Below, in pieces: positions 1 through 64,000 of a stretch of 64,000 bases of DNA. Below the pieces are notes generated by a model. That model made no database searches. It had not been told where the DNA came from and saw nothing but the letters and a program-made list of their open reading frames with translations. Position numbers and translations under genes: made by a program. How positions within the stretch are numbered: position 1 is the first letter of the stretch; each line of letters begins with the position of its first letter. Origin of the DNA: Rhynchonema sp. JSB1_4 (taxonomy: Eukaryota > Nematoda > Chromadorea > Monhysterida > Xyalidae); the NCBI GenBank assembly GCA_030248065.1, contig JASAMV010005931.1:1-64000 (forward strand). The letters run 5' to 3'.

Positions 1-1398
1 TCAATCGGTCAGAGCCAAAAACGTAGAATCTGTACAATAAACGTATGAAAGAGCGTACCGTGTGCTGTTTGCAGCAGTGCCAGAGCGATTAGCAGACAGA
101 TACAGAGCTGCATTTTGATTAGTTTGATTCTTTCGTGCAAGTTGCAGTGAAGAATACTGAGCCTGAAACAAAGCATAATATTTGATGATACAGTCTATCT
201 CCAAAATGAGAAGATCGGGCGATACCCATTTTGGGTTACTATGAAGGATATTTTGGCAATTCGAACATAAACGCCGGACTGTTGACAAAATACCTTGAAA
301 AATATATACACGATAAGAGGGAGGTCACTATAAAGAGCACTGCATGTGCAAATGAGGATGACATGACCCAACGAACACAGACATGTCGTGCTGCACCATT
401 TGGTTATGAACAGCAGCTGTGTCTATTATTTGGCCGCTGCCTGCCTGCATACGATTGCATTGGTGTACCATTGTGAACCAGGCCTCGGCTCAAGCTCTTT
501 TAGTTGACAAGCCCATCGTTAGATACCGTATTGATTTCTTATGCTGTTGTTGTATGTCGACTGCTGCTCACTGGGCGTGTCTATGTCGCATGTATAACTG
601 AGGTTTTAACAACTGGCGACATGGTCCATCATCATACATATACAGTATGTACACTGCCAGCTTCAGCCTCTATTCATCTATTGTGCCCGTACACGCTGCA
701 GATGACATCAATTTTGGCAACCTGAGTTTGCCAACATTGATAAATGATGCGCCATTGTTTGACTGAGTTGGGAATGATACAATTTTGCACGAGAGAACCC
801 TCCGTTTGTTCGTGGAGCAGTAACAAATTAACAAAGCGACTGTTGTCGTGGTCGACGCCAAATGTGTGGAACCGCATAATTTTTCACAAAACTTTTTACA
901 TGTATAAAGTATGCAAACACACATTTTGTTACTCTGGGTGCTATTTTATTCATGTTCACATGCTGAGGTACAAATGAAAAGCGCATTTAAGTGAGATCAC
1001 GGATCAGTAAATCGAATGTAATCAGTATCTGGGGCTGGTATTATGTCGCTTTCGTTACGTTGTCACGTTAGGTATTGAATAGGTTAGGTTATATATGCAT
1101 ATATTTTTATGTTTTTGCTTGAAGTGAATAGCATGAGAATTTTGGCCCAGGATTGAGGATAGCTCTTTCCACATTCGCATTGGGTTGTTTCTTTTCGAAT
1201 TTGTTGAGTGGTTTTTTCGTTTGATTTTCAAGTAAATTTCGGTTTTGTGAATATACATATGTAAATGGTTGGTTATTGTTTCGATTTTGTCATGTTCTGT
1301 ATTACTTGGAGTCGGTCATCCTTTCATTGCCCTCGATGGTACACGTCTAGCTATAAAAATGCGATTGCCATAAAAACACAACGGGGACTTCGAAGCAA
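1..1398. other. No gene recognised
   Basis: Open frames here are short, overlap on both strands, and show neither splice-site logic nor recognisable protein segments. The sequence is ordinary mixed composition. It may be downstream flank of the arginine-rich gene that ends at 1399 on the minus strand. Confidence 0.4.
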
Positions 1399-2240
1399 TC
1401 ACATCAACTTGCATGTTATAATGCGTCCACGCCGACGGTCGTTTCTGTCTGAACTCTCCGTCACGGATATAACGTCGTCTATTGGAACTTCTGAAGCAAC
1501 ATACAGTACATACTGTAGTTCGGTGAACTCGAAACAAGCGTATAGTTGGATTGAAAGGCCTCTACCTGAAGTCGATGACACGACAACAGTGACCGGTCTT
1601 TGACGTCTCTTTCGTCGGCGTCGATTTCGGGATCGATGGCCGAAGCGACTTCTTGGCGCTGCAAATAAACAATCGAGATCAGGCAATAGCCAGTCATTTA
1701 CCTGAACTTTCTCATACCAGTAATTTCTTTTGACGCCATGTTTCTGATTCGCTTTTTGGCGACAGTTTTTGTTCGACGGTTGTGCACGCCACGACGCACC
1801 CGGCTGCCAATCGAGCCTCCAGTCCTCTGGATTGTGTCCACATGCACGCCTGCCAGCACAAGATCAACCGAATATAGATTTTGGGGGATGACGTATTTTT
1901 GCGTTTTGTCAAATCGTTTTCCCCATAACTTACATCGTTTACTGACTGTGACTCCCAGGCTAATCTGTGATTTGGGTGGACGTCGTCTGCGATTGCGACG
2001 GCTTGATTGTCGTCGACGCGACCTCGATTCTGAAATCAACAGTCGATGTCAAACGTTTGTTTCAAATCCGTTGCCGAATGATCCCCCTCTTCCGCACGTT
2101 CACCACCGTACGGCGCACTTTGCGTTCAGACAACTCTGCAGGTTTATTGCGAGGTGTGCTGCAAACGTAAATTTCACACCTGCCGACTTACTTGTTGATC
2201 TGTAACGTCGTCCCTTCGGTGTTAGCGATGACGACGGCAT
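1399..2240 (-). CDS. Arginine-rich basic protein A (tandem paralogue)
   Basis: Minus-strand six-exon model of 147 residues: 2192-2240, 2112-2135, 1934-2029, 1718-1849, 1566-1658, 1399-1448. All introns are phase 1, the first donor is a strong GTAAGT, and the frame closes exactly at a TGA. The N-terminus reads MPSSSLTPKGRRYRST. The rest is dominated by Arg and Ser, with runs such as SRSRRRQSSRRNRRRR and HRSRNRRRRKRRQR. The 132-nt fourth exon encodes a segment with GGSIGSRVRRG that has a close match (GGSIGSRVRQG) in an exon of identical length and phase in the gene just upstream. I do not recognise the family. The composition resembles RS-domain splicing factors or protamine-like sperm nuclear proteins, so a nuclear nucleic-acid-binding role is an inference. 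Exon borders are fairly secure because all phases agree. Confidence 0.55.
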
Positions 2241-2629
2241 GGTGACTATCGATATAAATGGAAAGTTTTCGGTCAGGCCATGGTCAGTGAAATAATGAAA
2301 CCTCAGCCTCAACCTTCCCGAACATAAAATTACGATGAGTTGTGCGTGGCACTTTATGCCACGTGCTGGTTGGTTCAGTCCTCAAACTCAATTATTTAGT
2401 CTGCCAGTTACTTTTTATTCAAGATCGAATTTGTTCAATGGTGCATCCAAAGTCCAGATCACAAGAATTCTGTGTGGGGTCATAGCGAATTAGTTTGTTC
2501 AAAAAAAATGATCACAGTCCTTCTTTTTTTCAGATCACCAACATTTCTTGAATTTGTTGTAGTTCGTCAACAGAGTGATAGAGATTACAAAAGTTTTGAT
2601 TTTAGCCGTGTCGTTGCGCGTCTCATTCG

Positions 2630-3555
2630 TTAGTCACCGATAACGGGACTCAATTTGATCGTCACTCGACGGCCTGCAAAATGTGAACATTTGATTTTGA
2701 ACATCAAAATTTCTAAACCAACTGATCACTTAGTGGTCAAATGTTCAAAATTATACTGTACTTTTGCTTCTTTGACGACTGCGTCTTTTGCTGGTTTTCA
2801 TTGCCGATGGACCAGGGCCGACACTGCGCTTGTTGCGTCGACTGCGACTTCCACGACTGAATTCAGCAATCCAGTTCTTGGCAAAAAATTTCGTAAATTT
2901 GACTGCGTTTGAAAAAAAAACACGTACCGGCTTCGGCTTCTGCCACTTCGACGGCTTCGGCTTCTGCCACTTCGACGGCTTCGGCTTCTGCCACTTCGAC
3001 GGCGGCGAAGGCGACGTGCCGTGCGTCGCGATCGCGTCACTAAAAGCTTCGAGCAAATGCCTTTGAATGTCAGTCTAATGGTGCCTGTTCCAGGATTGAT
3101 AAACTCGGCAAAAAAACGACGGCAACAATCTGGCTAACCATTCACTTCACCGGCAGCGATCTGTCTGATTTTGTTTCTGGCCTTTGCCTTCGCACGACGC
3201 GCATGTGCACCCTGTCGCACACGACTGCCGATCGAACCACCCATTCTCTCGATTGCAGATGAGTGCTCGCCTGAATTTTAGAGCAATTTGCAGCAATTAG
3301 GCAAATTATGCTGCCAGCCGTCAGCTCACATCGTTGTCCTTGTTTGAGTCCGAGTGCGCGTCGCTCCGAGCCGCGACTTCGACGACGACCACTGCGACGG
3401 CGTGTCTTCGACCTTCGCGATCTGCGCGAACGCGTTCCTGACAGAAACAATTGCGCTCTTTCGCTTTGATGGTTGACGGCAAGGAGATTAAGTTGCAACT
3501 AAATCAGGAAAAGCCAACTGTTCGATTTGGATGATTGAGCAACAGATGAGTCCAT
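2630..3555 (-). CDS. Arginine-rich basic protein B (tandem paralogue)
   Basis: Minus-strand six-exon model of 175 residues: 3519-3555, 3330-3437, 3139-3270, 2928-3039, 2762-2856, 2630-2673. It opens MDSSVAQSSKSN and continues into RTRSRRSRRSKTRRRSGRRR. Exon 3 (132 nt, phase 1 in and out) encodes C-E-H ... GGSIGSRVRQG and is homologous to exon 4 of the downstream gene (C-V-H ... GGSIGSRVRRG). The preceding exons of both genes also end alike (LG...RC). Exon 4 holds three copies of an eight-residue RS unit encoded by a 24-bp tandem repeat. The last exon ends KLSPVIGD. A TATA-like box lies about 95 bp upstream of the ATG. The two genes are head-to-tail with about 0.4 kb between them, which indicates tandem duplication followed by fast divergence. 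Function is unknown; sperm or chromatin packaging, or an RS-domain splicing role, are possibilities only. Confidence 0.55.
2929..3003 (-). repeat. 24-bp coding minisatellite (RS repeats)
   Basis: Three near-identical 24-bp units lie inside exon 4 of arginine-rich gene B. Each encodes Arg-Arg-Ser-Gly-Arg-Ser-Arg-Ser on the minus strand. The last unit runs straight into the GTACGTG donor site. Confidence 0.8.
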
Positions 3556-3650
3556 GATGATAGTCTAGTGAGTGATGGGCTGTTGTTGGCACAAGTGGAT
3601 GAAGCCAAACAAAAACGGCTGAATATGATGAATCTGTGAAATCTGGCTCA

Positions 3651-3658
3651 TATTTATA
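3651..3658 (-). promoter_or_regulatory. Candidate TATA box for arginine-rich gene B
   Basis: On the minus strand this reads TATAAATA, about 95 bp upstream of the proposed ATG at 3555. Position and sequence fit a core promoter. There is no transcript evidence, so this is inference. Confidence 0.35.
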
Positions 3659-4039
3659 CGTGTCTGCTAAGCGGTCGGGGGAAGGGCTTTAGCAACGCAC
3701 CTTCCTTGTTTGTCCGTGCTTGACACATGATTGTCACATTGAATGTTTGAAATGTGACCCTCGTAGGTCTCGTTTCACAATGCGCACCCAAACTTGTGTT
3801 CACACAAACACCCTTGGCACGTAACCATTTTGTAGATTACGTTCCCTGAATTTTATTAACCATAGATCGACCGGGAGAACACCAAAAAGTCGAGTGCAGC
3901 TGGATTGAACCAGATCACTGAAATTAATCACCAAGCGGAGCATTGCCTATGGCCTCGCTCGGTCTCTTCACCGTTCCTCCACCGCCGTTTGCTTCAAAGA
4001 AAAAGAAAAAAAGTTGAATGATGAGCAGACCGCGGAAAA

Positions 4040-4560
4040 AATTTTTTGCTCATTTTTTTCCTGATAGGAAAAAAAGGAAAACTTTTTCCTTTTCTCAGTG
4101 ACCATTTTTTTGCTATTTTTTCTTTCTATAAGGAAAAAAACAGCCAGTTTGAGATGAAAAAAAGCTTTTTTTTGTCTGTAAAACAGCCTTTACCTATTTG
4201 CATGACAAATGACACACGAGACACGACACGGGTAGGTAGAGGTAGACCTTATTTTTCGTCATCGCACAGCCGCCTGCCAATGCCAAAATCGCAATCCCGA
4301 GCATGCTCTGACGGTATGCTCTGAACGAACAACCAACGTGCATAAATGTACCTGTGCACAAGCACAACTATCAAGCCTTAACTTAACACACTACTGTATT
4401 GGGGGTTTTACTCCAGGGTGGCTCTATTCCGGGCGTTTGGAGGGTCTATTAATTCACTGACCGCTTTTTGGGGGGCTGTATTTAGGTTTGTTCCGGGGGG
4501 ACTGTATTTAGGTTTTCACGGTATCTGGAAAAACTGTATTTTGGGGGTTCCGAGGTCGAA
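4040..4560. repeat. Interspersed repeat, fragment of the MITE region at 32.3-33.1 kb
   Basis: About 4300-4530 matches 32470-32680 in the same orientation, including the words CTGAACGAACAA and GTGCATAAATGTACCT and a G-rich stretch ending in TGTATTTAGGTTT. About 4045-4280 matches the reverse complement of 32860-33090, an A/T-homopolymer segment that contains a TTTTGTCTGTAAAACA word. The two halves lie in different relative orientation at the two loci, so the locus was rearranged. No coding potential is seen. Confidence 0.6.
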
Positions 4561-4579
4561 CAACACCGATTTTTGCGTT

Positions 4580-5815
4580 TGAAACGCATAAATCTACTTA
4601 CCTACTCGAGATACCCTTTGGGGTGGGCTCGAGATAGATACCCTTCCCCCTTCCCCCCTAAGGGTTGACTCGAGATAGATACCCCTTCTAGGGCAGGGTA
4701 GTAGTTGGGGGGGGGGGGTGGGGGTCCCCCCAAATTCATCTATCTATCGTCAACACTTTTTGATTTCATCTATCGTCAGGCAACACTTATGGGCAAATCT
4801 ATCTGTCGTCAACAAATTCTGGGAACAATCTATCTATCGTCAACAACAATCGACCCCAAAATGGACATTTTTGACTCAAAATGGCTCAAAATCGGTATTT
4901 TTTTGCCCCAAATAGGCAAAAAATCGCGCGCTACGCGCGAGTTTAGTACATCTTAGTACATTTTCATTAATATTTACACATTATTACCTACTTAATGCAC
5001 TATACTATACCTTGATTTTTGGCGACCCCCCAGATTTCGGACTTGGGTCATCTATCTATCGTCAACACATTTCGGGTCCCAATCTATCTATCGTCAACAC
5101 CCTGACCAAGTACTACACTGCCTTAAGGGGGGGAATCCCCACCCCCCCCCCAGCCACTACAGTGCGTGGGGCACTGGCACTATTAATGCACTGACCCGAT
5201 TTTGGGGGGGGGCGCTAACCCCCAGATACACTTTTAGAAGATTTTTGGGGTCATTTTTTCAGAAACCCCCTCGGGTATGGGGAATTTTTTAATGGAGAAA
5301 CCGCTCTGGGAAATTTTTTATTTTGGGGGTATCTATGTGTGGGAAATTTCCCGAAAAATTGGGCTGGGTTGGGTATGGGAAAATTTCGATTTCTCAACGA
5401 CATCACTGCTAAGAACTACACTGTGACTGACCACAAAAAGGCTTGGCTCGTCCGGACGGGGTTCTGAACGTGACGCAGTGTAGTTCCTGGGGGAGGGGGT
5501 CCCCCCTTAGGTACACTAACCGCCGCGACCAAGGTACACTAGTACACTAACCGCCGCGCCAGGTACGCTAACCGCCTCAATTTTTGCCTAAAATTGGCAT
5601 TTTTAGGGCTAAAATGGGCATTTTTAGGCCTAAAATGAGTGATTTTCAGGTAAATGATGTCAAAAGTCACCAATATATCCTTTTTATGAAGAATTTTTTC
5701 CAAAAAGGGGCAAAAATCTGTCAAATTTTCTGCCTCAAAAGTGACTTTTTCCTGGATTTGGGTCTTCCCCCCAGGGAGGTACACTAAGCGCCGCGCCGGA
5801 CCAGGAACTACACTG
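4580..5815. repeat. Modular inverted-repeat elements (two or more copies)
   Basis: This block holds G/C homopolymer runs and short satellite-like words. One element has arms of ATCTATCGTCAACA repeats (4737-5100) around a GCGCGC-type palindrome at 4924-4940. A second runs from CAGTGTAGTTCCTGG at 5476 to CCAGGAACTACACTG ending at 5815 and has arms built from GTACACTAACCGCCGCG units. It belongs to the same family as the blocks at 8.2-8.8, 33.1-35.9 and 62.9-63.4 kb. No protein is encoded, so the elements are non-autonomous. Confidence 0.6.
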
Positions 5816-6012
5816 ACGTGACGTGAACAGTCGTTTTTATGTACAGGCATATCCTCGTGATCGGCGGACTCCACCCAAGAACCCAAATTGCGCTGTCGAT
5901 TAAGGCCCGCCCCTGCCCATTGTGATCAGGAAGGCAATGTAAAATTCCTGAGTGACATAGTGGTGAGAGTGTCTTGCAACCATAATTATCAAATCGACTA
6001 CGCTGCAACAAA

Positions 6013-9000
6013 ATGCGCACAATTCGCTGGCGTCGCAAAGCCATGTTGGCTGCATCGGCACTTGGATTCCTATTGATCACATTTGGACTGATGACGATTG
6101 TCACAAACGATTCGGGTGCACCGAAAACATTGAACATGCACGGACGAGAGTTCAAACAAAAACCGTCGGTTACATTCTGTACACGTTTTCTCAATGTTTA
6201 TTGTGCCTGCCCTGGACTAACGCAGCGACAGTCGCGATTCCACATGCCAGTCATGTTAGAAAAGAAAGCAAGTCCAACACCACCCACCCCAAATTTCCCT
6301 CCCCCCCCCGCCCCCCCCCCCCCCACACCCTAAACAACCCCCCCGCCAACACCACAATGCCAGTCATGTTAGGAAGAAGGAGAAGCTACATAATCAGAAA
6401 TAAATGCACTGATATGTCCTGGTATAGTTGCCGCGTGAAAACACAGTTTTTTCCTTAAAACCCTTTTTTCAAGCGTTCCGGAGGTTTGGGGGAAAAACGA
6501 AAATAAAACCGGGCCGACTCGGGACCGTAAGTTTTTCCCCAAAAAAATTCGGCATTTTTTTCGGAGTAGGGGACAAACGTTTCCAAAGAATACAAAGAAC
6601 CGGTTCTTCGGCAATTACATGTCATATAGCTCATTGATGGCGTAGACCGCACTGGCCGCTTCTCAAAATGATTATCTCGAACATATTAGACCTTCTTCCA
6701 GACAGACCAGATCCACTTTGTTCGCGCCCAACCTCAATTTTTATGTGCTGGTGGGCAAACCCCATTGTATAACTTAAGTCAACCCGCCACACACACATCA
6801 CATTGCAGCAATACACACGAGCAATTGGCCAAGGACGCACACAAGGCAGCGATCGAGCACAACGGGGGTTTCGATGTTCGACAACGACCGATCAATGACG
6901 GTGGTCACAAACCGATGCAGGATGGACAACAGCCACATGCGGGCGTGTTCAAGCAGCCAACAGATACGGGTGGTGTTGGTGCTGGTGGTAGCAATGTACG
7001 CGAGCCGTTGCCCGCTGTCGCACCGCTCGCGTCTGTGAACTCGAATCACAACATTGATCGTGACCCGATCGTTTCGTTGCGGCAACAGAATCCACAAAAC
7101 ACAGACAATAATGCACAACAGCCGCCCGTGCCCAGTCAGTTTCAACCAGTTGGCCTGCGAAAACGACCTGATAAACCGCCACCGCCTGGTTATCCGATGA
7201 TAAAAAATGGAAAATTCATTGCGGGTTGGCAAGCTTGTGCCGTTTTGTGTATTTACTCTACATGCGTATTTTAATTAAGAATTCGTTGACTGTCATTCAC
7301 AGGCAATCGTATTGTACACTTCGATCTGAAGGGCGCTGCGCCAACCGTTCAATATCTGGTGGCGACATTCCAGTTGATCAGTAAATTGGGCGCTACGGGT
7401 GTGCTGCTCGAATGGGAGGACATGTTCCCGTATGAAGGTGTGCCTGGCATTATTTGTCTCGCTGACTTTGCTGCATGTTGACCTATTCTGGCAAATATAT
7501 CATGTTTTAGGTGCATTGGGTGAAGCACGTCATCGCAACGCGTACACCAAGTCGCAGATCAGACAAATTTTGACGGCGGCCAAGGCCAATCATCTCGATA
7601 TCATTCCGTTGGTGCAGACATTCGGCCATTTGGAGTGGATTCTCAAACTCGAACAGTTCTCTAAATTCAGAGAGGTCGACCGATATCCTCAGGTTTGAAG
7701 TCATCCTTTTGGTTTTAGCTTGTTTTTCAATCTATTTTCAGCGAGCTATGTATGTTGAAGGTTATATGCCTCGGCGATGACGATGCAGTGGCGATGGTGC
7801 GTGACATGCTGAGTCAAGTGCTGAAGCTTCACGCCGAATTTCCAATGCCTTACTTCCATATGGGCGCTGACGAGGCTTTTCAGGTCCGATTGGACTTTCA
7901 TCAATCTTCGTAGTATTCCCTGTCCTTGAATTTATAAATCGCCTGGGTTTCAGGTTGGAATGTGCCATGCTGATCAAACGCTGATGGAACGCGACCTCGG
8001 TGGGTCACGGGAGCGACTAATGTTGCGACATATAGCAGGCATTGCGGCGCACATATTGAAAGGTTGTCAGGGTTGTCGAATTTTTTTCATGCAAACTGAG
8101 AAAGCTGACACAAAAGTTTTTTTGTTGTCTTGCAGAGGCACCAGACACGCGTGTGCTCATGTGGCACGATATGCTCAACAACGTTGATACGGGCATGTTG
8201 AATCAGTACGGGTTAGTGCTGCCTCATACCAGTGATGTAGTTGGGGGAGGGGCAAAATGCTCCCAAACCTGGGCAATTTATGTATGTCAACCGAAAAAAA
8301 TCTACGCCCCCCAAACCCAGCTATCCGCAGTATGTTTACCGCGTCCGGACATCAACCAAAAAGTGTGGATTTTAGCGCTAAAACGGTCATTTTATGGTTT
8401 AATATAGTGTTGGAGGTGGGTAGCCCCCCCAGTACAGTGGGTATCCCCCTCGCCTGGTACAGTTGGTATCCCCCCCCGATGTCTGGTATGGTACAGTAGG
8501 TATCCCCCTATTTTCACCCCGGTACAGTAGGTATCGTCCCCCCGATTTTGTCCCAAAAGTGCCAATTTTTGACCAAAATGGCCAAAATTAATGTAAAATC
8601 AGTGGTTTTTGCCTCAAATTACCCAAAATTCGCGCGCCACGCGCGCAAATACTGCTTTTTCACACGATTCCACACATAATAAAAACATTAAAAATTTTCA
8701 CCCCAAAACCTAACCCCCCCAACCCCCCTAGGTACATAACCCCCCAGGCCGTCGGCTCTGGTACAGTAGGTATCCCCCTCTCCGAGCCCGGTACAGTAGG
8801 TTTCCCCCCTCCAGAGTACTCCAACACTGGTTTAAAATGATTAACCTTCCTGACATTTTTACCAACATACAGAAAATTCCCCTTTTTAAGGTCTATTTTT
8901 ATACCCCTAATTTTGGCCTCTGGGCCAATACCCCCAAATCGGAATCCCGGCCAGCTATCTGTCTACCGACCTGGACCACTCCACCTAACTACAGTATGTC

Positions 9001-10906
9001 TACCACCCGGACCAACTGCATCACTCCCTCATATGGTTTTCCATTACTAGCTCACGCACCTAGATTCAATTTCGTTGTTTCAGTCTTGGCACCCTGGTGG
9101 AGCCAGTTGTGTGGAATTACGCTGAAAACCTCGACGACCAACTCTGGCCGGACATGTGGCAACGTTTCGGTCAGGTGTTCCCATACATGTGGTCGGCTAG
9201 TGCTTACAAAGGTCAGCGCTAATTTCTGTTTTTATGTTTCCCCCAGTATGATCATCGAAATGGTTGATTACACAGGGGCCGATGGTCCATCTCGATTCTA
9301 CTCCAACATTCCTCACTACATGCGCAATCATATATCCTGGCTGACACACATGACCGAAGCGCACAAACAATTCAAAGAGTTCAGGGGTATCATATTGACG
9401 GGATGGCAGAGGTACGTTACGTTCAATCCTCACAATTTATTACTTGGAATCAGCGCGGCATTTGTAATTTTGCAGACATACCAGTATTTTACAAAAAGAT
9501 GACTTCTGAATCGGTGTGTCGTTCTCAGGTTCGATCATATGGCGTTGTTGTGTGAAACATTACCTGTTGGCATTCCGTCAATGGCCGTCAATTTGGCCGT
9601 GCTCAAGTCGGGTGGTTTCGACCGCGTCGTGGCCACGAATGTGTCCAATGTGTTGAACTGCACGCACAACATTGACGTCGATGCTGTCGGTATCATTGGA
9701 CAGTGCAAATTCCCCGGTTAGATATCCTTGGTGATGTTATTTGACCAGCGTATGTGAAAGTGTTTTTCGGCCTTCAATTACACAACAGATAACAACTTAT
9801 TCCATCTGCTTTTTATCCTCTATTTCAGGTTTCCGAGTGTACGAGGCTGTCCAAAGGTTGCATCTAGCTATTCTCAACATTGAGCAGAATATTGACACCG
9901 ACTATCAGGTATGCACCTTGTTTGTGGTAGATTCCTACTCACGAATACCCCGCGAAACCTAGGCGTAGACAGGACTCCAAATTAATTTTTTCAATAATTT
10001 GCTTAATACAACAGTCACACAATGCTCTCGCATCCCTTCACACCTGATTTTTTTTGTTCAGCTGCACGGCTGGGTATCCAGATACAACATCGAGCACAAT
10101 ATCTCCAACGCGTGGTACCTAGATCAAGTCAATGACAAAGTGGTAATGGCGCTGCATGAACTCTCGCAGGTCAACACTGCGCTCAGGTACGGCGTCGTGT
10201 TTTCTCTAGCTTGTACCTTCTAGGAACGTGTTATTATTGGCACAAATAATACGGTAACCCCCTTGTGAGCTGGGATCGGTATGTTTTTATGCCGATATCC
10301 GATACTTGGCAAACGCGGACTCCCGATAGTTCATGAAAAAAGCCGATACCCTTCACTTTTAACATCACCGGATATCCGATGACGTCAAAATACCAAAATA
10401 TTTTTTCAAAATACTTTTTCGAAAAACGAACGACGCTCGAGATTTCTTGAGATGCAGAGCTGTTTTTATTAAGAAGGAGGTTCTAATGGCGAAAATTGTA
10501 ACACCCAATACCTTGGAAAAACATGCCGATACCCGATAGGCGATTTTAGGGTGCCGATGCCCGATATTCCTTCCCATTCGTTAGTATTTAATTTGTGCCA
10601 CTCTCTATCTGATTTGCAGACGCGAAATGCCACTGGTGTTCCATTCATCGGACACGACCGACGAGTTCATATTTGAGTACGTGGAGCCACATTTGAAACG
10701 ATTGCAAGATCTGCAAACTGCCATCAAAAGGATTGGTTCGCAGAAAACATTCGCTGTCAGACCGTTCAGGTCGGTGACAGTTGTTGTAAATGGGTTGCTT
10801 TTGTGCGTAATACACTCATTGTTTTCAACAATGTTTCAGAATAAAATCGCTGCCCCAGCAGAATGCACAAGACGGTGGTGGTGGCCTGAGTCGACAGACG
10901 TTATAG
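6013..10906 (+). CDS. Hexosaminidase D-type beta-N-acetylhexosaminidase (GH20)
   Basis: A 14-exon model of 688 residues: 6013-6164, 6809-7224, 7303-7437, 7511-7692, 7761-7883, 7954-8062, 8136-8211, 9084-9211, 9276-9411, 9529-9716, 9829-9908, 10062-10186, 10620-10769, 10840-10906; TAG stop. The family removes terminal GlcNAc/GalNAc from glycoconjugates. Residues about 10-33 form a hydrophobic N-terminal anchor, followed by a long Pro/Asn/Gln-rich linker. The GH20 part starts near [13 protein letters not shown] and contains [22 protein letters not shown], the catalytic Asp-Glu pair in HMGADEAFQ (about D332-E333), [22 protein letters not shown] and GIILTGWQR, all matching human HEXD in order. 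The N-terminal anchor and linker suggest a type II membrane or secretory location rather than the cytosolic form. Introns 7 and 12 contain repeat insertions. Exon 5 uses a weak acceptor after GTTGAAG, chosen to restore the VICLGDDD frame. Confidence 0.93.
8212..8830. repeat. Modular repeat element in hexosaminidase intron 7
   Basis: The middle of this 872-bp intron is filled by GGTACAGTAGGTATCCCCC-type units, at least six of them around 8430-8530 and 8755-8810. They are separated by an AT-rich core with a CGCGCGCCACGCGCG palindrome at 8631-8645. The same satellite word occurs in reverse orientation at 33200-34020. Intron borders at 8212 and 9083 remain intact. Confidence 0.65.
10255..10590. 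mobile_element. MITE-like GATACC-rich element (copy 1)
   Basis: This block of GCCGATACCCGATA words lies in hexosaminidase intron 12. It matches the reverse complement of 38800-39275, sharing GATAGTTCATGAAAAAAGCC and CCTTGGAAAAACATGCCGAT. The ends are imperfect inverted repeats (GGGATCGGTAT...ATATTCC). There is no open frame. The family looks like a non-autonomous DNA transposon. Confidence 0.55.
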
Positions 10907-13101
10907 GCCGGTCTTGGACGATCAGGGATAAGAGTTGGTGAACAATCTACTAATTTGACCTTGTGATACATCAAGCCAAAAATATGTATGTATAGTTTAC
11001 CACATTGTATTGTGCATTGCATCAATGCATGCTATTCTTAAGTTTTACTTCAACGTGTATGTACATTAATTTCAGATGTCTGATATGGACAAATTGTTTA
11101 GTGATGTTTTTGCTGATGAGTTTGGTCCGTCATTTTGTTTTGCGCTGATCTTTTTCCGATTCGCGTGATGATTCACTCGAATTTTAATATTTCATGTTTT
11201 TATTGTGTTTTTACACTTGTTTGTTATTTGCTCCAAATCCACAATATGCATCTCACACCAGCTATCCGTATTTTATGCAGATTAATGGGCTGCTGTAAAC
11301 AAAAATTCTGTGTAGCTGACAATATTCTTAATATGATTCGTTTCACTGTTTTTTTTCTCGAAGATCTTCTCACATGACAATAGAATCAACAGAAAAATTT
11401 TTTCTGATGTTTTTGGTGATTAGCACTAGTTTTGCACAGCGCTGTGAGCCGCTATTGTATGATTGTGTGCTGTTCGATCTTTACTTTTTTTAGCAAAAGT
11501 GTGCTTGATTTTATATTTTGCATCTGAACAATCGTTTTGCAACGCTAATAGTTTGATCTACTTCATCATCAACTTGGTGACTATGCTCACTGCGTGCTAC
11601 TTCGTCTTTTGTCAAATCAACTCACCTGTTTTTGCGAGTCGGATCGATCTTGAAAACGATGGTTTTAGTTGGACAACGTGGTTGCTGATAAAGATTCCAC
11701 TGTACATGTAGTACTTTGGGTGTATTTATTTGCCTTTATTATGCATCAGCTTACTAATACTGATCTTGTTCTGATAATTTATTCTTGTTTCAAGCAAACT
11801 AATCTAGGTAGCTGATTGTAAGTTTATTTCATCGCAAAGTTCGTTTGTGCAGTTTCTTGATTGAATGTGGCAAAGTTGAAGCCCTAGCCTTTGGTTCAGA
11901 ACTCGTCAAACTCTCAAGTATATCCCTTCAATTTTATTGTGCAGTATTTTTCAATTCTTTGTGTAACACTCCAATAGCTATCAGTATCCAACTTCTCCGT
12001 TTTTAGTTTGTGTCCGATGTGTGTTTCGTGATTGTCTCTGGCTGTCAAAGCTTTCATCACCCAACTGTCCCGATGTGATAGACGAATTAGACGTGTGTTT
12101 TTGTCGTTTAATTGTTTTCACAAACTTTTATAATCATATTTATTGTGTATGGATACTTTTGACTTGCTGTCCGTCTCCGTGAGTCAAACGCTACAGAGAA
12201 ACTGGGCTATTTTCGCTGTTGCTTTATCACAGATCTACCACGTTGTACCTGTGTAAATAGCTGCTCCTCACTCAACCGGGGTTCATATACACTTTTCCAC
12301 TGATTCCGGCCATTTCTTTACTGTCATTTTATTGGTGCAACCGTTTTCTTTTATTAATTTTCTTACTGTGAGACCATGTGGTATCGAGACCTTGGCCTTT
12401 GAAACATCGCAGGGTCATACCAAATGGCCTGTCAGTGTACAGTTCCGGGTGCAATTCTAGGCTGGGTGCCAAAAAATGGGCAGTGCACGCGCAAAACTTC
12501 GCGTGCACGCGCAGTTACTTCGACTTTTGCCTATACTTTGCACTGTTTCGCACGCGCGTGCACGCGACTTCATCTTTCAGCCTAGAATTGCACCCGGTAC
12601 TGTATATGTGTGTCCATGACTGTATCTGGCAACGGATGTTGTTGGTTCGTGTTCTAAATTAGGTGCGTTATTGACGTGCGTGTGTAAATCATTTGTGAAT
12701 AATAAAAATAAAAAACTGTGGTTTTTCTGGAAAACATCTGCATCTTGTGAACAATTTGAAGAGCTGCCGTGTTAACGCGCCGGCTGAGCTGAGTCCACAG
12801 CAGCTTGGTAGTGGGAAATGGACGGTGATGTCAACATAAGCAGCGCCCACAAAACGTATTACATCTACGTGGCACAATAATGTGGCAAAGTGCATATTGT
12901 TCGTGAAAACCAGTTTTCTCTGCGACAATGATCACGCACAGCACAAACACAGCGAGCATTTGCCTTCTTGTGATTTAACCTGTTGATATTGTAACAAAAG
13001 TCGTCTGTTCTTCAACTTTAGTGCCTGTGGCAGTGAATATTTATGAATTGATTGATCCGCAGAAAATTTCGATCAACCGATCACTTATATCGGTAATAAC
13101 A
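10907..13101. other. Hexosaminidase 3' flank and innexin 5' flank; no gene seen
   Basis: AT-rich sequence without convincing exons. A small foldback lies at 12439-12603: 26-bp arms beginning ACAGT(T/A)CCGGGTGCAATTC flank about 110 bp rich in GCGCACGCGC-type words. The arms sit about 500 bp upstream of the innexin start. An in-frame extension of innexin exon 1 upstream to about 13021 is open but starts without ATG. Confidence 0.4.
12439..12603. repeat. Small foldback with purine/pyrimidine-alternating loop
   Basis: The arms at 12439-12464 and 12578-12603 are inverted copies (CCGGGTGCAATTCTAGGCTG and its complement). The loop contains several GCACGCGC/GCGTGCACGCG words, themselves self-complementary and alternating. 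It sits in the innexin 5' flank. Confidence 0.6.
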
Positions 13102-15435
13102 ATGATCGAGCAAATCAGTAAATCGTTGAATATTGTTGGTTGGAGCAAAGACACGGACTTTGTCGATCGCATGCACAGCTTTGTGACGACCAACATGTTG
13201 ATTTTGTTCGCCACATTGGTCAGCATCAAACAGTTTGGTGGACGACCGATTGAGTGTATGGTGCCTGAAACATTCACTGACGCCATGGAACAGGTCCGGT
13301 TGGAATTGCTTTGAAAGCGCCCTATCTCGTTCCAGCAATGCAAGATCAACCCCGTACCTGATGTTTCGTTTGCAGTACACCGAACAACTGTGTTGGTCAC
13401 GTGACACGTACATGGTGCCGTTTGACGAGGAGATCCCCTTGGAGATTCACGATAAATCGCGTCGCGAAATTTCCTACTATCAATGGGTGCCGTTCTTTCT
13501 GCTCGCACAAGCGCTATGCTTCCGAACGCCAAGTCTCATCTGGACGTACATGGCCAGTCAATCAGGTGGTCACATTGACAGATGTTGGCTGCCTTTTATT
13601 TGATTTAGTTTTCGCCGGCTATTCACATGCTGCTGTTGCCAAGTCGGTTCGGTTACCAAGGCATCCTCAGAGTGTCTGTCTCTCCTGTAACCAAAGCCTC
13701 CGCGCTATTATTCCAGGCATCCGAGTGAACGACCTAATCAAATTGGCCAGGGACGAAAACAACGTAGTGCCGAAAACACGCAATGACAACCTGCAGACGC
13801 TGGCGAAACACATTCAAAACGCGCTCGGTTTCCATCGCAACATCGACCGACGTCAAGTCGAAACGGGTACTTGGTGCTGCAACATGCCCTATCACGCATT
13901 CTACGTGACCATGTTGTATCTGGTGGTGAAGCTGATGCACTTGGTCAATGTGCTCGTCCAGTTGTTCTATATGAACAAGTGGGTACCAGACAAATTGTAA
14001 CTTGCTCGTTTGATAAAAGTCGCAAAGTCTCATAGCGTTTATCTAAATACGCTGTTGTGTTCATGGTGGTGACAGCCTGCGAGGAACCTCGACCAAACGA
14101 AATTTCTCAATCAGATTTCTGATGACGAACAAACACGGTCTACTGGGGCTCACATCCATCGCTCACTTGATGCAGGGTGCGCATTGGGAAATGTCCGGTG
14201 TTTTCCCGCGGGTCACCATTTGTGATATTCGGGTATGCGGTTTTATATTGTTTTTGCAAGTGGGGGCATTCACTGCTCCTATTGTACAGAATTGCAAGCT
14301 TCCATTTTGCTCATTTTCATCATATTCGATTTGCGGTTATCGAATATAGTCCTTGCAACATCACGGAGCCTGCCTTGTTTCAGAACCGAGCGCTTGGCAG
14401 TGTGCAGTTGTTCAGCATTCAGTGTGTGCTGGTCATCAACTTGTTCACCGAGAAGATCTTTGTGCTTTTGTGGATGTGGTTCGTATTGTTGTTGTTGCTG
14501 ACCGGTGTCAGTCTCACGTATTGGCTGTGTGTCAGTCTGTCAACATGCAGCGCACGACAGTTTGTCACGCGACATCTCGAATTGGCAGACATGCCCTTCG
14601 ATCCTGTCGGTTGGTGATCCTGACTTTGGTAGGCTGGTGGTTTGACAAGTGTCCTATGGGCATGATAACAAGGGTGATGATGTCAATTCACCTAGTATGC
14701 ATCTCTAAGTTATAAGAAACGGCACACGGTACATCGTGACAACTTTCAGTACGTTCCAGTTTCATCGTTTTTTTACAGAACAGCGTGAGCAAGTGTCCCG
14801 TTTCGTCTCGTCCTATTTGCAGCAAGACGGTGTGTTCATTCTACGCATGCTCACGCTGCACAGCGGCATCATATACGGCACCGAACTGGTCAAGCTGTTG
14901 TGGGACATGCACTACGGTATTGAGGAACAGGTGAAACATCATCGATACTTGGATGTGCTGGCAACGGCACCGCCTCGATTCGCGCACTCACAGGACGGCA
15001 GGGAAATCTGGGCTGCCGGCGTCAGGTGAGCAACATCTGGTTTTTCGGTTGTTTGCCGCAAGTTGTACTATAATATTGCAGTATGCTGTCTTTTTCCGCA
15101 AATTGTGCTCTCATGTAATGTACCGTACCACTGCACTGCGCAATATTTTCAGATCGCGTCGGGCTCACGGTATTGGTCGCGAACGCACCAAGGACGACAA
15201 CAAGAACGGTCGATATGTGAAAGCAGTCCAACTGCGTGAACAAGTGCAACATTTTATGGTGCCCGAATGTGGTGTGGACGAGTCAAGCAGTGATGATGAG
15301 AGTGTGGGGGAAGACGGGGAACGAGCCAGATCGGGGCCGAACATTGATCAACCTGATGCGGAGCAGCGCAGTCGACGACAGATGCGACGGACCAATGCTG
15401 AATTGAGACTGAAAATGCCGAACGCCAGATATTAG
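13102..15435 (+). CDS. Innexin gap-junction protein
   Basis: A seven-exon model of 505 residues: 13102-13293, 13376-13565, 13717-13978, 14115-14232, 14384-14609, 14779-15025, 15153-15435 (TAG). Innexins form gap junctions and hemichannels in protostomes. Visible hallmarks are [17 protein letters not shown] before TM1, the first extracellular loop with its Cys pair ([10 protein letters not shown] ... [10 protein letters not shown]), the signature YYQWVPF at residues 98-104 opening TM2, and [13 protein letters not shown] with [10 protein letters not shown] giving the second extracellular Cys pair. The fourth membrane span is [18 protein letters not shown]. The C-terminal tail is acidic and Ser-rich, then basic. 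The start is the first ATG in a frame that is open further upstream; a short non-ATG upstream exon cannot be excluded. Intron 5 carries the recurrent GGGCATGATAAC motif (14656-14671). Confidence 0.95.
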
Positions 15436-15594
15436 GCAATTACATAGGTACCGATATTTTACCTTGGTTTGTTCTCTGCCAATGTATGATGCCAATTACA
15501 AGGGTATGCTAGAATACATGTGTTCATATTCAATTCAGTATATCATACAAAATGTTTCGAAACACGGGCTACATAATACAGTAGGTACTACAGT

Positions 15595-15788
15595 AAAGAC
15601 AAACTACGCGAACACGAGCCCGATTTCGCATCTGGCAGATTGGTGAAACATTCATACGTGGCTGCTGATTTGGGAAATGTTACACGTTGAAGAATGCAAA
15701 GTGGAGCATGATGATTTTCTCTTTCTATTCGTTTTGAACACACACCACCTTCGAAATCGGGCTCGTGTTGGCGTAGTTTGCCTTTACA
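15595..15788. mobile_element. Short MITE with 30-bp inverted termini (copy 1)
   Basis: The left end at about 15597-15628 (AAACTACGCGAACACGAGCC...) and the right end at about 15751-15786 are near-perfect inverted repeats. The 120-bp interior (GTGGCTGCTGATTTGGGAAA ... GAGCATGATGATTTTC) is shared with the copy at 42303-42495. It lies just downstream of the innexin stop. It has no coding capacity. Confidence 0.7.
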
Positions 15789-15789
15789 T

Positions 15790-17750
15790 GTATCATCAAA
15801 TTATGATGCAATGGCAGATAAACATTATTTATCATACTTATTCTGTCTGGCTGACAGCAGATAAAATGTTTCAAAAATGTGAAACCACTTATACATACAG
15901 TATATGTACATCGTCGTTCCTGGCCTGCGCTTCACAAGCAATTGCCTATTTTGTTGTCGTCACCTCAGGGACCAGGAACTTGAACATCCTTTTTTACCAA
16001 CCCCTGAGTTTTTGAAGTCGTCCCAAGAAGTCGACCGGCCAAGCGAGCCATGCGTCACAATCTGACACTCTCTGTAATTACAATCGCGTGGCCGTGCATT
16101 CAGCACAATAAAACACCAACACTTGATGACTCCGGAGGGGATACTGTTTGATACGGGCCATTCACGCTTAGTCGGTAGTCTCGAAATTATTGTTTGTTGA
16201 ATAATAAAAGGTGAAACTGGTAAGCACTTATTGACTACGGCACCCTGTTGATTCGACTGGTGTGTACAATTCGGGCAGGATCTCATCAGTGTTGCCGTTG
16301 CTATCCGACTGACTTGCGACCATTTCGTCTACCAGGAAACAAATTGTTTCAGGAAACACTTAATCGAAACCGGTTGTTTGAGTGAGAATACCGACCAGTT
16401 CACAAGTGATGCGAGAAAAACGGTCTCAGTTCTGCACCAAAATGGCAAGGTTTCGCGGTCAGAAAGTACTGGGAGTGAGTGTTTCGCAGACAGTATAGTG
16501 TAGGGTAGACTCCAAGCTCTTGGAATAACAATAGACCATAGTGAAGTATTGTGCTTGAGCACGCACCACACCATTGTAGGGGTTATCATGCGGCTATCAG
16601 AGTCTCTTGGGCATTCTTTGCTGCGTAACAGTTCGGTTCGGCACGAACTTTGGTGGATGAAAGTTTAGGGCTAAACAGCAAGAAACCCATGCTGTACTTT
16701 CCGACGCAAACAACATGAACTTGGGTTGCGACTAGATATGAATGCGGAATGGCAAATTTGTGATTATTTGCTCACCTTTGCGGGATTTTGAATTTCTGCA
16801 AGTAAATTTATGCTTTTGGTCAAACATCTCAGTTGCGTAGCACGCAACATTTGAGGTCAGCACGCTGGAAGTTGTCATCGTCACCCAAGCACGCACCATT
16901 CCGCCAAGGTGAGCAGATAAACGCGGAATGCGGAATGCAGAAATTTACCATTCCGCATTTATCTGCTCACCAATTTCCGCATTCCGCATTTGTCTAATCA
17001 CAGCCTAAGGTTTTCAGCACAGCAGCAAGCGCACACGTGTGCCAAGTTTTTCGTCGTAACAGGAACTTGTGCGAGTTATTACATTTTGGTATTGTTCTTG
17101 TTCCAGCGTTTCGCAAAAGGCAATAAAGAATGTTCGCTGACAAAAACCAAATGAGCCAAGCAATTTTGAGGTTTCAGCCATATTAGTAAAAGAACGCCTG
17201 CAATAAAACAAAGCAGATGCACAGATGTTTTGTATGTCTTGTAGTCTTGTTTCAAAGGCTTTGAAAAAGTGGCATCCAAATCTGTGCAGCTTACTTATAC
17301 TTGCTCGAAGAAATTTTTTGGTTGTAATGGAGAAAAGTCAGCTCAGTAAAGATTAGGTTTGCGAGAAACATTCAAAAAGCGTAGATACCACTTGCATATC
17401 TCGCTCCGAAACCCCATGGTACGACTTAGCGACGTTAATTCAGCAACTATATCGAGCCACCAGCAGCCAAGTCCGCGACCGCATGATGTGCATTTATCTG
17501 AGTGCTTCGTTTCGTGCCCCATAACAACATTGCGCGGGCCTGCGTGCGTTCGTCCCTCATATGTATACGTATACGAGGAGACCCATTGTTTCCGGTGAGG
17601 GTGGTCGTCGCATAAGCCAAGCTAAACGCATCGACATTGTCTGGTTATGGATCATTATCAGAACTGAACGAACCCTGATCCAGCAAGGACGGTTTGGTGA
17701 ATTTGTGACAAAAAGAAAGACCAGCCTTGGACGATAAGAAGTAAACAATA
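15790..17750. other. Intergenic; no gene recognised
   Basis: Only short, inconsistent open frames are present. A small hairpin at about 16908-16975 is built from GGTGAGCAGATAAA / TTTATCTGCTCACC arms around repeats of GCGGAAT / ATTCCGC. Nothing else can be supported. Confidence 0.4.
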
Positions 17751-17762
17751 AAGACCTTAATT

Positions 17763-18320
17763 TCAGCCATGATCTTCTGCATGACTGCACGTGCGACCAG
17801 TGTTTTGTTGCGTTCTGGCAGCATAGAATAACTTCTGCAGGTTCAAGATGTCCGCCGAAAGCTGCGCCCAGATCCCAAATCGGTCCCATTTGATGTTTTC
17901 CAGAACTTCGTGCGCACACAAACTTAATGCTGTGGCTTGGTTCATCAGCAGCGCAGCCGTGAAAAAAACGCGGGCCGTAACCACATCGGCACTCGCTGAA
18001 CTGCGCATAAGTGTTCACATGCACACATTGTGGGCAGATTGTGTTCTTGGGATGTTTGTTGTGACTTATCACATTGTGCGAACTTTGTTGTTTCCATTAC
18101 TTTCTATTTCTGACCCCCGCGCTACAGCAGTACCCGACATCATGCTTACGTATACATGTGCGTGCAATGCATGACCACTGCAATCAAGTGCGAAATGTAA
18201 TACGGCACTAACCTGATTCTCGGACTTCTGAGCCACTAAAATATCAGACTCGTATTCGGCTGGAACCTCTATTTGTTGTCCCTTGGCTGCGATTTTTCTC
18301 TCAGTGGTTTATATCATCTG
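17763..18320 (-). other. Possible coding exons of an unrecognised gene
   Basis: Two minus-strand stretches look exonic. About 18212-18300 reads IAAKGQQIEVPAEYESDILV and ends at a GTTAGT donor. About 17763-18005 follows a TTATGCGCAG acceptor and is open in two frames, one helical (ARVFFTAALLMNQATALSLC ... KWDRFGIWAQLSADILNLQK). The phases of the two stretches do not join simply, so an exon may be missing or one stretch may not be coding. I do not recognise the product. Confidence 0.25.
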
Positions 18321-18579
18321 CTCAGTCGCTTATGTCGGCAGCTCTTTATAACCAACAACAGGGGTCTCCCAAATTGTTTTCCAACCACTAAACCACAGGT
18401 TCACCGCGTTTTTCACCGGAACCTTCGCAAAATATTTATCGCCACCAACCGCAGCCGGACAGCTGAAGACTTATAAAAACGCCATTTCTAGTTTATTGTT
18501 GCTTCCCATTACCGTAAAAATTGTTTTGTGACGCTAAGGTGGTTTGGGTGTCAGCTGCAGCCGGGACCCCTTTCTGCCA

Positions 18580-19885
18580 ATGCTAACGACCCAAGGTGCA
18601 TTTGACAGCACAATCACTCTGTGTGTTTATTCCCCTTTCGCGTAATTATGTGCAGGGCCACAACTGCTTGAGATTCTTTCAACCCAGCTCATTGGATATT
18701 AGTTTGGTACTAATAGCACTCTTCTATAAGATGAAAACATCATTCATCGCTCTGTTAGTCGCGATAGTCATTCGTTCTGAACGTAACTTTTACGCATCTG
18801 CCTATGCTTCCGCGAAAGTGTACCGCACACTCGTGCATTTTTTCGATTCAAAACGTGCATTGAGAGAGAACTTGCCAAATCATTCCCGGGACTATTGTTC
18901 TTCTCAAAGTTCCACAATCGGGATCTCGTTCAGTCACGCAACTGGAATGATCCGCTGCTTGACCAAACCATCCATGCCCATAGATCACAGTCATGTGAAT
19001 GCGTCATGCGCAATCCCGAAACTTTGAGTTATCGGATTCGATACGTTTTGGTGGGACTCGGGGCAAAAACGCTCTTTTTCCTGCGCGGGCGCTCGGTGAT
19101 CAATTTGTAAACATCTATCACAAACACATTTCGATTGAGCCGCTTCTGGTTTTATACACTATTTTCAGGTACATACTCAATGTTTTCGAATATTATACCA
19201 TAAATGTCCCAAAATGGCACCCACCAGTTCCTGTCTTGTTCGTTCCGGTTTGCTTCATTAATCGCCGTTCTGGAGCTCTGAGTGCATCACTTTCGCATAA
19301 AATGGAAACAGAAGAAAAAACGTGTGCTCACGAGAAACAGAACGGAACCTGTGTACGCTTTTCTTTGTTTCGCGCGAACTTTGAAGTTTGCTGTGATTTA
19401 TACGCACTAAAAACACACTATGGCCATTTAATGGCAAGTCGTAATAGCACATTCGAAATATTGTGGTACAACAGCGACTCCTTATCCGACGTTTACACGT
19501 TTGAACAGAAGCCTTTGGAAGCACCAGGCCATTTTGTTGCCGCGCCACTTCCTCTCTGCCTACTTAGTGATAAGGAAGAATGATGAGGCACATTTGCCTG
19601 ATTCGACAAGGTTATGTGTACGAATGTATAGCAGGTACACAAGACTTTCAGAAAAACAATGTTTTCGAGTTACTTTCAGATTCAGGAAAAGTTTGCCCTA
19701 CATTTCTGCTGTTGTTCCCCACAATTTGCGGTTTTCCATTGTACAAGTGCGGCGGTCAGTTTAGTGGCAAAGTGTCTCTTTACGATATTGAGTTAATTTT
19801 TTCAGTTTACTCCGCGAGAACAACAAAGCACCTCCTTTATTCTGAGCACGACACTAACCGCTGGTTGTTGGGACACCGATGATTT
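18580..19885 (+). other. Unresolved region with overlapping plus-strand open frames
   Basis: Several long plus-strand frames overlap. One starts MKTSFIALLVAIVIRS near 18731, one of 194 codons ends at 19583, and one of 100 codons ends at 19882. Protein-like segments shift frame (near 18870) and no splice pattern connects them. It could be a decayed gene or chance open frames. No function is assigned. Confidence 0.2.
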
Positions 19886-20008
19886 ATGGGCTTATAGTAC
19901 GTCAATTAATCAGTCCCACTGGGGCGTGAACTGCGCGCGAAAAACGTGTGAGCAAACATTAAAAAACCGCTCAATTCTCCGTTTCTGGCTGGGTTTCGGC
20001 GAGCGAAA

Positions 20009-21030
20009 ATGCCACAAAAGGACCTGATCTCATCCTTAATTACGGACGGCGCCAAATTTCTACGAATCGCTGACGACGTGCACTATTTGATGGACCAAAT
20101 GCAGTCGATATCGAGTTGTCTATACGCACTCACCGCTGGCGTCTACATCGCAATCATGGTCTATGTGGTGGTCGTCTGTTACAGAGAGTGGGTGATTTTG
20201 CTATCACCATTGTCTATGGGCATGATAACAAGCACGATTGTTGCCACAATATGTGACTCATGTTGGATGCTTTACGTTATACCAACCTGTGTACGGGGGC
20301 ATTCAAAGTGACACTGTTCCTTCCGTTACAGAAGAAGATCGCCAGATGTTGACACATACGGAACCAGCGGTTACACACACAATGGTGACCTGGAGATGGG
20401 TGCGATCACCACCATGGGTGCTACAACACCGCCTTACACGGTTGGGGGGGGGTGTGGGCGGCTAGGAATTAGGAATTGGAAGTGGCGTGTGGAAAACAAG
20501 CCGGGCGTCGGTTAAGATATCGGTGTGATCTTGGACTCGGGTCACAGATTCGCATTTGCTTGACATCGATGAAATTTAGAATCTTTTTTGAAATTTGTTT
20601 GTTTCAATCACGAATGGTTGAGTTACAACTGCTTTGAGTGTTAATCTGAGAGCAGTTGGAGGCAGCTGCAACCAAACTGTAGACCAACAACAGCGATGTG
20701 ATGTTTCAGACGGATCCGACGGGCGGGCGTCGCGTGGCACCAGGTGCTCCAAAGTCCATTTACCGACGACATTACAGTTCGGGACAAACACTCAATGAAA
20801 TGGCCAGTGACCGAAAACAACCCGTCAGCTCGAGGGGTTCAACGCAAAGTGCCATGGGTGTGGCAGCAGCGGCCACCCAGTCAGCTACACCCACACCCGT
20901 CGGGGGTCCGTCGGTGGTCGGGGTGTCCCGCCGAATTACCCGTTATTCTGACTCAGTACCCCCGGCACCCCATCCCCCTCACAGCTCATCAACCGACTTC
21001 GACCCCTCGGCAGCACTGACGATTGTATGA
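20009..21030 (+). CDS. Single-pass membrane protein with C-terminal TIV tail
   Basis: A three-exon model of 202 residues: 20009-20187, 20332-20440, 20710-21030; all phases agree. Residues about 38-57 (CLYALTAGVYIAIMVYVVVV) form one membrane span after a 37-residue N-terminal segment with no signal peptide features. The remainder is a Ser/Thr/Pro/Gly-rich, basic tail (SIYRRHYSSGQTLNEMASDR ... SRRITRYSDSVPPAPH). The chain ends ALTIV; Thr-Ile-Val fits the class I PDZ ligand rule. If exon 2 is not spliced at 20440 (donor GTTGGG, weak) it reads to a stop at 20515, giving a shorter isoform. Intron 1 carries the GGGCATGATAAC motif and intron 2 ends in TGATGTTTCAG. I do not recognise the family. Topology and PDZ binding are inferences. 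Confidence 0.5.
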
Positions 21031-21693
21031 TATCGACTGCGCTCGTCGGATAGATGGTTTTTTTTAACTTTTTTGTCAAATATCGATTTTGTTGGTCTCC
21101 CACTGCACACATTCCAAGAATTCTCATACAATCATTTCTACTTCTGTGAAATTCATTCTGGTATCCATGTGTAACACATATTTTTCTCGCTTCCTTGGCT
21201 CATCTGCCCGGTGTTTAGGAATGATACGATCACAAGTAGTGTGTACTGTACCTTTTAAAATTGACTTCCATTGTTTGTATGTAAGGTAGGGGATGATATC
21301 TGCACCTTTATACAATAGTTTCTACACAATCTATATACATATAAATTGACAATTTAATATTTATCATCAATTTTGTGAGCACGACAACTTCAGTCTTCGG
21401 TTTCGATAAATGCTATAGGAAAGGTATAGACAAGATAAAAATGGGACAGAAACATGCAAAATAGTTTGAATTTTTCAGCACAAAATAACGTGTGTGAATG
21501 TCAAATAGTGTTTCACAAAGCTCCTACAAAATAAAATGCAGTTTCAAAATATGGTGAAACAAATAAAACGCATGTACGAGAATACACAGCACGGTCCGAC
21601 ACAGGAGAGATCATAATAGTTGAGAAAGGGTTTCTTGCCATTCGGATTGTCAGTACCATCATAATTTCTCGTTGTCAAACATTTTAGCGGATT

Positions 21694-22234
21694 TCACTTA
21701 CACAGTCGCTCTTCCTTCATATAGGGACAAGTACGTCCACACATGTGCACTATGGACGCCTCATGCCACACGTTTGGGGGCATACGATCGGGGTCACACC
21801 AACCGTCGTCTCTCGCCTGCTTACACGCTTCTGAAAAGATGAAATTCATACGAGTGAGCCGTGGCGTAATTGAGACACGAACATGGGCATGATAACAACG
21901 ATGACGGTACCATATGCACGCGGCTTTTTAGCACGTATTGTAGGTAGTTTCTCTGGCCTCCAAAAGCACAAGCTCATTATCATCTGCCGAATTAAGCACC
22001 CAAGTGGACCAATTATCGCCACTATGTCAATGATCCCTAACCTGTGGGATATTTGTCGATGCATTTATCCAGCTTTGCTGCCGTAGCTGAAATGTGTGGA
22101 TAGATTAACCTCAGATTAGATGAGTTGAAAATAATTAGAATAATTTTGTAAATGAACAAGAATTAAAAAAATTACATACCTGCATGTACGCACAATACCG
22201 CCACTATTAAGGCGGGTGTGCGCTTGACATACAT
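21694..22234 (-). CDS. Small secreted Cys-rich peptide
   Basis: Two exons (22180-22234 and 21694-21830) encode 63 residues. MYVKRTPALIVAVLCVHA is a convincing signal peptide. The mature part is about 45 residues and has five cysteines (EAC, GWC, HMC, RTC, RLC). The HMCGRTC spacing recalls ShKT-like domains but the full pattern does not fit. Both splice sites are strong (GCAG|GTATGT, CTTTTCAG|A). The ATG is two bases after a CCACAG acceptor, the layout seen at trans-spliced or 5'UTR-spliced starts. A consensus GTAAGTG donor overlaps the stop region, so a longer isoform is possible, although the obvious downstream join gives a stop. The intron holds the GGGCATGATAAC motif. It could be a neuropeptide-like or defence peptide; the role is unknown. 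Confidence 0.5.
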
Positions 22235-22924
22235 TTCTGTGGAATAATAGTGGCCGCGCCTGTGGACAGGCGGCTCAAGCAATTGAATGGATCTGTGCGT
22301 GGGGACCTAAAACAAACGAAAACATGATTTACGATGATACTCAGTTATGGCAGTTGCACTCTTTATTGCTCGCACAAATTTGCGACAGCTTTGCAACACC
22401 GGACTTGAATTTTCAAATTTAATCCAAACTATGTATGTATTGATACCTTCATATGTACAGTATACTGTACATACGTGCTGAACAGATTAGCCTGTTTTTC
22501 GAGAACCGGTAAATTTCACGGTCCTGTGTTCGGCTGCAAACCGGAATTCTGGTGGTTTTGTTCGAGCTCAATTTTAATCCAAACGAGCGTGGGCCGCGAA
22601 TCTGCGTCTGATTTTGTTGCACCAGCCGCGTGACGCGCGTGCGTCTGCAAAAACTAGATGCGCCATTGCGGATTTTATTTGCATTTCACTTGGCGCTGAA
22701 AACAACAGCACATTCGAATATCTCATCAAACTGGCATGGATGTGTTCATGCATTTTCAAACTAGACGGACTACATACATATGTAAATATAAACTGAGTTC
22801 CGCATAAATCGAGAACAAAACTGGATTACAGGGTTTATCACCAAAGCGAGGAAGAGCTGAACAGTGCACGTAGGATTTGACATATATTTGTAGGCAATGG
22901 CAATGTTGGCCACGGTGAACACAT

Positions 22925-25691
<2,767 letters not shown>

Positions 25692-26610
25692 TTCAAATTG
25701 AAATCCTGGAAAATGTCCAAATTAAAATGAAACAAGCAACAACGAAATGGTTTCAAAGCGAAGAAACGTTCTTCTCTTTCATCGGCCCATTTTCAATGTC
25801 TGGGTTGGCTGGCAAACACAACACAAACAGCTTATCGAACTGCCTGTGCGCTGTTTGGCTGCTCAAACCTCTGTGCGCTTCAGTCACGTTTTACAGCACA
25901 TAATGTACAGAAAGTGTGCATATCAACTGTGGAACGTACACAGATCGCGTAAAACACGCTCTCGTGCGTTTGTGCAACGCGGTGATGTCTTCAGTGTGCA
26001 AATGCCCATCGCTCGCTCGAGTCCAAGTGTCTTGTTGAACGCTCGTCTGTGAAACATCACAACGAACTTGCAGCACATACCATCAATAACGATACGATTT
26101 AGCCTTGCGGTATACAACCTTCAAAACTGTCCTGTCTTTCCCTGCCATGTTTTACAAAAATGTAACACCAGTGAGTTTTGCCCATTTCGGCCTGATTTCA
26201 CAGACGGGCAAGGTGCCAGGTCTCGTCGGTTCGAACACCTCTGGCCAATTGAACTCCAAAAAGGACCTCGAGCAGATTTTATTGCTCGAGTAAAACATCA
26301 CTGCTGCGCATTGCTCATTACAAAACATACGGTGATCACTAAAAGTCTCACAATGATCAATCAGTGTTTTATTGTTTTCTCGCCAAAACATTTGTGAAAT
26401 TACGATATATTTCATGATCACAAAGCCACTCATTCTTTCATAAATGGGCATGGTGTGGGTCTATCACACAATCAGTGGGGCAATTTTGCCAAGGTGATTT
26501 ACAATGCACTTTCATAGGATCACAGAATAAATCATAAATTTTCCTTTTCACAAGATTGTGCCGTTTTGATAAAATCGTCAACAAATTTTCATAACTTTCT
26601 TTGTTTGTCT
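25692..26610. other. Convergent flank region; no gene recognised
   Basis: This lies between the 5' end of SQOR and the 3' end of the RS-rich gene, both on the minus strand. Short open frames occur on both strands with no consistent splice pattern. It presumably holds the SQOR promoter and the RS-gene 3'UTR. One TGAAACATCA word lies at about 26050. Confidence 0.35.
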
Positions 26611-29600
26611 CTATTCATCGGTGTCAGCGAACAATCGTGTGAGTTGTGCGTGATTCTGTACGGCCTTGGTCGTGTTGTCGATGTGCAACTCACGATGACG
26701 CATGCCTGTCTTGGTGATCGCCTCATGCAACAGATGTTCGAGCGAGAATTGGATGAAACCATCAAAGTAGGCCGGGTCGTAGACGTCCGTGAAACCGAAT
26801 GTGCTGCTCTGCAACAAACATAAATTGAATTGATAGATATCAGTCTGCAATGTCACGTCACCAACTTCACTCATTGTCGTCACATCCACCAAGACGGGCA
26901 CTTGGTTGTTGGGATCGGTGATTTCGGGACCGCGACTCGAGTGCTCCCAATGACCGGGACTCGCTGAACGACCCATCGGACTCACGCGAAACGCGCTCAT
27001 ACTTGGTCGACCGACGCTGCCAACTTGTCTGCAACCAAACATGCTGGAATGACCATGTTCTGCTGCACAAACAATCGCTATGACCGACCTTCCGCCACCA
27101 TATCCTGGGCTCGGGCTGCCAGCACCACTCAGCGGTCCACCGCGACTGCCGCTTCGACTTTGCCTTTAGCACAAATGAACTTTTATGTTTTCAGTTTTTT
27201 CTTGTAAAATCAGTCACGTATAAAACACAGATAAAATGCCAACATATGAAAGCAAAAATCACACCTTCCCCCACGGCGGCCCGGACTCATGCTACCCGCA
27301 CGACCACTCCTGCGATCGCTGCGACTGCCGCTGCGGCTCTGCCTGCAGTGAATTCGCAGCTTAGATTAAACATAATCGTGGTTCGTTTCACTTTTATAAT
27401 TAGCGTCAAATGAAAGATATAGAACCCACCTTTCCCTACCGCGTCCCGGACTTCTGCTGCCCGTTCGACCACCCATCGGTGTTGTGCGACTGCTGCGACT
27501 GCCGCTGCGGCTCTGTCTGCAAGGAAATCGCAGCTTAAGCATAATCGTGGTTCGTTTCACTTTAATAATTAGCGTCAAATGAAAGGTACAGAACCCACCT
27601 TTCCCTGCCGCGTCCCGGACTTCTGCTGCCCGTTCGACCATCCATCGGTGTTGTGCGACTGCTGCGACTGCCGCTGCGGCTCTGCCTGCAATGAAAATGC
27701 AGCTTTAGATTAAACATAATCGTGATTCGTTTCACTTTAATAATTAGCGTCAAATGAAAGGTACAGAACCCACCTTTCCCTGCCGCGTCCCGGACTTCTG
27801 CTGCCCGTTCGACCACCCATCGGCGTTGTGCGACTGCTCCGACTGCCGCTGCGGCTCTGCCTGCAATGAAAATGCAGCTTTAGATTAAACATAATCGCGA
27901 TTCGTTTCACTTTAATAATTAGCGTCCAATGAAAGGTACAGAACCCACCTTTCCCTGCCGCGTCCCGGACTTCTGCTGCCCGTTCGACCACCCATCGGTG
28001 TTGTGCGACTGCTGCGACTGCCGCTGCGGCTCTGCCTGAAAATAAGTTGTCTCTGTCAATTAGCAGATCTGCGACACGATAGGTTTTATTCCAAATATTT
28101 GCTTTTAACTCGCGTCACCTTTCCCTGCCGCGCGTGCGACGACCCGTCGGACTCCCGCGACTGCTGCGACTGCGGCTTCGACTTTGCCTGAGCAATGAAA
28201 CCGAATGTCTGGTGATTCTCAAATGTCAAGAATGACATGGCATACCTTCGTGGACTGCGACTTGCTGGTGATGTTGCACGATCACCTGATGCACCCAGAT
28301 CCGGTGCTGCACTGCGACCTCGACCCGGACGACCGTCGTATCGGATACGTCGTTTTGGCGATCGACCGCGGTTGAGAGCATTCCATGCTGACGACGGTGA
28401 ATGACCTGTTCGTCGATATTGTTTCAATATTGTGAAGTTGTCTAAAGTGAATCAAGTCCAAACCTCGACTCCTGCTACGGCTCGGTGTGCGTGCACGGTT
28501 GCGCGACCGACCGGGTGGCATCGTTGTTGCACGACCACGGGGGGACGGAGAACGACCGACATCACCCTGTCCGCGTCGTCCGCCGCTCCCAGGACTCTGA
28601 AAATAAATTTCAGCCTATCATTCTGATGTTTCAAGCAAATGTGGATTCTTCACTTACGAATCGCGCTGCTGATTGCGGTATGGCCGTGTGGAACGACGAT
28701 GAGGCCGGTGTCTGAAAAAATAGAGATCAATCAATTCGGTTAGGCGATCAAATACCGAAAGAACACACCTTGCTTCTCGCTGACATCGGTGTTCGGTAGT
28801 CGGCCGTTGCAGGCGTGCGACGTGGTGATGGAGTTCGACCCTGCCAAATACTTTGCTCGTCCTTGAGTCTACAGATGTAGGCTGTCAAAAAAATTGAAGT
28901 GAAACTGTATTGATCATAACCTTTGATTTTGATCTCGAGCGGGACCGGCGTCGAGGCGATGGGGTGCGGCCCTGAAGTCATCGGCGGTTCTGTTTCCAAT
29001 CAGATCTGCTTCAAAAACCTTTATTGTGCTATGTTGTGCTTACCCTCGACTTTGAGCGGGAGCGCGGCGATTTGGATCGACTCTGAAACGAGCCCACTTG
29101 AAGGTCCTTCGTCTTTCGCAATCAACTGTGCACAATAACCTTTGACTGCGATCTCGGTGCGCCCGGCATCGTCAGTGGCTGGACGGGCGCACCGCGTCTG
29201 ACGTGCAGTGGTTGTTGTTCGGATGGTGTTCTTTGTTTTGCACTTGAGTCGCTTGGCGCTCCCGACGGACGAAACCAATTCCAGAGCGACCAAGCTGAAT
29301 CAAATTGGAAAGTTATTTGACGGAACTTTGACTGATCAAACTGGTTGAACAAATGACCCAACGTTGTTGTCCACTGCTGTCTGGTTTCTTGTCGCGGTCT
29401 GTGCTCGTTGATCGGCTGCGTGGCTTGGCTGCAGCACCATTAGGTTTTTGGCAATAAAAAAGTAAAAAAATCGTATACTGTCTATGCAAACCTCGTCCAC
29501 TTTTCGATGAGCTTGGTGATGGTGTCTTGCTTGGTGTGGTAGCACGTCGTGGTGACTTCGATGCCGACCGACTTTTCGAGCGCGGACGAGAATCGCTTCT

Positions 29601-31353
29601 TGGATCGCTGCCAAATTCGAATGGTCGCTCCTGGGTCGGTGGTGGAAACACTGCAATACGAACATTGTTGAAGCGAGTATTGCCAAAGGTCGCACGCCAA
29701 CCGCAATGTCCCACTTACGCCATGGAACAGCCGTCTTTGGCGCGTGTTCTCCTTTCGGTAGTTGTGACAATTGTTTTGGGGTGATCGCAGCCGCAGCGCC
29801 GAATCCGCTCTGACGCATTTCAATCTGAAACTCCCCCTCCCTTTGAAGCTCAGGGTTTCCTGTTGTCCCACACAAATCAAGTGCATACGTACCATTTTAG
29901 CGCGTGCCCGTATGGGCGCCTTGGATCGTCGATTCATGTCACCGTTTCGATGCAGCACGGCGACACCCTCGATGGTGACCTGATCGGAAGCAGTCTGACG
30001 AGCCCGACCCACCACCAGCAGTGAGTCGTAGCCTGAAACGACAAGGCGATTGTGCTGGATTAGTGACAGGAGTTGGCGAAACATCAACTGACCATGGTTC
30101 ATTGGCGGCAGTTCATTTTCGAGTTGATGCATGTGATGGTAGAGCAACATTTTGGTGCTGGGATAACTCGAAGCGAGTTGATCATTCTGATCCGATGGAA
30201 CCGGCACCAGACCAGAACCGTTTTGGCACTTGAAAATCAACGATAAAGTTTAATTTTTGCAATAACCAACGATGAGGATACTTACGATTTGCGCGACGCC
30301 ACGAATCTCGGCGCGATCTGATTTCCTCGGATCGCCGTCTCGGTGGAACACGGCCACGCCCTCGAAGTCGCACAACTCTCGGCCTTTCGGATGCAGTCGC
30401 GCGCTGCCGACAAGAAACACCGCGTCGAAACCTGAAACACGTAAATTATAATACACCGAGTTGTGCTGTTACGCTCAGTATGTCTATGCCACGTCCGTGC
30501 GCCACGCTGCTGTTACTATTGTACCAGGGTTGCGGTGTGCCTGTCACGCGCCACGTTGCTCTTATTACGCTATTACGCACTTCGTTTGCTTGTTACGCGA
30601 TACCACCGGTCAACTGATTAAGCCTGTTCTGTAACAACACATGACCTGGTCTTAGGCTTAGGCCTGGGCGTATTCCTGATAAGGGCGCCCTTAGTCATAG
30701 TGGAAAATGGAAATGGAAATGCAAAAAATAATCTATGTCCAAGTTTTCCATTTCCATTTCCAATATGACTAAGGGCATACTGGAAATGGAAATGGAAATG
30801 AAATAAAACATTTACTGCAGAGCCATGCTTTGACATGTGACAAAAACATTTTCTGTTCCACTCAATTCTCGGCCGCTGATTGGTCAAATTTCACACAGAA
30901 AATGTTTTGTTTCATTTCCATTTTCCATTTCCAGTATGCCCTTAGTCATATTGGAAATGGAAATGGAAAACTTGGACATAGAATATTTTTTGCATTTCCA
31001 TTTCCATTTTCCACTATGACTAAGGGCGCCCTAAACCACACCTTATAGAAGGGCAACTGTTTTCCACCTTCTCACAAGCTTGGAAAGTTGGTTAATCTTT
31101 GCTCCGTTATGGCGAGGATAGGCATTTTGCCGTCCGGGTTCAAAATAGCTCAAACAACTGCTTATAGTTAAAAATTTGTGAACTTTGGTCCAGTAGCGCT
31201 GGCTTATTACAGCTCGTTTCATACTCTACACCGCCTAAAGGTTACGCAGATTTCGTCAGTGTTCGATTAACCAGAATTTGGCGGCGGCAATTGTCCAGCG
31301 AGTTGTTGCGTGTCATGCCAAAGCAGCAAACGACGTTGATGTTGTGACGTCAT
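26611..31353 (-). CDS. RS-rich nuclear protein with duplicated N-terminal domain
   Basis: A 22-exon model of 828 residues: 31272-31353, 30286-30431, 30093-30228, 29893-30032, 29719-29824, 29492-29650, 29363-29428, 29140-29294, 29044-29082, 28921-28971, 28769-28840, 28658-28711, 28464-28596, 28246-28405, 28119-28187, 27949-28035, 27774-27860, 27599-27685, 27430-27516, 27265-27342, 27089-27163, 26611-27028. All phases agree. Residues 1-165 are two copies of a roughly 70-residue domain (GFDAVFLVG...FEGVAVFHRDGD and GYDSLLVVG...IEGVAVLHRNGD), each split by a phase-1 intron in the same Gly codon. Residues about 205-690 are Arg/Ser/Pro-rich (SRSKSPRSRSKSR, GRTPSPRRRSRSR), including four near-identical exons. 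The C-terminus is a non-RS domain (TDIYQFNLCLLQSSTFGF ... HRELHIDNTTKAVQNH). The RS region suggests a splicing-related nuclear protein. I do not recognise the orthologue. A 60-nt optional intron near 26860 is possible. Confidence 0.75.
27265..28035 (-). repeat. Amplified exon array, 175-bp period
   Basis: Four 87-nt exons (27949-28035, 27774-27860, 27599-27685, 27430-27516) plus a diverged 78-nt one (27265-27342) are separated by near-identical 88-bp introns. Each intron has a GTGGGTTCTGTACC donor and contains TTTGACGCTAATTATTAAAG. Every exon starts and ends in phase 2, so copies can be added or skipped without a frameshift. Each encodes QSRSGSRSSRTTPM...GRTGSRSPGRGRE. The entry exon at 28119-28187 is an older relative of the unit. 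Confidence 0.9.
30683..31031. mobile_element. Foldback element in intron 1 of the RS-rich gene
   Basis: Arms of about 130 bp (30683-30813 and 30900-31031) are inverted copies with only a few mismatches, ending in GGGCGCCCTTAGTCATA. The arms are made of GGAAATGGAAAT / ATTTCCATTTCC words with an internal repeat of the CTTAGTCATA word. The loop is about 85 bp. It has no coding capacity and probably is a foldback MITE. Confidence 0.8.
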
Positions 31354-31710
31354 GATGACGAGATGGTGATGTCGATTTGATGATCTATTGATTTGGATGA
31401 AACTTTGATGATGCGATGATAATGGAAGAATGAATGGGAAATCGCGCAAATGTTCGGCCTTTTATGCTGCTCAGAAGCTTGATACGTCACGCCTCCCCTT
31501 TTTGTTTCTCGAAGGAAAAGTGAGTGTCGGACTGTGACTGGAACGAAGTCAAATCCTCGTACTGGCTTTGCCCACCAAGAAGAGCGCAATGGAAAGTCGT
31601 CATACTCGCGCTCGCGTTTAATACGCCAGCCTCACACTCTCCCTCAGTTCAAATATTTCTTCAACGTCAGTTTCATTCTTTATTTATCTTGTGTGCTGCA
31701 CTGCTGTAGG

Positions 31711-32041
31711 TATAGTCCGTCCACCAGCTCATGGCACTTTGTGTTGCCGCTGGCTGGTTTGTTCCCTTCCTCCACGTCCTAATGAAAGAGAAATTGAGTT
31801 TCCAAAAAAAATTATTTTTGCTCCTAAATTGTTGTTTTTATGAAATCGACGTGTTTTAAGATTTTAATTTAATTTAATTTTAAATTTGATCGAAGTCAAT
31901 CGTTTTCGACACGTTTTATTCATCTTTTAGTTTTTTTGCAAACTTGCTCACACTCAATTTCTCTTTCATTAGAACGTGGAGGAAGGGAACAAACCGGCCA
32001 GCAGCAACACAAAGTGCCATGAGCTGGTGGACGGACTATAC
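31711..32041. repeat. Long inverted repeat upstream of the RS-rich gene
   Basis: Arms at 31711-31800 and 31951-32041 (starting GTATAGTCCGTCCACCAGCT on the left) are about 91 bp each and nearly perfect inverse copies, with an AT-rich loop of about 150 bp. It starts about 360 bp upstream of the RS-gene ATG, in its promoter side. No open frame. Confidence 0.8.
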
Positions 32042-32288
32042 TTTTCTCTCATCTTTCCAGCTCTGATCAACTGATAGGATTTCTTGGCTTAGAAACTTTC
32101 CATCAAATAATTAAAATTATTAGGCTTACTTTCAGGCTCAGACTTAGGCTTGGGCTTAGGCTCCAGCCTGAGTCAAATGAAAGATCACAGACACCACAAA
32201 CACGAGATGTGTTATGGAATGGAACCAGACACATCAGGCCCAAAATCTTGCTGACATGTCCGACATGTCAAAACTAATGAAAGAGAAT

Positions 32289-32681
32289 ACCGTAAAAACC
32301 TAAATAGAAGGGGGGCTCTATTAATTCACTGACCCCATTTTGGGGGGGCTCTATTCCGGGGGGCCTCTATTAATTCACTGACCCGAACCTGAAAAAATTG
32401 TTCCCAGAAATACCCCCAAAAACCCCTAAAAAGGGGTTTGAAAGGATGTTTTTTCGCTTCGTCAATAAGAGGCGTATTATGTGCTCTGAACGAACAACAA
32501 ACGTGCATAAATGTACCTATGTACCACTATCACGCCTTAATACACTACTGTATAGGGGATGTTACTTAGGGGAGGGCTCTATTCCGGCGGGGCTCTATTA
32601 ATTCACTGACCCCATTTTGGGGGGGGCTGTATTACGGGGGGGCTCTATTCCGGGGGGGGCTGTATTTAGGTTTTTACGGTA
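32289..32681. mobile_element. MITE with perfect 19-bp TIRs and TA flanks
   Basis: The left end TACCGTAAAAACCTAAATA (32289-32307) and the right end TATTTAGGTTTTTACGGTA (32663-32681) are perfect inverse copies. Taking TA as the target duplication leaves 17-bp TIRs starting ACCGTAAAAACC, the pattern of Tc1/mariner-type elements. The interior is G-rich with the repeated phrase CTCTATTAATTCACTGACC. A partial copy lies at 4300-4540. Confidence 0.7.
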
Positions 32682-33100
32682 TGCCGTAAAAACCTCAAAA
32701 CGGTTCACGCTCAAAACACAAGCAGAGAGTTCGGCAGGAAACAAAAGGAAAAAAATTCGTTTTTTTCCTTTTTTCCGAGGAAAAAATGGTACCCAAAGAA
32801 AGGGAAAAAAATATAGCAAAAAATGAAGCAACAGGAAAAAGACGTTATTTTTTTCTTTGTTTCAACTCGGGATTAGGATTTTGGCATTGGCAGGCGACGA
32901 CGAAAAACAAGGTCTACCGGTGTCCGTGTGTCATGCAATAAATGGTGTTTTACAGACAAAGATAGCTTTTTTGCATCTCAAACTGGCTGTTTTTTTCATT
33001 ATGGAAAGAAAAAATAGCAAAAAATGGTCAAAAAATTTTTTTCCTTTTGTTTTCCTTTTTTATTTCCTATTAGTAAAAAAATGAGCAAAATTTTTTCCGA
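32682..33100. repeat. A/T-homopolymer repeat, inverted copy of 4045-4280
   Basis: The segment shares, in reverse orientation, the GTCTGTAAAACA word, the CAGCCAGTTTGAGATG word and poly-A/poly-T runs with the region at 4 kb. It abuts the MITE. No coding potential. Confidence 0.5.
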
Positions 33101-33109
33101 ACTCTGGAC

Positions 33110-35900
33110 ACAAGGGGCAGAGCAGAGAGCCATAGTAGTGGCTGGGGGGGGGTTTGGGGGGTTACCCCCCTCTCAGTCAGTGTTTGGAGGTACTCTGGAG
33201 GGGGGATACCTACTGTACCGCGCTCGGAGAGGGGGGATACCTACTGTACCACAGCCGATGGCCTGGGGCGGGGGGGGGGGGGTTATGTACCTAGGGGGGG
33301 TTTGGGGGGTTAGGTCTTGGGGTGAAAATTTTTAATGTGTTTATTATGTGTGGAATCACTGTAGTGGCTGGGGGGGATGGGGGGGGGATTCCCCCCCCCC
33401 CTAAGGGGTATCTATCTCGAGTCAACCCTTAGGGGGGGATGGGGGGGGAAGGGTATCTATCTCGAGCCGACCCCAAAGGGTATCTCGAGTAAGCAGATTT
33501 ATGCTTTTCAAAGGCAAAAATAGGTGTTTTTCGACCTCGGAACCCCTAAAAATCGCGCGCTCCGCGCGCAAACACCCAAAAATAGTCATTTTAGGCCAAT
33601 TTTCGGCAAAAATGTCAAAAAGTACCCATTTTTAGGCCAATTTTGCAGTAATATTGCATGCAAAAAACGGCCTTTTTTCGCCTTTTGACGGACCATAGGG
33701 GTATCTTGGGTAGCCTCTGGGGGGTATCTCGAGTAAGTCCGAAACCTTCCCCCCCCCTAGGGTATCTTGGGTCGATTGGCCTGCCACCACACTGTGTGGA
33801 ATCGTGTGAAAACGTAGTATTTGCGCGCGTAGCGCGTGAATTTGGGGTAATTTGAGGTAAAAACCACTGATTTTACACTAATTTTGACCATTTTGGTCAA
33901 AAAATTGGCACTTTTGAGGCAAAATCGGGGGATACCTACTGTACCGGGGTGAAAATCGGGGGGATGCCTACTGTACCATGCCAAACATCGGGGGGGATAC
34001 CTACTGTACCAGGCGAGGGGGGATACCCATAGTAGTAGTGGCTGGGGGGGAGGGTTGGGGGGTTACCCCCCTCTCAGTACTTACCTGCCACAAAACCCGA
34101 GGGGGGTTGGGGGGGTTGAGTACTTACCTCTCACAACTCCAAATCATACCTCTCACAAGCAATTTTATACCTTTTTAAGGCAAAAATCGGTGTTTTTCGA
34201 CCTTATTTTCCCAAAAATCGCGCGCTCCGCGCGCAAACCCACCCATAATACCTATTTTTAGGCGATTTTCGGCGAAAATTTGAAAAAAGTACTATTTTTA
34301 CCTCATTTTTTGGCAAAAATTGTATCACGAAAACGGTGTTTTTTTCGCGTTTTTGGGTGACCAAAATCATACCTCTCACGCTTCCGGTCCCAACCCCGCA
34401 TCATACTTACCTCCCACACATGGGCCTGCCACTACACTGGGCAGGGCAGCGCTGTGGCAGGGGCAGTGTAGTTCCTGGTCCGGCGCGGCGGTTCGTGTAC
34501 CTACCCCTTTTTTCCGTGTGGCGGTTAGTGTACCTACCTGGGGAGGAAGACCCAAATTCAGGAAAAAGTCACTTTTTGAGGTCGAAAATTTGACCGATTT
34601 TTAGCCCTTTTTATGCACTTTATAGCACATAAAAATAGGCACCCAAAAAACTTGTATTGTACCCTACCCGCCCCGAAAAATCTCCCCCCCCTCCCCCCTC
34701 CAAACCGGATTCCAGGTACACTACTTCCCTACCAGTGTAGTGGCAGGCAGATGGTTGCAAGGACCCTTGGGGGGTGGATCCAGATGGTTGCAAGGACCCC
34801 CCTACCCAGCCTCCGGGAGGTTGCAAGGTACCCCTGAGGTCCGAAAAAGGGTGTTTTTTGCATGCATTATACTGCAAATTTGGCCGAAAAATTGGTACTT
34901 TTTTGCATTGTGGCCGAAAATTTGCCTAAAATACCTATTATATGGAGGTTTGCGCGCGGAGCGCGCGATTTTTGGGGTTTTGAGGTCGAAAAACACCCAT
35001 TTTTGCCTATAAAAACCATAAATTGATGGTTGCAAGGTACCCTCCGGGGTGGTTGCAAGGTACCTACCCTTCCCCCCCCCCATCCCCCCCAAGGGGTGGT
35101 TGCAAGGTACCTACTCCTGAGGGGGGGGGATCCCCCCCCATCCCCCCCAGCCACTACACTGTTCCCTACCCGCCCCGGATTTTTCCACCTATGTACCGAC
35201 CCTACAAGCCCCGCAAAAGTAGCCACAGCACTGGGCAGGGGGGATTATCTTCAGGGGGGCTCTGCCTATTTGGAGTGAAAAATACCGATTTTATGCAATT
35301 TTGAGCCAAAACTCCCAACTTACTGTACCAGCCGCCGGGTGGCGACCTACTGTACACACCCATTTTTTAAAATGAAAGAAAAACCATAAATTAGTGGTTG
35401 CACTGCATTGCAAGCCGTGTAGTTCCTGGTCCGGAGGGGGAGATGCGGACCCTCCGTTTTTTCGGAGGGGGAGATAGTGTACCCCCGGCCCCGAGGGGGG
35501 AAGGGGGGGGAAGACCCAAATTCAGGAAAAAGTCACTTTTTGAGGTCGAAAATTTGGCCTATTTTTACCCCTTTTTGGAAAAAAATTCTTCATAAAAGGG
35601 GTATTTTGGCGACTTTTGAGAACATTGACCCAAAAATCACATATTTTAGGCCTAAAAATGCCCATTTTAGGCCTAAAATGCCTATTTTAGGCAAAAATTG
35701 GGGGAGATAGTCTACCCGGAGGGGGAGATAGGGGGATAGTGTACCACCTGAGGGGGAGATAGCGTACCCGAGGGGGGACCCCCCTCCCCCCAGGAACTAC
35801 ACTGATTGCAAGCAGTGTAGTACTTGGCCCAACCCAATCTATCTATCGTCAAGATCCTGGCCAAGCACTACACTGGCTGTTATATGGAGGATTACGCGCG
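33110..35900. repeat. Array of modular inverted-repeat elements
   Basis: At least five element modules lie in tandem. Each is bounded by CACTGTAGTGGCTGGGGG- or CAGTGTAGTTCCTGG-type termini and carries its own satellite word: GGGATACCTACTGTACC (33205-34020), GGTATCTATCTCGAGT (33405-33490), TACTTACCTCTCACA (34078-34400), GTGGTTGCAAGGTACC (34745-35115) and GGAGGGGGAGATAGTGTACC (35435-35770). GC palindromes TCGCGCGCT(C)CGCGCGC sit at 33553-33569, 34218-34234 and 34952-34968, with a related GCGCGCGTAGCGCG at 33823. Clear boundaries include 33357-33794 and 35415-35804. Poly-G/poly-C runs up to about 12 bases are frequent. No protein coding. Confidence 0.65.
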
Positions 35901-36146
35901 GAGCAGGATATAATCGATGATTCAATCGTCAGATAATGTTCCACGTCGATCAATAATTGCCTAATTTCATTGCTTGCCACTCCTGCTCTTCGACTTCAGC
36001 AGCTCTCACCTCATAGCACGTTCCGGTTTCACTCGCATTTTCACTGTTTTGTACTGCCCTCTTCTGTGGTTGGTCCCTCGTGTTGATCAGAGAACCTGGA
36101 AGAAGAGACCGTTGTTGCGTTTGTGCACCGCAACAGACGTGTGGCC

Positions 36147-39100
36147 ATGAACGAGCGAACCTTTGTTTACCTGTGCTTCATTGTGCTGGGCGCCGCTGGG
36201 CTGCTGCCCTGGAACATTTTTATCACTGCCCACAAAGTTGGTCTATCTTTATTTTCTCTGGTTTGTTTTGTTTCCAGAGCTTTTATTTTCAAAGTTTGCA
36301 CTAACCAAAGTAAATCTGAAAATCTACCGGGCAAAATGATTTAGAATGGCAGAAACACTGAACGGCTCAGAAAACCCCAACGTCCCACTAGCTGCTTGGC
36401 TAGTAAACTGAAAAATCACCAGCCAATGGCAGTGAATTTGGCCAGAAGACTTGTCTGTTTAATGTCTTTAACACGTACGCTTTCATGTTCTATCAGCTGT
36501 TTGTTTCAGTATTTCTTCTACAAACTGCGCAATGTCACCAACGATATGAATGCAACCGACTTGTTGGACGTTGACCAAATGGCGCATTCATTTCGTGAAG
36601 GTTGTTGCTTTGTGTTTTTATTTGAGTACTGGCGCAGGAATCAGAATTCCGTTCAAACTTGGTGAAATGTGTGTCAGGTGTGACGCCACACGATCTGAGC
36701 GTGCAGCAATACGTGTGGATGATCGACAAACCCGATCGCAAGCTGACACGAATGCAACTCACATTCGAGGCCTGGCTGACGGTCACTGCCAGTTTCAGTG
36801 GCGTCATGGGCTCGGTCGTCAATGCAGCGCTGTCCACAAGGTTGGCTACTTCTACTTGGAAATATTGTATCCTGCCGGCATTTTGTTGGTCCCGGTGCAC
36901 GTCACTGTAATTGTGCTGAGGTGCGACGAAGACATCAAACAGTACCTTTTTATCTGTTTCAGAATTGCGAACGTGCATCGCATGGTTATCGGCCATGTCA
37001 TTGTTTTGGTGTCCCTAACTGCAGTTACGGTGATGACACGAGTGGATACGGACGAGTGTTAGTGGCAACGATGTCTTGCACCTGAGTCTTTTCAGCAGTT
37101 TCTATCATACATGTCCCTTTTTTGCAGTTCAAATCTATTTCTTCGCGATCACGCTCGTTCTGGCAAACATCGCTAATTGTTAGTGGCACTCTGGATTTCG
37201 TCATTGCCATATTATGTCTAAAAGCAATGAAATCTATTTGCAGTTGCGAGCAATGGGCTGATCATCGGTGCTTCCATGGGCCTGGCAGCGAGATTTCCTG
37301 TTGAAATTATTCAGGGTTCCCAATTGGGCATGGGTTTGGTCGCGGTCGCTATTGCGTCTACAAGTATTGTATCTCAGGTTAATTTATGAGAAATATGCAG
37401 TATTTTTTGTTGAATAATTGCGAAATGCAACTGAAATTATTTTCGACGTTGTCGTTTTGTTGCCAGGCGGTGACACCCTCGCCCGAATGGAACGGATTGT
37501 GTTATTTCACGGCGGGCACAATATTCACTTTGATCTCGCTGCTTGCGTACTTGATGTTGATTAGAACGGTAATGTTGTGTTCTTTTGGGAACGAATGAGG
37601 TTGCATGCGGGCGGATCTTGATCCTTGTCATTGAATTTGATCCATGTTCTAAAAATATTTGAGCAAAGCATGCCCATTGCAGGAATACGCCCGTACGTAC
37701 ATAACGGACTTGGACGAGCGAGCTGACGATGGACGAATCACGGATGATTTACTGTCGGATGAGGAGGAGGACTCGAATATTGACAGTGCCCCCGCTGATG
37801 GCAGTCACACACCGACCATCATGTACAGACCGACGTTCGTCAATGTTGTTAGGAAGGTTGGCTGCTCATGAGGCGATTTAAGTCCCAAGCGTTTTCGCAA
37901 TGCCGTTATCGTTGACTATTCTTGAGGAATCGCTCGCCAGGAACTACAACACGTTTCGTCCGCCAAATGGTTTTTCAGATAACCATAAAGTTCCACAAAA
38001 GAACGACCGCTAAAAAAGATGTCATATCGGACAGGAATTCTGTATATACACAGTAATCATCTCATTAGTGAATGTGTGTGCGATATTTGAGGTGTGGTAC
38101 GAATCACTGAACACCATGCTCGTGTTGGCTGTATCGCTGTCGGTCTTCCCAGCGGTCGCGTGTCTCACAGTCTCCTCCACATCCAACCCAAAATGGGAAG
38201 GTTTGTTTTGTGCCATTATTTGCTGCAGTATCATATCGTTTCCCCTTATTTCTTTTTCGGTTACTTTCAGCCTACTTCATTCCGGTCATGTGCTTCCTGC
38301 TATTCAACGTCGGCGACTCGATCGGTCGTTTCGTCACCTACTGGCTGAGATGGGTGCGCTCAGCGACTGCTGCATTTTCGTTGTTCAACACATGACCATT
38401 GTTTGCCTTGATTGCAGCCGGACAAAGGCAGCATCGCCATGATCCTTATCGTGCTTGGCCGCATCGCGCTTGTGCCCCTCCTGTTCCTCTGCAACGCGCA
38501 GCCACGTCATTTCACCAGCGCTGTGTTCACTGACGATTGGCAATTTGCCATATTGATTGCTGTGATGGCGTTGTCGAACGGATATTGCCTGACACTCTCG
38601 AACATGCATGGCGCCAAGTAGGTGCTCGTTGATACACTTGATTGGGCTCGAACAGTGTGTCATGATCGCTAAGCGTTGCACGAGTTACTACAGCCTCTCT
38701 CCCCGTTCCCAAGTAATGACCAGCAGTCAAGCGCGAGTGAAGCACGCGATAGCTATTGATACCGATATTCGATTGCTCCGATCTCCTATCCCTTCATTAT
38801 TCTACGTATGCATCGCACTTGCGAATAGGGATCGGATTGTATCGGGTATCGGCATGTTTTTCCAAGGTATCGGGTATGACACTTCGCGATTAAAGACCAG
38901 TTCTCAAAAACAGTTCTGCTGATATTCAGTGTTTTACGTCCCAGGAAAAATTAAAGTGTAGGTGGGAGCTATTTTCATGTTACATGACAATATAACAGAG
39001 CACGATTTTTATGAAAAAAGTTGTTGCACACGATACTCAATGGCCATCTCAAAAGATCCCTCGCGGCGTTTACCAAAAACAACAGTTTTTTTCTTTTAAA

Positions 39101-39517
39101 ACGGTATTTTATTGGTATTTTGGCTCTATCGGGTATCGGTTTATTTTCGAAGCATTGGGTATCGGCTTTTTTCATGAACTATCGGGTATTGGGTATCAGC
39201 ACTTGCCAAGTAAGGGCTGTCGGGTATCGGCATTCCCGCCGATACCGATCCCGATTTGCGAGTACAAATTGGCCACTAACTGAATAATCGCATGACTTTT
39301 TTCGGCTTTGACCACCTGGACCAGACCAGCATATTGGTTAAGCTTGGAAGTTCATGTCGAACAGCCAAAATGACGTTGGAGACTAGTGAGCGTTTTGCAT
39401 TGCAGACGTGTGGACAGCCGTGAGCTCGAACTGGCAGGCAGTCTGTTCGGCGTGTTCTGTGTGGTCGGTGTTGTGCTCGGATCGGCCGTGTCCTTCGGAT
39501 TGGTCCATTTATTATAA
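36147..39517 (+). CDS. Equilibrative nucleoside transporter (SLC29 family)
   Basis: A twelve-exon model of 497 residues: 36147-36236, 36510-36600, 36645-36840, 36963-37057, 37128-37178, 37244-37377, 37467-37568, 37683-37856, 38035-38200, 38271-38353, 38418-38617, 39406-39517. The family moves nucleosides across membranes by facilitated diffusion using eleven spans. Hallmarks are GAAGLLPWNIFITA in TM1 (LPWN is diagnostic), GLIIGASMGLAARFP and EIIQGSQLGMG (TM5-6 region), an acidic cytoplasmic loop (DLLSDEEEDSNID) between TM6 and TM7, LFNVGDSIGR in TM8 and ALSNGYCLTLSNMHGAK in TM10. The tail ends SFGLVHLL. N-glycosylation is possible at NVTNDMNAT in the first extracellular loop. Intron 11 contains a GATACC-type MITE. 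All phases agree. Confidence 0.95.
38760..39280. mobile_element. MITE-like GATACC-rich element (copy 2)
   Basis: The block lies in transporter intron 11. The ends are inverted repeats: CTTGCGAATAGGGATCGG near 38818 and CCGATCCCGATTTGCGAG near 39260. It shares long words with the hexosaminidase-intron copy in inverse orientation. The interior between about 38900 and 39100 is unique to this copy. Confidence 0.55.
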
Positions 39518-40818
39518 TCATTATTCAGATTTGTTGCAATATTCTTGTCATTATTCGGTGAGGTTTGAATCAAAAATGCGGCTCGATATTTAACGGGTAA
39601 AATAAATGGACAGAAGGACACAATCTCCAGATCTCCATGATAGCACATGAAATTGCTAGTTTGGTAAGTTGACTACTTTAAGAATGTTTGTTTGATTTTA
39701 GAACCTAAAATGGGTACTTTAGGCACTGCTGTTCTCAATTCGTTATTTGAGCTACTTATCCTAAACTACAAATCCCTGATTGAGTATCACTGTGGTTCAC
39801 ATAAATGTCTGCCTACGGTTGTCTAACTCATAAATATTATTTGAAAGCACGTTTTCAATTGAATACTTCTTTGTCTCAACATTTGTGGATTTTTAGAGAA
39901 ATATTGCACGGGTAAAACGGCGGCGATGGTCTTCCGAGAAATCAAGGTTTACGTTTTTAGTCACATTTGAGTTTGAACATGTTTTGCAAAAGCTAAATTG
40001 TTCTAATTTTATTGCTGCTTATGAGCGATGTGTTTCATTTTCTTAATTCATCTGATGGGTATCTCACAAGCGTGGTTGAATTTAACAGTTAAAAACGTGT
40101 GTATCGAATTATTATCTTCTAAATTATCGAATAGCTGTCGATTAACGCTACTTAACTAAAAGGTTGTGGGCATACGTCTGATATTCTTGTGGTTCGGTGC
40201 GTTGAAATATGTTGTGAACGTTCTGGATAACAGTTTTGCATTGCATAACATACAAAAACGGCATAAAATTTATTCAATGCACTGCAAGCTTATTTTACTT
40301 CACGTGAATTACGGGTGATTCTGAACCTACCGTCCCGGTGTGGCCTCATGCCCGGGTTTCGCTGAATTTGAATGTGTTTACTGTGTACTGCAAAGTCTGT
40401 TTTTTTTCGTCAAAACAACTGCGCATTGCGCGCTGCAACGAAGTGGCACTCGTGATTTTTACACTCGTTGCGGCCAGGCACGCGTCTGTGTTTACTTCTG
40501 CTTTTTATAAATTGTGCATCGCTGCGCAAAATTTTATTTGCTCGTTCTGCTGTGCACGGTACATCTGTATGGTTGTTCTTTGTTACATAATCCAGCACAT
40601 TCTGGAAAAGAACAACGATTAGCTTCAACAGGGATGTGTGTCTCACTTTGTTAGCTTGGTGGGTGTGTGTATGAAATTTGAGAGTCTTCCTGGTCGTGTT
40701 TTGGTGCACTTTCAGACCAAGAAATTTGCCACTCCATTTAGCTCTTAAAATCTATTGGTGTTAATGTTTCAGCATGTTATAGCAGCCACAATCAGCAAGC
40801 AGCACTGTGCGTACAGTC
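39518..40818. other. Intergenic between transporter and DMAC2L-like gene
   Basis: AT-rich sequence, presumed 3'UTR of the transporter followed by the promoter of the next gene. I see no exons, RNA gene or repeat that I can support. Confidence 0.4.
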
Positions 40819-41920
40819 ATGCTTCGCCTTCCATCTCTGCGTCGTTTCCTATTGCCACGCATCCACATCGGTGGCTATGCCCGACCACAAGGTGGTCTCT
40901 GGCAACTGGTCACATTGTACTGGTTCAACAGGTCGGTTACATCACGCAGTAGAACTGGGCGAGCAGTTGTAGCGATAGGATGGTTTTTGTCTGGACCGCT
41001 ATATAATTCTCAGATATCGGCCCCGCTGGATTGCCACTTATGGTCCGGATGTGGCTGCAGCCAAATGGGTGATGCTCAATGGCGGCTCTGTGCGGTTAGT
41101 GGACGCGGATCTTCGGTTTCACTTTCAATGAAAATTCGCTCATCACATTTTGCATTCAGATTCAAATACGATCGCGAATATCTGTACGACATCGACGCAT
41201 TAGCCGAAGCCGAGTCGCTCGAGGATTGGCACCACCAGCAGCTCGAGGTGATATGTGCCAGAAACTCGACCATCTACAGTCCCGGATTCAAGTTTCTGGG
41301 TTGGTCCGAATATTGTTAAAATTCAGGATATAGTGCAGATGATGACCTGATTAACAGTTTTTGTATGGTTTCAGAGCTTTGCGAGCACGTCAAGTCCGTT
41401 CATCTGATCAAATGTCTGAACGTGACTGACGCGTCGTTGAAGGCGCTCGCCGAGTACGTTGGTGACAATCTGCGAAAGTTGACCGTTGAATGGTGCCCGA
41501 TCACTGACAAGTCCATTCCGCATCTCGCTCAACTCAAGTACGTAAAATTTAAGCAATTTATTTAATTTAATTCAAGCGTAAAATTTACTGCAGCTTGACG
41601 AATGAAAGTGAATCGCTTCAATTTTATCTGTGCTCATTGAAGTAACGTGATGCTGAAGCAAAAACTTCACGCCGCTTTTTTGGCTCGATATCTCTTGTTT
41701 GTCACATATTTTTGTCCCATCTGCGGGTCTGTAGTTGCAATCGAACGGTGGTGAATTGGTGCACAGGAATCTACGTACGCTGACCATCGCCAATTGTCCC
41801 CGAGTGAAGAACCCAAACGAAGCACTCGAACAACTGCGTGAAGCGTTGCCCAACTGTGATATCAAGTATGAATCGAGTCGCATTACGGAGGAGGATATGA
41901 TGGCGGAGGAGACGAAATGA
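40819..41920 (+). CDS. DMAC2L / ATP synthase subunit s-like protein
   Basis: A five-exon model of 235 residues: 40819-40931, 41014-41115, 41160-41299, 41375-41541, 41735-41920; all phases agree and the stop is TGA. The start MLRLPSLRRFLLPRIHIGGY looks like a mitochondrial targeting peptide. Family-like segments are WIATYGPDVAAAKWVMLNGG (compare the GPDRAASEWLLRCGA region of vertebrate DMAC2L), a leucine-rich-repeat-like part (VKSVHLIKCLNVTDASLKAL, LRKLTVEWCPITDKSIPHL) and the closing LRTLTIANCPRVKNPNEALE. The family is a mitochondrial inner-membrane-associated protein linked to ATP synthase/complex I assembly. DMAC2 and DMAC2L cannot be separated confidently by eye. Confidence 0.8.
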
Positions 41921-42302
41921 GGCGCAATGGTGAGCCAATTGGGTAGGTGCGGCTGATTGGATGGATTTGTCAATGAATTATTTGTGGAAATCGTGTTGCA
42001 ATAATCATGCTTGTTTCCACTTCCGACACTGCGGCTTATTGCCACTCAATGGCGGTCTTGCCTTCCGAAATACAATGGGGACAACTTTTGTCCTTCTGCT
42101 ATTTGTCTGGTGTTGTATACATACAAAACAACTATTCCTCTATTGTAGCCATTTATTTTTCAGGCGTCCGGTCTGACTCGCGTTCGAAATCAGTTAATCT
42201 ACTCAACCGCACTGTGTGTTGTTGATCATTTTGTTGTCTGTTACCCTTTTTATCACCATTGTTATCAATGTTATGTTATTGATCCCCTTGAATTTGCTGT
42301 AA

Positions 42303-42495
42303 AGTAAAACTACGCCAACACGAGCCCGATTTCGGAGCTGGCAAAATGGTGAGACATTCATGACGTGGCTGCTGATTTGGGAAACGTTACACGTTGTGGC
42401 ATACAACGCGGAGCATGATGATTTTCTCTTTCTTTGCGTTTTGCAAGTTCACCACCTCCGAAATCGGGCTCATGTTGGCGTAGTTTGCCTATACA
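42303..42495. mobile_element. Short MITE with inverted termini (copy 2)
   Basis: This is the same element as at 15595-15788 and in the same orientation: AAACTACGCCAACACGAGCC at the left, its inverse at the right, and the shared interior GTGGCTGCTGATTTGGGAAA. It lies about 380 bp downstream of the DMAC2L-like stop. Both copies sit shortly after a gene's 3' end. Confidence 0.7.
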
Positions 42496-43441
42496 TATAT
42501 GAGACTTCTGTGAGTTGAGCGCGGTGTCTCGACGACAGTGGTCATTATTCACAGTGGCGTCGTTCCAGTGCTTGGAAGATCGCAGTCTTGACAGCAAGAT
42601 CAATAAGAGGAGCGGCCACTTTGTGACACCATATCCAACGGAATCTTGGTTTGCTTTTGTGTGGGTGTGCATTTCTCTACCGTTAGTCAGAAAGAATGTG
42701 CTGTTCTCAAATGCATAGTTTAAAAATGCTAGCATGTATTTTACGCCTGGCGTATTCTATCGTTTTCCTCTTGCAGTTTTCAATCATTAGTTCAAGAGAC
42801 ATACCTCAGCAAACGTTTTCAAACGTTTAGTTTCCGTGCAGATAGTTGAAGCTGTATTGTTATATGTTATTATCGGGAATCAAGGACGAGCCAGCGTTGG
42901 TTTCTGTTTCTGCAATTCGCAGAAGGACTTGATGTGCTTGAGCAACGAAAGTCATGTTTCGTGTATTTTTGTTGATTTTCAACCATGATGTTTGTACCAG
43001 TCTCGCAGTTACATGCTTGAAATTGCATTACCTTAGAGACGACAAATTACATTTTTGTTTTTGAATTGCATTAGAATATTTGCGTGATTATTTTCTTTTT
43101 ATGGCAGAGTTTTACTGGTTTCTTTGAGAGCTTTCCGGATTCGCAGTTTGTTGAAGTCTGGAAAGCGTATAAATGGCTGTCCAATCACCCAGATTTCAAT
43201 ACTGGTCCATCGTACATACGTATAAGCAAATATTTTCACAGAGAACTACTTTTTCTTGCTATGTATATGTCCATTTTGGAGCACGCCCTTCTTGTTACTC
43301 ATGTGAAACATGAGAATTGAGTTCACAGAAAAATAAAATGAAAATCTATCGACCCAAGTCAGCTTTTATTTTATCAATCATTCATTTTGCACTGAATATT
43401 CACGTCAGAAAATCTCTGAAGACACCAAGCATCGAAGCATC
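42496..43441. other. Intergenic; no gene recognised
   Basis: Mixed AT-rich sequence. Presumed 5' flank of the gene starting at 43442. No supported element. Confidence 0.35.
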
Positions 43442-45507
43442 ATGTCGTCACAAAAACCAGCCAAGTTATCGCAAATCGCCGTCAGCAACAGCAATGCGAC
43501 CATGTGCAAACAGCATCAGTGCGCTCAGCATGGAGCCAGTGCCACACATGTCCGGATAAAATTGGGGTTTATTTTTGCAAAATTTGTACAAGTTCAATTA
43601 CCCTTTTCAGTGCCAGCATCACAAACGAACCGAGGCCACTGAGGGACATAGAGGTATCCCATTGTGTATTGATACCGATACGGTACCACCACGCAATGGC
43701 TCACAACCACCAGTTACCGTAACCCACCGTAGGCTACCGTAAAACGCACCGTATCGTCGAAACACTGGACGTGCCATGCGACTTTGTGCCGACGCTGCCG
43801 CCGGAGAAATTGTCCATGAAATACATCAAACTGTACGAATCACCGATTGAGCTGCCAAAATTGATCAGACAATTCGAGACCCGCACTGATATTGAGCAAA
43901 TCGAATTTGGTTGGGGAATAATCCTGAGTACTGTTTTTGCCTGATTGTTGAAGTCGATTGAGACAATCTTCTTTTCCAGACGCGCCGGCCGATCCGCAGC
44001 ACCCGAAGACCCTGCGTCGAGGAGCACGACATCGTGTTCGTTATGGTGAGTAGGGTTTGTCATTTTGCTATCATGTCAATCTGACCGACTTATTTGGATC
44101 ACACAAAACACCAAAAATTGGGAATGACAACCAACGTGCCGACAACAAACACAGGTGCAATCGAAATCGGCGGTGCCGGTGGCGGGGTGCAACAATGCGA
44201 GATCATGACAGCCGCATTCCCACAACGACCAGTCGAACACGTCGACATCCCGCCGTATAGCGAACCACAGCGGGTACTGTATGGAGTGGTGCAGGACATT
44301 GGATATGTCAAGGTAGACAGGTGTCCGTGACTCGGTGATGTTTCACATGTACTATTGTATAAAAGAGGTATTGGTGTTGTTGTGCAGCGTTTCAGCATCG
44401 TCACGCCTCGACCACAACAAGTGTCGTCGTTGAGCACCATCGGTCAGCCATTCAGAGTCGGACATCGACATTTGCCGTCAATGCCGGTGCCAACAGTTTT
44501 TTCAGTTTTTCTACAATTTTAGGGCTGGGCTCGTTTATAGTTCATACCATATTTGGGAAAGAAATTCCATCGATCAGCAAAGTTGCTGCATGTTAACGAC
44601 TTACCAAATATATCAGTGGCTTGAAGATCAGCCAGCTTGGCTTGCTGATATTTCATCATTTTAACTGGTAAATGAACGAATCATGAGCTCATCAAGCTGA
44701 TTTTTCATACACAGGTGGTATCGTGGCGTGCGGCAGGTATGCAACATGCTCTCGATCACCCCCTGCCCTCCAACAAAGATGCCAAGCCGGCGACGTTGAT
44801 CAGGGCCGATGGCAAGAAGAAAATCGTCAAAACAACCATTGTCATCGAGGCACAGGTGCCACTACGCGCGCCAAAATCTACAAGGAAACATTCAGAATTA
44901 TATCTAATGTCTAAATTCCACTTCAGAAACCATCGACCATTCGTATAGCGCCCGCGAGTCAGATCGAGCTTGACACGTTGGAGCCGACACTGGAGTGCAA
45001 TGTACAACACATCAAACTGCCGGACTTTGGCGAATTCGACCAGGACAATGAGGTCTGTGAAACATCAACTAACGTCGTCCTTGTGTGCGTCTGTTTCTTG
45101 TTATGTGAAGCATCAGCCGGCCAGTCTAGGCAACAGCGACAGTGCGTCGTGATGGTGACAGCGAGCCTGAATTCGATCGCAACGAGGCCTGGCGTCTGTT
45201 ACTCGATGTCCCAACCGATCGTGTTCAAATCGTGCCCCGCGTTCCCGTCGGCGTCCCGAGTAAAATGGATTCCCATCAAGGTGTCCAAAACGAGCTTCTG
45301 CGCGTTCTGCAGAAACGAAACGAGGCAAACCTGGCCGAAAGGGTGTGGAATGTTTCTGTGATGTTTCATTTTGTTATGTAATCGTTCAAATCACAACCAT
45401 ATGTATGTATGTAATTAGCTGTTTTTCTGTTTGTTTGTCTGAACTGTTTTTGTCGTACTACATGTGGTCCGCAGAAATGGACAGATTACCCGCTTTTGGT
45501 CGCATAG
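43442..45507 (+). CDS. Unrecognised 390-residue protein
   Basis: A ten-exon model: 43442-43549, 43611-43653, 43733-43909, 43980-44045, 44155-44312, 44388-44495, 44715-44855, 44927-45052, 45130-45342, 45475-45507. The phases agree throughout and the frame closes at TAG. The N-terminus is Cys/His-rich (CKQHQCAQHGASATHCQHHK), possibly metal-binding. Then come DVPCDFVPTLPPEKLSMKYI, a Gly-rich linker, HVDIPPYSEPQRVLYGVVQD, a basic stretch (RADGKKKIVKT), an acidic part (KLPDFGEFDQDNE) and a predicted helix (GVQNELLRVLQKRNEANLAE). There are no membrane spans or signal peptide. I do not recognise a family; it may be lineage-specific. Three introns hold or closely follow the TGATGTTTCA / TGAAACATCA word (44337, 45058, 45356). 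Confidence 0.6.
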
Positions 45508-47233
45508 CCACCATCTGTGCGTGACCGACAAATTCATGTGGAACATCACAGGCGCGTCTTGACGACAGTTTGCCGGATGCAATTGGAATTAGCTGTCCGG
45601 TGCCAACGAGCACGCGAGCCACGCAGCCACGACACACGCACAGACACAGACACACCGAGATACAGAGATGCGGTTAGCCGACACGGTCGGGGTCGTCGAG
45701 GGGGGTGGTTGACGGGCATGACCGATGACAAGTTGTCAGACCCCGGTTGAGCTGAACTGAATGTTTTGAGTGCACACTGCACAGCAACAACAATGGGCAT
45801 GATAACAAATACTTGTGCGTGATGTACGTAAAATGCTTCAGTGGAATCGCAATTGGACCCGCTCAATCATCGACATCAGATCGTGCACGTGACTTCGTGT
45901 GAGAAATTCAGCAACACGAAACAACCGCGACACGCACAGTGTGACAAACAGAAACAGAATGAAACGGAGCAATGCGCTCAAATGAAGTGACACATTTTTG
46001 AATGATACGAGTTATTGATCTACCACAAATCTCGTTTTAGTGTTGCGGTAAGCGGTCTATTTTATTCAGTAGGTATACATATGTAACAATTTCTTGGAAA
46101 AAAATCAGACTGTGTAAGCTATGAATCTTTGTTTTTGATGATGCTGCAAGAAAGCTAATGTGGTGCCAGATGAATTTATTTGCGGCTGTATATCTTTGGG
46201 GATTTTAACAAAATGGTTGAATAGAGAAATGATTCTGGATGCTTAACAGAGTGATTATACGGTTTGGCTGTGAAATAAAATTTACTGGTGAATTTACCTC
46301 GTTGGGCTAGACATGTATGTAGTTCAAGGTTGTTACGTCGAAAAGTTTTTGACTGAAATGTAAAATCAAAGCTTTTCTTTCACTGCAGCAAAACATGATT
46401 CTACCTGATTCTAACAAGAAAATTCAAAGAACCGAACAATACGACCAGCTGTTGGACGCAAGCAAGATCTCGTTGTGTGAGAAAATGTGCGCATTGTGAT
46501 TTGATCGACAGTGAGTTTTATGGCCAGCATACTTTTCTATTCGTACATTGTGAAGACTTAAAAACAAGAAATTTTTCAACCAACAAATTTTTCTCAGGTA
46601 ACAAAAAACCTTATCGCCGTGATATGATAAATTACAGAACAGATCTTAGATTGCCACAGCACGTATATTTTTGATTTTTCGACTGAAGTTGATCTTGAGT
46701 TTGTCTACCACGTTGCAGCTCGAATCACGAGTCATACGAAAACGACGCAAATAAAGCTTGAAACAATTGGGACCTGTAGGTTCAGGTCACGCGTGTGAAT
46801 CGCAGTTGGTGTTCCCCGAATTTGGAGAATCTAAGTTGAAACATCGAGGAATCATGTATGTATATACATACTATGATTTCCAGCTTCCCTCGACAATCCT
46901 ATTGCTGTCTGCAATGCTCTGCTGAAGCAACAATAGTGAAGAACATAAGATCCATGTTTTTGTTCGACGCGTGCTCTCAGTCTCAGGTATGCATTGCAAA
47001 ACGACTTAGCCAAATTGTTCATACTTGTGGTAAAAAAACTAAATCCCAATCCCAGGACTACAATCCCAGGACAATGGGCATTACCCACGCAACTTTCTGC
47101 ACTGGATACGTATGGAGCCCTATGGCCGAGCAGAAAACTGAAACCTTTGATTGTTCAAAATTCAATTCGGCTGTCTGCAGTTGCAGTTAAGTGAAGTTGA
47201 AGAAGCGCTTCGATCGGGACATGTGGCATACAC
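45508..47233. other. Intergenic; no gene recognised
   Basis: This begins with the 3' flank of the preceding gene and includes one GGGCATGATAACAA motif at 45793-45807, the only clear copy outside an intron. The remainder is AT-rich with no supported exon. Confidence 0.35.
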
Positions 47234-47803
47234 ATGCCACTTCGACAGTACTTCGTTGTTGCACTGGCAGCCGTAAGTGGATGCAATCATTGATAATAAT
47301 TGACCGACACAATGTTGCATGTTCGGTTTGCAGCTGATTTCATGTAGCGTGTCAGAAGTGTACTGGCTCACAAACACAGCTGTCACACAAACAGCAACGC
47401 CGATTCCGCTGTCCTGGCAAGACAGGTCGAACGCTGTCAAATTCCCTGATGAGGTAAGAAACGTAAAAAAACTTTTCCAGTTTGACAACACGGAGCTCGT
47501 GTGCTAACCCGCCCAGATTATGTCGAAAGTCTATAGTGTTGTAAGTACTGGTGGTGTAATAGTACCGAAAATTTCCACATCTTCGAGGGGCCGCTGTTTT
47601 TGCCCCGGCTACTTTTTTTCCACCGCTGTTTTGTCCGCCGCACCTCCTCGATGGGACATGAACCACATTCTTCAATCGTTCAAATTGATGCAAGATTAAA
47701 CAGCTGCTGCAGACGTCTTCTGAAACATCAGCAGCACGCAGGGTCAACAACACGTCGACAAGCACAACTGATTCACGAAGACGACATGTACCAATCAGTT
47801 TGA
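47234..47803 (+). CDS. Small secreted peptide precursor (84 residues)
   Basis: Four short exons: 47234-47272, 47334-47453, 47517-47540, 47732-47803. All are phase 0 and most donors are strong (GTAAGTGG, GTAAGAAA, GTAAGTAC). MPLRQYFVVALAALISCSVS is a clear signal peptide split by intron 1. The mature part (EVYWLTNTAVTQTATPIPLS...) has one dibasic Arg-Arg site (GSTTRRQAQLIHEDDMYQSV) and no cysteine after the signal region, so it could be a neuropeptide or short secreted precursor. The last acceptor is TGAAACATCAG, a copy of the recurrent intron word. I do not recognise the family. An extra exon in the 190-bp third intron is possible. Confidence 0.45.
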
Positions 47804-48502
47804 AAGTCTTCTTCAATAGTGAGGAACTTCTGTGATCGGCAGCATTACGTTTTTGCAATTTCGTTCGCATTAATCCGACGTTTTTGATACCCACATGGTC
47901 ACGACTTCATTTTCGTCTTTCTTTACAAAATGACAACAACAAAATTGAGATATCGTTTTGCGTGATCTTCGAAAAAAAAGCTGAAACACAACAACATGGC
48001 ATACGGTCATAGCATCGTAGATCGCAAAAGATATGAAACGTGAAAAGAAAGTGATATATATCTGGATAGGGTGGTTGAAAAAGAATCAAAAAAGAAAAAT
48101 ATCATCCACATACCGTTTACAACGTGCACAGCGTATGCTAGCGTACGTTTTGAACATGATAGAATACACAATACATGCTTTCGAGAAAAGGCTTTACACC
48201 ACAGGTCACAAAGTAACAGAAAAACTAGTGAAACATTACTAGGCAACTAGACAACAGTAAACAAAACGAAACATAAATTAAATCTGTACATAACCCAAAA
48301 ATTACTTTGGTTTCGAGCACCATAATTGGAACGTTCGCATATCGGCGGAAATGTTGGAATATTGCGACGTAACGAATGAATGGAAGCAAAAAGCAGTACG
48401 CTGGTTGAGGACGAAATGTGTATGCGGTGAGTTTATTGATGTAAATCAGCCAAAAAATTAATGATACGTCACGAAACAGTGTCCCCTGGAGCATTGGAGC
48501 AT

Positions 48503-51500
48503 TTAACCGAAATACGCCAGTTTCTTGACAGCCTGATGCACTCGCACGCAATCAGCTAATGTTTCATCGGATCGACTGGAGCCTTCGCGTGTTGCACTGT
48601 CACGATCGGTGGCACCGTGCGAACTGGACGATCGACTGAAACATTACCTTAGGTCGGGTTGCGCGTGAAAATCAGGATTACTTTTGTGGCTGGTTTTTGA
48701 TTGCAAACATGCGCTATAATAAATACCAGCTGAGAGACGAGGTGGGGTGAGGTGATAGTGAAGTGACTTGATTATCACGTTGAATTGCTCTGTTTCGTGT
48801 ATTCGATAGCTTGCGAGAATGTGGGTGTTGGCTAAGTGAACAACGCTGCGATTCTAATTTGTGTTTGGCGAAATAAAATAAAGATCGGGAAATCGCGCTG
48901 TTTAGAGAAAGTTACAGTTTCACGCATGCATGCACACTGCACAACAAATCAACGGCTTACCCATCTGTTTGTTTCCGCGAACTGTAAATGTTCCAACAGG
49001 ATAAAATTTTGGAGAAAAAACATAGATCTAAGCGCGAACGGGACACAACAATGAGTCGGACGAAATGAGTCAGACGAAACTCAAACAAGTCAATTTGGCA
49101 GGACTTACAAGTTACGTTAGGCAGTCGGACTGTTCCAGAGCGTGGCAAGGATTCTGACTGGTCTCATCTTTGTCATCATGCCCATCGGTGAAGTACCAGA
49201 GGAAGGTAAGCGACGTATAGTTATGTTGTGTTCAAACATGGATCACTTACTACAACGCATCGTAGTGCACTCTGGCGCGTGTGCACGCCTTGTCAGCCAG
49301 ATAGACGGGTGCGGGTATGCCCACGGATCGGTTGCATCTGCCGTACACATGACACAGCTTGTAGGACAACATCTGCAGCTCGTCTGCTGTCGAGTTCGAG
49401 TCGTCGTGCAGCACACAGTAGTGCGCGGGACGGGACGTGCCCTGCAACATTTGCATTGGATTATGTCTGGGTGATTAAGTTTGGCAAGATCTGCGCTCCC
49501 AAACAGAATGATGAGCGCAGCGCAACAACACCAAGGGTGGACACTCACAAGAATGCCAGCATGTGAGCAGAGATAGTAGTCGAAGTAGTTGGGTGAGACG
49601 ACAGCCGTGTCGACAACGGTGCCAGCTGGGATGTTGCCCGCTCGACCCTGTTCGTCGCCCTTGTTCGCGCAGAAGAATCGAGTGTGATGACGTTTTTGGA
49701 CGACGATGTAGGTGATTGACGGGCGATAGTTGTCGTCCAGTTGACGGCATGCCGCCAGCACACTCCCCATCTCTTCGCGCAGCACCTGCAGGCATATGTG
49801 AAGTGTATTGTGACATGATAGGGAATCATAATTTTGTGTTCCTAAGGTTGACGATAAATTGTGTATACCAAAATATCGTTCTTCACGGTATGGAAGGTAT
49901 CATTGTGTAGAGTTTCACTGAGGGTACGGTGTTCTGGCCGGCTGATGTTTCACAAAAAGAATTATCTTGAAGACGCACTTTGACGAATTCCCCCTCGGAC
50001 ACTCCGTCCCTGAACACAATGATTCGACCGGGCTTGTTCTCGGACACGCGATAGAACTCCATTATACGATCTTGGATCTGGTCACGCATGTAGATCACAT
50101 GCTCGCGACGATTGCGTTGGATCTGCAACGTGCACCTGATGTTTCCAAAAATACGTATGTAGTTACTCTCTACATTGATAGCACATGACCATCAGAGCTG
50201 CACAGTGTACCACCCATAGGAGATCACATGTTTCTTGTTGTTTCAAATCCATCAAGCTACAACTGACATCTCGTAAAAATCCGAAAACGCACCTTGATTG
50301 ACGCAGCCCATTTGGACGCTCCTATGTCAATATTGCCAATAATGGACGCAATGGACGGTCCCTTATCGAATGGGCCCGGATGGGTGACGTCCACGCCGAG
50401 GAATAGAGTCGGACATTTTGGGTTGGTGAATTTGCCAAATCTGAGTAATGTTGATTAATGTTGTGATCAAGATCGATGGATCGATTGTAGCGAATGCTCA
50501 CATTTCATCCGCCTCAATCGCGTTGTTCACTCCGCCCATTTTCATGTTGATCTTCAGGCACACGTTGAATGCCGTTGCGTTCGGTTCACCGGGCCGACCT
50601 GTCACATTGAATGGCCTTGATGAATCAGGCTGCGAGACAACAATTAGGGACATCCATCACAATGTGCGCAAGGTGCCACCCACCTCTGAGCGATGTTTCA
50701 ACGTTCTTGCGCAGTATGCATTGGGTGATAATTCCGTGCTCAACGTCGCCGCCGCGTTTGATCAGATCTGACAAGATGATTTTCGTCAGATTTTTAAGTC
50801 AACTTGCCACCCTCGTCGTTATCATGCCCATTCGAGGCGTACATTTGCAGGATAAGCTTGAAAGGACGCATTCTAAAGTAGAGGCCGGCCAATGTCGGGT
50901 GCCGCCATGCAAAAAAGTATTGATGTCGGGTTTTGATACCCTCAGAATTTTCTCTGACATGTCCAGTGTCAGTTGTCGGGTGTCGGGCCCAAAAAGTGTA
51001 GTTGTCGGGTGTCACGTACCCCCTATCCCTATTCTAGAGTATCACCACACTCACTGTACACATCGGGGATGCGATCGGGCATGACGACCAGCACAAAGTT
51101 CAGTCGTTTCTCCTTGAAGGTTGGTGATTGGACGGTTTTGAACAACTGCGGTATTTCCTCGGCCGTTTTGACGCGAACGCACGTTATGCATTTCTCCATT
51201 CTGACACCATACCGACCCAGCCAGGCGGGCAGTTGGCCACAGAACTCCCTGCGAACGCACAACTGACATCATATATTTAATGAACGGTTTGTTCTATTTT
51301 GTGATCCTGCTATAATTTCACTGGAATTCCAGTCAACTTACTTGAGCTGATTATTAATCCAAGCTTCATCATTTGGCGTTGCCAGACAACACGCGGCCAC
51401 AACCCATCGAATCGGCTCGTCAGGTGTTTTGTGGAACGCGGCAGTCTGACGCCACCCACCTTTATAAATCGGGGATTTTAGACCATTAAAAAACTTTCTA

Positions 51501-54500
51501 TGTGAAAAGACATGTATTAACCTTCAGCCGGTTGGATGACTTTGCCGTTTCCCAGCAAAAGGCCTGGCGCTGGCAGTTGACGACCGTTGATCTGTTAGGA
51601 CATGAAACATCATACATATTCGTGCTAGAACACCGAACGGCAATGGGCATGTTTTGACATGCAGCCCTTGTATGGTAAATTTCTAATTTCGTTGCCTCAC
51701 GCATTCTTACAGACGCAGGAAAACTCCCGTTCGAAGTCGAAGCAGGCAACAAGCTCAACACACAGTCAACAAGCCACGCAGCTGGCTCGTGTGCGTTTCG
51801 AATGTTTCAGCCACACAAGCTGTGTGTGTCAGCTGCGTGGCTTGTTGACTGTGTGTTGAGCTTGTTGCCTGTCTCGACTTCGAACGGGAGTTTTCCTGCG
51901 TCTGTAAGAATGCGTGAGGCAGCGAAATTAGAAATTTACTATAGTACCTGAAGCATATTTGTGTCCAAGGTGACACCGAAACTGTCCATGAATGGATTAG
52001 ACAATTGTTGACCCTGTGCGTCCCTCAACATGTTGATGATGTCCTGCTTGCGTTGCGGTGCTGGACGGTTGGAGTTCTGGGATTGGATATCGGTTACGGA
52101 GATCGTTAGAGCTTGGGTAGTGATAATAACAGGGACTTTGCTCGTCGAGTCAAGAAAGACATATTTGAGATTCAAGCACTGCGTTGGCAAAGGAAGCCTC
52201 GCTGTAAGTTATCCATCACTTCACAACAGTCCCGACATGTGAGACGTTGTGCGCCCATTCGTTATCATGCCCATCGGTGGCTCTTAACGCACATATTACA
52301 GTGGCACCCATGAACAACTCTGATGATAAAAAATGACCAAAAAACCAACCCTGATGAGTCTTGAGGTCTGTTCACCAGTGACACGAGTGTTGTTCACCTT
52401 CTGAGGCATGTCGGCCAACGCACAGAACTCCATCGGGATCTCGATGTGTCGCTGTTTGGAGCCCAGCGACAAACACGGCAGATTGGGCAACGTGACTGGG
52501 TTGTTGCGCTCGATGAAATAGTCGAACACGGTCAGCTCGGCGCCATCGCGTGTCGTGAATCTGTAGTGTGGCTGACATCTGCGAGCATCGAATTGCATCT
52601 GCCGCTCACAAAATTGATCACGCCTGACTTTCTCTATCAGGCATATTTCGAGATTTACTCATGTTGTCAGTAATTCCGCCCAGCGTGAAAGTTGTTCCCA
52701 GATATGGAAACAAGTTTAACGTGGGCCGAATCATATCACTGCGACCACGAATCGCGTTTATATTACGCTAATACAAATAAACTACCTGATATTTCTGGGC
52801 GCTTCAGCCATCTGCATGAACTTGAACATTCGTTCCTTGCCCTGGCCCATGTAATTGGTGCGGATCTTGAGTCCCTTCAGTTCACGACCCAGCAATCGAA
52901 CCCATTCGGGCAACAGCGTTGTCGTCGGGGTGATCTGCAAGTTGTACGGCATAAAAATTTTGTTATCACCTACATACATACATACATGCAGCAATGATTA
53001 CAAAAGAATCACGCATGGCTATCTCAGACAAAGACAGCAACCTCTTAAGGGCGAACTAAGGTTAAATCCGGAATCCGGAAATAATTTGCATGCAAAAATA
53101 CAAAACATTTCTGGGCTCCGGAAATATTTCCGGAAAACGCAAGAATTTACATGCAAAAATAACGCGTTTTCCGGAAATAATTCCGGATTCCGATTTCCGG
53201 ATTCAACCTAAGCCCGCCCTTAGTAATCTTAGTGCTTCGATGATTCGCTCCCGTTGACTCTGTGGAACAGACGCTTTCAGAGAGAATGGTAAAATACATA
53301 CATATGATTCCAATTGTCGTTAAGAAGTATTCACCTGATTTGGTTGATATTTCTTTTGTGGCCCGTCGTTGCCCTTGTTGAGTATGTCGCACAGAAACTC
53401 GATTACCGAGCACTGTTTGTAGAAGGCGGTGTGCGTGACTGGAAACGGAGGCGGAACACTAGTTGATACAGAGCTGGTCAGTCATGTCTGGCTCAAGTTA
53501 CTGAAACTTTTTTCAATTTTTAAGCTCCGAGTAAACTTACTATCGACATTAATGAGCGGTGTAAAATCATCGCCGACTTTTGCGGCCGAATGGAATCCAC
53601 GCCACATTTCGCGTCCCATGCTCAACGGTGGTGCCGGCTCGTTGCTGGGTCGGGTGTAGATGGACTTGCCGTGTGGATACCATTTGATTGACTCGCTGTG
53701 AGATGTGTAATTGGTTGCATGATAAAATTATCAAGCCTTCAATGGGCATGATAACAATGTAGTTGTCCGTGTGGTCAGCTTGTCAACGATGGGACACAGT
53801 GCACACAGTTTCTACCAGTGCGCGCTGCGACACTGCATATTGAAACATCACAGCAACAACAGAGGTTAACTAACGGGTTTCCGGGATATCGCAGCCATTG
53901 CGACAGTATGACGTCCACAATCTGTACGGGTGCCATTGTTCGGTCGTCCAGCTCTCCGTACGATTCCTTCATGTCAACAATGTGTGACCCGGTGTACTGC
54001 ATCCGAACACTGTAGTCTGACGTACGATCGTCGGTCGATAGTTTGTAGTTGGACAACTCAAACGTGCGCTGCAAAAATAGTGAATTGTAGTGCAACAAAT
54101 ATCAAAAGGTTCATAATCCTGTTGTGTTGGGATTGACTGGTACTTTTTACATTGATCGGTCAATTACCATAGTATCCAATATCACTGAACACGGTGAACG
54201 TGATATCGGCAAAAATGTTTTCGATAAAATATAAATTGACGTTGGTGATCTGCGGCGAGATGTGCCTTACCATACCATTCAGGAAATGTTTGGATGGATT
54301 CTTACACCAAGTCATTGTCTGACCAATATCATGCCTATCGGAGCGCGTTTTGCCATGTGCTGTGGTGCCAATAAATTGGCGAAAAGCGGGTCAGGAAAAA
54401 ATGTCGTAGCTTCAAACCGTGCCCACCTCTCCGTTGCCCAACGGCAACTTTGTGAGCGCGTAGCAACACTTGCTGTCGTCATAGACTTGCGCGAAACGAT

Positions 54501-55608
54501 TCGTGAATACGTTCTCGTTCTTGCTGACCAACTCCCAGAATAACTCGCGGTTGTCGTCTCTGGAAACAATCAGCTGCCGCTCATTTTTTTGTAATTTACC
54601 CGTTCTTTTCCGGGTCGCTCAACGACACAGAGCGCGTGACATCGAATCGGTGTTCCAAAATGACCAAAGTGATTGCAAACTGTGACCAACTTGTTCAGTT
54701 TCCGCTTCGACGTCCAATCGACCTGATATCGCTGCACAATCAACGCCCGAGCACCTGCGCTTGACATGCCGATTGTGAGCGTGAAAAAGTTGGTCTCCAA
54801 CATGATCTTGCGACCGAGGGTGCCCTTGCTCGGACGTTTCATCACCGTTTTCTTCAAAATATTCGCTAGTTCATTGTGCCTTCTTGGTCGCCGATGGATA
54901 GTGAAGCATCCTTTGTGTTACGTGCCACCAATGGGCGTGATAGCAACAGTGTCGGAAACATATAGTTGCACACACTAGCACGCAAAAACTTTTAAACCAA
55001 ACAGTGCACTCACAATTTTCAACATGCCCATTTTCTCAGCGGTGTTGTCAACGAGTGCTTGCAACTCCTCCCCCGATGGATCACGTCCAGCTGGTGATGT
55101 GGGTGTGGGGGGCACAGAGATGGGGGTGACACTGCCATTGCCTGAATCGGTGGTTGCTGCTTGCTGGGCACGACGACCTCGGCCTCGACCGCGACTACGA
55201 CCTGGCGTGTTGATTCAACGGTAGTATTTGGATCGCCATATGCGCAGTGGCATGCAAATCGGCGAGTAAGGCTTATTGTAATGTAGTTGACGTAAGTTAT
55301 CCTGCTCAGACTGATGCACCTGTATTTTTTCGCCTTGCTTCGTTTGGGGCTGCTTGAGCACTGTGCATCAGTCTATGCATGGGGCAACTTGCATCAAATC
55401 ACACCACAATTAAGCAGTAGGCGATGATTTCAAACCATCACTCAAGTTGTGAAAAAGTCTGAATTTCCCAGCAAAGTGCAACTAAGTGTCGAAATAAAGG
55501 TGATCAATCCAATCTTAATAGAACAAGGCAAGGTCTACCTCCAGTGGCCACCGTTGTCGCCGAGCTCACTCCACTCGACTCGGCTGCGTCTTTCTCATTG
55601 TCTGCCAT
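48503..55608 (-). CDS. Argonaute protein with intact slicer motif
   Basis: A 22-exon minus-strand model of about 1014 residues: 55539-55608, 55014-55201, 54723-54851, 54600-54679, 54427-54559, 54193-54249, 53871-54068, 53541-53691, 53335-53438, 52786-52934, 52350-52578, 51948-52076, 51522-51591, 51342-51459, 51055-51248, 50703-50767, 50502-50629, 50293-50440, 49979-50122, 49549-49785, 49251-49441, 48503-48635. Argonautes bind small RNAs and cleave or silence targets. The N-terminus is RG-rich ([11 protein letters not shown]). PAZ includes [15 protein letters not shown] and [15 protein letters not shown] keeps the 5'-phosphate pocket pattern (Y-x2-IK ... ITQC ... RKN). PIWI keeps the DEDH set: GVDVTHP, the Glu in [17 protein letters not shown], and the His in RARVHY. 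The tail is [14 protein letters not shown]. Two joins are uncertain: a 43-nt intron (54680-54722) and the exon ending at 50703. Both could instead be small frameshifts or model errors. Confidence 0.93.
51675..51940. repeat. Long near-perfect hairpin in an Argonaute intron
   Basis: Arms of about 110 bp (51675-51785 and 51827-51940) are almost exact inverse copies with a loop of about 40 bp. In the gene's sense it begins about six bases after the 5' splice site of the intron at 51592-51947. The transcript would fold into a long double-stranded stem. Confidence 0.85.
53046..53222. repeat. TCCGGA-rich foldback in an Argonaute intron
   Basis: The ends are AAGGGCGAACTAAGGTTAAATC and, inverted, GATTCAACCTAAGCCCGCCCTT. 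The interior is repeated CCGGAAAT / ATTTCCGG and GCATGCAAAAATA words. It sits inside the intron at 52935-53334 and looks like a small foldback transposon remnant. Confidence 0.6.
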
Positions 55609-58538
55609 TGTTGCGGTCGTTAAAAATCAAGCAGCTTTTTATATCAAAGAGTGGCCCGAACGCCGATTGCGCTTTTTGCTCGCCGGTCACCCTGAAAAAA
55701 AACCGAGCGTTGTAAATCATGTATGCATATAGGTCAATCGTGCGCCGCAGTCCCGAATGCCAATGCTCTTATCACTGGAAACGCGAAACGAACAGAATCA
55801 AACGAAATATACAGCCGTCGGTCAGGCCCTACCCATAGGCGCATTGCTCAAATATTTTGTTGTGAACATAATGATCTGTGAAATGAAACGAAGCTGAGCT
55901 CTTAGGCACAAATGACTGGATTAAGTAGGTAGCCTAACTTTGGAACACTGATTTGGATCTGCGAGTATGAAAAGAAATCGCAAGAGAGATCGTGTTGGGG
56001 CACGAACTTGGTCTGAACTGTGCGTCTCTGTCGGTCATCATTTGCTGCAGATCCGCATATTTTAGTTGCTTTTATCGGGCTCAATCACCACACCACACAC
56101 TTGGCGAATCGCCTTGTTCAACATAAACTGTATGACGTCACACACATCTGGCTCATGTTACTACGAAAAGGACAGAAACATTGTTTAGAAAAGCCCGCAC
56201 ACAAAAGGTATACGTTATCGCAAAACGTTTGCGTAAATAAGTTCACTGTATCAACATGCAAATTTTCAACGAACTGAACATGTACCAAAGTGCAGTGCGT
56301 GCTCGACTCTCCACAACAACCACTCACAAAATTGAAAGACACTTTAACACTGAATTATTGAACAGCAAACAGGTTCTCGGCCACAAATGGTGTTTCCAAA
56401 ATTAGCGGTCAATGCACATACACGTCAAACACGAATAAGAACGAACACGGAACGGAACGCATTTGCCTCGCTATTCAAACGTTTTTTTTCAAACCGTGTT
56501 CAGATTGTTCTTGCAAAGGGAAATAAACTAAAGAAACGAAGATTGGCGTTTAATAATAGGCAATGCATCTAGGTTGTCCGTGCATAAACATACTTCAGAA
56601 CAAAAAGAGCAGTACGTACACCTTAAGGCTTGGCAACCAACGAAGCACCCAGAAAGGAAGATATGGGGTGGGTGTGGGTTGTAGGTGGGTAAGATGCTCC
56701 GCTCCTAACTGAACCTGGGCAAACCAAGCAAAACATGTACGCAACAGCGTAGGACAGACAGGGACACATTTTGCTGCAATTGTGTACACCCACGTGTATT
56801 CGTTTTGATCGTGTGTAGTGTACGTTCGACTACGCACGCCTAATCTGTGGTCTAAAGGGAATAATCGTGTGAAGGGCCTGGCTGTGAGCTATGTGTTATA
56901 CGTATATGCCTTGCACACCCCAAAATGACCTTGATGTGTGCTATTAATGTGTGTTTTCAACATCCCGAACCTGGACCAGAACCGCTCTGGACTCACGGAG
57001 CCTGATCTGATCGCACCAATTTATCACACAGCGACAGCCATGGCTGCGTTCTTAGATTTTCTGCTATGGGCTCACTCAGCTTCAGGCACACGTCAATAAT
57101 ACTGGGGCAGGCACAAAACCCTATGATCCACTGCTGGTTGCCCAGAACAAAAGCGTTTACAATCGTTACACCAACTTCAACAAGCATTTGAGGGTCTTCT
57201 GTTGTTGTGAACGAGAGAAGGAGAGTATAACGGGCATTTTGAGACTCGTTTTCTGATACTTTTCGCGGCATTTCGCATTGGTTACCAACCAGGGTTCGTG
57301 CACAGCCTGGAATTGATATAATGTGCTGAATTCAACTGTTCTGTCCATTGGAGCACGTGTTGCATTGCATCCATCCATCTTCACTGGTTGTGAGGCGGAC
57401 GCCCGGCTGTGCATCACTGCTGACGACCTTGTGAGCACCGAGCAGTGATGGTTGACGCGAGCGTAGATCCAGCGGTTGTGGGACATCGTCGCTTTTTGTC
57501 ACATGGTCGTGCGTTATGTTAGGAAAAGCTTAAGCCTTAGCCCAGTCATAAGCCGAAACCTAAACTCAGGGTAGTTGAAAATACGTGCGACAAGTCAAAA
57601 CGCGCGATGATGTCCCGGACCGAACCAGCTCATCAGCGTCACGGGGCTATCTGGTGCATTCGCCCTGACGATGACCTGGTGCACCGCCCGTCGGGAGCAG
57701 GTCGAAACGGGCAGCCAAAAACATGCTGTACACTTCATAATGTGATTTATGTTGCCAAGCGATAACGCATACGAGACATTGCCTTGCAACTTCAGACGAA
57801 AATGAGATATCCATCAGCATCTGAACTGATGTGCGGAAAACTGCCCCCTGAATTCATGATGACCGTCTTTTTACATGAAGCCGCAATCACAACACGCAGC
57901 CTTTGCCACATTGCAACATCAACTCAACGACAGACACGTGCTATCCACAATCGTGGTCAGGGCGGTGTTGTGTCACTTGCCACATGTCGAATGTGAGGTG
58001 TGGACCCAACAAATTTCATGCGACAGAAATATTTGTGATTGAAATTGCGTGGTGCAAAAGTTGATCTGTGATTTCTCATAGGTCCCCCTGGTGACAAAGC
58101 GCTGGTGAGCATTGTCTTGCGAATGCAGAAGCCGAGCGCCGAACAAGGGTCAAAATGAACGGATCCACATGCTACACCGTCAGTCAGCTATTTTAGACAC
58201 TAGTGCCTCAACGGATCACAATGTGAATACTGCCCATGTCATTTTGTCAAATGGGCGGTTGTCCGTGGATGTCGTTGCACTCGTTCATAAAGCGTGTCCT
58301 TTGTCACATGCCTCTGCATTGCGCAGGACGGGAACCATAATATATTCAGGGAATGTATTTTGTATTGTTCGACATGTGATGGTTAATGTATACGTATTTC
58401 TCAGCAAGGTTACAACTCGAAGAGTCACGAAATTAACTTATTTTTATCATCGGTCAGTTGCACTCCAGAAAAGAAATGCAGTTGGCAATCACAATGGATC
58501 AAACGTCAATATCAAGATCATATACCTGGCAGCACCAA
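55609..58538. other. Argonaute 5' flank and intergenic sequence
   Basis: No supported gene. A 92-codon frame (56993-57271, minus) and a 106-codon frame (57166-57486, minus) overlap and have protein-like composition but no splice or family support. A short degenerate CTTAAGCC/TTAGCC tract lies near 57525-57570. Confidence 0.35.
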
Positions 58539-59411
58539 TCAATTCACTTCATTATGGTCAGTCACAGCATCCAACAGCTCATTGGTCAATGTCAGTCGCT
58601 GTCCGTTCCATCGAATGTGCGTCGGTGGCTGTTGATCGCCGTTTTCAAAATCGAACGATTTCGCCAACTCCAACGCCAACGCCGATCTGACGAGTGCCAC
58701 ACCGCCGTACTGGCCGGTGGTTGGGTAATAGACACGACCAGACGCTGGCAACATGCACAGTCGGTTGGGATCGAACGGCACAATCAACAGATCGGATGCG
58801 TGATTGTATGACAGGTATTCGCGTTGATCATCGTCAATTGAAACATCTGCAGACTTTGACTGTCGGCGACGACGATTGAGCAGCTCGGAGGGACGGAATT
58901 TGAGAATGTGCGTGTAGACAATCGGCACGTCATCACAACGAACGAAGTTCTGCTCGCGGCCGCACAGACTCAGCCAGGGAAAGTGTTCGTCATATTTGCC
59001 AGATGTGTTGACGCGCAGACGTTTGAAGAAGAATTCGAGGAACACCTTGTCTGAAATCGAGTGCGTTCGCTCGATTACAAACGAACGCCAAATCTTGAAA
59101 CCTGCCAAACGAAGATGCAGATCACACCTTTGAAACACGACGTGAAATTTTTCATGCGCGCATCGTCCAAGAACAGCTGAAGTGATAAAATCAGGATGCA
59201 CCATGCATAACTTTTGATTGTTTGTTGTCTCACAAACCTGCCCGTGATGATCTATGTAATAGAAATACTCTCGTACGCCTGACTCCGGTTCGAATCCCTG
59301 AGTGTAGCCGACAACGTGTTGAACACTGGCACTTTTAGTCGAATCACACAGATACCGTTTGCAATCATGGTACAGACTCGTGCGACGCGAATAAAATATC
59401 AGTTTCTTCAT
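58539..59411 (-). CDS. UPF0598 family mitochondrial protein (C8orf82-like)
   Basis: Three exons (59238-59411, 59128-59176, 58539-59050) encode 244 residues. The start MKKLIFYSRRTSLYHDCKRY looks like a mitochondrial targeting peptide. Family signatures appear in order: GVREYFYYIDHHGQ, LFLDDARMKNFTSCFK, FFKRLRVNTSGKYDEHFPWL, SLCGREQNFVRCDD, VYTHIL, YNHASDLLIVPFDPNRLCML, GRVYYPTTGQYGGVALVRSA and HIRWNGQRLTL. The function of the family is not established. The whole region is open in a single frame of 376 codons, but reading through would replace the conserved LFLDDARMKNF segment with intron sequence, so the spliced model is preferred. Confidence 0.88.
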   Translation of the reverse strand: MKKLIFYSRRTSLYHDCKRYLCDSTKSASVQHVVGYTQGFEPESGVREYFYYIDHHGQVCETTNNQKLCMVHPDFITSAVLGRCAHEKFHVVFQRCDLHLRLAGFKIWRSFVIERTHSISDKVFLEFFFKRLRVNTSGKYDEHFPWLSLCGREQNFVRCDDVPIVYTHILKFRPSELLNRRRRQSKSADVSIDDDQREYLSYNHASDLLIVPFDPNRLCMLPASGRVYYPTTGQYGGVALVRSALALELAKSFDFENGDQQPPTHIRWNGQRLTLTNELLDAVTDHNEVN

Positions 59412-59505
59412 TTCAGCAGACCTTTTATGATGATCTGTAATGTTATGGGATATGTGGGCGAAAGAGGTGGGGAAACCCCAAGACACATGGAAAACTGACT
59501 TCCCA

Positions 59506-59560
59506 GGCTTAGGCTTAGGCGTGGGCTTAGGTTTACTTTTAGGCTCAGGCTTAGGCCAAA
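59506..59560. repeat. Degenerate interstitial TTAGGC tract
   Basis: Reads CTTAGGCTTAGGCGTGGGCT and onward, a run of TTAGGC with substitutions. Shorter similar tracts occur near 30648-30670, 32125-32170, 57525-57570 (inverse) and 61480-61530. TTAGGC is the nematode telomere unit. It lies just upstream of the UPF0598 start. Confidence 0.6.
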
Positions 59561-59801
59561 CCTTGAGCCGATCCGCGCGCTCTAACGCAAAATCAAAAAT
59601 TTGCATTTTCTGTCTCTCAAGGCAGGTGTCTTGCTTGGGGTTTCCCAAAATGCCGACCATTCTTCTCATATCATCTCACACTCGCGTTGAAAACAAAACT
59701 TGCATGCTGTCGAGAGTTGAAGATAACATGTTCCACATGCACCATTTTGTATTCTATAGCAATTTCTAGCTTCAATGCCCTACAATAAATGCGCCCCACT
59801 G

Positions 59802-60399
59802 TTAAAGGGGAAATTGCACATTCCTAATCGCCCTTCAAACTTTGAAAGTGCTTAGACTGCAGTCTGGGCATCACAAAACTCAAATTATTTAGTATGAATT
59901 TGCTAAGATGCATCCATGAGATGCAGTTCAAAAGGAACCGCCGGGAAGAAAATTTGCCGCGGACCGGCCGAATTTCTACCTGCACATTCAGGGTTTCAAA
60001 TGGTCTCGATGCGATCTGCTGTTTGCGTCAGAACAAAATGTTTCAGCCCACTCGCCACGCTGGTTGCACGGGCGATGCAGCACGCAATGAAAGAGAATGA
60101 CGAAATTTTCGAAATTTCTTTTGCGAGATGTGGCAAGTTGGCTGGTGCACCATGGAACATTTTGTTCTGACGCGAATATTAGCATATCGCGTCGAGACCA
60201 TTTGAAACCCTGAATGCGCAGGTAGAAATTCGGCCGGTCCGCGGTGAATTTTCTTCCCGGCAGTTCCTCTTTATTTGCATCTTGTGGTTGCACGTCTGAG
60301 AATTCGCAACAAGTGGTTTGACTTTTGTGATGTCCAAACTGTTATCTAAGCCCTTGTAAAGTTTGAAGGGCGAAACGGAATGTGCAATTTCCCCTTTAA
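59802..60399. mobile_element. TTAA-flanked foldback element 1
   Basis: The ends TTAAAGGGGAAATTGCACAT and its inverse CAATTTCCCCTTTAA are followed by long subterminal inverted repeats (TCCTAATCGCCCTTCAAACT; CGGACCGGCCGAATTTCTAC). The interior is unique. No transposase is encoded. TTAA at both ends fits the piggyBac superfamily target site. Confidence 0.7.
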
Positions 60400-61047
60400 A
60401 GGGAAAATTGCACATTCCTAATCGCCTTTCAAACTCTACAAGTGGTTAGACAGCAATGTGGGCATCATGAAAGTCAAATCCCTTTGTACAAAGTCTCAAA
60501 CATGTGCCCAGGAGAAGCATATTAAAAAGAACCGTCGGGAAGAAAAATCGGCGCGGACCGGCCGAATTTCTACCTGCGCATTCAGGCAAATTGCCTGATC
60601 AAAAAGCTGTCAAGACGACAGAATGTTTCGCATGATTCTTGAAACTCACCAACTATAGAATTTCGCTTTTCTTTATGTTTCGAATTTCGACGAATCGTTC
60701 CAGCGTGACAAGCAGAGCATGAAACATTTAGCAGACACGCTGGAACAATTCGTTGAAATTCGAAATATAAAGAAAAGCGAAATTCTATAGTTAGTGAGTT
60801 TCAAAAATCGTGCGAAACACTCCGTCGCCTTGAGAGCTTTTTGATCAGGCAATGTGCCTGAATGCGCAGGTAGAAATTCGGCCGGTCCGCGCCGAATTTT
60901 GTTCCCAGTGGCTTGTCTTAAACGGAATCTTTTGGGTACATGTTTGAGAGTTTATACCAAATGATTTGACTTTTGTGATGCCCACATTGCTGTCTAAACA
61001 CTTGTAAAACTTGAAAGGCGATTAGGAATGTGCAATTTCCCCTTTAA
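60396..61047. mobile_element. TTAA-flanked foldback element 2, abutting element 1
   Basis: This has the same termini and subterminal repeats as element 1, sharing the TTTAAA junction. Its centre is a second, nested hairpin (about 60652-60798) whose arms read CTATAGAATTTCGCTTTTCT and inverse, around GTTCCAGCGTG / CACGCTGGAAC. The outer arms are therefore interrupted by another palindrome. Non-coding. Confidence 0.7.
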
Positions 61048-61144
61048 CGTCAGGTTCTAAACCCAAACGCTAACAGTGCGCGGTTCTGAAATATTGCGAA
61101 CAGCTGTCTCTTTGTCTGTTGTCCAAATGTTCCAATTTTCGCGT

Positions 61145-61477
61145 CTAGGCATTAACTATGGGGCGCATTTTGTTGCACGGCATCGAATTTAGAAAGTCAC
61201 CATGAACAATGTAAAATCCCAAATCAGCAGCAGCATCTGAATGTTTCACTGATCTGCCACCTCCGAACTTGGGCTGGTTAACCATAAATGTAATAAAGAA
61301 TAAAGACAGGACTGCACGCACCGGGGTCAATATCATCACGAAGCGACGAAACCGAAATGGGTTAAACGCAGACATTTCATGCAGATTTCTTAGGCGGTAA
61401 AAAACGGTGGACAGAAAACTCGATGTGAAAGAGAGATAAACTTGGCCGGCCAACTTTCGACCGGCGTACTTTTGCAA
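61145..61477 (-). CDS. Hypothetical small membrane protein
   Basis: A single 110-codon frame. An internal Met gives MSAFNPFRFRRFVMILTPVR followed by one hydrophobic span (AVLSLFFITFMV) and a soluble part (NQPKFGGGRSVKHSDAAADL). The composition looks coding and the layout fits a small mitochondrial or ER membrane protein. There is no recognised family and no splice evidence. Confidence 0.25.
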   Translation of the reverse strand: MQKYAGRKLAGQVYLSFTSSFLSTVFYRLRNLHEMSAFNPFRFRRFVMILTPVRAVLSLFFITFMVNQPKFGGGRSVKHSDAAADLGFYIVHGDFLNSMPCNKMRPIVNA

Positions 61478-61572
61478 AGCCCAAACAGGTTTAGGCTTGC
61501 GTTTAGCCTAGGCTTGGGCTGCACGGGCTTCGGCTTAATCTTCTGAACAAAAATATCAACAGGTACTTAAAA

Positions 61573-62690
61573 TTAGGCTGATTTGATTGGGCTTTGGCAA
61601 AGGCTGCTTGGGCTTTGGCTCAACCTATTCGGGTTTAGCTTTTTAAATTGCCCCCCACTCGCTGAACATAGTGCTTTCTGGGAACGTTTCTCATCCGTTT
61701 TCAGGGCGTTAGAAAAATCGATAAAGACTGATGAAAATAAAAGGACTACGACCAAAACATAAAACGAAACGGGAAAGAAACCAAAGTAAGAGACACAGAG
61801 AATCGAAGAAAAGTGACTACTGGACTGAAACGCAGCTTCTTGTATAAGCCCGGACGCCAAGCTGGCGTCCACTTTTGCGTTCAGGCATCAACGCTCAACT
61901 CCTCCTACTTTATGACGTCACATTTATCGATTTATTTCTGAATTACCGCGTGTTGCCTGTTTTATCAAGTTCAGTACACAGACACTTTTGTGTAGCGCGG
62001 TATTCAGTACACAGTCGTTACACACGTTATTCGCGTATTGTCGGCGTCGGTTTTGTCAGCGATTCAGTTTCGAATTTTTATTTTAATTTGGGTGAATTTA
62101 ATCTTTTGCTGCTTCATGGCAACTGTCGACGACAGAAGTCACGTGGGTGCGCGCGAGGTTTAAAAATCTCATCTCATTCCGAGCGGATCTGGACTGGACG
62201 CACCCTTCGCCAAACTTTTCCTCATCAGCCCCATTATGATCGCTCATAATTTCATTCATTTCGTTTAGGGGTTCGCACCATTTTTATGCTTTGCTTTTAG
62301 TAGCACCGCCAGCCACCGATCAAGTGAAAACAACACACGAACGACGGATGTGACCAACTTTATTTCCACTCACTGTCACTGAACAAATCACCGCAAGCAC
62401 CCGCTCTAATTTCAAAGGTGCCCAAAGTCTTGCGTGTCTCGTACTGAATGCAGCAACTTCGCATTTTTTCAACAATTACGATCACCTTGCCAGTGGAGAA
62501 TGTCAGCAAGGTCCGGACCTGTGCATCCGCCGCCTTATTCGCAAAGGGAACTTGCTGTACGTCACGTTTGTTTCATTCTTTGTCAAAGATTCCAGGTTCG
62601 GTCAGCATATTCTGCCCGCTCCTGCAGCACCCAAATGGGCGATATTGCATTCAGTGACAGGATGGTTAAATACCACTGTCTTTCTTTCAG
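61573..62690. other. 5' flank of the PIAS-type gene; no secure exon
   Basis: Holds a (TTAGGC)-like tract at its upstream edge and a TTTGGC/GGGCTTTGGC tract near 61590-61640. A short ATG frame at about 62116 (MATVDDRSHV) could be a 5' exon but its join to the SAP exon was not proven. Confidence 0.3.
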
Positions 62691-62693
62691 TAC

Positions 62694-62854
62694 ATGCTCA
62701 CCGCGTTTCGCGTCAGTGAACTACAAACTGTACTCACGGTGGCAAATCTTCATAAAATTGGAAAGAAACACGAACTGGTTAATCGTATTCTCGACGCAAA
62801 CAAGCAGCAACGCTTGGGCCAAGCCGCAGGACATAAAATTTCACAAATTTATCT
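62694..62854 (+). CDS. PIAS-type E3 SUMO ligase, N-terminal SAP exon (partial)
   Basis: The exon follows a TCTTTCAG acceptor at 62690 and ends at a GTGAGTC donor in phase 2. From the first ATG it encodes MLTAFRVSELQTVLTVANLH KIG KKHELVNRIL and ends near GHKISQIYL. This is the SAP DNA-binding domain that opens PIAS proteins (compare SLRVSELQVLLGFAGRNKSG-RKHELL in vertebrates). The PINIT, SP-RING and later exons must lie beyond the right edge of the window, after a long repeat-filled intron. The start Met is three bases after the splice site; an upstream coding exon is possible. Confidence 0.75.
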
Positions 62855-62885
62855 GTGAGTCTATTATTATGGAATGGAATGGAAG

Positions 62886-63390
62886 CAGTGTAGTTCCTGG
62901 TCCGGAGGAGGAACAGGCGGTACCCCCTTTTTTCGCAGGGACAGGCGTACCATGGAATGGAGGGGGAACAACAAATGTACCCGAGGGCAGTGTAGTTGCT
63001 GGGGGGGGGAGGGGGGGTCCCCCCCCTCGGGTACGTCTGTTCCCCCTCCGAGGTACGCCTGCCCCACTGTTCCCCCTCCGGGTACGTCTGCTCCCCCAAT
63101 TTTTTCCTAAAATTGGCAAATTTAGGCCTAAAATAGGCATTTTTAGGCCAAAAATAGGTAAACTTTAAGTGAAACCTCCAAAAAAACGCCAAAATACCCT
63201 TTTTATAGGGGATTTTTCGCAAAAGAAGGCAAAAATAGTCCAATTTTTCGACCTCAAAAAATGACTTTTTTCCGTCCCCCCCCCCAAATTGGGACTTCCC
63301 CCCCTGCCCCCCCCAGGTAGGTACGTCTGTTCCCCCTCCGAAAATAGTGGAGGGTACGTCTGTTCCCCCTCCGGACCAGGAACTACACTG
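62886..63390. mobile_element. Modular inverted-repeat element in PIAS intron
   Basis: The cleanest copy of the family: it starts CAGTGTAGTTCCTGGTCCGG at 62886 and ends with the exact inverse at 63390. Inside, both arms carry GTACGTCTGTTCCCCCTCCG units, then an AT-rich core of GGCCTAAAAT / ATTTTTAGGCC words. It has no open frame. A CAGAAACTACACTG end of another copy follows at 63420-63434. Confidence 0.75.
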
Positions 63391-63499
63391 CCCGAGGGCG
63401 AGGGGGGACCCCCTCCCCCCAGAAACTACACTGGATCGAAGTACTACTCTTTATTTTTCGTGTGAGAAAAAAATGTTTTTAAGCAGTGGTGTCGTTGGG

Positions 63500-63700
63500 A
63501 AAATCAAAAAGTCGGATACCGGATACCCAAAATCCAAAATTTTCGGATACCGGCCACCCAAAATGAAAAATCTCGGATACCAGGGGGGTTGCTCCCTAAA
63601 ATAAAAATCTCGGATACCCAGGGGATAGGATACCCCTGGACAAAAAGTCAGGATACCGGATACCCCTGGGTGACAAAATCAAGATACCGGAATAGCGGAT
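63500..63700. repeat. GGATACC-rich degenerate repeat
   Basis: About twelve GGATACC / GGATACCC words in 200 bp (CGGATACCGGATACCC), similar in flavour to the GATACC elements at 10.3 and 38.8 kb but not alignable with them. Followed by unique AT-rich intron sequence to the window end. Confidence 0.5.
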
Positions 63701-64000
63701 ACACTGTTTTCCAGCACAAGCACATACTGTAGAACGTAATTTCGTAAGATACGACAATTTCAGTGCAAATGCAAAGTATGATCAAATATACTTGCGTATT
63801 TTTCCGCAAAATATATTTTTGGAAAAAAACCCGTTTTTTTCCGAAAAAAAACCGTTTTTTTCCAAATATTTTTCCAGTACTTAAGGATACCCATGGTCCA
63901 AAAACGCCTATTTTGGAGAAAATTTCGTCGGGAAATGGCCTGAAACAGGCTAAAAATGCACTTGGAGATGAAAAGTGCTAGTTTTGAACTGTTTTGTACC

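Follow-up and report, generated by a model that had tools for sequence, protein, structure and literature searches.

In the hAT transposon Hermes, BED domains bind the subterminal repeats and take no direct part in recognition of the terminal inverted repeats (TIRs) (PMC10368747), and in Herves binding of the transposase requires a repeated subterminal motif (PMC3143072). In the VANDAL transposons of Arabidopsis, repeated non-coding motifs differ among related families, and each is matched by its own VANC protein and co-evolves with it (PMC5735166, PMC10398659). Galileo, a member of the P superfamily in Drosophila, has a tip of about 40 bp that is conserved among families, while the sites bound by THAP fall in regions of the ends that are rich in repeats and specific to each family (PMC3688188). 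CMITEs, the piggyBac MITEs of corals, have an internal region that is better conserved among families than the TIRs (PMC2872659). Family-specific binding motifs and MITEs with a conserved interior are thus already known. The statement of the original prediction that known DNA-transposon families do not normally swap their subterminal repeats was therefore too strong, since VANDAL and Galileo are precedents (PMC5735166, PMC10398659, PMC3688188). A fixed hAT MITE chassis on which a single genome shows repeated, concerted replacement of a subterminal motif at five or six fixed sites was not reported in the titles and abstract openings listed when the literature, mostly non-subscription papers, was searched for VANC and for subterminal repeats of hAT elements or MITEs.

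The locus described here lies on contig JASAMV010005931.1 of the nematode Rhynchonema sp. JSB1_4, in a stretch of 64,000 nucleotides that was analysed as a whole and is called the window below. Like Hermes and Herves (and Ac and Tol2 as cited there), its elements have 8-bp target site duplications (TSDs) and repeated subterminal motifs, here called words; in those known elements such motifs are bound by an N-terminal finger of the transposase and the tips are handled by its core (PMC10368747, PMC3143072). Unlike Hermes and Herves, the subfamilies found here keep the tips, the core and the places of the words yet differ in the words themselves, the words have one polarity, and no transposase of their own was found around the 60 hAT places described below. 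Related families with different repeated non-coding motifs are a likeness to VANDAL/VANC, which differs in that these are plant MULEs, large elements with tandem motif arrays and an anti-silencing role. A conserved tip with a family-specific binding region recalls Galileo, whose long inverted repeats, few sites and other transposase set it apart. The CMITEs differ as well: they are about 100 bp long, have a TTAA duplication and vary in their TIRs, whereas in the present elements variation spares the tips and falls on separate words.

The end pattern of the elements occurred 28 times in the window at three or fewer mismatches against a mean of 4.0 in shuffled sequence, and none of 100 shuffles attained 28. 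In the genome searched (204 Mb, 5,747 contigs), exact matches to CAGTGTAGTNSCTGG numbered 10,793 against 7 for the reversed control, a count that implies about 5,000 elements. The repeat family seen at first is thus real, and stronger than had been claimed. Inverted CAGTG ends and 8-bp TSDs characterise these MITEs, as shown by a survey of 55 non-redundant end pairs spaced 250-520 bp apart, among which all eight bases agreed in 37, seven in 5 and six or fewer in 13. Agreement at seven or eight bases was therefore found in 42 of 55 pairs and in 0 of 165 distinct control comparisons, made with the right flank shifted by 10, 14 or 18 bases. Six end pairs of the window had at most two TSD mismatches; five of them (5476-5815, 33357-33794, 34733-35161, 35415-35804 and 62988-63390) had a perfect duplication and the sixth, 62886-63433, agreed at 6/8. 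The 37 perfect duplications favour T as their second base (T2) and A as their seventh (A7), each found in 32/74 with both strands counted, against 6/74 for the opposite base; on one strand T2 was present in 13/37, A7 in 19/37 and both in 10, the background in the flanks being 0.23 for T and 0.25 for A. This target preference is a tendency and no strict rule.

Elements of the hAT superfamily have the terminal consensus CAG/YAGNG and the target preference nTnnnnAn. The terminal inverted repeats of the CAGTGTAGT type agree with this start, and some left ends deviate from it (CACTG in F, CATAG in J). Because the 8-bp length, the CAGTG start and the T2/A7 preference all match the hAT superfamily, the blocks of the window are best described as non-autonomous, putatively hAT-type transposons (MITEs). 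Single elements are short (340-476 bp), uniform in size, rich in homopolymer runs and, judged by size and base make-up, probably non-coding; they are also present in high copy, as the core pattern of chassis I gave 3,820 genome matches and that of chassis II 2,320, with 0 for both controls. P elements also make 8-bp duplications, and no transposase was found around the 60 hAT places described below, so that membership of another superfamily with 8-bp duplications (P, KDZ/Zisupton or MULE) was considered. We regard it as highly improbable. The domains of P (PF21788) and KDZ (PF18758) gave 0 matches in searches whose controls were silent too, so that absence is not demonstrated, whereas hAT domains are abundant in the genome and the T2/A7 preference fits that of hAT.

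The elements of the window, with the letters A to K used for word types and W1 to W5 for the places of the words, are as follows.

4539 to 5164, minus strand: F-type element of chassis II with the word GGTATCTATCTCGAG, its far part lost, split by an E element (matched by blastn with the family sequences at 4539-4687 and 5127-5164).
4694 to 5120, plus strand: E-type element with the word ATCTATCTATCGTCAACA and the ends CAGGGTAGTAGTTGG and CAGTGTAGTACTTGG, full length, 84% identical to the E consensus.
5476 to 5815, plus strand: A-type element of chassis I with the word GGTACACTAACCGCCGCG and the TSD ACGTGACG, W4 lost through a word-to-word deletion.
About 8405 to 8829, plus strand: H-type element with the word GGTACAGTAGGTATCCCCC, ends TAGTGTTGGAGG...CAACACTG and flanks gtttaata/gtttaaaa (7/8); ends and flanks read by eye, word polarity computed.
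33131 to 33177, plus strand: left-end fragment of a J-type element of chassis II (blastn of family sequences).
33178 to 34029, minus strand: H-type element interrupted by an F element (pieces 33178-33357 and 33793-34029).
33357 to 33794, plus strand: F-type element of chassis II with the word GGTATCTATCTCGAG and the TSD TGTGGAAT.
34033 to 34439, plus strand: J-type element of chassis II with the word CATACCTCTCACA, 95% identical to the J element of locus L042.
34464 to 35233, no strand given: A/K chimera, with an A end and half core at 34464-34612 and a K half core and end at 34612-34711 and 35164-35233, and GGCAGGGG on both flanks.
34733 to 35161, minus strand: G-type element of chassis II with the word GGTACCTTGCAACC and the TSD TTCCCTAC, inside the A/K chimera.
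35415 to 35804, minus strand: B-type element of chassis I with the word GGTACACTATCTCCCCC and the TSD ATTGCAAG.
35813 to 35875, no strand given: E-type remnant of 63 bp with both ends and one word.
62886 to 63433, minus strand: outer D-type element without a core, with remnants of W5, W2 and W1 (by eye) and a TSD of 6/8, host of the inner D element.
62988 to 63390, plus strand: inner D-type element of chassis I with the word GGTACGTCTGTTCCCCC and the TSD CCCGAGGG.

The stretch from 33.1 to 35.9 kb, taken at first for a single block, is thus a nest of several elements. The terminal repeats said to be common to all blocks are absent from the block at 8.2-8.8 kb, which has no CAGTGTAGT ends and is bounded by TAGTGTTGGAGG...CAACACTG instead.

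Several other repeats were seen in the window. Those at 63480-63700 and 5180-5423 start with CAGTGGTGTCGTTGGG and CAGTGATGTCGTTGAG, carry words of their own, GGATACC and GGGAAATTTCCC (by eye), and are perhaps more such chassis. At 8231-9030 an outer element encloses the H copy; its ends resemble CAGTGATGTAGTTGG and its word resembles CAGTATGTCTACC (by eye). A further repeat, with runs of G and with CTCTATTAATTCACTGACCC as its word, lies at 32290-32680, adjoining the nest, and at 4400-4520. Strong inverted repeats (79-99% complementary) at 59801-61048, 30682-31032, 31710-32041 and 51671-51943 belong to other element types, and a tandem array with a 175-bp unit in 4.2 copies occupies 27311-28038. 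Rfam and tRNA scans of the window returned nothing. On the minus strand, one open frame (49243-49899) contains a Piwi domain and another (58539-59675) a DUF4505 domain; the DUF4505 protein is 33-45% identical to animal proteins of many phyla among the matches listed.

Ten word types were distinguished, A to K without I, each being the word of one subfamily. The words on chassis I are GGTACACTAACCGCCGCG (A), GGTACACTATCTCCCCC (B), GGTACACTAATTTCCCC (C) and GGTACGTCTGTTCCCCC (D), those on chassis II are GGTATCTATCTCGAG (F), GGTACCTTGCAACC (G) and CATACCTCTCACA (J), and ATCTATCTATCGTCAACA (E), GGTACAGTAGGTATC (H) and GTACCCTACCCGCCC (K) belong to elements with cores of their own. The words named at the outset are present, in both arms. 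A single chassis for all of them is not what the cores show: A to D have one core, F, G and J another, and E, H and K each their own. Core alignments compared with shuffles gave z values of 64 for A-D, 78 for G-F, 38 for G-J and 31 for F-J; the other 24 pairs among the eight tested cores ranged between 1.0 and 14.5, which makes E, H and K distant relatives at most. For A to D and for F, G and J, comparison of the cores excludes that each word belongs to an unrelated element with no common core.

The word stands at five homologous places in chassis I, three to the left and two to the right of the core, and chassis II has six such places. G fills all six, J has no clear word at its fourth place, and in F two places hold full words and the others shorter variants (GGTATCTCGAG, GGTATCTTGGG). 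Words are constant chiefly at the head (GGTAC or GGTA), and changes fall after the head. Word orientation was uniform, with none inverted, in 10/10 families (one sequence per family), though the tips are inverted, so that relative to the tips the words of one arm point into the element and those of the other arm out of it. This one-way polarity fits poorly with a simple symmetric binding model.

Homogeneity of the words within a copy was mostly borne out, less so in F for the shorter variants just mentioned. A single word type was present in 22 of 23 full chassis-I elements, the exception being L043:348-738, whose left arm carries A words and whose right arm carries B words. B copies were counted as homogeneous with one A-like loose match in 6/7, which in the alignment is the first half of W2. 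One element, L041:429-768, was without any tested word; it had entered the first A consensus and was dropped afterwards. In a genome survey the third and fifth words were alike in 43 of 44 sampled elements against 13.1 expected by chance. The sample was drawn from 59 third-word matches among 100 listed of 3,170, taken as far as contig C116, on which the listed fifth-word matches end, and from all 100 fifth-word matches listed, and 15 of the 59 were excluded because they had no W5 partner in range. The sole mismatched pair is a doubtful exception, as a D word lies nearer by, at about 79 bp, under the 150-bp limit of the script. The earlier idea of a different word in each copy does not hold, since a word belongs to a subfamily of many copies: classed by nearest word, all 59 third words among the matches listed were one of four words. 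About 10 of the 100 W3 matches listed were point variants (by eye), and because the survey pattern fixed GGTAC, the spacing and the start of the core, words of another form could not have appeared in it.

The words and the core change at different tempos, as consensus sequences of the subfamilies show, with D divided into two lineages, D1 and D2. Between A and B the words agree at 37/60 positions (62%) and the core at 168/175 (96%) (p 3e-10), between A and C at 39/60 against 138/154, and between A and D1 at 17/59 against 151/174. The order is reversed only between D1 and D2, with words at 58/59 (98%) and core at 138/174 (79%). In each of the nine other comparisons that these five groups (A, B, C, D1, D2) allow, word divergence exceeded that of the core, with Fisher p values of 1.8e-16 to 2.2e-3 that treat word sites as independent, while the sites actually depend on one another. 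On chassis II the words of F and G agree at 30/66 and their core at 158/187 (p 2.5e-9), those of F and J at 22/56 against 140/187, and those of G and J at 33/56 against 130/188, where the excess of word change is not significant (p 0.2). Within subfamilies it is the words that are better conserved, in seven of eight groups: identity is 0.98-0.99 for words against 0.91-0.94 for the core within A, B, C and D1, and 0.995-1.000 against 0.955-0.972 within F, G and J, and within D2 both are 0.989. These contrasts mean that words change rarely and jointly and are otherwise held fixed.

The changes are also the same from site to site. The 21 word changes between A and C gave 36 site pairs with an identical change, against 4.6 under the null and with 0 of 5,000 draws as high, and all six pairs among A to D lay beyond each of 5,000 random draws. 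The spacers between the words are 47/55 alike between A and C, 35/55 between A and B and 38/55 between B and C; in the latter two comparisons they are as divergent as the words, so that the whole arm diverged there, beyond the word alone. Word change is therefore a coordinated replacement and no drift, which takes in the words alone or the arms, varying by case. Neutral capture of satellites, that is, tandem repeats born by slippage in the arms and differing by chance, would agree with words that are direct repeats, with the word-to-word deletions and with elements rich in homopolymers. It is nevertheless very unlikely, because the words are not in tandem and occupy homologous places separated by dissimilar spacers, because the distance from the third to the fifth word is 205-264 bp in 42 of 44 pairs, and because words outlast the core in 7/8 groups.

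The descent of the words was compared with a tree of 175 core columns from 23 elements. The four word types need three changes on this tree, which is the minimum, and D forms one group with support of 94/94. Eleven of the 20 inner branches are open and A, B and C are unresolved, A and B alone needing 2 changes each, and a single A group is compatible with the tree test (p 0.42); with this weak resolution the tree agrees with descent of the word together with the core and says little on exchange among A, B and C. Word exchange had been considered for the two D lineages, as the D1 core is 0.87 identical to A and B and 0.79 to D2, and was dropped because the tree unites D with support of 94/94.

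Three chimeras were found. The A/K element of the window (34464-35233) has its join at 34612 and a TSD of 8/8, which is weaker evidence than it appears because it lies in G-rich sequence; the A/B element L043:348-738 and L124:21-462, where a G end is joined to a D end, are without TSD. The core of C is nearer B (142/154, against 138/154 for C-A) and its spacers are nearer A (47/55, against 38/55 for C-B), so that C, with a B-like core and A-like spacers, may descend from an exchange. Given the three chimeras, arm exchange plays some part. If the arms were cassettes swapped by recombination or gap repair, a new word would come as a whole arm, and the chimeras, the A-B and B-C spacers that differ as much as the words, the composition of C and the poor resolution of A, B and C in the tree would all agree with this. 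We nevertheless consider it unlikely as the source of the words, since A and C have common spacers and differ mainly within the words at all five sites, the tree needs only the minimum of three changes with D as one group, mixed elements are 1/23 among full chassis-I elements and 1/44 in the survey (the latter doubtful), and two of the three chimeras are without TSD. The cassette exchange proposed in the original prediction thus occurs and is unneeded as the main process, given the common A-C spacers, the 22/23 unmixed elements and the tree minimum. Its other proposal, turnover by slippage or conversion, is plausible, because some deletions run from one word into another, as between W4 and W5 in 2/7 A copies, and words are direct repeats. 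These deletions and the coreless outer D element (62886-63433) suggest recombination among word copies, which would offer a route for a new word to spread.

On this evidence we propose, with a probability of roughly 0.6, that a hAT transposase recognises the words, as subterminal sites, with its DNA-binding domain and the constant tips with its core. The non-autonomous type assumed from the beginning is well supported (8-bp TSD, CAGTG, short length, high copy), and contact of the words with a transposase is plausible. There would be three layers with three tempos: constant 15-bp tips, a drifting AT-rich core and repeated arm words. The 15-bp tips are probably held by the transposase core, and the arm words may be read by its DNA-binding domain, which is separate and in known hATs is a BED-type finger, or by a different protein that the autonomous element encodes. 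Within a subfamily, selection would keep the words alike. Occasionally the recognised word would change and then spread across the sites of an element, aided by conversion or slippage between the direct word copies while gaps are repaired and, at times, by a swap of the entire arm, and the subfamily with the new word would then amplify. By analogy with Hermes, Herves and the ATCCCG and CCGACA hATs described below, the words would be sites of a finger, and the change of word would track a change of the finger. Several observations count against this reading: the one-way polarity of the words, the arm spacers that diverged as far as the words in A-B and B-C, the poor resolution of A, B and C in the core tree, the three chimeras, the G-J comparison, the lack of a clear fourth word in J, the equal conservation of words and core in D2, and the search for an autonomous element described next.

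The original prediction called for a search for an autonomous copy with a transposase. Of 330 candidate matches to the hAT dimerisation domain in the genome, 150 were scored, and no autonomous element with chassis ends and words was found around 60 of them, examined in sets of 30, 20 and 10, the latter two on the 3' side only. Nearly all of these 60 places carry ATCCCG or CCGACA words, and the chassis elements there are apparent neighbours or insertion hosts. Around 30 BED-finger loci no chassis ends of an autonomous copy were found, nor was an autonomous chassis element in the 1700-2700 read downstream of the DUF659 match C4164:400-639. The DUF4371 and Hermes-DBD domains gave 0 matches, with controls equally silent. 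Two loci, L014 and L052, were considered as autonomous copies and rejected, being chassis elements with a CCGACA-type hAT inserted.

The hAT that is commonest at the dimerisation hits has the ends CAGTGTTCGAAC and its own subterminal word, ATCCCG, the word being present in 10/10 places and the end in 9/10. It is found with a transposase C-terminus in many similar copies (L016, L026-L028, L081, L085, L091, L114-L123). The hAT with the CCGACA word has the ends TAGGGATCGGCGTCGG and a near-identical BED-finger fragment at L014, L046, L052, L058, L064 and others, often in or beside chassis elements.

Alternatively, the words could be targets of a transposon-encoded anti-silencing protein like VANC, or could change to evade silencing by small RNAs, and would then not be cutting sites. 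The closest pattern on record is that of the VANC motif repeats, which vary from one VANDAL family to a related one and co-evolve with the VANC protein (PMC5735166, PMC10398659), and turnover of words in non-coding arms would suit an arms race. This explanation is improbable in our judgement: around the 60 hAT places there was no coding copy with chassis ends, the VANC motifs are tandem arrays whereas the chassis words stand at five or six fixed places near both ends, as for end recognition, and the ATCCCG hAT of the same genome also has its word beside the tip.

If the words are read by the transposase, the chassis could be a vehicle for interchangeable words, in which a lineage that has switched its word at almost all sites together escapes the old transposase or the host and founds an orthogonal subfamily; we put this forward tentatively, as somewhat less likely than not to be right. 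The four words of chassis I would then imply three or more switches, and the three of chassis II two or more, in one genome. A change of recognition sequence is hard to study because all sites must change together with the protein, and here several closely related outcomes coexist in one genome, with copies in the thousands and a chassis that can serve as an internal clock. The question can be tested through the cores, the words and, once found, the fingers of the transposase. If true, this would be a natural code that pairs words with DNA-binding domains, and if words and fingers pair off, they may serve as orthogonal transposon tools.
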